Shown: positions 1-64,000 of the stretch, one piece after another
How positions within the stretch are numbered: position 1 is the stretch's first letter
How the letters are laid out: each line of letters starts with the position of its first letter
Origin: Saururus chinensis
Taxonomy: Eukaryota; Streptophyta; Magnoliopsida; Piperales; Saururaceae
Assembly (NCBI GenBank): GCA_035235625.1
Contig: CP141150.1
Coordinates: forward strand, 27,730,756-27,794,755
Reading direction: 5' to 3'
Length of the DNA: 64,000 bases
Program-made: the position numbers and the translations under genes
The notes under the pieces: generated by a model
Database searches by the model: none
Told to the model about the DNA's origin: nothing
The model's input: the letters and a program-made list of their open reading frames with translations, nothing else

Positions 1-399
1 ATACGAGAATGACTTATTCATGGATGAACATGGTTCGAGTTTGTGGTCAAATTTCAGTTTCTCAATGGGGAAAAAGCAACAATACCATACCAACTAACCA
101 ATGGCAAGGATTTGGAGCAATGTTTTAAAACCCAACCCAAATACTGACTTAGATTAGTTGTCAAGTTGTGTGACGACATGGCTTTTCAACTAAAATTAGA
201 AGTTGGAATCCCATCAATTCAACACGAGGACCCCCTGTCAATAGTGTACATACGAGTAACTTTCAATTAATTCACATAATTACAAAAAAGGGCTTAACGT
301 GCCCCAACAAAAATCTGCACAAATGTACATATGTAGAGCATAAAAGAAACTTGACAAAAATAAATCCAAAAATATACACCCTCAAAGTTCTATAAGCTA

Positions 400-2560
400 T
401 CTTCATTGAAATCATTTCCTACGGTCACACTATGTCATGAGGTTGTGAAGTGGACTATTCGTGACACGTGCTAGGGCGCACACATGTGTGAAAATGTTGT
501 ATATTAAGAATGCATGTGTTGTGGAAACTGTCCACAATGTTGCACACCATGTATATAGGCGTTGCCCATACATCCACTTTGGCTGCCAATCTAGCAGAAT
601 GCAAGACATCTCTTATACCCAATGACTTGTAATGTATGAGATGTTGGTATAATGCCTAGCCTTACAACTAGTTGTCTTGGAAGACAAAAAAGGCTTGTTG
701 GGTTGTTAGACATCATGCCAGGAGCCCTATCCGCTAGAGGATGGGGCTCACTAACCTAAGGGGTAGCTGTCCGGCCTTATGGCCTTGGTGGAAAGAGTGA
801 CTCTTCCGTGCACTTGGCTGAGATGGAATATTTGAATGTCCGAGTCGCCTAAGTTGGATATGTACATTGCAAGGTTGCGTCCCCCTCCAGCTAGCATGCT
901 TGGGAATTGTCGCGGCATATTTGCACATCTGCCTTTGCACAAGGTCATTGCTTGGCTTTGCTGGCTAGATGTTCGATCAAATGGCACGAGACCATGACCT
1001 TGACGAAAATGACTTACTTTCTTAGCTATTTGGCCTTGTGAGTGTCGCACGTATGGTATTTCCCGGGCGCCTCCATGACAATGAGCAACATGTAGGGGTG
1101 GGTGAGTATATTTATACTCAGTAGATAAAATTAAATTCTACTAACAAGTTATAACATAAAGTATAATTTAATAAAATATTCTCTCAATAGTTCATATAAT
1201 TAATATTCGAAAGTTAACTTGAAAAAAATCAAAATATCATTGCCAACTCACACAAAATCAAAAAATAATTCATTTACAAAAAAATGGATAAATCAATCAT
1301 TCACCAATTCCAATAAATCGAATAAATCATTTGTCCACATAGTCCAATAAATCATTCACAATATTGAATAAATCATTCATAAACAAAATGTCACTGATAC
1401 CAAAGTGACATACTTCTGTGCTTGTGGAGCAACATAATCATAATGAAAGGGATCTTCCCACGATATGCCAATTTATGAGCGTGTCATATGCCTCAAAAGG
1501 CAGGTATCCATAATTGATAGCCTTTTGGATTAATACCAAATAACAACCCTTCAAATTCGATTATTCAAATCATTCAAAATATCATTCAAATAATATAATC
1601 ATATTCTTCAATCCATATCACAATAAAATCTCATTAAGAGGTGTAACAAGACGCTATTATTTTAACATTTGTTTGACCCCTAATGATACTATAATTCAAA
1701 ATAATCTTTTATTTATAGTACGAAAGGGTTACAAAAATATATGGCCTAGTCATAACATGGAATTTAAAGTTAAGACCACTTTCCCTTGCTCTTCAACTTT
1801 TTTGGAATTAGCGGCAGATAAAATCTCCCCTTCCGAAAATGGACCTTCTCTAGAAGAGGCCTAGAGCTGACGGGTAGAGCCGCCCTTTGCCCAAGGACAA
1901 TTTCTCCTTCTGGGCTTGGAAGCAGTGGGCAGAGCTTCCTCTTGTGTCGGGACAATCTCTCCTGGCTCAAAAGTGATAGGAGGACCCTCCTCTTACCCCG
2001 AGACATTTCCCCATTCTGAAAAGATTATCTCAATAAATGGACTCTCTCACGGCTCGATTTAGCTAAGTTCTCCTTTTGAACGACTTAAGTTAAAAACAGC
2101 TTCAAAATGAGGAAAATATGTTTTGAAGATGCGTACAACTCAGAGGAGAAGTGGAAAAAGTGTGGGAAACATGGGAAAACATGTCTCCTATTTATAGAGG
2201 GGCGGGGTGCTAGATGTGTGTCACATGGCATGCATTGTGCATTGGAATGGTGCATATGGCTAGCCATGTGGCGCTGGAGTCAACGCCTAACATGGTGTTG
2301 ATGTACTATTTATTTATTTTTATTTTTAAAATTAAATCAAATTTTTAAAATTTAAATTGCTCTCCCTACTCCAAACTCGGATATGCTTGTTCTTGGTAAC
2401 GTAGTTTGTCTTATTCAACACTTTCCCACAATAGTGCATTATCTCATAAAATTAAACTGAAGCCCACCCATGACACATTTCTTGAGGTTGTAGCCTATAC
2501 TCCCGTCACCTGATCTATGAGTTATTAGCTTGATATGATCATCATTCAGAGCCATATCAA
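400..2560 (-). mobile_element. Degraded Ty3/gypsy LTR remnant, reverse-strand sense
   Basis: No open gene is visible. On the minus strand the stretch has landmarks of the same LTR type as the solo LTR at 19743-21469. A TATA-like CCTCTATAAATAGG lies at 2187-2200. A paired GAGTATATTTATACTC block at about 1102-1117 corresponds to the 'tactgagtat...atactcacc' motif of these LTRs. A GC-richer block with 'cccatgacacattt' near 2465 has a counterpart near 21268. Neither terminal TG/CA end nor a target duplication could be fixed, so the limits are approximate and the copy is old. Confidence 0.4.
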
Positions 2561-2787
2561 GACCTTAAAGTTTTTTAAAAGTATCTTGCTCAAAATTATT
2601 CAAATTTAAAAAAAAATGGTTAGTGGTCCCAAAACTCAATTACGAGCCCAAAACTTCTATTTTTCAAAACATTAGAAAATTATGCGTTCTTATTAGTTGG
2701 GTCAACTAACCCCTAGTTCACCTGTTGATGATATCAACGATCAAAATAAACCATCTCTCTCATAATTTTAATAATTTATATATAATT

Positions 2788-2907
2788 GAGTATCAAATGT
2801 AGCACAAAAATAAGATAGCCTGGTTGGCAAAGATGTGTGATCTATTTTGGCCCTTGAAAAGTTCAAATCCCCGTCGCAACCAAGTTTTTGTTTTGTGCCC
2901 ATTGATC
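2788..2907 (+). repeat. tRNA-derived SINE-like unit
   Basis: An A-box-like TAGCCTGGTTGG at 2816-2827 and a B-box-like GTTCAAATCC at 2861-2870 are 45 bp apart, the spacing of an internal RNA polymerase III promoter. The B box is followed by a tRNA-like 3' end (CCCCGTCGCAACCA). No matching 5' acceptor strand is present, so this is not a working tRNA gene. The direct repeat ATTTATATATAAT occurs on both sides (about 2774 and 2908), as a SINE target duplication would. The 5' head before the A box is rather long, which weakens the call. Confidence 0.35.
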
Positions 2908-3429
2908 ATTTATATATAATCATTTACAATTGTACAAGGTAATTGTACTAAGATAAGTATTTAAGAGTTGTCAAACCATAGTGATAGATGAATTAATTAA
3001 TAAATCCAATAGAGAATTCATTGATTGAAAATTAAAAGTACTTAAACTACAATTAATCAAAATAATAATAAATCAGATTAAACAAAATAGAGCAATATGA
3101 TGACAATTACTTAGGAAATTGAATCCACTATAGAATCATAACAATTTTATAACCTTTAATCTAAATATAGTGTGAAGATAAATAAGTATTCTCAACTATA
3201 AGCTATAACCTAAAATTTTGAGAAATAAATAAGTTGTTTTTTAGTAGTGTTCATAATTAAATTATAAAACGAATGAAGTTCAAGGTCCATATAGGCCAGG
3301 TTATCTTTAATATTATTAATGTCAGAAGGGGGTAGAGATTTTTTTATATACCTAAATTACCCTCTTGATTTTATAGAGGTGTATCCCCCTCATTATTGTG
3401 ACCACATAAGAGGTAGCCATTCCCACTAA

Positions 3430-3790
3430 TTAGTGCTCCTTAACTTGTCGAAAACAACTTACCCCGTGAAGGATTTTATCGTTCCCACCACTTAAGTTTT
3501 CTGCATGAGGAGGTCGATCCCGACAACAGAGAGCCTCTTGATCGATCGTTGGATTCTCCCATACATATATGCCTTTAGTGGCGCCCATGTCTAGAAGCGG
3601 CTGGAGAAGTTCCCCCAGGACCTCCGCCTTGATGTCACCCATTCTCTTGTCTAAGAAACTGACCTTCGCTACCGGCTTTCGGTAGAGCCCCCGCTCCTCC
3701 TCCCTATCTTACTATGTCCTTAGCAACCGCTTCCCTCAGAAACTTATCTTTAATCCTTTTGGTCACGGTGAGAAGCGGGGTTTAATGCAG
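3430..3790 (-). other. GC-balanced patch of unknown origin, possibly organelle-derived
   Basis: This stretch stands out from its AT-rich surroundings by near-balanced base composition and no simple sequence. An open frame of 70 codons lies on the minus strand at 3642-3430. I do not recognise its product. The composition resembles plant mitochondrial spacer or intron DNA, so a nuclear insertion of organelle DNA is one possibility. A degraded LTR fragment is another. No function is claimed. Confidence 0.2.
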
Positions 3791-4607
3791 CTAGATATAT
3801 ATTTAGTATCCATGTTGAAAGCCTGACCATTTTTTCCTGCCATGAACTACATCATCAACAATAAACAACCACCATGATCGTTACTAATGCACACCTTGCA
3901 AGTGCAACAAGTGCTTGTTGAATGTCATATTGTTTGTTTTGTTTTCATCTTACTCTCTTCATAATATTTATTTTGCACTAATTTGATGGCTTAGCTAAAA
4001 AGAAAATTTTGCTTTAAAAAAAATATCAAATGGCATTATTGCTTTATTTTATTGCGCTTTAATTATAGTGGTTTTACATTAGTGTCGAGTGGAAGTTCTT
4101 TGTATTTTTTCTAATTCAGAAAAATTGATTGGATAAGTAGTCTGATAGTTATTCTTCTTATATGGTTATAAATTTCATGTTTCCGTAAAAAAAATTAGCC
4201 ATGTGGCATCAATATTTTACTGATAAGTGAACCAAAATTTATCTCTCTCTCGTATCATTTTCATTATTTTTGTGCATTTGATGTTTGTTTGATGATTTTA
4301 TAGATGTTTTGTATCGTAGAATTTTTAGTGATTTAATGATGGAGACAACATAATTGCAAGCTAAATTATTGGATATATTTAAATCAATCTTTTGTTTGGA
4401 AGGTTGAATATAAACATTTTCAATTCCTTTTGTCATTCTTTCTCCTTTTGTGTTTGTGGGTCCATTCTGTTTACCTTGTTTATTCTCTTCCTCTTCTTGG
4501 TCTACAACTATATAATTGAATATTACTTGGTAGCAACATTTTGTGTGTTTATTTGTTTTAGAAAATCTTCTTCGACCAAACAATTTTGCTAGGATCCAAT
4601 TGTAAGA
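3791..4607. other. AT-rich stretch without a recognisable gene
   Basis: Open frames exist on both strands (for example 114 codons on minus, 4583-4239), but they are Lys/Asn/Ile-rich or Phe/Leu-rich as expected from AT-rich non-coding DNA. No domain, splice pattern or repeat end is recognised. Confidence 0.5.
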
Positions 4608-5172
4608 GTGTTGAATTTGTTTCTATTCTTAAAATTAGTAAAACGAGAAAGAGAGGATGTTGTAAGAATGTTGCCATTACCACACACCACCACCACCACC
4701 ACAACCAATGTCTCACTTTCCTTAAATTTTAATATTCTTTGGTTTCTTTTATTGCTCTCTTCTCATAAGTGTCTCCCCCTTATTACCTCCCTCTTACCCC
4801 TTGTTGCCCCCCATATTTTCCGTCTCATTCTTTTTTCAGCGCCGACAACAACACTGGCCATGCCTTCAATGTTGCTATATTTTTTTCCTTTTCAAATTGA
4901 TTCCTCACCAGACTATCTCCAAAATTTCATCCTTTTTGTCAGTGCTGATATTGTCTCCAGCCATGCTTTTACCTCTTAGCCCACTCCATGAAAGAAGAGG
5001 AGGAGGAGGAGGAGGGGAAGCAGGTGAAGATAAAAAAGGTCACGGTTTTGCCATGACAAGCATGATGGTCGCTAAGAAGAGGAGGAGGAGGAGAAGGTGG
5101 TGGTGGAGGAGTGAAGTGGGAAGAGGTTGCCTACACCATGCCATGCTGACGACAATGCTAGTACCAACATGA
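4608..5172. repeat. Low-complexity region with CCA and GAG trinucleotide runs
   Basis: A (CCA)-type run lies near 4685-4703 and a GAG/GGA run near 4994-5016, with a second one near 5076-5110. The overlapping 123-codon open frames here translate into low-complexity Leu/Phe/Pro or Arg/Gly stretches and do not look like genes. Confidence 0.55.
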
Positions 5173-7540
5173 GAAAAGAGGAGTGTGGGGTATTTCATCT
5201 TATTTTTGCCAAAAACTAACAAATAGCTAGAAACATAGAAATACAGATGTGACCCCACAACATCATGAAATGTTTACTTAAAAATATTAAATGCAATAGT
5301 TGATTTTAAAATTTGTTAGCTATATATGTATAATTCCATTTGGATTATATGTCTTCACAAAAGGAAATTATGGGAAATGTTGAAAGTTCTCTTTGTGCTT
5401 TTAACCAATAATACAAATTGAAAAAGGCTGTTTTAAATTAGGAACACGCCACTTTGCTGGCAAATCTTACACACAAAGATTTTGTTTGAGCTCCGATCTC
5501 ATCACTATTCTAACTGCGAGAAAAGATATACCCTTATTAGTACTTGTTTCTTTAAATCCTTTAGTTTTTATATAGTAATAATATATTAAGGTGGGAAAGT
5601 TAGACTCATCTACCCCCATCTACTACTCGTTTTGGATTTTGGACCTAATAGATTGACATAAATGAGGTTACTTTCAATAAAATGTCAAACTTGAGCTCAA
5701 TTTGCAAATGGTGGAGTGCAGGATGTGCATTTTATACTTGGACTTTTACTAGTATTAACAACTAGAAGGTACATAGTTTTAAACTTTTGTGTTAGGATAA
5801 TGGTGTAATATTCATGTCAAACTGCTTTTGTATTAGGATAACAGTGTGCATCTCTTTCTACCAAACTAGCCATCAACATTTAAGACTTGACTTCTTCCTC
5901 AAAGACTATTCGCCCATGACTAGGTCAGTCTTGAGGCTGCAATTTCGTGCAAAAGACTCTCAAACTAACAAATAAGACTTGCAATAAAAGGCCCCTAAGG
6001 GGCTGCAAAGTCCAGATACTCTCTTCACACGGCAGGGTGTGGAGTCTCCATTGACCTGATAATGGGGGGAGAGGCTGGGTTTTGAGTTCCGGCTGCTCCT
6101 TTTTCATGTGTGTCCGCAGATTCGGAAAACTGGGTCTGTGGGCTAAATTTTGTCTATATCCATAATAATTGTGGATCAACGTCCAACAGTTGTTCTTCAA
6201 TATATTGGGTCGCCTATGAGGTGCGGAGTGGAAGGGTCAAATTTCTCGTGTCAAAATTATGGCCTTTGGGGTGTTTAAGTGGGGAGGGGGGTAGCATTAG
6301 TAAATTTTTTTAATTAGAAATCTGTGTTAATTTTTTGAAATTTTTGGCAAATTTATTGTGTTATGGGTGTTAAAAGCTAGGACTAAGTTTTGAAAAGAAA
6401 ATATATATCATCACGGGTGTCCTAGGAATTTTAGTACAATTGGAGGACTAATCCATAAATTATAAAAAAATTTGTGGCACCCCAATGGTATATCTCACCA
6501 AGTAAAGGGATAAAATCAAGAAAATTAGGGATAAATATCCAAAAACTATAAAAATTAGCAAAAAAATTCTGTACTTATAATCTCATTAGTTTTTATCTCT
6601 CTCCGGCCTCGAGGTGAGTGCCAACTCCCTTCTTTCTATCCTTCTCTCTTCTCACACTTCAGTTAACTCTACTTTATTTGACTCTCACTCCATTTAAATT
6701 CACTTTTCCTTTCTCTTCTTCCACACAATTTCTTTCTCTCTCTGCCTTTATCTTCTGAGTTCCCTTTTATTTAGGGTTTAGACATAAACGGTTGAGTGTT
6801 TATTGTATAGGATCAGTTTTAAGTTAGAATAGAATCCATCCCCACGAATTTTGAAGTGAGGGAAATATTTATATATTTTTTATATGACATTGCTATTCAT
6901 CAATCTTGAATACCTAAGCCTATGTTGATTATTTTGTGATGGTTATGCTAGGTAAATGAAGACAATTAGCATTAGGAATTTCAATTTTTTTTACTAACTT
7001 CCGGCATGTTTTTATAGTTTTTGTTTTTTTATTGAAGTTCTGTAATTATGAAGATTATTACATAAATTTGGGTTAATTTGTAAAATTTGTAAGTAACAAT
7101 GTATACATAAAAAAATTAATTTTTTTTAACTCTAACTAGTTCATGGTATAATAATCTTGCATAAAGTGTTGATAAAATTGTGAATAATGTTGATGGATTG
7201 AAATACCTTGTCGTGCCCCATTACACTTATGTTTTTATCAATAGTATTGTCATTGTTCCTTTGGCCCTTAAGGCTTAAATGATTTATTTGGTGATGCTTT
7301 GAATAGATATGATGAACAATTATGATTAGTGACTTAAAGGCCACCAGGGCACGCTGGGTACTTGTAAGGCCTTTGGCCAAGGTTAGTCTCAATGAAGATT
7401 TAATTCCTTATCTCACTCTTTCTCTTTCTTCCTCTTCCTGGGTTGCCATATTCCTTAATGGCCATTTCATTACTGGGTTTGGCCAAAGAGTCTTACCCCC
7501 GTAAATTCCTCATGTTTTGTCTCTCACTCTTTATTTAAGT
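5173..7540. other. AT-rich stretch without a convincing gene
   Basis: A pyrimidine-rich tract (TC/CT runs) lies near 6590-6770. A 91-codon open frame on the minus strand at 6200-5925 contains a GC-richer patch, but I recognise no domain in it. Nothing else here supports a gene, RNA gene or complete element. Confidence 0.4.
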
Positions 7541-7786
7541 TAGTGGTGGCAAAGGGTCGATGCCTTAAAAAATTTGGCTTATAAGGCCTTATGGGTTTGG
7601 CCCATAAAGCCCAACGGGCAAGGCTAATCGATTTATCATAGGGCCCGAGGGCCTCGACTGGCCTTGGTTGGGGCCGGATCAGGCCTATTAAGGCCCCGAG
7701 CCCCAAATCTTGGACCTAGCACAGCCCCCTCAAATGAGGGGGTGGGCCATGCGTGGTCGTAATGCCTGGCCCTTTACCACCTCTAG
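7541..7786. mobile_element. Short hAT-like MITE (about 245 bp)
   Basis: The left end TAGTGGTGGCAAAGGGTC and the inverted right end (read from the other strand, TAGAGGTGGTAAAGGGCC) form imperfect terminal inverted repeats of the TAG-GGTGG type seen in plant hAT elements. Flanks ATTTAAGT (left) and TTTTAAGT (right) resemble an 8-bp target duplication with one mismatch. The interior is rich in GGCCC/GGGCC palindromes and non-coding. The right boundary is uncertain by a base. Confidence 0.5.
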
Positions 7787-8410
7787 TTTTAAGTACATGT
7801 ATTGAAACTTTTGTACCTATCTATTTTATTCTTCTTATAAATAAACCATGATACATAAGAGAATGTGTTCACTTACATATTCTCGTCTAAGAGATGTTAC
7901 TTCTTCCTCGCCATCTTTGGTAACCTTCACCTCCTAACGTGCAACTAGCTCATTATCTAATTTTGACTCAGGTTCTTCTTCGCTTGATATATCAACAAAA
8001 AGTACAAATTCTTGATATTCTCCACTCCAATGGTTGTTATAGTTGTCAACTTCCTCGTCTTCATTCCTTAAGACCTCCTAGCCCAAAGGTAAGGCTCTTT
8101 TTTCGATTTGAGGACTTGTTTCCTCTTCCTCCTCTTGATTTTCCAATTCTTCGAGATAAACAATTTCAAGAGGTTGAAGTTGTCTACGAGAAGTTTTCTC
8201 TAGTTGCCCCTGATCCTTGCTACATTTGTAGCAAAGATTTCATTTGCCCTACGCACTTGACTTCTTGTCCTCACCATCCTATTTCAACAAACACACAACA
8301 CAATAAAACAATAACAAAACTTACTTTCTACCCTAGTCTCATTCAAATTTATTTGGACTAGCAACTAAAACATGTAAGAAAGACAAATGAGCAGTTGACC
8401 CATAATTTGT
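7787..8410 (-). pseudogene. Broken 5' internal region and gag start of a gypsy element
   Basis: This lies immediately inside the primer binding site of the LTR at 8422-10418 and reads on the minus strand. An ATG at 8277 begins MVRTRSQVRRANEIF, the basic start common in plant gypsy gag proteins, but a stop follows after 25 codons. Further downstream on the same strand, acidic open stretches are broken repeatedly. The rest of the element to the left is missing or displaced by the small hAT-like insertion. No active product is expected. Confidence 0.4.
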
Positions 8411-8418
8411 TGATACCA
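8411..8418 (-). promoter_or_regulatory. Primer binding site (initiator tRNA-Met type)
   Basis: Read on the minus strand this is TGGTATCA, the start of the plant tRNA-iMet complementary site, placed three bases inside the LTR end ...GGGGCATGACA. It fixes the orientation of the element and marks the neighbouring LTR as its 5' copy. Confidence 0.7.
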
Positions 8419-8421
8419 AGT

Positions 8422-10418
8422 TGTCATGCCCCTAATTTTACATTAAAAAATTTTCTATTTTTGAAAAAAAAAAACATGAATCAAGGAAGTAAATGTATCA
8501 TGGAATAAAATTTCTAGAACTTTGTTACCAACTATGACTTGGAAACTCTTAGGGGCATGAGTAACCATTTGTACAAATCAATGCAATTGAATTATCTTAA
8601 TAAATTACATTGCTAATTTAACTAAGTTAAAATAAAGAAAACATTGGATCACTAGTTGGGCACTTGTTTATCATTACATCATTCTAATAATAAGAAATAA
8701 TTGGCACACTCTCGTACCTACATTTTTACTCCATCAAATATTAGAAAGAAACCTATGAAGTTTGCTCAAATCTACGTCCTTCCCTACCCTAGTTGCAAAT
8801 GTCTTCAACTTCTAACACAACACTTCCACGGCAAGGATGCTAAGTATATTTGTACACCAAGTGGGATGGCTAGACAACAACAAAAGTAATATAGCAAGAT
8901 AAAAAAATAATCAATTTATAAATTTCATGCTCAAACTTAAACTTATCAAATAAAGAACAAGACACAAGGTCACTAAATTCCATGGCAACATTAAGGAGAT
9001 CTCCATGACTCCTTGAAATAAATATCACTCTATGAAGTAGCTTTGGACTCTTGTTGAAGACTATTACCCACTCTATCCACTCTATGAAACTAAGTCCTGC
9101 AAAGACTCATGGACCAAAATGGTTGATATTCTCAGTGTTTCATGATTATTAAGACCTCATTTGTCCCATTGCACTAGAGTCATACATCTTTTAATGTTAT
9201 AACCCATTTGAACCATCTCCCAAGCCCCAAGGAGGAAATCTACATACAAATACTCCTAAGCCAAAGCAGATCCAAAAGTCATGGTCTTATTTGCTACCAT
9301 GAACCTCCTCTACTTAACTAATGAACATTCTTTTGGAGTCCAACCTAACACTAGGCCCATTCATCCTTATGTGTCATATACAATGACTTAGGATCATTTA
9401 CTCTCTACAAGGTTCAAAATAGGGTTTATTTACCCCTCAATCATACACATATTTTCATCATGTATTTCAATATTTACTTACATCCATTAAACAAGTAAAT
9501 TATACTAACATACATCTCATAAGTAGTAAAAATATTGGTAAAACCCTCACTTAAAATCATGAACCAATTTTTCATTGCTAAACCCATTGAAATGTTAGTG
9601 TAGGTGTCATTGGCAATTGAAACCATCATCAATGAGTAGACTATGAGGGTTTGATTTGCCAACATTATCACCGATGAGTCGGTCTCACTGCCAATGCTCA
9701 AGTTTACACTAATGTGCCTCTACATGTCGATGATGGTATTGTTCATCTTCCTTCAATCCTTGACGCCCTCATCGATGTGTCAATAAACACATCAATGATT
9801 GGAGCACAAGAATGAAAATTACCGCTCTGGTGCTCAAATCTTTCCCCTTTGAAACAATATTAAATGACAACATCGGTATCCATAAAACTTTAATTACAAC
9901 TACAATTGCTATGCATTTCCATATAAATCATGCTTACCATTAATAATCTATGATCTTCAAATAATCGCCAAAGTAAATCATACTATTTGAGACATGCTTC
10001 ATATCAAATCACCAAAACATGATTTTTAGTCTCACAAGAAATCCAACAACCACATGGTTTCAAGGTTAGTAATCTGACCTCCAAATCAAAGTGTTTCCTT
10101 TCCGCCAACGCATTGGTGTCCTACACTCATGGCCTAAAACTCTCTACTCCTTAGACTCTTTGGTCCCTAATCTCCCCACAGTCCTGTCATTCTTTTCCTT
10201 TATATAGAGCATAACCGCCTCTCAAGTGTCATAACCGTGTGCCATACATGTTTTCATCATAACTGTATTTTACGGTTTTCCTAATGCACTCACCGACACA
10301 TCGGTGACTTACTGATAGTTAACTATGTTTTCCACCAACATGTTCATTGACACATCAATGGCTTGCTAATGGTTACTAAAAATTAAATATTTTATTGAAA
10401 TAATTTTGGGGTATCACA
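8422..10418 (-). mobile_element. 5' LTR of a reverse-strand gypsy element (1997 bp)
   Basis: On the minus strand the unit begins TGTGATACCCC and ends GGGGCATGACA, with a tRNA-Met primer site just beyond. A TATA box is at 10197-10207. The U3-like half holds four copies of a stem-forming motif, a CACCGA/TCGGTG pair around CACA, at about 9669, 9770, 10291 and 10345. No partner 3' LTR is in the window and the left part of the element is lost, so this is a fragment. The target duplication cannot be confirmed. Confidence 0.7.
10197..10207 (-). promoter_or_regulatory. TATA box of the gypsy LTR
   Basis: Minus-strand CTATATAAAGG, about 210 bp inside the LTR start; a good plant TATA match placed where LTR transcription would begin. 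Confidence 0.5.
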
Positions 10419-12271
10419 ACAAATTGTTTTGCTTGTCTTGCCAACACAATGGGGTTTAAGTCACTCCATTGAAATATTATTTATGGATTAATAATTGCCC
10501 AAACATATATATACTGATTATAATCTTTACTTAACAAATTGAGTTAGACTTGGTAAGTCTTGTGATCTCCTTGAATTGCTTTGTAGATGATTTAATTTCC
10601 ATGATATAAGGGTTTGTTATGAGGTAGTAATGCATGCTAGAATATGGTATTATATATGAAAATATTAATTGTGTTATGACTAATTATATATTAATTACAA
10701 TACTTAAGTAATTAAGGTGTTGTTTCACAACAACTTTGAAGGTGAAGAAAATGGCATTTGGCTTCAAATCCCTTCGTAGAGAAATGATCTATTAATGACC
10801 CTCGAAATCTATGAGGGGCCACCATGAGGATTTGTGAGACGTTTGGGTATGTTCTCCTAAGGAGCTTTTCCACAAATGCACTTAATGACTTTTTTTAACA
10901 CAAGTTCAGATTTCGAGGTTTTTGTTTTAAATTTGTGAGGAAATGATAAATGTGATTTGCTAAACAAGAAAAAATTACTATTGTTGGAAAAGTAATTTGG
11001 CATGAAGTATGGCATCCAAACAAGATCATAGGGAAAGTGAGTAGAAATGGGTCACAAATGACACCTAAGATTCATCATTAGACATGCATTTCACTTATTG
11101 GGCTTATGTGCTCACCCTTTTGGGGTGCATGCCAATGCACTTGTAGTAATGATATTTGAGGAAGATACATTCACGCATTTCCCATGGAAGAAGTTGTTTT
11201 ACTCACCCATGCTCTAGGTTAATGGATGTTTCACGAATTTTGGGTATATATTTTTCTATAGCAAGATATGGGGTTTCCATATGGAAAATGGTATTTTTAC
11301 TTCAAAAACTCATACATAAATTTTGAATTGTCTAGGTAAGTAAGCCTATGTGAACTTTGTGTGGGGCCTACTTCTAAAGTCTAATCAAAACTCTTGTGTA
11401 AATATTTGTTGGTTTTTTTGTTGTGAGAATATCACTATATTTTCTATCATGACCAATATTGGACCTGACACCTCAATCCACCCCTGACAACACATTGCTG
11501 ACCAACACATTTTTTCATTGGCCATTGAACCTGATGAGGCGGCTTTCCACTCTTGATCTTGGAGTCAACTCTAGCACAATCTGCACTAGCACTGCGCTCC
11601 AAGCTTAGCCCTGGTACCCATTACCAATTCCACTGCACACATGGAGGGGATATGGGGAACATGGTGTTTCCCTCCTCGTGTTCTACGAAGAAGGGTTTAC
11701 TAGAGTTAGGCACAAATGGTAGGGAGACTGGTGACCTACGGAAAAAGGATAGGAGCCAATTCCGGGGGAGGAGCAGGGTTGGCAATGTTGGCAGTTGACG
11801 ATAGGCAGTGGGGGGGAGAAGGTGTAATGACTAGCCAAAAGATTATTTCTTGAGCTTTTGTCCCACCACTTGGACTCATAGTTCGCATCCAAGTAATTCA
11901 TTATTCATTCACTTTGGTTCCCTTTAAAACCCATTGACATTTTGCTCTTAGATAACTCAGTTGTTACTGTAGTCCCCAACTCTTGAACTCTCATAGTCTT
12001 TTACTCTAGTATAATTTAGTCAATTTTTATCCTTTACCGTCCCTCCTATTCTTCTAAAAGTTCATTATGCATTGTTGTTTACTCTTTTATTTACAACATA
12101 GAATATTGACATAATTGTCGATAGGTTGAGGGACATGTAAAACTCCCCTAGGAACTTTTCTGATGAGTGTCAATGGGCTAAAGATGCTTATAAAACCTCA
12201 TGTCGATAACTCATCCTTGGCAAGTCAGCTTCTTTCCCCCTTGATTATAATGCACTAACTCATCTCTAATG
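10419..12271. other. Unassigned AT-rich spacer
   Basis: No splice-consistent gene, complete element or RNA gene is seen. An 81-codon open frame at 11553-11798 (plus) and a 72-codon one at 11901-11683 (minus) overlap each other and match nothing I know. Part may be older LTR debris. Confidence 0.45.
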
Positions 12272-12276
12272 GTTTC

Positions 12277-13277
12277 TAAAGAGTGGCCGGACCAGCAGAA
12301 GCACGGTGGGATGGGGGCGGCGCACCAATCAAAAATCAACCTTTTGATATAATCTACAGCAATCATGCATAAACCTTTAATCAATTAGCAATAAATCATA
12401 ACCCAATCATAGATCATGAAAAGAGGAAATACAAAGAGGGACAATAGCATACTGACCTAGGCTGTCCAGCCCTTTCACGCTCTTTGAATCCTTCGATTCG
12501 CACAACCAAACTCAAAGGAATGAAGTGGGGAAAAATTAAATACCTTGTAGATGTGTTGATCCTTCAAAGCCCTCTCTCTTGGAAGTAAAACTTAGCAAGA
12601 TGGCGACCCAAAGCCCTCTTCTTCAAGCACCAACCAGCAAGGGAGCGTATCCCTCTCTTGCACCACGTCCAAGGGGAAGGAGAGGAGGAGATGGGAGGTG
12701 GCCAGCAAAGTTTTCATAAGAAAACCTAGAGAAGAGGGGGCCGAACCACAAGGGAGAGGGGGAGCTGAATTGGGAGAGGGAGAGGAGAGGAGTGGGGCGG
12801 CCTGATTAGGGCTCCTCTCCCTCTTCTTTCCCTTTAAATACCCCTCCTCCTTCCCCTAACAAAGCTGGGCCTAAGTTGGGCTTTCCTCAAACGGGCCATT
12901 CCTATTGAGTTTACAAGCTTAGATCAAGAAGGTCAGACACAACAAGAGCCGGCTCTATCTCTCAGAGCCCGCAGAGGCCTAGACACCCTGCACACGACTA
13001 AGCCCCTGACAAGGTTGACCCCTTGCTAACCACAGGTCCCACCATCAAAACATAATTTGCGCATCTGGGCCCCACAATGTGTTAATGCATGACCTAGTTG
13101 AATGCCTAGTGTACGTGTGTGACATCAGCAGGTCCCGATTGAATTAGTGTAACAAAGGCACATGTTGGGTCGACGCGACCGCCCCCACCACCCTTGGACC
13201 CCGTGGCCCATACCGGTTCACCCGGACCGCGATAATGTTGGACCAAACCGGGCCCGAGCCCATACCATGGTCCAACA
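12277..13277 (-). repeat. 3' LTR of the copia element (1001 bp)
   Basis: Collinear with the 5' LTR at 19410-22148 once the latter's insertion is removed. On the minus strand it starts TGTTGGACCATGG. Its other terminus is mutated, reading TA on the plus strand at 12277 where the 5' LTR keeps TG. A TATA-like TATTTAAAGGG (minus) lies at 12830-12840. A polypurine tract adjoins it. Confidence 0.9.
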
Positions 13278-13290
13278 TCCCCCACTATGG
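13278..13290 (-). promoter_or_regulatory. Polypurine tract of the copia element
   Basis: Minus-strand AGTGGGGGA directly abuts the 3' LTR start, the usual plus-strand priming site. A second G-run lies a few bases upstream. Confidence 0.7.
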
Positions 13291-13324
13291 GGGAAGGGCT
13301 CATATGGTCTAATAGCGACTTGTG

Positions 13325-14962
13325 CTAGTCATGTCGAAGACTAATGCTATGAGCGTACTTAGAAAATAGATTTGTCGTTAAGGCTTTAATTAACGGATCA
13401 ACCAACATCTCAGTAATAGGAAGATGACTCACAATCACTTTCCCCCTCTGTAGCATGTCGAAGATGTAATAGTAATGCACCTCATTGTGCTTACCCTTGG
13501 CACTAATCTCCCCATTCTTAAGTGTTGACACTGTTGTCAGTTTATCACAATACATCTGGACAGGAGCATTAGTCCAGCCCTCTAGCCTCAATCTTGCTAG
13601 ATACTCCTTTATCTATATTGCCTGGGAAGCTGCAATACTGCATGCATAAAACTAAGCTTCCATCATAGACTTAAAAACACTCTTTTGTTTCTTGTTTGCC
13701 CACGATATAGCATCACCTCAAAACATAAAGACATATCTGGCAGTGGATTTTTTGTCATCTAGATCCCCCGCATAGTCTGAATCACTATATCCAACCAATG
13801 ACAGACTTTCCATCTGATAGGTGAGTTTTAAACTCTTAGACCCTAATAGGTACCGAAATACCGTCTTCACCTCTTGCCAGTGCTGAAGTCTAGGGTCTGC
13901 TTGGTAACGACGGCTTAACAAGCTTACCACAAAACTCAAATCAGGCCGTGTACAGGCTATTGGCATACATCAAGCTGCCAATAGCCTGTGCATATGCCAC
14001 TGACTCCATCCATAGTCGGTTTTCCTCAGTCCAAGGAGCCATACTCTTAGACAACATTGTACCCTTGTAAATAGGGGATTCAATGGTTTTCCAACCAATG
14101 ACATTGAAGCGTTTGAGAATGCTTTCTATGTATGAGTCTTGAGATATACTAAGCTTCCTACCTTTTCTATCTCTGTCAATTTTCATCCAGAGGATGTAGG
14201 ATGCCTCACACATGTCTTTCATCTCAAACTGGGTTTTGAGTCATTCCTTTAAACTGACTATCATACTTAGGTCATTCCCCATCAAAAGTATGTTATCTAC
14301 ATACAATGATATCATATACCTAGCCCCATCCCGGAAGGTATAAACATAATGAACGTGTTCGTTCACTATTAACCCATACTTACTAATCACCTTGTAAAAA
14401 GTGAAGTATCATTGCCTCGGAGATTGTTTAAGGCCATACAATGATTTTATGAGCTTGCACACCATGTGTTCCTCTCTGAGAACTACGAAACCCTCAGGTT
14501 GTTCCATGTAAATATCCTCTTCTAAATCTCCATTTAGGAAGGCAATCTTTACATCCATTTGTTGCAGCTCTAAATCATAGTACGCAACACATGCTAAGAG
14601 ACATCTAATTAAGTCAAATCTTAATACCGGTGAGTATGTCTCTTTAAAGTCCATCCCATACACCTGGGTGAACCCTTTGACCACTAATCTCGCCTTGTAC
14701 TTATCTATTGACCCATCCGCCTTAAGCTTCTTTTTAAATATCCATTTACACCTAATGGGCTTCCGCGGCTCCGCCCTTTAGGTGGATCCACTATCTCCCA
14801 TACCTTATTCTTTAGGAGAGAGTTCATCTCTTCTTGAATAGCAACCTGCCATTCTTGAGCGTATGGAAGACTTAAAGCTTGCTCAAGGGTAATCAAGTCA
14901 TCTAAAACGAGTTCATCTAACGTGATGTTGTCCTCCCCTAACATTGTATAGAAGTCCTTCAA
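13325..14962 (-). pseudogene. Copia reverse transcriptase-RNase H region, broken
   Basis: Reading leftward on the minus strand, 14962-14705 carries the start of the RT domain (EWQVAIQEEMNSLLKNKVWE). 14684-14409 has the RT core (VKGFTQVYGMDFKETYSPV and QQMDVKIAFLNGDLEEDIYM). The active-site loop near 14310 reads YVDN in place of YVDD. 14222-13941 covers the RT connection. 13966-13718 begins RNase H (TRPDLSFVVSLLSRRYQ and GYSDSDYAGDLDDKKST). 13591-13325 is its C-terminal part. At least three frame changes and internal stops separate the pieces, so no polyprotein can be made. The order IN-RT-RH identifies Ty1/copia rather than gypsy. Confidence 0.9.
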
Positions 14963-15510
14963 CAGTGTTTAAGGTCTTCTTTCCCTCAATGCCCTCGTTT
15001 TTGGATCGGTTTAGTTTTAATCTAATCCAATTACTTCCTCTGGGGAAGTACTAGGACCAGCCTCTTTAACCACCTCGAATAAATCAACTCTTTTGTCAGG
15101 TATTCTAGGATTTAATTCTTCCTCTAAGAAATAAGCGTCTCTAAACTCAATTACCCCCATTGTCCCATCCGTGTGGTAAACCACGAATCGGTACCCCTTA
15201 GAGTGGTCACACTAACCAATAAAATTGCACTTTATGGTCTTGGGGTCTAGCTTTGACCTATGCTGGTTAGACACTTTTATGTGTGCCCTAGACCCCTATA
15301 CTCTAAGGTGCCCTAAGTTTGGACGTCGACCCGTCCATAACTCATAAGGTGTATGTTGGACTACCTTTGTTGGTACACGATTTAGGATGTATACGGCGGT
15401 GTCTAAAGTCTCACCCCAAAAGTTGGTCCCTAACTCAGAGTGATTTAACATAGACCTTACCATGTCCATAAGCATCCTATTACGCCTTTATGCCACTCCA
15501 TTTTGCTATG
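14963..15510 (-). pseudogene. Copia integrase C-terminal / linker region, decayed
   Basis: Between the RT start and the hAT insertion the minus strand still encodes short pieces expected of the integrase C-terminus and linker, but no open frame exceeds 60 codons. Next to the hAT insertion the split frame on both sides reads as HQYNLPYTP-type sequence, with the insertion interrupting it. Confidence 0.6.
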
Positions 15511-15518
15511 GAGTGTAC

Positions 15519-16701
15519 TAGGGCTGGGAAAATCACACCCAACCCATTTACCCGAACCGACCCGCCTGACCCTGCACCCGACCAGACCCGATTACATGTA
15601 GGGTCAGGGTCAGGGTTTAGGCTTTTGACCCAATTTGAATTTAGGGTCGGGTCGAACCCAACCCGCACAACCCGACTACAAATAATAAAAAAAATTATTA
15701 TTATAGTGTTGATCTATTGTACTTATGTCATTATTATAATACTTGTTTGTGCATGCTATGTTGAACTAGAGGTGATGAAACATAAATTTGGGCATAAATA
15801 AGATATTTAGAGTATAGGTGTGATCACATATATTTTGCTTTGTAGTAGATATCTATTTTGGGATGATAGAGGATGATATCTTCAAGTTGTGATTAACTTT
15901 TATATAGTTTAATTTTTTTTTTGTTACTCTTTTGGGCATGGTGAATAGAATGAAAATATGTCATATTTTGTTATATTTATTACCAATCTTCTCTTCTTCA
16001 TAAGAACACATCACACACTAGATTCAGCTCTGTGTGAAAGGCATGACAGCCATAATAAGGAGCAAGTTAGGAAAATGCAATGAGATAGGTGGATAATAAA
16101 ACACAATAAAGGACAGTTTTTGTAGGAAGAAAATTATAACCAAGTGTCACTCGTTGCTCAGGAGGGTTGGGTTATAAGTAGCCATAGAGAAGTAGTTAGT
16201 CGAATTTTGAAATTAAAATATATTGAATCGCATGATCCTCTCTGCCATCAAAGAAATAATTAATATTTAATATGTTTTGTATTTATATGTGAGTTATCGA
16301 AAGCCAAGTGGGCCAATCATGAGTAAATAAACGTTGAAGTTATGTTTTGTTATTCTTTTCTCAGAATGAAAGAAATGTAACATTAGACCTCTAGGGTATT
16401 CGTTGATGGCTAGTATAAAAACATGTCAGCCACAAATTAGCCAAAGAATCAAACATTACAAATTAATATTGTAATGTATTTAATTTCTTTTGTGTTTGGC
16501 CTTTGCAAAGATAACGTATATAACATGAGTAAAAAAATTTTGAGGAAAAAAAGTAGGGTTACTTGCATACCCGATCCGACCCGACTCAAGTAGGGTTAGG
16601 GTTTGGATTTTTGACCCGATTTAAAAATAGGGTCGGGTCATGACCCAACCCGATTTCAGTGGGGGTCAAGGCCAACCCGACCTGACCCGATTCCCAGCCT
16701 A
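15519..16701. mobile_element. Non-autonomous hAT-type element (1183 bp) inserted in copia integrase
   Basis: Perfect 8-bp target duplication GAGTGTAC at 15511-15518 and 16702-16709, the hallmark of hAT elements. The left end TAGGGCTGGGAA and the inverted right end TAGGCTGGGAA are terminal inverted repeats. Just inside both ends are runs of GGGTCGGGTC/GACCCGACCC subterminal repeats. No transposase domain or long open frame is present, so it needs a transposase from elsewhere. It inserted after the copia element had arrived. Confidence 0.88.
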
Positions 16702-16747
16702 GAGTGTACGGTAGGTTGTACTGATGAACTATTCCCTGATCAATACA

Positions 16748-17505
16748 TTAGTCTTTAAACAAGTCAGAGGTGTACTCGCTACCCATGTTAGTCCTCAAGA
16801 TTTTTACTTTCCTACCTAACTGAGTCTCTACCTCAGTTTTAAATTCCTTAAATTTATCTAAGGCATCAGACTTCCTGTTTATTAAATACATGTACCCATA
16901 TCTTGAATAGTCATCTATGAATGTAATGACCCTCTGTGAGTCTGAACATTCAGGGGCCCACAAATGTCAAAATGCACCACCCCTAAGAGTTCATTTGCCC
17001 TTTGTCCCTTTTGGAAGGATTGCATGCTTATCTTTATCGATAAGCAATCCTCACACACACGAAGGTCTTTGGATATTTTGGGTAACAACCTAGCGTTTGA
17101 CATCCTATGTATCTTATCTACATTCATGTGACACAAACGTATGTGCCACAACAGGGCATCATCCACAGACATTACAATATACTCAGAAGCACTTATTTTA
17201 TTAGATTCAGAAGAGGTCATTACATCTGGGTAATATAAGCCATCAACTAAAGAAGCAATAAATAACACAGTCCCACCCTTGCCCACAGTAGGCTTACGCC
17301 CCTTGAACCTAACCTCAAACCCCTTCTTGGTCAGAACATGGATTGAAATCAGGTTCTTCCTAATGGAGGGAGCAAAGAGTACATCAGTTAGAACTAGGGT
17401 AGACCCATCCTTCAGGGGAATCCTGTAGTTCCCCATAGCCTCCACCTCATAGTATGTGTTGTTGCCCATGAAGACTTTGTTCTGGCCAGGTATTAGGTTG
17501 ATCAT
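16748..17505 (-). pseudogene. Copia GAG-pre-integrase and integrase core, broken
   Basis: On the minus strand 17505-16915 encodes the protease-to-integrase linker and the HHCC zinc region (LLWHIRLCHMNVDKIHRM, then CEDCLSIKISMQSF), followed by the first catalytic Asp segment (VVHFDICGPLN). A frameshift then moves to 16963-16748, which holds FIDDYSRYGYMY with the second Asp. A degraded LRTNMGSEY follows, where copia integrases usually have Asp in place of Asn. The catalytic core is cut off by the hAT element on the left. Confidence 0.9.
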
Positions 17506-17508
17506 CTC

Positions 17509-18471
17509 TCACCTAGATCCCCTGGAGTGAGAAACATGCATTGAAGCTCCTAAGTCCAGCCACCAAGTCTTCTCCTTGATGTCAACAATCATCACTTCAG
17601 AGACAACACGCACAATCTCCTTGCCCTTGGCCTTGTTATCGTTGCTTGAATGGTAATTTTTTTGGGGATAGTTAGCCTTGAAGTGACCCACCTGGCCACA
17701 CTTGAAACAAGCACCTTTGGGTTTGTCATTCCCCTTTCTAGTGCCCTTATTCTGAGGCTTCTTCCCCTTCTTCTTGAAAGTTCTCTTATTAGAGGGACTA
17801 GGCCCATGTCCACCCTTCTTGCCTCCACCAGAGTTCTGTGCCAGGTTGGCAATAGCAACACCCCCAGAAGCCTTCACATGTTCTTCATTTCCTGCTCAAG
17901 CCTTAGCTTGTTAGTCAGAACCTCCATTGTGATCTTCTGGTCACTCATATTCAGATAGACCACCACACTCTCCCAAGATTTAGGAAGGTTGTTCATCATT
18001 GTAGACACTTGGACTCCCTCAGAGATGGGGTCCTCCAGTGTCTCCAGGTTATTAGCAATGATGGACATAGCACTCAGGTGCTCATTCACATCATCTCTTT
18101 CTCTCATCCTGAAGTTTTGATACTTAGAGTACAACATCCTCTTATGAGCTTCTGTCGGCTCCACATACCTAACAGAAATTGCTTCCAGCATTTCTCTGGC
18201 AGTCTTGTACTTCTCAAAGAGCCTTTCCATTTTTGGCTCCATGAAAGTCAGAATAGTGGACCTAGCCTTGTTGTCATCATCCCTCAGTTTTTCATGAGCT
18301 TTCCTCTGAGTAGTTGAGCACCCTCTAGTAGTGGCTCAATGATATGCTCAATAACATGAGCAAGATCGAAAAGAGTTAGGATATGGTGTATCATCCTCTT
18401 TCACACCAGATAGTTGTCAGCATTCAGTTTCTCAATTTTTCTAATTCTGAAGTTACCATCTTGGAAGCCAT
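17509..18471 (-). pseudogene. Copia gag-protease region, broken
   Basis: The likely start is the minus-strand ATG at 18471 (MASKMVTSELEKL), soon frameshifted. 18242-17874 encodes a copia gag core (KTAREMLEAISVRYVE). After a 1-base shift, 17877-17509 carries a basic linker and a zinc knuckle CFKCGQVGHFKANY, whose fourth zinc ligand is Tyr in place of Cys. The protease motif follows as WWLDLGASMHVSH, where the DSGA catalytic triplet reads DLGA. It is therefore inactive at both nucleic-acid binding and proteolysis. Confidence 0.88.
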
Positions 18472-19396
18472 TGTGCAACTACAAAGCAAATGTAGAGAAC
18501 ATGAAATTAATACTATATATGGAAGGTTAACCGCTTCTAAATAAGGTAATTGCTTAGAGAACTCTTAATCTAAAAATAAGGCTAAGGAACAATTTAGTAT
18601 ATTGTGCTGAGCTACTTAATTTAGATACACCTTAATTAGGGTTTAGGTCATTTTCCAAAAATAACCCTAACTACCCCTTAACCCCCTCAAGGAAATTACC
18701 CTAATTAGGTTATGTAGGTGTTTTATGATTTTAGAATCCTTTAAACATGAAACTCAGCACTAAACACAACAAATAAAAAATTTAGAGGCTGATGGAATTT
18801 TATATTTCTATTCAGAAAAAAATTTGGTGCCAATTTACCAAAATAGCCCTAGGGTTGTTTTGGTCTTTTCACCCTTTAAATACACACCAAAAATTTTACA
18901 CAGCAACTTATCAATGATTATTCAAATCAGTGAGCAACAATTCTGGACAGAAAATTATTAGCACACACTTAGCATATGTGAATTGACCAAAATGCCCCTA
19001 GGGCTAAGACAGCCAATTCACACATTTATAATTCAAAAAATTAATTAATTTTAATAAAAAATAAATCAGTTAATTCTTTCTGACCAGAAAGAGTGTGTGT
19101 GCCCAGAATGTGATCAGAGAATTAATTGTGCAAAAAATTCAAGGCCAAATTGACTATTTTGCCCCTATATGCATACAAATATGCAATCTTCAATTAAACT
19201 CAAAATCACGTCAATTCCAGCGTGCAAATCAATCAAAACAATTTAATATATATCCAATTTGAACTAAAAAATAAAAGCCCTATGATTGGATCTAGTAGAT
19301 TAATCAATTTCACCAAATTCCCAATTCTAGCATGCAAAACCTAGATCAGGTAAATCAAAAACCGATTTTTTATTAGATCAGCAACCAACGACCCCC
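18472..19396 (-). other. 5' untranslated leader of the copia element
   Basis: AT-rich, no open frame, lying between the primer site and gag. About 0.9 kb of leader is long but within the range of plant copia elements. Confidence 0.6.
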
Positions 19397-19408
19397 AGCC
19401 TAATACCA
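19397..19408 (-). promoter_or_regulatory. Primer binding site of the copia element
   Basis: Minus-strand TGGTATTAGGCT, one base inside the LTR end CTTCA, resembles the tRNA-iMet site TGGTATCAGAGC with a few changes. Confidence 0.75.
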
Positions 19409-19742
19409 CTGAAGAATGGCCATACTAGCAGAAGCATGGTGGGAAGGGGGTGGTGCACCAATCAAAAATCGACATTTTGAGATAATCTACAACAATCATG
19501 CATAAACCTCTAATCAATTAGCAATAAATCATATCCCAATCATAGATCAAGCAAAGAGGAAATACAAAGAGAGACAGTAGCATACTGACCTGGGCTGTCC
19601 AGCCCTTGCACGCCCTTTGAATCCTTCGATTAGCACAACCAAACTCAAAGGAATGAAGTGGGGAAAGATTAAATACCTTGTAGATGTATTGATCCTTCAA
19701 AGCCCTCTCTCTCGGAAGTAAAACTCAGCAAGATGGTGGCCC

Positions 19743-21469
19743 TGTGGCAGCCGCCCCTTTATCGATATATAATTATTGTTGTCATAAATGTTCGACACGC
19801 TCAGACATCACACGCGCGTCCGAACACGACGGTCGTCAATGCGGATCACAGCCACATATGCCTTATATTAATCATAGGCATACCACGGAGTTATAGCACA
19901 GCAAAATATTATACATGTGCTTAAAAGAAACTTTCACACAAGCCATGGACTTAGGTTCATATAGTTGATAGTTTACAAGCCTTACAAGTCTTCGGGCACA
20001 TCATGCCCTTAAACTGCAGTCATATAAATATTACATATTTTCCAAAAACAGAGTGCAGATAAAATATCTGAGAGGCTATTCTTTCTTCACTTCTGCCCTC
20101 GCTACATTACCTGCAGAATCTGGGGGTGGATGAGTATTTTAAAATAATCAGCAGGTTGATTTAAAATCTAACAGAGATGCTAAGCAGAAATCTCTTTGAA
20201 AACCCTACAACATTTTCTTTAGAAACCATTATTACAATAAATTATGCAGAAAACACAATGGTTCCAAATTGCAATAAATCCACAAGCCGCGACACCCTAT
20301 GGCCTACCCTAGGCGCTCATGGAGCAAACGAGGGCCACTTAGGGACAAAACTTTCCCACGATGCTCTACCCTGTGCGTACCACTTGCCGATTTATTTTTT
20401 TCGCCAGGCATCATCACTCTATGATTATTCTGGGTTCTTAAGCCTATGAATTAATCATCACATCGTTCAAACATAGCAACATCCATGTTAAAATAGTTCA
20501 ATACATAGCATATCTTCCATAAATCAGTCACATAAGTTCAATCATGCGTAAAGAAGTTATACTAAGCACATGTTAGAGTTTAAAGTCCCCTACCTTAACC
20601 CTTGGTTACAAATTCGTAATTGTGGAAGCACCAAATAAAGAAATCAACTCCACCACAGCATCCAGTACGTTCGATTCAGTAGGAAATGCCTTTTAAATCA
20701 CTTGTTTCGGACTTAAAACGGTTAAGAACAGAGGAAAACGGGTTCAAAAGTGGAAAACTAGAAACCAGAGAAAAATGTGGACTGGATGCACTATTTATAG
20801 GTGCGCGCAAGTGGGGCCCGCGCGCACCACATCGCGCGCGCTGGTCACATGTCATGCGGACATGATACGCATGTGACTCGCATCGCGCACGCGTTTCCCA
20901 CGTTGCCCGGGCCCCATCGTGCCGATTGGCGTGACGATGCGCGGCGTGCTTCGTCGCAGGCCCGACCCCTCGTGATGCAGACCCGCCACACAGGCCCTTG
21001 CCCATCGCGCACCCAGCCCGCGGTCCAGCGGGCCTGGTCCATGTGGCGCTGCCACTGCAGTGCTGGCTGACGCCAGCCACGTGCGTCAGCCTTCTTTTTA
21101 TATTATTTTTCTTTTTTTAAAAAATCTGAAAACTAAAAGCGTGTGTATCTTTATCTCCCGGACTCCAATTTACGCGTTCTTCATACCATTGGGCTCGTAT
21201 CGACGAGCCCTCCCAAACTAGACCCCACATGGGTAGGTTATCCCATACTTTTAAGGTGGGTCCTGCCCATGTGACACATTTCCCGAGGCCATAACTTTCG
21301 GCCCTTGTGTCCGAATCAAGCGCTTCGAAAGCCGTTACACTCACTTTTCCGCACTCTACCATACTCTCATGAAGATTAAAAATATAACAAACTTTAACTA
21401 ATTAAAAGAATGCTACCAACTCCAAAATTAACTTATTAGAAGACATTTTGGAAATTTAGGGTCGTTACA
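19743..21469 (-). mobile_element. Gypsy-type solo LTR (1727 bp) nested in the copia 5' LTR
   Basis: Starts TGTGGCAG and ends GTCGTTACA on the plus strand; in the minus sense it begins TGTAACGACCC, a start common in plant chromoviral gypsy LTRs. The flanks GGCCC (19738-19742) and GACCC (21470-21474) form a 5-bp duplication with one mismatch. A minus-strand TATA box (CTATAAATAG) lies at 20791-20800. Downstream is the AAAATACTCATCC motif near 20140. There is no internal domain, so it is a solo LTR left by recombination. The 20800-21080 block is strikingly GC-rich. Confidence 0.88.
20791..20800 (-). promoter_or_regulatory. TATA box of the nested solo LTR
   Basis: Minus-strand CTATAAATAG, followed in the sense direction by an A/C-rich start region; the position is typical for LTR transcription. 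Confidence 0.5.
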
Positions 21470-22153
21470 GACCCAAACCCTCTTCTTCAAGCACCAACCA
21501 GCAAGGGAGCGTATCCCTCTCTTGCACCACATCCAAGGGGAAGGAGAGGAGGAGATGGGAGGCGGCCAGCAAGGTTTTCACAAGAAAACCTAGAGAAGAG
21601 GGGGCTGAACCACAAGGGAGAGGGGGAGACAAATTGGGAGAGGGAGAGGAGAGGAGTGGGGCGGCCTGATTAGGGCTCCTCTCCCTCTTCTTTCCCTTTA
21701 AATACCCCTCCTCCTTCCCCTAATTAAGCTAGGCCTAAGTTGGGATTTTGGGCTTTCCTCAAATGGGCCATTCTGATTAAGTTTACATGCTTAGATCAAG
21801 AAGGTCAGACACAACAAGAGTGGGCTCTGTATCTCAGAGCCCGCGAAGGCCTGGACCCCCTACACATGGCTAAGCTCACAACAAGGTTGACCCCTCGCTA
21901 ACCACGGGTCCTACCATCAACACATAATTCGCACATCTGGGACCCACAATGTGTTAATGCACAACCTAGTCGAATGCCTAGTCTGCTTGTGTGACGTCGG
22001 TAGGTCCCAATTGAATTAGTGTAACGAAGGCACATGTTAGGTCGGTGCGACCACCCCCACCACCCTTGGACCCCGTGGCCTATACCGGTTCACCCGAACC
22101 GCAACAACATTGTACCAAACTGGGCCGAGACCGTACCATGGTCCAACAGTTTC

Positions 22154-23433
22154 ATCATCTTTCATCTATTTTTCCTTTAATTTTTCCTTCCAACAAAGTT
22201 TGACAAGTAGTTTATAGGCTTAGAGGCGTCTTTTAAAATAGGAAGGCAGTAGTGGATATTTTATCTGAATATTTGACTTATGTGTGCATTTCGCCAAGAA
22301 TGTTCGTCTCCTACTTGTGCATAACGAGTTTGCGCCTCCTACTTCAGCATGTCCTCCTCTCCAAAACATTTGTTGGATGACATCGAATTGGATCGACTGC
22401 CTCCTCTCAAGAGTGTACTTGGATGAGGAGTTGCGAATCTGGTTTTTCTTATGAAAAATATTTTAACGACGTGAATATTCACACGTCAAAGCTTTACTTC
22501 ATCATTCTCACCATGGTGTAAGAATGATGAATATTCATGTCGGTTAAAACATTTTTTATACGTCCCAATAGCATTACTCTTTTCTTATTAACCCGGAACG
22601 AGTGCCTCCAATCAGTGACTAGGTCCATGGTTTGGACCCAGCCTTTCTTGAGATGTCCTCCTTTAGGTATTACACCTAGAAAACATGCTCACTTCACTAG
22701 CCCACAATTCTCTTTGTTAGGGGTGGAAGCAAACGATATCCCACTAGAAACAAAATGTCATATTATTTATTTTTTTATTTTCCAACGGATAGAATTGAGG
22801 GGCATTGAAGTGGGCAAGTTTGTCTAGGACCACCTATATACAAAGATCAAGTAGAAGGTAGGCAATCTAATGATTTTGAAGGAAGGGAACTTGTCACTGC
22901 CCAATATTTTAAAATTTATTTTTTTGAATTCATCAAAGTAAAAAATGGAATAAATATTTTTTATATTTTAAAGACAACCAAAACAATGATTATGTTAATA
23001 TAAAAGTTGTGGTCTTTATTTTTCATATATATGAATATCAAAATATATACATAAATTTCTAGTAATTATAGTTAAAACAAGTCAAAGTCTACATTATAAG
23101 CCAAACCATGTCTCTCATATATAAATACAACCCAAAAAGTGGCACCACACATTCCTACAAACAAATGGAAATCTTTACCTAGTTGTTGTCATTCTTATAA
23201 AAGTTTCTCATTGTCTACTACACAATTATACTTCAAATAGAAGAACCTTCATTACTAGTATGTCTGAGTATATCTACATATACTTAATAAGATCAAAAAC
23301 TATAATTATATACAAGACTTTTCTAGTTAAGTTAATTAATTAGACCTAACCCCACCTAAATTTACACCTTTAACAAGTCTCACTTAATTTGTTACTCAGG
23401 GTCCACATCATTGTTTTTTTATACCTTATGAAC
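22154..23433. other. Unassigned spacer right of the copia element
   Basis: No gene is seen. A 96-codon open frame at 22537-22827 (plus) has no recognisable domain. AT-rich DNA from about 22890 onward has LTR-like wording (TGTCACTGCCC) but no confirmed partner end. Confidence 0.4.
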
Positions 23434-23436
23434 TAA

Positions 23437-23583
23437 GGGGCTATTTGGGAGGTGCTTTGGAGGAGAAATTGATCTCCCCCATGAGTGCAATAAGTCACAT
23501 CAAGGGAGGAAAATTATTTCTCCTCCAGGAGAGTTGGAGGGGGAAACAATTTCCCCAAAACCTAATGACTCCTAAATAGCACC
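23437..23583. mobile_element. Tourist-like (PIF/Harbinger) MITE, 147 bp
   Basis: Terminal inverted repeats GGGGCTATTTGGGAG (left) and GGTGCTATTTAGGAG (right, read from the other strand). The flanks are TAA at 23434-23436 and 23584-23586, the 3-bp duplication typical of PIF/Harbinger. The interior is foldable and non-coding (complementary GGAGGAGAAATT / AATTTCTCCTCC-like segments). Confidence 0.75.
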
Positions 23584-23939
23584 TAAGTCACATATATTCT
23601 AAATTCCTTTAGACACTCTCAAAGTCACTATCCACAATAGTACTCTCATTGTGGAAGTTAACCACAATAAGCTACTCCAACCATTGGATAATGATGTAAA
23701 ACTATACTTCGACCCTGGAGTTTTATCCAGTTTCCTTAGACTAGTTTGGCCAAACCCTTTATGCCATCAATAACAGTGAAGGCCCTACCGTATTGCTTAT
23801 GGATACTAGTAGTAAGGCATCCAAACCAGCATTTAGTCTTTGGACCCCACAAGATACATGTGTGTGATGACCTTATGATGGTCGATAGCCCTTGGTCGAG
23901 AGATGCCCTCATAGGCATGGTAATGATCCTTTGAAAATT

Positions 23940-24267
23940 AAAAATTATGTGAAGTCACGGAATGGGATTTTCAAATTCACTTTAGAAAATTTATCAAAAG
24001 GAGGAAAAGCAAATAATTATTTTAATGGTGCAAAAACTCAACAAAGTATCAATTAAGATATTATACCAAGGTTACGACTATTATCTTTCACATACACATA
24101 TCAAATCAAATATATTAAATTTACATGATGCATAGTAAATACATAAGACAATGTTGACCTTACAAGCCAGGTGCCATAAGCATACAAATAACATAAAATA
24201 AGGGGCACTATCGTGCCTACACACATTATACCATAGCAAGGTCCTATACCTTGTTGTAGTCAAAACC
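23940..24267 (+). repeat. Possible left part of host LTR 'H'
   Basis: The DNA flanking the T1 insertions (this stretch, 27437-28292 and 34912 to about 35050) is continuous once the insertions are removed. At 28270-28292 joined to 34917 it shows a 'gtatacccgtatactc agcatcc' block followed by 'ttgcagg', similar to the TACTCACC...TTGCAGG block of gypsy LTRs. I infer an older forward-sense LTR as host. Its start is not defined. Confidence 0.25.
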
Positions 24268-27200
24268 TGTCATGCCCCGGTACACGCCACCCCTGACCCG
24301 AACCGAGGATCCGTATATGGCGCAACAAAATTAAGTAGAAATGCGGAAGACTTAACCCATTCTTGGGTGAAAAACACATCGAAGTGAGCACACTTGCCCT
24401 TTATGCAAAAGCAAATGGAGGAATAAAATGAGACTAATTATTATTCTTAGTCTACACATACCCACATCATCTAGTTAACACAATAATAACAAGTCTCAAT
24501 GGCTAAAAAAGTTTAAGCCAACAACGGCTAAACATAACGTGAAGTAGAGTCAAATATATAAGTTCAACATAATATAGATCCAAAGTAACATAACCTCAAG
24601 AAACTATAGCTCCTCTCAATGAACATGGCCATCCTCATGCTCACGTAGAGCCCATTTGAAGCACCTACATGGAACAACAGGTAAACCCAAAATAAAACCA
24701 CAAATAAAGAGGGGTGAGCTTAGCTCATCCAGGGTTTTATTACGGAATATAAACTCATGGAAACACTGCATGCATTCTCAATTTAAACATGTATCACATA
24801 TCCATTCTCTAAACCTGTGCATCATAACATAATTCAAATTACATAATCATGCCACCTATACATCATGATATAACTCGCATTCCATAAGCACATATTCATG
24901 CTACATGTGCATCATGATTTAAAATACATTCGATAAACACATAATCATGCCACCTGTGCATCATGGGTTCATCCATAGTTCATAAACATATACACATCAT
25001 GTGTACTCTTATGAATCTCATTATGGCATTCACATCTTGTATTCATATCCTGCATAATCATATCTAAATATACACATTCACCCTGCATAATTAAGTGTTT
25101 CAAACACATCTCATCCTACATGTTTATGCATAACCATTCCATAATCACTATGTGTAACATATGCATCTTTGTTCCTACACAACCTATGTCAATGAGTATT
25201 ATATTACATACACATGCAACAACCATTAGGTGAATGTCTCACAATTGACAAAATAATCAGACCCATTCGCCCTAGACAATCCCTTGAGGGGAAGGTCTGA
25301 ATTCATAAAAATGAAAACTAGAGCAGTTTGGTTAAGTTCCCTAATTGGGAATGTACCTCCTGCTCACCTAGGACAATCCTTATGAGGAAGGTCTGAATTA
25401 CTAAAAAAGAAAACTAGAGCAGCTCTTGCTCACCCAAGACAATCCATGGGGAAGGTCCAAATTCCTAGAGAGGAAAACTAGAGCACCTTGGTAAGCTGAT
25501 GCACATGAACATATCATCTTATATACTCAAGGTCCAGATAACACATAAGTTTAACTCATATAGCAAATCCGCTCTTCTCAACCCGGGGAGGCAACACGTC
25601 CTCCAAGGGACGTAAAACGAAAAACTTATCCTTTCTAATGTAAAACTGTTTCGATAAGCATCCAAGCAACTAGTTTGGCAACTAATGACATCCATTTGCA
25701 TCCAATCGATTAATCACAGCTAATCATGATTAATCATCATTTATAAGGTATGTATATGATGCATGAGACATGATACATATGCGAGCGAATGATCAATGAG
25801 TACAAGTATAGGTAAACATACTCTAATCGGTCCATGTGTGCATGAGATATGGTCCATTGGTAACAAATAAAATCATAAAAGCATATGCAAGAGTGTACAT
25901 ATGTAGTAGTATTCATACTTATGCCAAAACATGTGGATCATGAATCACCTATAATCAACGTGACATGTGCAAGTATCCATAGTTTATCATAGTCATATCC
26001 TACTAGAATCATAGAGTAAATGCGAAGAAATCATCGAAATACAAATTCAAGACAAATATAACATCATGTTAAACTAAGACAAGTATAGTCATCATCATGC
26101 TTAACCTAAATCATAACCTAAAGAAGGTTCTCATGCAATTAAATAGCATTTATAAGTAGTCACAACTCATCATAGTCATAAAGAATTAAAATTATAAGAA
26201 GAGGGCAAGCAATGGCAGAAAATCAACAAAATAGGCCAAAATCACAAAATTGCAGTACAACTGTTCAAACGCCTTGGTAGGCCGTTCAAACACCTGACTA
26301 TTCGATTGTCCTAACAAGTTGTTCGAACAGTTGGAACAGTTCATTTCTGGTTCGTCTTTAGCCTTTTGAAATTCAAACCGAAAACATTCCAAAATTCTAT
26401 ATAATTCAAAAATCACCATAGAACATCATATAGACAAAATATAAACTTATAACATGATGGATCTAATCATTTTTATGCTTAATCAAAAGAAAATAACCAT
26501 CAATCCTATGCTTTTAACAAATCACCATTAAACATCAAAATGAAGCAAAAACTCAAATACACCTATAATTATGCATTCCAATGAAGAAAACTACACAGGG
26601 TAAAAATCCCTTACCTCTAACAGCCTTTGAATCCATGAAAGAGCTTCAATCCTCAAGAAATCCTACAGCAAAAATTAGGTTTTCGTTAAAACCTAATTAA
26701 AATTAGCTAATAGACTAAAATCAACTTGAAAATAGATAGATATAGAAAATCCTTAGGTTAAAAATGAAAATCACCTAATTAGGGTACTAAATCAAAATTA
26801 AAAATAAGATTTTTAAAAGAAAAAAAATTAAAAATCAAGTTAGGGAAATGAACATAGAAGTAATTAAGACCAAAATTAAAAGATTAGGGATAATTAGGGG
26901 GAAAAACACGCCTTAATCCAAGTTTTTCCTTTGCGAAATAGGGGTAGAACATTTCTTCCCATCTAACACAGCCCCCTTCCTCATTTGGCAAATGGGCTAC
27001 GGTTTTCCTTAAATAGTAAGGGTTTTGGGCTGAGTAAACAAACTGTTTATCTAAAAAATAAGTCAAAAGACCCTAAGTGGCTAATTGAGGTTATTTTTGG
27101 CTTAAAATGCATTTAATCACACCCAACCCCACTTAAATAAAATAATAGGAGATTAGGCGGTCAAATGAATCGTGGCCATCCAACATGGACGTGGGGCCTA

Positions 27201-27436
27201 CGGTAGGGTCCATGCCCTTAATTAAGGAAAAATTAAGATAAAATGTCATTAAATTGGTAAAAATTGGATAAATCAAGCTTAACACTAAAACTTATAAAAA
27301 TGAAATTAAACCGTAATAAAGTCAAACTTAACTAACTCATAACCATAAAATCAAATCAAACCGTCAAACAAGAAAAACCACACAAATTCACACAATTAAA
27401 AGGAATTAAATCAAAATTTAAATTAGAGATTTTACA
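24268..27436 (-). mobile_element. Solo LTR, family T1, reverse orientation (3169 bp)
   Basis: Plus-strand left end TGTCATGCCCCGG and right end GATTTTACA; in the minus sense it reads TGTAAAATCTC...CCGGGGCATGACA. The flanks AAACC (24263-24267) and AAACT (27437-27441) are a 5-bp duplication with one mismatch. It matches the LTR at 28293-34911 in inverted orientation across its length. No internal domain is attached. It holds about 60-bp tandem units near 24830-24970. Confidence 0.88.
24830..24970. repeat. About 60-bp tandem repeats inside T1 (reverse copy)
   Basis: Diverged units of about 60 bp repeat the words 'cataatcatgccacct' and 'gcatcatg' three times. The inverted counterparts are at 30780-31010 in the other T1 copy. 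Confidence 0.6.
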
Positions 27437-28292
27437 AAACTTGTCTCCACACCAAGAGCATGTCGACAAGTCCACTGACAACAAGTCAATTTTGGGTATT
27501 TTTAGCAGGAGTTGCTATGAATGTTAGGCTATGATTATGAGAAGTAATAGCATCTTATTTGATGCATGATTTGAAATTGTGATGATGCGATAAATTATAA
27601 TTTGGTGTACATACCCTTTTGTGTAAATAGCCTTGTAATGGATTACATCCTTAAGACTGATGTCTTTTGGCATATGAGGTCAGAGAAACCCTCAGTGCCT
27701 TGGCTCCTCAAGCGAGTCTTTTGCCACATAAACAGAAAGGGTTTGGTATGAAATAGGACAAATATCTTCTATTCTCTAAGGATGAGAGTTATATAGAACT
27801 ACTTCTATGGCCAGGGAGTCGTGTTCGAATGGACTAGAACATTAAAAGATGATTGGTCTTGCGTAGCATAATATAAGAGGTTTTGATGATCATGGGAGTC
27901 AAAACTTCAACCACCTAGGTCCATGAGCCCATGTGGGCCTTAGATTCATACTGTGGATGGAGCAAGCATGCCTCAATGTACTTGAGGTCATTGGTTAGTA
28001 GTGCATAGTCTAGTGAGGTGAGGTTGTACTCCTAGACGTGGCTACCATGTTGTAAAGAACCTTATGGCTTACAATTAGAAGCAAGAGACTCCGAGTTGAG
28101 GTCATGTTATGATGTTCAAAATCATAAAAAAAGCATTTGTGAATGTTTTGCTTATTCCACTTATATGTGGTGATGATGGTGTTTGCTATTGTATATGATA
28201 GTTGTTAATTTTTGTGATGATGTAGTGTAATCATGTGCATGGTTATTACATAGTACTTGTTTAGCCATCCTGCTGGGTATACCCGTATACTC
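27437..28292 (+). other. Spacer between two inverted T1 LTRs
   Basis: This 856-bp spacer contains no gene or element end. It ends with the duplicated TACTC that flanks the next T1 LTR and is inferred to belong to the older host LTR H. Confidence 0.4.
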
Positions 28293-30779
28293 TGTAAGAT
28301 CTCTAATTTTATTTTATTTTAATTCCTTTCAATTATGTGAATTTGTGAGGTTTTGCTTGTTTGTCGATTTAACTTGATTTTGGGGTTATGAGTTAGTTAA
28401 TTATGAATTCGATAAGGTTTAATTTGATTTTTTATAAGTTTTAGTGCCAAACTTGATTTATCTATTTTTTATCGATTTAATGGTATTTTATCCTAATTTT
28501 TCCTTAAGTATGGGTGCAAACCCTGTTGTGGGCCCCACATTCATGTTGGATGGCATGAAATCCATTTGACCCTCTAATCTTCTATTAATTTATTTCAGTG
28601 GGTTTGAGTTTGATTAAATTTATTTTCAAACAAAAAATAACCTTAATTAGCCACTTAGGGCATTTTAACCTATTATCCAGCCCAACTATTCTTAAACCTA
28701 GCCCAAAACCATTACTATTCTTAGCCTATTTGTCCAAATAAGGAAGGGTTGTGATAGGAGGGAGGAAGTGTTCTACCCCCATTTCCCAAAGAAGAAACTT
28801 TGATTAAGGTGTGCTTTCTTACCCTAATCACCCATAATCTTTCAATTTTAGTCTTAATCATTCCTATCTTCATTTTCCCCATCTTGATTCTTAACTTTTT
28901 TCCATTAAAAATCTTATTTTTAATTTCATTTTAGAACCCTAATTAGGTGATTTTCGTTTTTAACTAAAGGATATCCTAGATCTATCTATTTTCAAGTTGA
29001 TTTGAGCCTATTAGTTAATTTTTATTAAGTTTTAACAAAAAACATAATTTTGGGTAGGATTTCTTGAGGATTGAATCTCTTTTCTGGATTCAAAGGCTAC
29101 ATAGAGGTAAGGAAGTTTTACCTTGTGATGTTTTATTCATTAGAATGCATAATTGAAGATTTATTGAGTTCTTGCTTCATTTTGACGTTTAATGGTGATT
29201 TGTTAAAAGCATGCAATTTATGGTTATTTTCTTATGATTAAGCATGAAAATGATTAGATCTATCATGTGCTAGGGTTCAATTTTGATTATATGATTCTCT
29301 ATGATAATTTTTGAATTTATATAGAATTTTGGAATGTTATCGCTTTATATTTCGGAAGGTTGAAGACGAACCAAAAAAGTGGACTGTTTCGACTGATCAA
29401 ACGGACAAACGGGGCTTTCGAACGGCCAAATGTTTGAACAACCTGTCTGGCCCTTCGAACGGCCAGGCATTCAAACAGTCTGCCAAGGCATTAGAACGAC
29501 AACACTACAACTTTTTGGTTTTTGGCCTATTTTGTCGATTCTCGGCCATTTCTTGTTCCCTCCTCATAAATTTAAATCTTTATGACTATGATAAGTTATA
29601 ATTACCTATAAATGTTACTTTATTTACATATGGACCCTCTTTGAATTATGATTTAGCTTAAGCATGGATATGATTATACTTGTTTAGGTTTAGCATGATG
29701 TTACACTTGTCTTGAATCCATATTTTGAAGTTTTCTTCATATTTACTCCATGATTCGAGTAGGATATGACTAGGATAAATTATGGATGCTTGTACATATA
29801 ACATTGATTATAGGTTATTAATGCTTCACATGTTTTAGCCTAGGTATGAACACTTACTACATATGTACACTCTTGCATAGATTTATATGATTTTATTTGA
29901 CACAAATAGACCATGTTTCATGGACATATGGATTGATTAGAGTATGTTTACTTATACTTGTACTTATCATGTTGCATGCATCATCGAAACGATTTATAAA
30001 TAAGGTTAATCGTGATTAGCCGTGATTGATCGATTGGATATCATTGGTTGTCGGTTTAATCATTTGGAGGCTTATCGAATCTATTCTACGTCCAAATGGA
30101 CATAGTTTTTGTTTTGTGTTCCTTTGAGGATGTGTTGCCTCCCTGAGTTGAGATGAGCAAATTGCTATGTGAGTTAAATTTATAAATTATTTGAAACCTG
30201 AGAATCTAGGATGGTATGTCTATGTGCACCAACTTACCATGCTACTCTAATTTTGCTTTTTAGGAATTCGGACTTCCCCACAAGGTTAGTCCTAGGCGAG
30301 TAGGAACTGCTCTAGTTTTCCTTTCTAGGAATTCAAACCTCCCCCACAAGGATTGTCCTAGGTGAGCACGGGGTGCCTTCCCAGTTAGGGAACCTACCCA
30401 AACCGCTCTAGTTTTATTTTCTAGAAATTCTGACATCCCCTCAAGGGATTGTCTTGGGCACGCGGGTTTGATTAATTTTCTCAATCGTGAGACATTCACC
30501 TAATTATTGTTGCATGTGTATGGGATATAATGCTCATTGACACAGGTTGTGTAGGAACAATGATGCTTATGTCACACATGTGATTATGGAATGGATTTGC
30601 ATGATTATGTAGAATGATGTGTGTTGGATACACTTGATTTTCCATGGTGAATGTGTATATTGAGATATGATTATGCATTATATGAATATTGAGAATTGAT
30701 TCATGTAGGATGTGATTGTTATAATGCAATTCATATGATTACACAGATGTGTATATGTTTTATGAACTATGGATGAACC

Positions 30780-31010
30780 CATGATGCACAAGTGGCATGA
30801 TTATGTGCGTATGGAATGTGTTATACATCATGACATGCAGGAGACATGATTATATATTTATAGAATGTGTTTTACATCATGATGCAAGGGTGACATGATT
30901 ATGTGCTTATGGAATGAGTTATACATCATGATATGTAGGTGGCATGATTATAAGTTTATGGGATATGAGTTAAGTCATGATGTACCTGTGGCATGATTAT
31001 ATGTTATGGA
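30780..31010. repeat. About 60-bp tandem repeats inside T1 (forward copy)
   Basis: Four to five diverged units of about 60 bp, each with 'catgattat...tatggaatg' and 'catcatg'. They lie just before the TACTC-type block, in a position equivalent to the repeats in other LTRs of this window. Confidence 0.65.
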
Positions 31011-31666
31011 ATGTGAAATTATCTCATTATATACAGGTTTAGAGTATGAATATATGATGCATGTTTGGATTGAGAATGCATGCAATGTTTTCATGAGTTT
31101 ACATTCTGTATTAAAAACCCTTGTTATGCTAAGATCGCCCCTTTTTGTTTGTGGTTTTGTTTTGGGGCTGCATATTGTGTCATGCAAGTGCTTCATATCG
31201 GCTTTACGTTGAGCATGAGGACGTCCACATTCATTGAGAGGGGTTATTGTAAAGATTCTCATTCTTGAACCGGTTTTCTTTTCATTTTAATTATCAGTTG
31301 TCATGTGCTTAACACGTTTTCTAATTAACTCAGTGGTTTCAAAAATAAATGGTGTTTCTTATGGTTTTAATCAAAATCAACTTTACAATTATTGGTTTTA
31401 AGTGATTTTAGGTCAAACCTGAACTTTTGGGATTTTTCTAATTTTTAACTAATTTTTCAAAAATTAGGGTTTAGTGGGACCCTTGTGTGCCCCACCGGCA
31501 AAATTGAGGTTTTTGGACCAAATTAACCAGGTATCAACACAAGCTTTTATAAAAAATTTCATAATTTTTCCAGGTTTAATTAGTGCTCAAATGGTCAAAA
31601 TACCCATTTTTAGCCCAAAATTCTATTTATATCCCACTAGCTAATTATGTACACCCCAAGCCCTAC

Positions 31667-31675
31667 TATAAATAG
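31667..31675 (+). promoter_or_regulatory. TATA box of T2 LTR
   Basis: TATAAATAG about 420 bp from the LTR start, followed by GAAAGAGCTGAGCC. Confidence 0.5.
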
Positions 31676-33779
31676 AAAGAGCTGAGCCATTTCCATTTTG
31701 GGAATAGGCTAGGAGAGGGTGATTAAGGCCTAGTTCCCCAATTAGGCCCAAATTAGAAGGAGATTAAGGTATGCTTTCTTTAATCAAGTCTAAATCCTAG
31801 GTTTTCTCCTAATTCATTCTTAATCCATCATTTCCCCTTTGCTTTGATTTGATTTTAGGCATCAAAACCACTTATTTGCTTCCTTACTTCAAACCATACA
31901 TCTCAAAATTCATTTTTTATGCTTAACAAACCCTAGATCTAAGATTTCATTAAGGTTTTCAATGTTAAATCGATTTTGAATGAAGTTTAACTTAAACTCT
32001 ATGTCTTTGGAAGGTTTTCAAGAAGGGTGACAGTCAAATCCGAACCTAATCAAGTGATAAGGTAATGGGTCTTTGAAATCTTAGTTTTCCTATGGTAAAA
32101 ATCTCAATTTTTATTGTTTATTTGGAATGGATTTACTTGATTTAGTGCTTTAATGGTGAGATTAGTAAATAGTAATTTCTTGTCCTGATTTCTTAGGGTT
32201 TTGTCTTAATATAAGGTAGATTAGCTTTCAGGAAGGTATGATGGAATTTTAATGGCATTTGAGTTGTTAGATGGAAATTTTAAGTTTCATTAATGGAGTT
32301 TTGGTTTGAAAATTTGAAATGAAGAAGAAGGTCAAATCTGCCTTGTTGGCGTTCGAACGACAACACTGCATTTTTGGAAAATTTCCTGTTTAGCTGATCG
32401 AACGGCCCTGCAGGGCGTTCTAACGGCTACACTGCAGAAATTTACCATTGTATGTATATTGTTTATTTCGATGTCTCTACTCTGAAATATCATTTTTATG
32501 TGTATGTGGAGTGTTTTGAGCCAAGGTAAACTACTAGAATAGCATACTATTGATGTTTAGAAGTTACGGTGTATATTTAAAGTTATGTGAAATGGCTTGT
32601 AGTTGGATATAATTGTTGGAATTGCTATGTTGAAGATATGAGTGGTTGATTCCTTATGGTTTAAGCATATTTTCAGTAGAGTTATAGCATGTTAATGGAC
32701 TGATAGGTCATTATAGGATATGGTTAAATGATGTGAATGTTAGTGTTATGCCTAGATTCAAGTATGAGGTGATTGAGCTTACATATGTTTAGCAGGTGGT
32801 TATGTTTTAACTTGAGTTATGATTTTAATAGTTCTTCTCCTATGATTTTCCACTGGAATCCATGATTAGATGTTAATGTGCATGTTTAGTGTGATGGTGA
32901 GTTAATTACAAAGCATGTTGATATACATCGAGTGAGGTGCTTCCACCATGTACACACACACACACGTAGGGTTAATTATTATGATGAGGCTTGATATTAT
33001 GATTATGAATGATGCACGAGGAGCTTATGAGAGCACTTATCATGATTTAAGATTCATGTATGCCTTGCCCACATATATACCATGTTGCATGCATCATGAA
33101 AATGGATTTCCAATTGAGGCTTTATCGAGATTAACCGAGTTTGATCGATTGGATGCAATGTGGTGAAATTGTGTGCTGGATTAATCAGTCATTGGCTTAA
33201 TCGAAACTTGATTAGTCCAAAAGAACATGTCTTGATTTGAGTTCCTTTGTGGAACATGTGCACTCCCCGGGTTGAGTCTAGTTAAATGAAATTATGTGGG
33301 GACGAGTTATGTACTTGTCTTGCGGATTGAGATTATTATGATTGTCTTCTGGACCCTGAGAATCCAGAGTGGTACGCTGTGTGGACTAGTTACCACGTGT
33401 TTTAGGGTTCCCTATGTGGGAACTCGGGCTCTCCCCCACCGCAGGAGATGTCCCGGAGTGAACACCCCTGCTCTAGGTTCTCTATGTGAGAATGGGACAT
33501 CCTTGGCCCAAATCGTTTAGGGTGAGCAGCCTTAGGGACTGACAACCCCGACCTTTTTATATTCTTGTGTAGAATTTGGACTATGACAGGCCTTTGTGGC
33601 CTTGTCTGTGTTCCCGTCTGTGTGACTCTAATTGTGTTTACTCCTTGATGGAGGCATTCTTTATGTTTATGCATGTATATGATGTATGCTATGCATGTTT
33701 GTATAACATGTAATTTGACACGTTTGTCGTGCAGAATGGTTGAGATATACATGAATGCCTGATTTGAATATTGTGATTG

Positions 33780-33960
33780 AGACACTATATGCAGGGTTGC
33801 ATGATCTGAAAATGTATATTAGAGACACATCTCATGCAGGTTTATATGATGTTGATGCATGATCTGAAATGTATGTTAGAGATACATCTCATGCAGGTTT
33901 ATATGATGTTGAATTGCATTATACGATTTAGACACTATGATGCAGGTTTTGGTGATGTGT
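33780..33960. repeat. Tandem repeats inside T2
   Basis: Units of about 60 bp repeat 'gcatgatctgaaa', 'tagagacacatctcatgcagg' variants and 'ttatatgatgttga', with about two clear copies and a partial third. Confidence 0.6.
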
Positions 33961-35079
33961 ATGTGTGATCAGAAAATGATACATCTTGTAAATCATTGAT
34001 CTGAATTGTTATATTACTATACTGTCATGTTTCTAATGATTATAGTTATATCAAAAACCATTACTGAGTTTATCATACTCACCCCTCTTTCTTGTGCTTT
34101 TGCTTTGGGGTTGTGTGGCGTGACATGCAGATGGACAGGATCTTCTCTATGAGGAAAGGTCGGAGAGGACTTGGGAGTAGACGTGGTGATCTCTTATGTG
34201 ACATGTTTCTTTAGTTTTTGCTATGATATTAGAACTCATGTGGTGTAGTTCTCGTTTTGGTTTTGTGCTGCATTTTACTTTGAGATTATTTGAGACATAG
34301 TTTTGGAGCCTAGTGTGGGCTATGGATTAAATAACTATATGGGTTTGAGATTGTGGTTTATTTTAGAGTTAAAGTAACTCTCTTGTTTCTGCCTATTTAC
34401 TCTTGCTCAAAGTGGTGTGTTTACTTCGTAAATTTTTAGATTGCCTGTGATTAGGGCATTAGTCTTCTGCTAATCGTTTTCAATCTCATTGTCGCCCCAG
34501 TGCACTTGACTGGCCCCTGGACTAGGTTCTGCTCGGGTCGGGCAGTGCCGGGGTGTGACAGTTATAGATGTTTGGTTTTATGTTAGTTTGGACATATGTT
34601 ATGTTGAACTTATCCATTCGACTCTACTTCACTCTATGATTAGCCATTATTAGCTTAGACATGTTTAGCATTGAGGCTTGTTATTTTCATGTGATAACTA
34701 GATGATGTGGGTATGAGTGGACTACGATTGTTAAGTAGTCCTTTAATTTCTCTATTTATTTTTGCACAAAGGGCTTGTGCACTTACTTAGTTGTATGTTC
34801 ACCCAAGGATGGCTTATGTCTTCAACACTCCAACTTAACTTCGTCGGGTCGCATATTGCGTACTCCTTAGACTGGGTTAGGGTTAGGGGTGGCGTGTGCC
34901 TGGGCGTGGCATACTCAGCATCCATGTGATGCAAGTTATTTGCAGGGTTAAAGTTACTTTAGGACTTTCGATGTGCGGCAAGGACAATGTTTTCTAGGCC
35001 ACTTAGAATGTTTAATGTTTTCTTACTTAAAGGTGGATAACTTTAGGTAAGTGAGTGACAATCTTTTTGTATTTGTGCA

Positions 35080-35748
35080 TAACAAGATATTCAATCCGCC
35101 ACCGATGTCCAGGTCTCATTAGTCCTCTCCTAAAGAACCTACAACCAACAAGACCAAACAACAACAAAATATCTCATCCCTTTTGGTGGAAAGTTTCCAA
35201 AATTATAAAAGTATTAATTAATATTATTCGATTGGGTCAACATAACCAAGATGCTAGCAACTCATTGGACAACATCTCCAATGTTATTTCCATCAAGATT
35301 GGATCTATATGTAGTTCTACCAAGAAGCTTCAATATCTCAAGAAGCATTACATCAAACATGCAATGCTTAAGTGTTTTAAACAAGCATACATTTGATGCT
35401 AGTCCTTTAGTCGTTCCACTTATTCTAATTAATCAATCAATAACAAGCAATTTCATTAATTATCCCACAAACCTTTGTTTAATAATTAATTACCCCGTCC
35501 AATCCAAATATAGACAGACTCATTAAATGTCAACATAAGTGACAAATGATATAACAAATCCATGGACCATCATTGAAAGGGAACCATCCATAGTGATGCC
35601 TTATAATTCATCGGGAAGTACCATAACCCAACCTAGCCCTTAAAGACTAGGTCAGAGTGGAAGGGTATAAGTCTACAACTGCACCTGAACAAAAGTAGTG
35701 GGAGAAGCCAACCAAGTAGGATGTCAGCTATCTGTATGCTTGTACACT
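35080..35748 (-). repeat. LTR E (family X), left segment, truncated
   Basis: Aligns with the first part of LTR C at about 45400-45800 ('caacatctccaatgt', 'catgcaatgcttaagt', 'cgttccactt' in the same order). The first 300 bp or so expected at the left end are missing, so it joins the preceding LTR debris without a clean end. It continues at 40172 after the G insertion. Confidence 0.75.
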
Positions 35749-37660
35749 AAATGTGTAATGTCCTTGATTTTTCTACGATTTTCTATGATTTTTCTGCTAT
35801 TTTTCTAGTCATTTTCGGCGAAAAAATGTGACGCTACGGCGTATTCATATTTATATATTTTTCCCCCGTATTTATACCCGTAGAGTCAGGTGTGGGGCTT
35901 AGTCGCAGGCCGTGGGCCTCGCTGCGCGCTTACGGTGCGAGTTTTGGAGGTACAACGCGTAACCAGTGAGTTAACGCGCATTAGGGATATGGATGTAAAA
36001 ATAAAAAAGGTGAATAGTGAAATCACGGCTTAAAAAGCCATCTTCAGTAAGTTTTTCCAGAAACTTATAGAACCGACATCCAGAAGAAAAAAAGACGTCC
36101 AGTAGTTTTTTTGGAGAAACCCGAGCTTGATTCCGGTCGCTCCGTTCTCCCTCCTCCGCCATCGGATTCTGGCGATTCTTGTCAGGATCTACTTTGCCTC
36201 ACCGCCACGAGTCCATAGACACCGGCTATGACCGCCGCCACGGCCTCTTCGCTCCTACACGAGGTACCGAACCTTTTTCGGGATTTTTCTCTCCTTTAAT
36301 CCCGTTTTTGAACTGTGGGTATACGATTTTGACATCGTTTGCGACCGCTCTCAACTAGACTTATATTTAGTTGGCCGCTAGGAACCCATAGGTGCTGGCT
36401 AGAGCCGCCGCCATGCTTTCTGCGCTCCGCTGTGAGCTGCCGAACTTTTAGCCGGGTTTTTATTCACATTCTTCATCTCACTGTCCGTGAGATTTTTTTA
36501 AGACGCTGGGATTTTCGGTCGTCGTCCGGCCACCGGTAGGACTCCGTCCAGCCTACCTCGACCCAGTGTCGGTAGGGGGTTGTCGTTTCCGACCCCGCCC
36601 CGCCTCTATTGCCTTGCTCCGCCCGATTAGACGCTTTGGGTGCGTCTCGGTTCGCTAGCATCGGCGAGTTGTGGGCCATTTGGCCATCATGGGCTCCGCC
36701 CCGGCTCGGCGACAGTGAGGGCCAACCCCACTTGGCCAATTACACCTCCGCTCGGAGTGGGCCGCTTGCCTTTGCCCTATACCCTGCGAAATGCACAGCT
36801 GCCCGCACCAAATGTGTTGGTTGTGGGTGGCAATCGGCGATGTCGCCGTTTCGATTGGCCACCACTTCCTGGCCCTAGCCCTGTTGGCCTTATGTGGGCC
36901 TTGGGTCGCCACCGTCTGACCCATCTCCCCCTATAGTGGCACTATTTGGCCGCGTGTGCATGTGGCCACGCGTGCATTTTTGGGTTTAGGCGCCGTATTT
37001 GTGCCGCCTGACCATCGGATGGCTTTGCCACCGAGTGGAGTTGACCACTAGAGTCCTCCTCCACCTCTCCACTGTCCTCGAGCGTTGCCCCATGCTCTCC
37101 GCCCTTATGTGGGCCTTTGTTGACCGAAATCGTCGCCATTGGGTGCTGTCCACGGCCGATTTCGACGTCTTGTGGCCGGTTGAGCACGTCTTAGCCACCG
37201 GCCGATCTTCAGTGAGTACACCATCGACTTCTGGTCGCACCGCCACTTATGTTGGCATGACATTTCTCCCGGCCGCCCTAGTGTGCCACCGTGGATTGCG
37301 GGTTTTGTCGCATTGATTTCTGACATCCCGTTTGGCCGTGATTGTTTCCGGCACTTCCTAAATCCTCGGGACGGCAGCTCTCTCAGCTAGGCAAAGCTTT
37401 TGGCCGCCAACTCCGCCGCCGATGCCGCCACTGTCGTGTGCTCGCCATCGAACGTCATGATTACGAGGTAGGGGAGCTTTGAACTCGTAAATTCATGATA
37501 GCATGCTTTAAATGAGTAGTAGCATGCTAGGATTGTGTGATTCCATGCTTTGGATGTTATGTAACGATCTGATTGCATAATGTACGTGTAAGCACGATTG
37601 TATGGTATGTCGAAATGCATATGGCATGCATGTTGGTTGTAAGTACGTTGGATGTATGTA

Positions 37661-37790
37661 TGTGCTAGTGATGGCTAGCGTGTATGTTGAAGTATGTATG
37701 AATGTGTGTGCATGTGCTAGTGATGACTAGCGTGTATGTTGGATGTATGCATGTGCTAGTGATGGCTAGCATGCATGTTCGTAAGTTACG
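37661..37790. repeat. Three 'gtgctagtgatggctagc' units in LTR G
   Basis: The phrase TGTGCTAGTGATGGCTAGC (one copy with one change) starts at 37661, 37713 and 37752, separated by GTATG-rich spacers. Confidence 0.75.
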
Positions 37791-38639
37791 TATGTATGAC
37801 CGTATGTGTATGTTATACGTATGTGGGAGACATACGTATGTATGATGGCTTTTTGCCTATGGTATGGATATGTGTAAGTGTATGTGGGCAGAGGTATGGG
37901 CGATGGACAGTAAGAGGTTGCAGAGGCTTTGTCTAAATTTGGATACGGTTGTGTAAGAGTATGTCAGATGACAGAGGATAAGAGTATGACGGGCAAGGAT
38001 TAGAATGGATCGGTTTGGGTTGGATTGTATGTTGGGCGATTGTCAGATAGTAAGAGTGTTCATAATTGTACAAGCATAACATACACATTATGAAGCGAAA
38101 AGTAAGCATAATCAGTGAGGTATTAAGTAAGAGGGTGACAATTGGGTTTGGCTCTGAGGAGCTTAGTATGATGACATTTGTGTACGCTGTTTTGGCCATA
38201 AGGTAGATGGCAGAGATGTAAGACTGTAAGATTTTGGTGTACGGTAAGTTTTGATCCTGATATGGACGAGGTAAGGAAGTCTGCTACCCTGACGAACTAG
38301 GGTTTCGATCAGGCTCATCATCGGTTTGATCAGTCGAGGACTGTGAGTTTGTGTGGCATAATTATACCGCATAATGTACTTAATTCAAACTTGAATTATA
38401 AGCACAGCTAATGATAGCGTTGTGAGTTTGAGACCTGAGAGTTCGACGGATTAAGTTCCATGTTTGAGCTAGCCGATAATGAGTCGGCTAAGCATTTATC
38501 ATGTCTTGCCATGGTGGTTATCCTGCGGGATGTTGTCTGTGTGCTGTGTAGAGCACCGGACATCTTTTGCTCTGTTGAGAGCGACGTATGTTTCCGTTTT
38601 GGTCTGTGTGCTATGTAAGCCCAGACGTTTGATGCTCTG

Positions 38640-38825
38640 TTGAGAGCGTTGTATGATTCCGCCCAAGAGTGGCACTGTATGTTTCTGCCCAAGTGGCACT
38701 GTATGTTTTTCTGCCCAAGAGTGGCACTGGCACTATAAGACCCATTATGGTGGGCCATTGTATGGCACTATAAGACCCCTTATGTGTGGGCAATTGTATG
38801 ACCCCTTATGTGTGGGTGTATATTT
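38640..38825. repeat. Short tandem duplications in LTR G
   Basis: 'gcccaagagtggcactg' occurs three times with small changes (38658-38730). 'accccttatgtgtgggc' is then duplicated (38775-38820). Confidence 0.6.
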
Positions 38826-38999
38826 GCGCGCTCAGGTAAGTAGTATCATGGACCTACTCTTACCTGTTTGATCCTGTGCCCCATGAGCACTGGTGTGCCT
38901 TACCTTCGGAAAAGTCCATGGCGTCTAGTCACTCCCCGGAGGTTAAGGTGTTGCCCTAGTGACATTCTTTTCCATTGCGACGCTGGAGCTTATTAGTTG

Positions 39000-39400
39000 T
39001 AATGAGCTTCAGTGGTCGTTGATATGTGTACGATTATGAGTTTGAGTACGACTATACGATTATGAGTTTGAGTACGACTGTAAGTGTATGAGTATGAGTA
39101 CGACCGTATGAGTATGAGCACGACTGTAAGAGTATGAGTACGATTGTAAGAGTAAGACTGTAAGCATATGAATCCGAGCAAGACTGTAAGTGTAAGTTTC
39201 AGAGTAAGACTGTAAGTGTAAGATGTGCGAGTAAGGTCGCACGAGTAAGTGTAAGCTGTACGAGTAAGGTCGTACAGGTATGTGTAAGCTGTGTGAGTGA
39301 GCATATGATTGTACGAGTAAGGTCATACAAATATGCGTATGTTGTATGAGTATGCGTGCGATGGTACGAGTAAGTTTGTAAGACCCTGGATAAGGGTGTT
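39000..39400. repeat. GTA/AGTATGAGTACG-type tandem array in LTR G
   Basis: Diverged units of roughly 20-25 bp built on 'gagtatgagtacgactgtaag' variants repeat more than ten times. The array explains the Tyr/Ser/Thr-rich open frames on the minus strand here, which are not genes. Confidence 0.7.
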
Positions 39401-39430
39401 TGTGTAAGTTTCTTTTGATGGTACGATTTT

Positions 39431-39514
39431 GGCACGATGGTGCCTTTGGTATGTTTTTGGCACGATGGTGCTTTTAGTATGTTTTTGGCACGATGGTGCA
39501 TTTGGTATGTTTGT
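39431..39514. repeat. 28-bp x 3 tandem repeat in LTR G
   Basis: GGCACGATGGTGC starts at 39431, 39459 and 39487; the period is exactly 28 bp with few mismatches. Confidence 0.85.
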
Positions 39515-40171
39515 ATGCGTATGAGCATGATATTGATATGCCTATCTGCTTCATGTTTGAGTTGCATGAACGCATGTTTTTATGAACTTATTGAGTTCAC
39601 CGTTTGGGATTTCCCCTACTGGGTATTTTCCTACTGAGTATGAAAATACTCACCCTACCATTTTTAGCCCCGTTGTACGGGAGGTTTTGCAGGTTGTGTG
39701 CAGAGCTCCTGGAGATGGATGCTCATTTCAGCGGAGGATTGATTCCCGTTGACTCAGGTATATGTTTGACTCACTACGAGTTTGTTTGTGCCACGATCCG
39801 ATGTATTGGGTGAGATGAGATGTTAAGACGTTTATGTTCTGGACTTTCATTTGGATTAGTCTGTGGACTGTTATGGGACTTGCACTCAGGGATGCTTGGG
39901 AGTGTTTTGTATTTAAAGTCTATGATCATAGCGAACTTAGTCGTACGTGTGTTTTCGAGTAGCGCCTGATGATATTTGCTTTGGCCGTATGATGTTTGAC
40001 CGTGTGATGAAAATATTTAGATAGAAAATGGATGTTTAGTGTTTTGAATTATAAACTGTTTTATCAGGTTTTGATTTCGTCATTTTTACTCCGATTTACA
40101 GACGTTATATTGCAAAAATTTTCCATGAATTTTGAGGAAAATGTGTGAAAAATCTCGGGCGTTACAAAATG

Positions 40172-40789
40172 ATCCTGAATAGATTGGTCGTGAGCAATGG
40201 CTCACGCAGAGCTCCCCCAAATGGGGAGGTGCAACAAAACTGCCAAATCACAAGCTCCTCAATAGAGCTAAGACTTAGAAAATTCATTCTAAAGCCTATC
40301 AGTGCTTGTCCAACAAGCAAAAATTCAGAATAACTACCCAAACCCTATTAGTATCTTTGAGACCATGCTCAAGACTCAGAAATGTCATCAGTTCATTAGC
40401 CAATGCAAATTGTTAGGTCAAGGGCCTTGTTCATTCTATGAACTAGTCGTAGACCCCTCTGTGAGTATTTTAGTCTTTATCTTGATTAGGTGTTCTTGCC
40501 CAATCTAAAGTTATTTATTCCCCATTGATTAATCTTTCGTTAATCTTAAGCTAGTGATATATTATTATTAAAACATCAGTAGCAAACATTAAAACAATGA
40601 AAATGTAATTGATATGGACCCACACAAGTCTAAATGAATCGTATTACTAAGACCCAAATTAAATTATGGCATTAGAAAGCTCCATGCTCTCGAACCCTAA
40701 ACCTTGGGTTATGAGCATCTACTTTTTTTAAAACGGGTTATAATGTCCTTAAGGGTATTAGTGTAATTTTTCCACATAGGGCATAATCC
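40172..40789 (-). repeat. LTR E (family X), middle segment
   Basis: Continues the family-X LTR after the G insertion. It matches 48690-49250 (LTR D) with the phrases 'ctcctcaatagag', 'gggccttgttcattctatg' and 'atcttgattaggtgttc'. It is cut at TCTCC by the short-LTR gypsy element. Confidence 0.8.
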
Positions 40790-40794
40790 TCTCC

Positions 40795-41055
40795 TGTTGT
40801 AGATCGATGTCTACACAAGACAATTAGAGAGAAAGAGATAAGAAAAACAACTTAGAGACAAATTAAAATAATATAACTTTTGAATCTGGTTTCTCAATGC
40901 CTAATCTTCTCTGAATTATAGAATATATACGGAAAATCTAAACTAATCCTAATGGAACTATGAAACAATAATTAATCCAATTCTAACTAAAGAAAGAGTC
41001 TAAATATTAGGAATTAGACTAAAACAAGAATCTAATCTAATTTAGGGTCACAACA
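40795..41055 (-). repeat. 3' LTR of the short-LTR gypsy relic (261 bp)
   Basis: Shares with 52296-52559 the phrases 'cgatgtctacacaaga', 'tttctcaatgcc' and 'ctaatggaacta'. The adjoining minus-strand GCAGGGTGGAA at 41056-41066 acts as polypurine tract. Confidence 0.88.
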
Positions 41056-41187
41056 TTCCACCCTGCATCGACTTGTCCTTAAGGCAACTACTTTTCCATG
41101 GCTTGAAACATTGGATGGATGTCATTGACTAGCATAGCTAGATCGGCATCAAATTTGGCTACTGGTTGGTTAGGGCATCAACAATAT

Positions 41188-41421
41188 TCATATGGAGAGA
41201 CTTACATTGGTGGCCAAAAATATATTTCTCGTCACAATTGTAGCATAATCCCTTTTTTGGCCAGCATCCATTTCAGCTTGTTTAAGCTTTTTGACCAGAA
41301 TAGTTGGAAGAGAAGAGGTAGGAATAGGAGATGCAGTAGTGGGGGTAAAGGACAAATGAGAGGAAGAAGTATGCCCTTGTTGTGCTAATTTTTCCTCACT
41401 TATGTGAGCCATACGCATCAT
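41188..41421 (-). pseudogene. Gypsy gag C-terminal fragment with zinc knuckle
   Basis: Minus-strand reading gives ISEEKLAQQGHTSSSHL and LVKKLKQAEMDA, the run-up to the zinc knuckle in plant gypsy gag. The knuckle itself (CYNCDEKYIFGHQC, about 41203-41245) lies in a neighbouring frame, so a small indel has broken the reading frame. The DNA then runs directly into sequence typical of the 3' end of the element, meaning protease, RT and integrase are deleted. Confidence 0.7.
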
Positions 41422-41450
41422 TTATGTCAAGGAATGCCCGGCGGCCGAAA

Positions 41451-41600
41451 GAAAATGGGGGAGGGACAATGCGGCTATGTGGCAGCACCCAAGCACCATT
41501 CAGGGTCTGCGTGCGCCCCCTCCTTCGACGAGCCCAATGGCTGGTAGAAAATGGGGGAGGGATGATGCGGCTATGCGGCAGCACCCAAGCACCTCTGGCG
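41451..41600. repeat. 95-bp partial tandem duplication in LTR A
   Basis: GAAAATGGGGGAGGGA followed by ATGCGGCTATG...CAGCACCCAAGCACC starts at 41451 and again at 41546. LTR D has only one such unit. Confidence 0.75.
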
Positions 41601-42106
41601 TGATGTGGCGGAACTTCCGTAGGGATGAAAGGGTACGGGAGACGGAATCCGGCGATAGGGAGGTCGGCTAGCGGCAGGCAAAAAATGACAATTCTTTTTA
41701 CACCCCGTCCTCTTTCTATAAGTAATATATACAACCCATCCAATTAATTCAATATTAAGCTTAAGGAGAATTGGTTTATTTTGCATTCTTACCTCGCCAC
41801 CACTGATCTTTGAGCTTTTTCATCCTCCCCATGTTTGTCGTTGACCGGACTTGCAGGAAACTCCTTCGGTGACCCCCTTCTCTCTGTCTCTCTCCCCCAC
41901 CTAATGCTAAAAGCTCCCCCAAAAGAAGCCCTAGGTGGCCTTTTTATAAACATGGGAATTGGGAACCCTAATTCCCAAAGAAATTTGACCAAGGTGGACC
42001 ACTTGGGCAATATTTTAATAATTCCCATCACTCTAAATAACTGGGCCCACAAAACGATCTAAACGGCCCAATAACATGGCAAAATTGGGTAAACGACACT
42101 ATATGA

Positions 42107-43499
42107 TAATGCATTGAATTAATGCTCAATTAAATGTTTCACATTTCAAATTACAATCCTCTTTTGTGTTAATTCATTGCTTATTTGGGCTATTTATGTT
42201 TTGAATAGGTTAGTTGGACCTTAATTGAGTTTACATGTCTAAACAGGCTTCAACAGGATCCAACTGGAAGAGGAAGTAAAGCCTAACTACCCAAAGCTAT
42301 TTAAAAGTCGAGAATGGGCACCTAATAGTCTAAACATGAATGGAATGGTCGAACACAACCTTGATTTAAGATTTGTATGAAGAGAACTAAATTAGGAAAG
42401 AAGCTGATTCAGACAGATTGACACAAAGTTAGTATTTCGACCATATCTTTCTATGTATAATTCGGATTGATATGATTCTCATGGCATTGGAAAGAATACT
42501 TCCGTAGCTACAAGTGTTATTTCAGGAAGAAATTCCAAATTCTGAAGATATATGGGTTGAATCTGGCATGCAATCAAACAGCTAGTTAACTAACCCGAGG
42601 CTAGCTCATGGAAAATCTTTTCATTGATTGTGATTGATACACATAAGGAAAGACAATGAGGCTGATTGGATATCTAAAGGAAGATTTAAAGATACTTATT
42701 TGCTAAATAAATCATTGATTTATGTGATTGATTTAGTATCTAATCATTGCCAAAGAAGCAATCAATCAGGATGCAATCTAGAGATATGATTTCACTTTCC
42801 TCTTTGAAGCAACCCCTTCTATTCCTATAAATAGAGGGGTGGATGTGATAGATGGATAATCTCCTCCTCTTTGGAGCTCTCTTCCCCTATTTTATTCTCT
42901 CATTTTATATTTTTATTTTTAGTTTTATTGTAATGGCTTTCTAAGCTCTCAAGCTAAGGCTAGAGGTGATTTGTAACAATCTAATGGAGTTCAAGTAAGT
43001 ATTCTTTATTTAAAGTAATGTTTATTTAATATTTTTCTTCTTCTTATTTTTTTGTGATTTGGATACATAAGATGCTTAAAGGCTCTCCTTTTTTATCTTT
43101 TGTGATTTGGATACATAGAAATCTTTAAGAGACAATTGTTTTTATCCTTCATCTATCCAAAACATTTCTATCTTTATTTTTAATTTTAATGTTCATATAT
43201 TCTGGTTAGATAGAATCTTCATTCGATTCTAACTCAGATAACATGATACATGAAGAACATCATTAGATGTTACAATGATCCTTAATGCCTTAGTGTTTTC
43301 TCATCTTGATTTCTTTACTCTATATTGCCTCAATACTCTTTTATTCTTTCTTTCTTAATTTTTCCTTTTTCTATTTCTTCGTAACCATTTTCTTTGTTGC
43401 ATAAGGCTTTCCTTGTGGATCGACCTTATCTACTACAATTAGCAAGTAAAATAAATCTGAATTTGACTTCTTCATAGTCTTCATTTAGACGTAACAACA
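42107..43499 (+). mobile_element. Solo LTR S1 (1393 bp) nested in LTR A
   Basis: Exact 5-bp repeat TATGA at 42102-42106 and 43500-43504. The element starts TAATGCATTG (probably a mutated TG) and ends AACAACA. TATA box TATAAATAG at 42826-42834. The end region has the 'ccttgtggatcgacc' phrase found near the end of many plant LTRs. Removing it makes LTR A continuous with its relatives. It carries no coding domain. Confidence 0.75.
42826..42834 (+). promoter_or_regulatory. TATA box of solo LTR S1
   Basis: TATAAATAG followed by AGGGGTGG; a strong match, oriented plus. Confidence 0.55.
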
Positions 43500-43723
43500 T
43501 ATGACATGTTCAACTTTGAATAGTCATAAATCCCTCATCCGAACTCTGATTTGTGCGTTCTTCATGGAGTTTTGAAGCTTTTTCTGTCTACTTTCTAATT
43601 GCATTTGTTCCATCTATAAATTCCATCCATTCAGGAATTTATTCAACCGAGGAGATTAGGGGGTCAACATACTATTTTTTATGTGTTTAATTTTTGAAAC
43701 CTTGAAAAATCCGGGATATTATA

Positions 43724-44100
43724 CTCCCCCTCCCCCTAAAAAGAATTCCGCCCTTGCAATTTTCCACTACCAATCCTTGACAAGCTTGGCCTTCAACTCT
43801 GAGACTCAATCTACCCTCTCTAGGGTTTCGCACTAATCCCACTCGAACTTCAACTTTTGTTGCCCTATTCATTTTAAAGAATCACTACTCAAGGACGTAT
43901 CCCTAGGACGTAAGTACTGGAGTTACGTCCTATGCCAAAAGTGTTTAATTGTATCTCTTCAACCATTCTACAACCCTTCTGAGCAACTTACCTAGGGTTC
44001 AACAAATTTATAGAGTCTACCTCAAACCACCAACTCAAACTAGGTCATAATCTTTAGATGACTTCAGACTTGCAGTTAGAGGAGTACCTCAGCTACCAAC
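43724..44100 (-). mobile_element. Internal domain of element X1: 377 bp, non-coding
   Basis: Left edge: polypurine tract (minus-strand AGGGGGAGGGGGAG) against LTR A. Right edge: primer-site relic TGGTAGCTGAGG (minus) against LTR D. No open frame of note. It aligns throughout with the 473-bp internal domain at 44626-45098, for example 'tctagggtttc', 'taatcccactcga' and 'ttcagacttg.agttaga' in the same order. Confidence 0.8.
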
Positions 44101-44524
44101 TGTCACGATCAGGACTTTCAAAACCCTTTTAAATAAAGGAGAAGCGATAAATCATGATAATTTTTTTTTCTTTAAATCAAATCAAAGCAAATCAATTGAC
44201 TAGATATCCATGTCATGATAAGTAAGGTTCACAAATACGAATATCAAAAGATATGATATAATTACACATGTCAAAATTCGATAAATAGCAAGTTAACCCT
44301 CTTAGTACAAATTTGTCATCCATCTGAAAATAAATAACTAAGTAAAATTGGTTCTCAAGCCAATAATTATAATTACTTGCATAATTGTAGAAGTAAGAAA
44401 TTAGATCCCACTAGTGCAACGTTGTCCTCAACCGCTCATCAACGTCCTGATCTCGCTAGTCCTCATCTAAAGATCCTACAACCAAACAACAATGAAACAA
44501 CTCCTCACCTTGGAGGAACGTTTC
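44101..44524 (-). repeat. LTR D (family X), first segment of 5' LTR of element X1
   Basis: Starts TGTCACGATC directly after the X1 primer site and follows the start of LTR C (45099 onward) for about 400 bp. It then jumps at TTTC (44521-44524) into the end part of a family-X LTR, marking a deletion junction. Confidence 0.75.
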
Positions 44525-44625
44525 TTACTGATGACCAAGTTATTATCACGGGAATATCAAGGGGTCCTACACCCTAATTTCCCCGTTTACGACTTCGGGA
44601 ATTTAGAAAATTCTCGGATATTACA
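44525..44625 (-). repeat. LTR B remnant, 3' LTR of element X2 (about 100 bp left)
   Basis: 'ttactgatgaccaagttattatc' and the following bases match the last 100 bp of LTR C (48586-48684) and end in ATATTACA against a polypurine tract. The other 3.4 kb or so of this LTR is deleted. Confidence 0.75.
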
Positions 44626-45098
44626 TTCTTCCCCCCTAAAAAGGAATTGCGTCCCCGCAATTCTCCAAAGCCAATACTAAATAAGTTTGGCCCTGAAGGG
44701 CACCCTTGCCCCTTCTAGGGTTTCACATTAATCCCACTCGAGCGTCAGCTTCTGCTGCACACTCAAGTTAAAAGAATCACCACTAGGTAACATAACTTAG
44801 AGTGTGCACGTAAATATACCTCTATGTCAACCCTAGTACACACGTCCCATACCATGAGTATTCGTGACGCCATAGAAGCAAATTTAACTAAGCACCAGCA
44901 AAACAAACCTTAGAGCTATCCATCGACATAACGTGTCCCATACCACAAGTGTCTAATGGTTTCTCCTCGGCCGTTCCACAGCTCTTCTGCCATGAACACC
45001 TAGGGGTGCTTCTTACCCAAAACCCATCCACCTCAACTAAATCATAAATTTTCAGACATCTTCAGACTTGTAGTTAGATAAATGGCTCCGATACCAAC
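44626..45098 (-). mobile_element. Internal domain of element X2: 473 bp, non-coding
   Basis: Left edge: polypurine tract (minus TTAGGGGGGAAGAA). Right edge: primer site TGGTATCGGAGCC (minus, 45084-45096), close to the tRNA-iMet site. Near the tract the minus strand has 'gaattgcggggacgcaattcc', also found in X1 in diverged form. No gag or pol motif and no open frame over 60 codons. It is about 100 bp longer than X1's domain through one extra block in the middle. Confidence 0.82.
45084..45096 (-). promoter_or_regulatory. Primer binding site of element X2
   Basis: Minus-strand TGGTATCGGAGCC differs from the canonical tRNA-iMet complement by one or two bases, two bases inside LTR C. Confidence 0.75.
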
Positions 45099-48000
45099 TG
45101 TCACAACCCGAATTTTTAAAAGCATTTTTAAATAGCACGAACGGTAAGTAGCGATAAATTTTTCTTTTTCTTTAAACACAAAACAAACCATTCGATTAAA
45201 TATCTAGGTCATGATAGCTGGGGTTCACAAATATGAATATTAAATCGTATAATATTATTATGCGTCTGAAAATTCATAATGAATAGCTCATCCATCTAAG
45301 TACAAGTCCATCGTCCGTCTAAAAATAAATAATAAGTTGACTCTCACGCTAAAGGTACACAAACATACCGGAGTTGCAGAAACGTAACAACTTCTTCTTG
45401 TGCTCGCCTGTCTTGATCTCACTTGTCGTCGCTTAGAGAATCTACAACCAAGGAAACCAAACAACAACACAACAATGGAATCTCTCTGCCCTTCAGCAGA
45501 TGAGCTTCCAAAGAACAAAAGGTTTTAATAATATTATTCGGATCGGGCCAACATCACCCGATGTTAGTTGCCTACGTACTCATCAAACAACATCTCCAAT
45601 GTTTCCAACAAGATCAGATCCAGACGTAGTTCTGCCTAGAAACTGCTCTATCCTAATAAGCATAGCACCACACATGCAATGCTTAAGTATTTTCAACCTA
45701 TATTTTAGTAAGTTCTTTAATCGTTCCACTTGTCTAATTAACAAGCAACAACAAACAATGTTATTAATTATCTCACAACTCTTGTTCGACAATTAATACG
45801 ATCAAATCTATAACTCGGAGATGACTCGCCCCTCGAGAAATCCCCAACCAAGTACTCCAACCTTGGAGTAGACTGCTTAACAGCAGCTTAACCCAAATCC
45901 CCAGGGCTCTCAATAGCCTGCCACGAATCTGGGGAAGAGGATCCCAACTGTGCTCATGGACACAGATTGGCGAGAAGCACAAGCCTTCTATGATGCTCAT
46001 ACAACTCCGCTTTTCGTACGTATTAAATAGTCCTGGGAAGACCTGTGGGAGACCCGCGGTAAAGACCCTCTGGTCAATACCTAAACTGTCGTGGCGATGA
46101 AGAAGCATATCGCAATCTCCAGCATTATCCATATAAGCCTCAGGTCCTTATGACCATTGACTCAGCCAAACATCTGAACTTAGACTAGATTATTTTCATC
46201 CAGTCAAAGTATTCACTCAACCATTTGGGTCCTCTTCACCTTGTGAATCGGCCCAATAAATAGCTCATCCACTGAGCTATGACTCGAAGAACATCCCGTA
46301 ACCATCCTCGGTTCATTAACCAAGGTAAAATTCTATGTCAGGGCCCCGTTCAATCCATGAACCGGTCCTAAACCCTATTAAGGGTATTTTAGTCTTTATC
46401 TTGATTAGATGTTCTCCCCCAATCCAACGGCAACCCATGTCTCTTGATTAAACCTCATTAATCTTAAGTTACCGATATACATTAAAGCATTAATAATAAA
46501 AGCATACAACAACATAATCCACATAATTAACGTGCATTCACCAATGCATAAATAATAAATAAGGGCCCGTTGCACTCAATTGCAGGGCTAGGGCTTAGCG
46601 AGTTCAAGCCCAAGAGGATAAACAACTCTAGCACATCCTTTGAGTTACAAATTAAATACTCTAGCTGATCGATGTACTCGGTTGCAGACACGAGTAATCT
46701 ATTGCCCTAAACCTTGAGAATGAGGGTCATTCCTCTTGTTTCCCGTGACACTATGACTTGACAAGGTCTTCATGTCTCTTTCTGGTCACACCCCTTCCTT
46801 TTGAAGCCAATTAACATCATTCTAGGGCACCCTAACGCTTGGTTGCTAGGTTATTCGTTTTATCGAAAATAGAACATACCGCCCCCTAAGGGCATTATGG
46901 TAATTCCACCACGACTCCCTTGATTCATTCTAGTCATTTTACTGCCCTTCTATTAATTTAAGTTATTGACCTCTCACAAAGCTCCATTCTCAGACTGACT
47001 CACGCTTCTATTCACACGAATGTGGGCGGGTCCACTCTAAAGGGTATTTCTATCATTTAAGGCCTTAATGACATACGATGTGTCCAAAATTAAATTCAAG
47101 GGTACTACTAGAATTCATGGACTCTGTGTAATTTTCCTAGCGTATGACGGGGTCGTGAACCCCTTGAACCGACCCAGGTTTTGACTAACGGTTTACTATA
47201 AACCCTAAGGACAAAAGGGTCAATTAACTACTCACTGGGATTTTTCCTCACCAAAAGGTTTGTTCCATAATTAGTTTACCCATTAAACTCTCACTGAGAA
47301 TTTTCTCAATTTTTAAATCAACTCCTAGGCCCCTGAACTAGGGCCTCGAACTCGGGTAAGTGATTTTCACACGATGATTTAACTATTAGGGGTAGAAAGG
47401 TCATTTTATAATCTTTGGGATTTTTCCCCAAGATGAAACTTGGTCAAAGTAATCATAAACCTCTCCAGGTATAATAGTAATTTTATAGGATTTTTTTGAC
47501 ACAATTAACCCCCTGAACCGGATCCAGTTCAGGGAATATAATGGTTCTCTTCTTTTAAAAAAAAAAACAAGACCGGACCAGATCGGGTCAGCCGACCCGG
47601 TCCGGGGGGGAACAGACGACCCGCGCGGGGTCGTTTTCCCCGCGACCGGCCAGAGGCCAAACGGCCTCCAGTGGCGCCGCTTTTCCCCCAGTCGTCCCGG
47701 AGGGCGAGGCCGAGGCCAGTCGGATCGCAATCGCCTGGCGAATCCAACGGACTCGGTCTTGCCTCCGTCTGGTGGTTGGCCGGGGACAACGCGGCCTCCC
47801 TTTTATTTTTTTTATTAACTGCGAGGTGGTAGCAGAAGATGCCGCCGCCGATGAGACAACCGCTGCCAGGGCTGTAGCAGCCCAAGCTGCTGCATCCGGG
47901 GCCGACGCAGCCCAGGCAGCCGCAGCCAGGGCAAGTGCGGCCGGACCTGCGCAGCCCCGCCCTGTCCCTTTCTCTTTTATTTTTGGATCTGTGAATCGGC

Positions 48001-48684
48001 CCGGCGGCCTATCCGGCGGCCACCACATGCCGGATCCTGATCCTCTGCCGAGGGAATTCAGTGCATGAGGACAGGCCAGTCACTGACCGGCGGCCGGCCG
48101 GCAGGATCAAAACAAGGTACTAAAATTACCTCAGAACGCACAGTTATGTAAATTATGAAATACATAATTGCAGAAGTCATAATACATTAAAATTTATTGT
48201 AATGATTTACTAATTTCGACTTAAAGGCCTACCTTAATGGCCGGAAAACTCTCTTGGCCGCTCGTTTTCCTTCGCTCCAAAAATCCCTTTTCTCTCTTTT
48301 TTTTTTTTAAGAGCCCTCATTAATTCTTTTTATAGGCATGGGATTAATCCCATGAGAAATTAGGCCCCCAAAAACCCAATTTCGGAATGCTAAATAATAG
48401 GACCCACAAAACGATTTAAACGGACAATTCGCGCGTTCAATTCGGGTAAACGGGTCCTGCACGTTATGGTCAACTTCGAACGGTCGTATCTCCCTCATCC
48501 GGACTCTGATTCACGCGTTCTTGGTGGCGTTTCGAAGCTCTTTTTGTCTATTTTCCATCCATATATGATTCAGCTACCATTTCTTACTGATGACCAATTT
48601 ATTATCACGGGAATATCAAGGGGTCCTACACCCTAATTTCCCCGTGTATGACTTTGGGAATTTAGAAAATTCCCGGACATTACA
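45099..48684 (-). repeat. LTR C (family X), 5' LTR of element X2 (3586 bp)
   Basis: The fullest family-X LTR in the window. Plus-strand left end TGTCACAACCCG, right end CCCGGACATTACA. TATA-like CCTATAAAAAG (minus) at 48327-48337. A GC-rich, Ala-codon-like repeated block lies at 47810-47960. The 98-146 codon open frames here are by-products of that block. The right flank AAATG is taken as its target duplication; the left copy is lost in the deletion at 44524. Confidence 0.82.
48327..48337 (-). promoter_or_regulatory. TATA-like box of LTR C
   Basis: Minus-strand CCTATAAAAAG about 350 bp inside the LTR start. Equivalent 'ctttttataaac' words occur in LTR A and LTR D. Confidence 0.4.
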
Positions 48685-50777
48685 AAATGATCCTCAATAG
48701 ATCGGTGGTGAGCCCAGCTTATGAGAGCTCCCTCCAATGGAGAGGTGCAACAACACGACCAAATCAATAGCTCCTCAATAGAGTAAAGACTCATAAAAAC
48801 TATTTGGAACCCTATCTTGCTCGTCAACAAGCAAGGATTCCAAATGACTATCCCAAACCCTTTCAATCCCATCTAGACTAGGGTTAAAACTCAAAACTAC
48901 CATCGGTTCATTAACCAAGGGAAATCGTCAAGTCAAAGGCCTTGTTCATTCTATGCACCAGTCTCAAACCCCTCTAAGGGTATTTAAGTATTTATCTTGA
49001 TTAGGTGTTCTCACCCAATCCAAAGCCATCTAACCCCATTGATTAATCTTAAGCTAGTGATAAATTAATATCACAACAACAATAGCAAACATTAAAGCAA
49101 ATGAAAGCATAAATAATATAGACCCACATAGGTCTAAACAAATCATAATACCAAGGTCAAAACTCAATTATAGCTCTAAAAAGATCCATACTATTATGCC
49201 CTACTCTCCTCATGTTAGGAGGTGGTACCTAAGGGCATTAGGGTAATTTTCCTACATGGTACATGGTCCTCTCCATTCTTGGGTATGTCTTTGACCTCTT
49301 AATAGGTTTCAATATCAAAATGGCCCATTAATTCCATTTACACGAATGCGGGCCGGTCCGCTCATAAGGGTATTTCTGCCATTTTTTTAAGGGCTTCCCT
49401 AATTGTAATGAGTCCAAAACTAATCTTAGAGGTAATCCTTGGCATTATGGACCCAGGGTAATTTTCTTGCCATTTAACGAGGTCTCTAACCCCTTGAAAC
49501 GACGGTAGTTTGTACTATGGTTCACCATTGACCTAGGGGAAAAATAGTTAGTTATTAACTTACTAGGATTTTTTCACAACATGTGACTTGGTCTATATCT
49601 GGGGTACACATACAAATATCACTAGAATTTTCCCCAAATATTAACTTTACTATAGGCCTCTGAACTGAGCCCCTAAATCTGGTAATTAAATATCACACTA
49701 TGATTCAACTACAAGGGTAAATTGTTTATTTCATAGCCTATGGGAGTTTTCCCCATGCTAAAACTTAGTCAAAATATTGTCCATACTCTCATGGTCATTT
49801 GTAATTTTTTTTTGAATTTCTTTGACTATTTTAACTCACTAAACTGGACCTAGTTCAAAATTATTATTTTTAGTTTGGACCGAACTTGGCTGAGACCAAA
49901 ACGGGCTGGGTTATTCTACCCTGTCCTAGGCCCGACGATCAACATTGCAAGTTGTCTTCCTCACTGTCGGCCAGAAGCCTGCTAGCCTCTGGCGGCACCT
50001 CCTCTGGCTGCCACGACTAGGTGGGGGCTTGGGCAGTGTGAGACCGGCTCTGTGCGATGGAATCAACTACCTTGGCCCTGTTGTCGTTCGGTGGCCGGCT
50101 AGGGCCAAAGGTGTCTTCTTCTTTTTTATAGACTGACGATTTAATGGTAGAAGTCGTCCCCTCCAAGACCACTGCAGCAAGGACCGCAGCAGCCAAGGCT
50201 TGCGTCCCCTCCCCCTCCTTCGATGGGGAGGGGTGATGCAGATATGTGGCAGCAGCCAAGCACCTCTAGCGTGACGCAGCAGAACTTTCACCAGGGCGAA
50301 AGGGTACGGGAGGCAAAATCCAGCAACCAGGCGCCCTGCTGGCGGCGGGCAAAAAATAACAATTCTTTTTACACCCCTTCCTCTCTCTATGATTCATATT
50401 TATCTCCCACCTTATTAATTCAATATTAAGCTTAAGGAGAATTGGTTTATTTTGCATTCTTACTTCGCTGCTTCTAGTCTTTGAGCTTGCTCATCCTCTC
50501 CTCTCCATCTCCATCTCTGCTAGACTTTCCATAAACTCCTTCAGCGACCCCCTTCTCTCTCTTCCCCCCCCCCCCCTCCCTGAGGCCAAAAGCTCCACCA
50601 AAATAAGCCCTAGGTGGCCTTTTTATAAACATGAGGATTATGAACCCTAATCCTCTTAGAAATTTGGCTAAGGTGGACCACTTGGGTAATATTTTAATAA
50701 TTTCAGTTGCTTTAAATAACTAGGCCCACAAAATGACTTAAACTGCCCAAATACATGTCTAAATTGGGTAAACGGGC

Positions 50778-51924
50778 TGATAAGTATAATTTATATGTTA
50801 TTTTACCCTTAATTATTCTATTTTCTAGTCTCATTTAAGAGTTTATATAGGTTAAATAATTAGAAATTAAATTTAATTAGGTTAGAAAAAGCTTCTATGA
50901 TGATTTGAATTAAATTGGCTTATTTTACATATTCTTCATTGGCGTTCGAATGGGGTCACTTACTGTTTGATTGGGATAACGTGATTTTGAAGAAAATACA
51001 AGCGTTCGAACGGGATAACGCGCAGTTTCCTAGTTTAAGTCAATTTTGAGTCCTTTTCATATAGAACTTCTTCTTACGGTTCTTATGCCTATATAAAGAC
51101 ATATTTGGCTCAAAATTGAAGGTTAGCAAGTAGATTTTATGAAGAGAAAAAAGAAGAAGAAGATGGAGAAAAACTCAAAGCTTTCAATGGAGATTCAAGT
51201 GCTTTCTTCTACAATGGAAGGCTAAACTTTTCTTTTACTTAGGAGTTGATGAAGCTATAGATAACTTTCAGTTTCTTTTCTTTTTAATTTAGATCTCAGT
51301 TGTGAATTATGACAATTGTATGATAAGGATTTCCTTTTTAATGGAAGAGCTTTTCATGTTTATTCAAATCTATGTTGATTTATTGTCTTGTAGATGATAG
51401 ATTGATGTGGTTTTGATATTTGCATCAATTCTAATTTCTGTGATTTAGATGAGATGGTCATGCAATAGTTTTAATGCTCAGATAATCAATGACTTAGATG
51501 AGTTATACTAAGATTAGACAGGTCATGCCTATAACTAGTTTAGTGTAGATGATTCGTGCTATTGTCGAAGATAGTTCATGCCATGGAATTTAATTAATGA
51601 TTCTTTCTGAAGTAATTCTAGCTTGTAGCTGAGAATACTTGTTCATATTCACACTAGATTTAGATTAAAAGTTAAGGAATTGTTATGGTTCTATAGTGGA
51701 TTTGATTTCCTAAGTAAATTCTATCATATTAATCTCTTGTTTTTAAACTAGTTGATTATTTTCTTTTGCTTAATTTAAGTTTAAGTTCTTTCTAGTTTTT
51801 AATCAACAAATTCCTCTTTAGATTTAGTAATAATTTATCCGTCTCTAAGGTTCGATAACCCTTAAATACTCATCCTAGTACAATTACCTTGTACACTTGC
51901 AAATTGTTTAATTATAAACGATCA
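50778..51924 (+). mobile_element. Solo LTR S2 (1147 bp) nested in LTR D
   Basis: Starts TGATAAGTAT and ends AACGATCA. The flanks CGGGC (50773-50777) and TGGGC (51925-51929) are a 5-bp duplication with one mismatch. TATA box TATATAAAG at 51090-51098. GCGTTCGAA words lie at 50942 and 51002. The end contains 'aggttcgataaccc', a common plant LTR ending. No coding domain. Confidence 0.78.
51090..51098 (+). promoter_or_regulatory. TATA box of solo LTR S2
   Basis: TATATAAAG, about 310 bp from the LTR start, plus orientation. Confidence 0.5.
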
Positions 51925-52156
51925 TGGGCCCCTGTATGATATGTTCAACTTTGAATAGTCATAACCCTCATTCGAACTCCAATTTACGCATTCTTGTTGA
52001 CGTTTTGAAACTTTTTCTATCTACTTTCTAATTACATTGGTCTCAACTATAAATTTTATCTATTTTGGAATTTATTCAACTGAGAAGGTCAGGGGGTCAA
52101 CATATTATCTTCTACATGCTTAATTTTTTAAACCTAGGAAAATCTGGGATATTACA

Positions 52157-52295
52157 TGATGGCGAGCGGGGGAGGACTCAGAGACAGACACATCACGAAG
52201 GGTAGAGGAATTTGTAGCCGTGGAGGGCAGTCGACTTTTCTATCGCAACTGACTAATGGCAATAGGAGGTCCAAAATCAAATGCTATGATACCAG
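52157..52295 (-). mobile_element. 5' leader remnant and primer site of the short-LTR gypsy relic
   Basis: Minus-strand TGGTATCATAGCATTTG (52278-52294) is a tRNA-Met type primer site one base from the 5' LTR. About 120 bp of leader remains before LTR D cuts it off. Confidence 0.75.
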
Positions 52296-52559
52296 TGTTC
52301 GATGTCTACACAAGATAAATTAGAGATAAAAAGAGAAGAAAAATAACTGAGAGATAAATTAAAATAATCTAATTTTTGAATCTGATTTCTCAATGCCGAA
52401 TCTTTTATAGAATATATAGAAAAAATCTAAATTAATCCTAATGGAACTAGGAAACAATCATTAATCGAATTCTAACTAAAGAAGAAGTCTAACTATTAAG
52501 AATTAAACTAAAACAGGAATCCAATCTATTCTAATCTAATCTAATTTAGTGTGACAACA
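52296..52559 (-). repeat. 5' LTR of the short-LTR gypsy relic (264 bp)
   Basis: Starts TGTTCGATGTC and ends GTGACAACA; same length class and wording as 40795-41055. The following TCTCC completes the target duplication. Confidence 0.88.
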
Positions 52560-52564
52560 TCTCC

Positions 52565-54000
52565 ATTCTTGTGTAAGTCTTTGACCACTCAAGAGGTTTC
52601 ACTCTCATATTGGCACATTGATTCCATTCATGGGAATGTAGGCTAGTCCACTCATAGGGGAATTTTTATCATATTTTTTAGTGTCTTCTTGAACTCCAAT
52701 GGGTTCAAACCTCATATCAGGACTGCTCCTTGATGTCATAGACTCATGATAGTTGTTTAGACATTTTATGGGGTTATCAACCCCTTGAACTCACCTTAGT
52801 TCACTCTATAGCTCACACTCAATCCTAAGGGTAAAATGGTCAATTATCTGGTTACTGAGATTTTCCCCCATTATGTGACTGGTTCTAAATTTAGGGTACA
52901 TACTTACCTCTTACTTGAATTTTTCTCAATCTTTAAGTCCTCTCATAGGCCCCTAAACCAGTGCCCAAGTTAGGTAATTAAATACTATACTAAGGTTCAC
53001 TACAAGGGTAAAATAGTCATTTCATAGCATATGAGAATTTTTCCAGGTTGAAACTTGGTCAGGAATCTCGAAAAACTCCCATGGTCCAATGGCGATTTTT
53101 TACAATTTTTTTTATTATCTGAAGCAACCACGGTTCAATGCTTTCTCTCTTTATTTATTTATTTTTTTGGACAAACCAACTTAGACCTCGGCCAGGCTTA
53201 GCCAGGCGGGGTCCTGGCCAAAGCGGGTCAGGTCACCCTTGACCCAAGCCCAATGACATGCTTTTTTGGTTGTCTTCCCCACAACCGCTAGAGGCCCACT
53301 GGCCTCTAGATATGCCGCCATGGTTGGGCACACGACCAATGCCTACCCATTATTTTATACACCCCTTCATCCCCCTCAATTTAATATAAATAGACCAACT
53401 CTTTCAATCAACGCTAAATTGGACTATATCTATGGAGAATTGGTTTATTCACATATCCTACCTTGAGTATCAGGTTGTTGTTGATCCACAATAGGCTGAG
53501 CTCCATCGCCAACCATACTAGCCAAAAAATTCTTCCAGCCTCTTTTTCGTCTTTCCTCCCTCCAAAGTTTCAAAAGCCCCTTTTTCAGAAGCCCTAGATG
53601 GCCTTAAATAATTAATGGGGATTAGATTCCTAATCCTTAATGACTTTGAGCCAACTCAACTTCCATTAAGCAGCCTACTTGGCTCCTAAACCTATTTATG
53701 TCACTTTAATTAGTCAGACATGTATAGCACATGAAACGGCCCATTTACGTGTCTAATTTAGGCAAACGGGCTTTACAAATAATATTCAACTTTGAACAAT
53801 TATATCTCCCTTATCTGAACTCCAATTTGCATGATCTTAGTAGTATTTCAAAGTTTTTTCTGTCTACTTTCTAACCTCATTGGTCTCGGCCTTAAATTTT
53901 ATCTATTAAGGAAGTTATTCAAATAATAAAATTAAAGAGTCAAGTACATTATTTTTTATATAGTTAAGTTTTAAATTTTAAAAAAATCCCAAATATTACA
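52565..54000 (-). repeat. LTR E (family X), right segment
   Basis: Continues exactly where 40789 stopped ('ctccattcttg...taagtctttgacc', cf. 49274 in LTR D) and ends AAATATTACA at 54000. It is not interrupted at the site where S1 and S2 landed in A and D, and so shows the empty site ('aaacgggctttacaaataat'). Confidence 0.8.
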
Positions 54001-54922
54001 CTTTTTCTATAGTTTCACATGTTCAACCATTGTGTTTACCGATTCTCACCAATATGAGGTTAAACTCCTACATCAATGCTTCTTAATATACACAAGCATC
54101 CACGTCAATACTCATATATTTGCCACTAAGTTGTCATGACATCCTTTCGCAACTATGGATTTTAATATTTTTTCTTTTTTTTAGGGAATCTCCCTTATCT
54201 AGTTTTGACACATAATTTTGCTAAAGTTGTCATGTCCCCCTTTATGTCTACATTTTCTTACCAAAATGGTTACTAACTTACTATAGTTCCACACAATTCT
54301 ATTCACCTCGCCAGAGTCTTAATTATTTATTTTCAACTTATGATCTCCACTACATTGTACTTTACTGCCCATATTTCCCTTTATGACACATTATTAATTT
54401 TTGCATATATGTAGAATTTACTTGAATTTTAGAAGGCCATAGGACAGTTGGTGTATGTGGGGGCAAGGGTGGACCCAGCCCCACTATGGCCGCATGAGGA
54501 CTAGCAAATGTGTGGCTCGATCCAAACTCGCCAACTTGAGAAGCATGATTTGGATATTTGTTAACTTAAATTTGGCTTGAAGGAAATCCTCTTAGATTTT
54601 TATCAAATTGATAATTGAAGTGCAGGGATTATTTAAGTTAAAAATCTTAATTAGTCCCTAACTTGGAGGCGGAGTGTGTATCCCCTCTCCCCCTCTCCAC
54701 GATCTTTCCCTCTTCTTACCCTTAGACAAGCTGACTCCCTCCATCTCCTCCTCCAAGCCAACCCCTCTCTTTTTCCTTTCCATATTTTTCCTCTATCTTC
54801 ACCATTTCATTTATTTTTGTTCATAAATAAACTCCCCTCCATTGATTCTAAGCAACTAAAGGATTCTTACCTTATTTAATTGTAACTCTTAAAAGAACAT
54901 ATGAAGCATATATATAAGGTAA

Positions 54923-54924
<2 letters not shown>

Positions 54925-54958
<34 letters not shown>
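54925..54958. repeat. (AT)17 microsatellite
   Basis: Uninterrupted AT dinucleotide run; likely length-variable. Confidence 0.97.
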
Positions 54959-54960
<2 letters not shown>

Positions 54961-55614
54961 GTTGATCAAAATTATGCAGAACTTCATGTATGTAATTAGT
55001 CTTAGGAATCTTACAAGATTTAGTTGTAGTTAATCATATTTAGAACTGATATACTTGAAAAATAGGAACATATGTGTTCTTATGGATCAAGGTTGAAGAC
55101 TAAGAGTGGTGAAGGTAAAAGAGATTAATATTACAGACACTCACATACATAAATCACTTAGAATAGCTTAGAAAGTGATATTGGGAGTTTTAGATTGAAT
55201 TAAGATAAAAGGGCAAAACTATAAAATTATTGTGTCATCAATCGATTGCTACACATTACACAAGTTAAATTGATCAATCACTACTTGAAACATTCCTTTG
55301 TAAAAACAGCCCGACAGTTTATCAATCGATCACCTTGAGGATGGATAATCGCTAGCTGAGTCGTGCCCTATTAAAACAGTGAACAAATAGTCACTATTTG
55401 AAACAATCGATTGTTGTTTGTTATGATTATCAAATTTAAGCCTTTCGAGAAGAGATTATATATCTAGTTGGAGTCAAATTCTTAAACCGACTTATAGACT
55501 TATTTAAAGGCTAAGGAATCACAAATTTGTAGAGAGTAAAACTTAGAAAATAATAGAGAAATAATGAAAGTTCATTTGTCATTATTTTCCTAGAGAGATC
55601 ACCCAAAAAGCTTC

Positions 55615-55910
55615 TAGTTTATGTTAATGGTGATTTCATGAAGACAGACAACTAATAAAGAAGATTCTTACACTACAAACATAAGAGAAGTTACAACAAA
55701 GTCTTCAAAGAAGTTGAAAAAACTCACAGGTAGATTAATAATTGAAGAATGAGTCTTTAATTTAGTTTATGTTAATGGTGATTTCATGAAGACAGACAAC
55801 TAATAAAGAAGATTCTTACACTACAAACATAAGAGAAGTTACAACAAAGTCTTCAAAGAAGTTGAAAAAACTCAAGGGTAGATTAATAATTGAAGAATGA
55901 GTCTTTAATT
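55615..55910. repeat. 148-bp tandem duplication, two copies
   Basis: Copy 1 is 55615-55762 and copy 2 is 55763-55910. They start TAGTTTATGTTAATGG and end GAGTCTTTAATT. The only differences seen are two adjacent-region bases (CTCACAGG versus CTCAAGGG), so the duplication is recent. Confidence 0.95.
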
Positions 55911-58200
55911 TAGTTGTTAGAAGAAGACAAATGGGGAACATGAAGAGGAAAACTTCAAGGTTTCATGGAGGGAGAAACTTGAAGGCCAACAATAAAAATG
56001 GCTGAACAAAGAGAAATAGTTTTCATTTGTGTCGAGTAAAAAAAGGTTGATTAATTGTTCTTAGTGTCTTATAATTTCTTACATACTAGTGCATTGATTT
56101 GACCTTATAAGGTTGACATAATTTTTTACCCAAGTTAGGTTTTCACGTTAAATCATTTTGTTCATATGCGTTTTGCATATTTAGGTTGATTTAATATTTG
56201 AGAAATTGATAGATAATGCATATAGACATTAGATTTTAATTGTTTTTGTTATATAACGCATAGAGGCTAGAACTATTAAATCTTACTTGTCGAAGTACTA
56301 GTTTTAAGAGCAATCTAAGTTATCATTTAGGTCAATTAAATAGATATTAAACTCTCAACTCTTACCACTGATATACTAAGCTATTTTAAGGCTTTATGGA
56401 TGTGATAAAGAGAGAATTTCTCAGAGTTTTTGGTAGAAAACTCTTGATTTTTATTTTAAGAGAAGATTGAATTTTATTATTCAAAAGGGAATGTCTTATC
56501 ATGTTGAATTTTGAAGCATGAACTTATGAACATGATGCATGTTTATAAGAGCATAATCATTAAAATTGCATAAGAATGCTTTCATCACACATCAATGAAC
56601 TTACAAAGAGATTTGTCATTTGAAGAGTAAGTAGAAGGTCATTGCATTCATTGGAAGACAAAGCCACTCAAGGAGAAATTGATGGAGTAGTGGCACATAA
56701 TTTGCGGAGTACTTGCAGATAGCCAAATAGTTGGGTCGGGAGTACGAGTAATTGATTTGATAATTGTGTCATTATGTTCTAAAATTTGCTTTTTTAGTGC
56801 CATGGCTAATCGGTGGAGAGTTGGACTTGTGGTTTTTTATAGGGTATTCCGTATTAAAAAATTGTTGGCATTATTTGCTTTATTTTATTTCAAATTTAAT
56901 TACTAATTGCGTGCTAAATTACGTGTATTGTGATTTAGCCTATTGCCTTTGTATCTCTTTTAATTGAATTAACCTAAACCTCTTAACTTTGTAATTTATA
57001 TGTGGAATACTATTTTAAGTCAATGGTCATCAAGGTTTTGCCATCTCTTAATAACTTGGCAAATAGCTTAGTTATAAAATAACCCTAATTTTCATCTATG
57101 CACCACCTAGAGAATAATTAGGTTAGGTAATTAGGGATGAAATTTTTATGAGCTGGCTCATAAAAATGCCGGTTAGGGTAAAAACGTTTTAGCCCTTAGG
57201 CTTAAAATTCTAAAGCTTGCTTTAAAAAGGGTTGACTAAGGCTATGGTCCAAAAAGTCCGCAGACCCATTCAATCCATTTTCAAGTATAAACAGGATTAT
57301 TTTAATTTTTTTTATAGTCTCATATAGCCCAAAAGGTAAGGAGAAAGAAAAAAAATTTATATTTTGAAAAATTTAGGACTTAAGCTTGCAAGTGATGGTG
57401 GTTAGTTGTAAAGAGGCTAAAGACATATAATCGTGTGTTTTATTAGGTCAAATAGTTGAACCTTATCCAAACATTATAATTTTTTATTAAATTAATTATT
57501 TAATAAAAATAATAAAATACAAAATGAAAAATATCCCCTGGTAATGTTGGGCTAGGGCTGAAATTTTAAAAGTCAGGGCCTCAAAGACTGAATGGCTAAG
57601 ACTACTCCAGACTCAACCCTATTTTAACCTTAAAGGTAATTAAAGACGTTGCCAATTTTACGTACATATTAATTAAAATTATGTAAAGGGCTTAGGGCAG
57701 TTTAAGAAATAACAAATATAAGTAGAAGCCTAAGGATAATCTGGTAATAAGCAACAAAAAATCTATTGTACCTCTTTCTTTTAAAATAAAATAAAAAACT
57801 CATAGACCTACCCCATAGCCCAGCCCCACACTTTCGTCTCATGTACATGAGCACAAATCGAACATGAGACAAGGAAATGTCCCATCGAGCACGCTAGAGC
57901 TAGATTGACTCCTTCCAACCAAATTTAATACTAATATAGTATAATAAAGTTAAGAGCATGTGATAAAAACATAAAATTAATAAAATTGACAATTTAATAA
58001 AAGATAATTATTATTTTATGAGGGGACTATTGTCTTGTTAATTTTTTTCTTAATTAATTCAATTTACATGGCTTAGAAAAAAAAGAAAAATTTATGAAAA
58101 GGTTCTTGTACTTAATTTAAATTTCACTTTAGTCCATTCGTTATTTTTGTTTTTGTATTAATCTTTTACATGTATGTAAATTTTTTTCAACATATAAAAA

Positions 58201-59150
58201 TATTACAAATTTGCCACTTAATATTTTTTGTTAATACCTAAAATGCCCCTCCTTGGTCCCCTTTGTGTCTCCCAGAGCAAGGGAGGAGGAGGTCGGGTAG
58301 TTGAAGAAGAATTGAAGTTTGACATCACATTGTGTTGTATCCTAAAACAAAGAAAGGGTCTTACATTGTGTTGTACACTGCGATAGTCTTGGCCGATCAC
58401 ATTGGTGTCTGTAAGGGTGAGGGTTTTTGCTTGCTATTAATAGACTCAATGTAGTAGTCTTGGATGGGGAGGTGGAGGACTAGTTTGGATTGGAGTTCTT
58501 GCTGCATGTGATGGCCTTGGGTACCCATAATAGGCTGACCTCCTGTTGGTTCATGACCAGAAAAGGTAGGAGAAAACGGAGCCATTATCGTAATCAAAGG
58601 TAGTAGCACAAGCTGTGTCACTAACAGTAGTCAAAACAAGGAAACATTCAGAGTTGGGGAGGAGGTGGATGAAGATGAGAAGGAGATCAAACATGGAAGT
58701 CATTTCAAGTGGAAATTGAGGAGCGGATTCGTCAAATTGAAAGAGAAGATAGCCGACGGCCATAGCCATGGGCCATGGATGACAGTAACTATGGGTAGAG
58801 CTAACTTTTGGCCATGTCTTGCAATACATGGACATTTTAGGCATTCGATAAGGTGAAAATGCATTGTCTTTAAATAATAATTAATATAATAATTTGACCT
58901 ATCTTTATCTTTAAGTGATGCAACCCTAAAAAAAACATATAAAGAGATACGAGAGTCAAATCCAGGAAGGATAATCCCACCGATATTAGTAAAGTCGTTT
59001 GGGAGTTGGACTTTTAATATTTTTCTTATCTAAAACCACCCCCAATTTAACTAAGGATAAGGAGTTTACCATATTTATTTAGCTAACTTTCCCCACTTAT
59101 AAATATATAATATCCCAAGTGGGGTCCGTAGCTAGGGCTAAGGAGGCCAC
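58201..59150. other. Unassigned GC-richer patch and spacer
   Basis: 58240-58860 is less AT-rich than its surroundings and has open frames on both strands (97 codons on minus at 58844-58551; 63 codons on plus at 58665-58856). I recognise none of them. A decayed gene fragment is possible but unproven. Confidence 0.3.
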
Positions 59151-59164
59151 TGAGTCGGTTTTTA

Positions 59165-59340
59165 TTAAATCTTAACTTAATATTATTTAAAAAATAGACT
59201 TAAATTTGACCCAAATAATTATTCGGATTAAAAATTATAATTATAACTTTATATAAGTTAGTTTTTGTTAAATTTAAATTTAATATTATTTAAAAAATAA
59301 TAAATTTAAATACAATCCGAATAGCTATTCAGGTTGAACT
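59165..59340. repeat. Diverged direct repeat, about 100-bp period
   Basis: 'taatattatttaaaaaata' followed by 'aaattta/gaccc...attcggatt' wording occurs near 59180 and again near 59282, with diverged surroundings. Confidence 0.5.
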
Positions 59341-59589
59341 CAAAAACCTAAACCCGGCCAATTAAAGATGGGTCGGGTTTTACCATATATCAAATCCGAG
59401 TTTAATAAGTTAAATTAGAATTTACCGTATATCCTACTCGTGTGGCATCCATAACTAATGTAGGGGAGGTGAGAGACATTTGTTTTAAAAAAATACCTTA
59501 ATAACGTTTTTAATGGAGTAATATTTTGTTTGTTAATGGAAAACACGAAAAACACTTGGAAGTCGGGTAATCTGTTGAATGGACGGGTT

Positions 59590-60763
59590 GGTGTCAAGTA
59601 ATCATAAAAGGACAAGAAGAGGGGAGCGGGGAAAGGGGGAAAGGAAGACGTGCGCAGCGACGCCTCAGCGCCCGCAGCGATGCGTGGACGCAGTTGGCGG
59701 ACTCTTACTACCTCCCTCCCCTTCTTCTGCTTCTTCTTCTTCTTCTTCCTCAACTCTTCACATGGCACCTCCACCTCTCCCCAACGCAACGTCCCCGCCC
59801 CCGCCGCCGCCTCTCCCCCTTTTTCCGATAGATTTCACAGCTGCCGCCTCCCCCCCCTCCTCCTCCCCCTCGCCATTGTCCTCTGACAGGTCGCTCTGCT
59901 CTTTTGCCTCACCTGCATTGTTCTTGTTCTTCTGTTTTCTTTCCGTTTTGGCGTCCGAGGTTTTCTGGGTCTTGGCTCAAATGGGCTGTTCCGAGTTGGG
60001 TGCCCAATGAGCTAGTTGATTTTTTTTTTGTTGTTTACTGTGTTTTTTTGCTTTTTAGTGAGTTTGTATTTTGGTGGGATTTTGGGTTGTTCTATTTGTT
60101 ATGTTTTTTCCTGGTTTGATGGTTTTTTGTTACTGGGTTTTTGGCTTTCTGGGTTATTGTTGAGTTTTTTGATGCGATCGGACTTGCAGGTCTTGGTTCT
60201 CAGCTTGGCTGAACGCAATGGACTTGAATTTCGTGCTTGTAGAGCTGATTTGCTTCTTGTCTTTTCGAACTGATACTATCATGTATGGGTTTTTTTACTT
60301 TTCTGGTGCAAAAATTTGTATAATGTGATCGCTGATTTCTGCCTGTTCTTCTTCGTATTTTCTGCGGCGCTAGAATTGTAAATCTTCTGTTTGTATATGT
60401 TCTCATTATCTGCGGATCTCAATTCTTTTTTATCCGGCTATTGAATTTTATTATTTTATTTTTTTTGTTTCATAAAGACATTGGAGTTTCCTTGAGACGT
60501 GAAGTTTTCAATTCGCATTTTTCCGTCTTAAATTTTCTCCTTTTGTTGTCCCCTCATTCACCCGTGTCTCCATTCTCTTGAATATTTGTTGAAATTATCT
60601 GCATGATGTTTTTTATGTCTATTTTAGGTATATTTGTTTTTGTTAGTTCCCTTGATCTGACCAGTTGTGTTGAACCTGTCCTTGCTCTTTTCTTTGTAAA
60701 TAATTTCCTGTTACTAACTTGAATTTGACTTTACAATAGGTTCTAATTTTTTGGATCAGAAGA
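59590..60763 (+). promoter_or_regulatory. Probable promoter and 5' leader (with intron) of the LPA1-type gene
   Basis: The block 59640-59960 is CT-rich with CTT runs near 59729-59750, as in many plant 5' leaders. A weak CATAAAAGG lies near 59604. The coding ATG at 60764 is preceded by a good acceptor (TTTACAATAG at about 60730-60739), and T-rich DNA fills 60010-60730, so a leader intron is likely. Its donor could be CAG/GTCGCT near 59889. The 143-codon open frame at 59579-60010 is a low-complexity Ser/Pro run and is not taken as coding. The exact transcript start is not visible. Confidence 0.5.
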
Positions 60764-60904
60764 ATGGAGACCCCAAAATTGCTGTATATAGTGGTAGTTG
60801 ATGAAAATGATGAAGGGAAGGGAAATGTGTCCTTCCGATACACACGATCGGTGCTGCAAAGCACCTTGCAACTTATGGGTTGCAAGCCGAGGCATGCATT
60901 TAAG
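60764..60904 (+). other. LPA1: Coding exon 1 of the LPA1-type gene
   Basis: Runs from ATG to TTTAAG, followed by donor GTATAAG; 47 codons, phase 0. It ends at ...GCKPRHAFK. Confidence 0.92.
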
Positions 60905-63795
60905 GTATAAGGGCAATTGTCATTTTTTTTCTTCTAAGGTCTTTTGATCTAAATTTTTGTGTAAGGACAAACGATCTGACCTATAAAAGGAGCTTTCTTT
61001 TTAGCAAAAACAGAGTCCTGAATTTTTTCTACTCCTTCACCATCTTTGGCACTCCTGATCTAGCAGAAGCATCAGCTAGTCCCAGATTTAATTCATTTGG
61101 CACTCTTCTGTTTCATTTAGCATCAGCTAGTCTTAAACTCTTTCCTACTGTTTGAACAAATGTTTCCGAGTCTCGAAACCTCTCATGATCTCTTCTGCTA
61201 ATGCTGCATGTCTTAGAATTAAGACTTAAACAACTAAACCATTCTTTTGTAGTATTCTCCCTGCAAATATCGCTTTTTCTACATCTTTTATGCTATCTGA
61301 AGACCTAGCATGGAATTAGATATAGTTTAGCTTGTGGGGAGCCTATAATTCTGAACATCATGCTTACAAGTCTCCTTAGATTATTTTTCTTCCCATCACA
61401 GTAATTATGTTGTTCCATAAAAGATGCTTCAAAGATCAGTCTAGCTGTGAGATTCCTCTAATCATGTGGTCGCAGTTTTTGATTATCACTCATTATAATG
61501 AATGTGACATAATTTATCTTTTTGCGAGGTGCCTTCAGTCTCGACTGTTGGTGTTGTCCGTAATTATGTGTTAATGTAGAAAATCAAAGCAATTGTTCCA
61601 CTCTTTGGAACTATTTAAATTTTCAATTCAATCTGTGATTAGATGGTTTGTAATAATTTTCTGTAATTGTTCCATTGAGTTCTGTATGAGTAAACACCAA
61701 GTTTCCAATCAATTTCAAAGGAAAGTCCCCCCTTTGTTAATCTGGCATATACCACTTCCACGTTGATTGTCAGGCTTCCATGAAATAAAAAATTTCTTAA
61801 TATGATACCAGTGTTCTTGGAAAAATCATTATTTTTTACTGCAATCATCCCATGACGCCGTGATGATAATATTTAGGCGCTAACTTCCTGCATGGTTTAT
61901 GCATCATCACACAGCCTATAATATTTAGTTTCTTGTCTATGTATTTCATCTACCACACAGCCTAGGCCCACCGGTGCCCACCACTTATAAGTACGCGGCA
62001 GCCAGGTTGGCTGTAGGTTATAACAGCCTTCTGCACTCCAAACAAATAACTCTCTTATTGCAGTAATGTTTGATTGGGATGGGATGGGATGGGATGGTGA
62101 ATAATGGCATTGCAATTGTGTAACATGTTATAGTTGCTATTTGGAAAATGCACTAGCGTTGGCAGCCATATTTGTCATTATTGGTCTGATTAGTGTTGTT
62201 ACCTTCTGATGATCGTCAATTAGTATTGAAATCGAAATTGTGATGTAACAGTTGTTCATGATTTCCCCTTTTATTTGTTCTTTGCTAAATGTGTGTCTAG
62301 GAGTCATGAGTCTTGTGCACTGTAGAGTCTTAGATGACTTTTTACATTATTATTTTGTTGAATCAAGTTTTATTTGTATTAATTTTTTTCATTCTCTCTG
62401 TCAAATATGGCTTTGTATTTCCACTTGATGTTATTTTTCATCTTGGTGAAGTTTGACTGCATCAAATCTTACAAAGCTTAGCCCGACAGTTGATAGGGAG
62501 TTCTGTATATTGGAAATCTTTTTGTTATGTCTTGTGCTACAAAATATTTTACTAAATGGAGATGTTATTTTATTTGGGTTTGTGAAGTTTATACTATAAC
62601 ACCTAGCAAAAAAAAGGTTTACACTATCAAATTATATAGCTTAGTTTGACAGTTGATTGAGACTTCTGTGTATCAATCTATTACACTTTGTGCTAAAATA
62701 TCTTACTAACTTTTTTTGTAGATTCTTAATGAATCTCATGTTTCTCGTAATTTCAGTTCTGTTATTTGTATAACGTCGTCCTTTAATCATGCAATAGTGG
62801 AGATACTTATTACAAAATTCTGGGTAATTATGCTGCAATTTTATTGATGCTTCCTATTCTGCCAGATTTGCCAAAGGGTATTTGAGGTGATGAGAAGTGA
62901 ATGTCTGGGTGATGCTCTTCCTCCTGAAACAGAAATATCAGGGCAATATATAATTAATGGACCTTCTGGGAACTTTAATAGAGACGCTGAAGAACACTTG
63001 AACCTAGAAAGAGATGAAAATTATAACAGTGTGCCATTTGAACTGTACAAAAGACGTACTACTATTGTGGTTAAAAGAGATACTTTCTTGGATGTTGTTT
63101 GTGATGCTCTTTCTCTTTACAAGTATGTTGGTCCCAATCAGAGGGCAGACTTAGTACTTGCATGCAGGTATGCATTTGACTTGAACGTTTGTATTTCAAT
63201 CTAATTAAATATTAGTTATTCTTGTTTCTTTGCCTTATTTGGAAATTAGTGAAAGGTATCATCTCAATTGTATTAATTCATTCAGCTATTTTTACACCTC
63301 AATTCCTCCGTTTGATTTGAGAAGAAAACCAAATTTTATAATATTTTCTTGGTACTATATTATTCCTGAGTAACATAATTACTGGGCCCCATCTCTGGTG
63401 GACTTTCTGGTGCTGGTTTGACTGTTCAGTTCAACTACTATGTGCTCATGATAGTTGTAATGATGGATGTACTATAATTTGTGCTGCTTTAAAATAAGTG
63501 CATTCTGACAGTTCTCTCCTTGATAGTTTTTTTTTCCTTTTTTGGCTACTTTTTTTTGTACCAGTTTAAGCTCTATCTTTCCAACCTTTTTAATATTTAC
63601 TGTTTTAATGACATGTAATAACGTAATCTTCCTCTTTTCACGAAGAAGCAATGCTACCTTCTGACTAATGATTCTTTGTTGTCATCCTTTAAACTGCGCT
63701 CATCCTATTCTAGAATTAGAGAAAGGAAGGAATCGATGACAATTCTGTTGTGTGGCACAAGCGGATGTGGAAAATCAACATTGTCTGCGTTGCTG
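60764..63795 (+). CDS. LPA1: LPA1-type P-loop NTPase (2-phosphoglycerate kinase-like), N-terminal part, join of three exons
   Basis: Join 60764-60904, 62866-63167, 63714-63795: 175 codons without a stop, all junctions GT-AG. The protein starts [16 protein letters not shown], continues [19 protein letters not shown] and [15 protein letters not shown], then an ATP-cone-like segment ([20 protein letters not shown], about residues 107-126) and [13 protein letters not shown]. It ends in a Walker A loop, [15 protein letters not shown] (161-175). This is the conserved start of plant LPA1 homologues, proteins of roughly 700 residues related to archaeal 2-phosphoglycerate kinase and linked by rice mutants to phytic acid accumulation. 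The enzymatic substrate in plants is not settled. The ATG was chosen because family members begin shortly before the KLLYIVVVD block and an acceptor lies just upstream. The rest lies beyond the right edge. It is the only intact-looking gene in the window. Confidence 0.93.
60905..62865 (+). other. Intron 1 of the LPA1-type gene (1961 bp)
   Basis: T-rich, begins GTATAAG and ends TTCTGCCAG. It contains a (GGGAT)n run at 62076-62096. No nested gene is seen. Confidence 0.88.
62076..62096. repeat. GGGAT microsatellite
   Basis: Four tandem TGGGA/GGGAT pentamers within intron 1. Confidence 0.9.
62866..63167 (+). other. LPA1: Coding exon 2 of the LPA1-type gene
   Basis: 302 bp between acceptor CTGCCAG and donor GTATGC. 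Starts ICQRVFEVM, ends ...LVLAC plus two bases of an Arg codon, so the next intron is phase 2. Confidence 0.93.
63168..63713 (+). other. Intron 2 of the LPA1-type gene (546 bp)
   Basis: GTATGC...TATTCTAG, T-rich throughout. Confidence 0.88.
63714..63795 (+). other. LPA1: Coding exon 3 of the LPA1-type gene (Walker A exon)
   Basis: 82 bp from acceptor TATTCTAG to donor GTACCC. It completes the split Arg codon, then encodes [20 protein letters not shown] and STLSALL. The remaining 205 bp of the window is intron. Confidence 0.92.
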
Positions 63796-64000
63796 GTACC
63801 CACTTTCCTTCTAAGTAGCATTTCTTTTAATTTTGTTCCCTATCTTTCTTCTTATTGTACACCATTTCTGTTAATTTCAAACCTTATATGAAGCTGAGAA
63901 ATTCCATCTTCAGCATTTCTGTTTAACAAGAGTTTAATTTGATTTGGTTGGAGTTGAACCTATATACTTTTCATTTTCAAAAGCAGCCTGCAAAATTTAC

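Follow-up and report, generated by a model that had tools for sequence, protein, structure and literature searches.

Nested LTR retrotransposons with long LTRs and near-empty interiors, probably of one chromovirus-derived lineage, in Saururus chinensis

A 64,000-nucleotide stretch of Saururus chinensis DNA (the window) very probably carries two non-autonomous LTR retrotransposons that inserted independently and belong to a single lineage, descended from a Del/Tekay-like gypsy chromovirus. Positions 43724–48684 comprise two elements, one nested within an LTR of the other. The original prediction missed this nesting and was right on coordinates and lengths, with interiors at 43724–44100 and 44626–45098 and an LTR (LTR C) of 3586 bp. 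The structure, the order of nesting, the absence of detectable coding and the shared interior can be read from the letters themselves, and the short interior is most simply read as the legacy of a common ancestor in which gag-pol was already gone. The architecture had also been put forward as undescribed, a claim that has to be dropped, as Mtr77 of Medicago truncatula has the same shape according to the accessible text of its description (PMC2533021). Because Mtr77 proves this shape in print, the elements could belong to a long-LTR family of the source species that is already catalogued; we found no point against this, it is compatible with our best explanation, and we regard it as a minority possibility of considerable weight.

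Both elements lie on the minus strand. In element 2, the 5′ LTR (LTR C, 45099–48684) reads TGTAATGTCC...GTGACA, has TG..CA termini and is colinear, in blocks along its length, with other copies of its LTR lineage. It ends exactly at its TG terminus, within LTR D of element 1. A TATA box (48327–48334) lies 350 bp from the LTR start and has aligned counterparts at 50627 in LTR D and 41948 in LTR B, with none seen in a further copy, AE, in the alignment of LTR copies; the U3-side half of LTR C also contains a GC-rich stretch. Interior 2 (473 bp) runs from the primer site to the purine tract, and no coding was found in it. Its primer binding site (45085–45096) matches 11 of 12 positions of TGGTATCAGAGC, the consensus of a tRNA-Met-type primer site. 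Its polypurine tract (44626–44637, AGGGGGGAAGAA) abuts the start of the 3′ LTR, TGTAATATCC. Of this 3′ LTR a 105-bp remnant is left (T, 44521–44625), which matches the beginning of LTR C at 94.3% identity; the remainder is missing. The TTTC at 44521–44524, where T meets the adjoining piece of LTR D (D1), is assignable to either side, and on the left the deletion hides any target duplication of element 2. LTR C is 7.6 times as long as interior 2, in keeping with the prediction of LTRs several times longer than the interior.

Both LTRs of element 1 are present and damaged. Interior 1 (377 bp) leads from a decayed primer site (TTGGTAGCTGAGG, missed by a scan allowing 2 mismatches) to the polypurine tract AGGGGGAGGGGGAG, again with no coding found, so that each interior has the purine tract and tRNA-Met-like primer site first ascribed to it. 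The 5′ LTR, LTR D, is in two pieces: its U5 end (D1, 44101–44520) to the left of the element 2 insertion, and the remaining LTR (D2, 48685–52156) to the right, which starts with AAATG and holds a separate insert at about 50780–51934. The 3′ LTR, LTR B (41430–43723), is truncated at its left end, where the boundary is approximate and was set by eye (the BLAST match to D begins at 41458), and it holds an insert at about 42105–43494. In a self-comparison of the window, B matched D at 77.5% and 82.4% identity.

The two interiors align end to end, interrupted by about 110 bases of interior 2 that interior 1 lacks. The local score is 97, whereas none of 300 dinucleotide shuffles exceeded 28, which upholds their proposed homology along the length. 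Their identity varies by aligner (77.5%; 67% with LTR edges; 68–72% in BLAST blocks), and the BLAST blocks are about 175 bp long next to the primer site and about 160 bp long next to the purine tract. As predicted, they appear to be non-coding: across both interiors, read in a total of six frames on the minus strand, the longest stop-free stretch was 57 residues, and none of the three interior pieces matched in a Pfam scan of nine protein pieces (three interior, three from LTR C, two copia and one from an enclosing element, R). In the same scan, one of the three LTR C pieces gave a sub-threshold hit (E 0.53, 9.4 bits vs a cut-off of 25.3), the other two were without match, and both copia pieces of the window matched. 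Frame reading and Pfam together recognized no gag or pol in either interior apart from possible last codons, and no reverse transcriptase, integrase or chromodomain of Del/Tekay was found in the pieces scanned. What is present is an ENCGDAIPF-stop scrap directly before the purine tract; its wording may resemble chromovirus pol ends and hints at the gypsy chromovirus descent originally suggested.

Both elements might instead have been ordinary full-length chromoviruses that lost gag-pol separately after insertion, and the bases unique to interior 2 could hide separate junctions. However, matching sequence is kept on either side in both interiors, in the two blocks given above, and two independent deletions with matching ends would be improbable, which makes separate loss unlikely compared to an ancestor already devoid of gag-pol.

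The fold of interior 2 gave z scores of −6.2, −6.1 and −5.8 against shuffles in three runs, while 40 random windows gave a background mean of −1.0 and a lowest value of −4.35. Interior 1 folded no better than shuffles (z 0.63), the opposite strand of interior 2 was nearly as extreme (z −5.8), other tiles of element 2 reached −6.2, and a nearby solo LTR gave averages of −2.2 on one strand and −2.9 on the other (nine tiles each). A consensus fold of the two interiors contained 8 pairs out of 77 that had changed on both sides and been kept, from only two sequences. Given the opposite strand, the other tiles and interior 1, we do not claim a functional RNA in interior 2. Searches of viral contigs returned no match to the purine-tract pattern and seven to the leader pattern, the latter taken as chance. 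One copia ORF of the window had no protein homologue at E 0.001, a tRNA search of this DNA found none, and an Rfam scan of it gave no family at or above the gathering score. The plant-like character of the DNA rests on the types of element that it contains.

The window self-comparison sorted the LTR pieces into five copies, all of a single lineage: B, C, D (two pieces), T and AE (three pieces). Identity of the U3 ends was highest for C–T (94.3%) and B–D (82.9%) and lay between 54 and 70% for the other eight of the ten pairs, with C at 65–67% to B and D (B–C, 66.5%). From these two highest values we take T to be the remnant of the partner of C, with B and D flanking interior 1. Element 2 splits LTR D, since D1 corresponds to the U5 end of LTR C and the LTR carries on beyond the insertion as D2. 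D1 is 77% identical to C (71% by BLAST), and its mismatches to C (83/364) exceed those of T (6/105; Fisher p 3e-5); this jump in identity, from 94% to 77%, assigns D1 and T to different insertions. With the same aligner, D1–C identity (77.2%) was similar to that of the interiors (77.5%), and in other alignments the interiors (67–72%) again came close to the U3 ends of C against B and D (65–67%); this suggests that each interior probably moved along with its LTRs. A single LTR–interior–LTR–interior–LTR array generated by recombination, as in TRIMs, would account for the left-to-right order of B, interior 1, D1 plus T, interior 2 and C, and arrays of three LTRs and two interiors appear in the accessible text of a TRIM survey (PMC4717578), but it is highly improbable here: D1 and T differ in their identity to C, B is closest to D and not to C, LTR D resumes on the far side of C and, by our own yardstick for an array, the LTRs are not mutually similar as expected (B–C 66.5%, T–C 94.3%, D1–C 77%).

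Two separate insertions thus remain our preferred reading. Because element 2 entered an LTR of element 1 by a transposition of its own, the two interiors do not stem from one duplicated event; a single duplicated deletion, raised at the outset as what could undo the idea of a family trait, is contradicted by element 2's own insertion into LTR D. LTR pairing and nesting together bear out a short interior common to two independent insertions. The proposed single family stands as one lineage, but under the 80% family rule (as given in the available portion of PMC2533021) U3 ends at 65–67% would make elements 1 and 2 two families of that lineage.

Elements 1 and 2 are enclosed by R, a gypsy-type element on the minus strand (40795–52559) with LTRs of about 260 bp (40795–41055 and 52296–52559), a TCTCC target duplication (40790–40794 and 52560–52564) and a primer site with one mismatch (52283–52294). 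Its flanks join across TCTCC into sequence that is uninterrupted in LTR D. Beside its left LTR persists a CCHC-like gag scrap, a reading based on its CYNCDEKYIFGHQCK wording; the scrap had no Pfam match. AE is an older LTR of the same lineage, also on the minus strand, and is broken up by both R and a probable solo LTR. It consists of a U3 part (52565–54000) and further parts at 40167–40794 and 35091–35753; within the last, 35091–35490 alone aligns to C or D, the remainder being assigned via an AAATG duplication. The probable solo LTR inside AE (35754–40166, plus strand, 4413 bp) reads TGTAATGTCC..GGCGTTACA and has this AAATG duplication on both sides. It occupies the same alignment position in its LTR copy as element 2 does in LTR D, a coincidence that we leave to chance or a hot spot.

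By plain identity the LTRs of R (86–89%) look younger than B–D (77–83%), yet R must be older. Transversions alone place the two level, at 13/246 (5.3%) for the R LTRs, with boundaries differing by no more than 5 bases from those listed above, and 43/759 (5.7%) for B–D; C–T has 2/105 (1.9%). Transversion divergence therefore gives a plausible order of insertion. We infer that R looks too young by plain identity because the LTRs have undergone C-to-T decay. D2 and the U3 part of AE are mostly poor in CpG, which does not hold for C.

In the history that we propose, the lineage would have lost gag-pol and retained LTRs of about 3.0–3.6 kb together with the purine tract and a leader that contains the primer site. 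Transcription would begin close to the TATA box, 350 bp from the LTR start, giving an RNA with, in order, an R-U5 of about 3.2 kb, the primer site, the interior, the purine tract and U3. An autonomous chromovirus would provide, in trans, the proteins for packaging, for reverse transcription primed by initiator tRNA-Met and for integration; Gag, reverse transcriptase and integrase would have to come from another element. These steps are drawn from established LTR-retrotransposon biology. R would first have received element 1, whose LTR D later took up element 2. Through TTTC microhomology, a deletion may then have taken out the greater part of element 2's 3′ LTR along with about 0.56 kb of D, a figure suggested by AE 35192–35753, which fills that place. 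We further propose, tentatively and with a likelihood that we put not far short of even, a protein-free chromovirus lineage that continued replicating until it split into at least two families, keeping the same interior, below 500 bases, between 3-kb LTRs, in which LTR plus leader would be the selected parasitic replicating unit.

Del elements use tRNA-Met as primer. The elements described here resemble Del/Tekay in LTR size range, in the TGTAA start and in the GC-rich stretch of the U3-side half of LTR C. In the accessible text of PMC4029996, Del LTRs span 1143–4831 bp, so that an LTR of 3.6 kb can be explained without a special origin; the common U3 end of Del in sorghum and maize is TGTAACACCC, with which TGTAATGTCC agrees at only 7/10 positions and TGTAATATCC at only 8/10. 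The same text reports eudicot Del without a CpG island, which we count as a difference. The elements also differ from Del/Tekay in being without gag-pol or a chromodomain, and so without phylogenetic placement.

LARDs such as Sukkula are similarly without coding and more than 4 kb in total, and their mobilization in trans is assumed. As in LARDs, we found no gag-pol coding between two LTRs (the partner in element 2 being 105 bp only), together with a primer site and a purine tract, and LTR C plus interior 2 alone come to 4059 bp, on the LARD side of the rule that assigns lengths of ≥4 kb to LARDs and <4 kb to TRIMs (stated in the accessible part of PMC2533021). However, LARDs hold a core domain, as described in the available text of PMC7215508, whereas the interiors here, at 377 and 473 bp, provide no large non-coding core. 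With TRIMs the elements share an interior cut down to a primer site, a short non-coding stretch and a purine tract. In the available text of PMC4717578, 225/289 TRIM subfamilies are under 1 kb and 197/289 have LTRs under 250 bp; with LTRs of about 3.0–3.6 kb, the elements here exceed both the usual TRIM size (<1 kb) and the 4-kb length rule. Sorting by total length files such elements under LARDs, which masks their emptiness. PlantLTRdb, as far as its accessible description goes, ran LTR_FINDER with a minimum inter-LTR distance of 1000 and reports neither LARDs nor TRIMs (PMC10025401), and this distance setting may drop such elements.

The closest description that we found is Mtr77, with no precedent beyond it found in the accessible text of the open-licence PMC literature. 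Mtr77 is non-autonomous and abundant, with an LTR of 2191 bp in an element of 4668 bp, and an interior of 286 bp by subtraction (about 200 bp in the text); its table row ends with the values 5 and 26, which we take to count full-length copies and strong hits, respectively. It was published in 2008, classed as a LARD by length and assigned to neither Copia nor Gypsy (available portion of PMC2533021). Compared by dimensions alone, Mtr77 and the elements described here are alike in being non-autonomous, in having LTRs several times the interior and in occurring in more than one copy, and they differ in that the LTRs of Mtr77 are about 1.4 kb shorter than LTR C. The pair in the window is a new example of an already published architecture, not a new kind, likened to Mtr77 by its dimensions; it adds one more probable case of long LTRs around a near-empty interior, with chromovirus-like ends, in which nesting reveals separate insertions.

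Several 473-base tiles of element 2 (44626-48684), the younger non-autonomous LTR element, fold more stably than shuffled sequences on both strands, with means relative to shuffles of -3.1 and -3.2 on the two strands (8 tiles each). In contrast, the older copies of the lineage showed a weaker excess over shuffles, with means of -1.6 (4 tiles) and -1.3 (3 tiles), and the excess for the nearby solo LTR lay between those of element 2 and the older copies.

Two insertions share a common alignment position at AAATG while interrupting different LTR copies of the lineage: the probable solo LTR within AE, an older LTR (40167), and element 2 within D, an LTR of the older element 1 (48685). Similarly, the inserts in D (50780) and in B, the other LTR of element 1 (42105), occupy the same mutual alignment position to within a few bases. 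A hot spot, gene conversion or chance may account for such coinciding positions.

Elsewhere in the window, the arms of an inverted repeat of ~3 kb (24603-27436 and 28293-31250) share 75.8% identity, and repeated segments at 12276-13277 and 19409-22148 share 89–91%. A tandem duplication of a 148-bp unit (two copies, 55615-55915) is probably recent, judging from the 98% identity of its units.

On the (-) strand at 16915-18335, the Pfam scan picked up fragments of copia gag and pre-integrase. It returned no match for a CCHC-like gag scrap retained near the left LTR of R, the gypsy-type element holding elements 1 and 2. Because this scrap is kept and no pol was seen in the R stretches surveyed (40795-41450 and 52157-52559), R may once have been a gag-only or deleted gypsy derivative.
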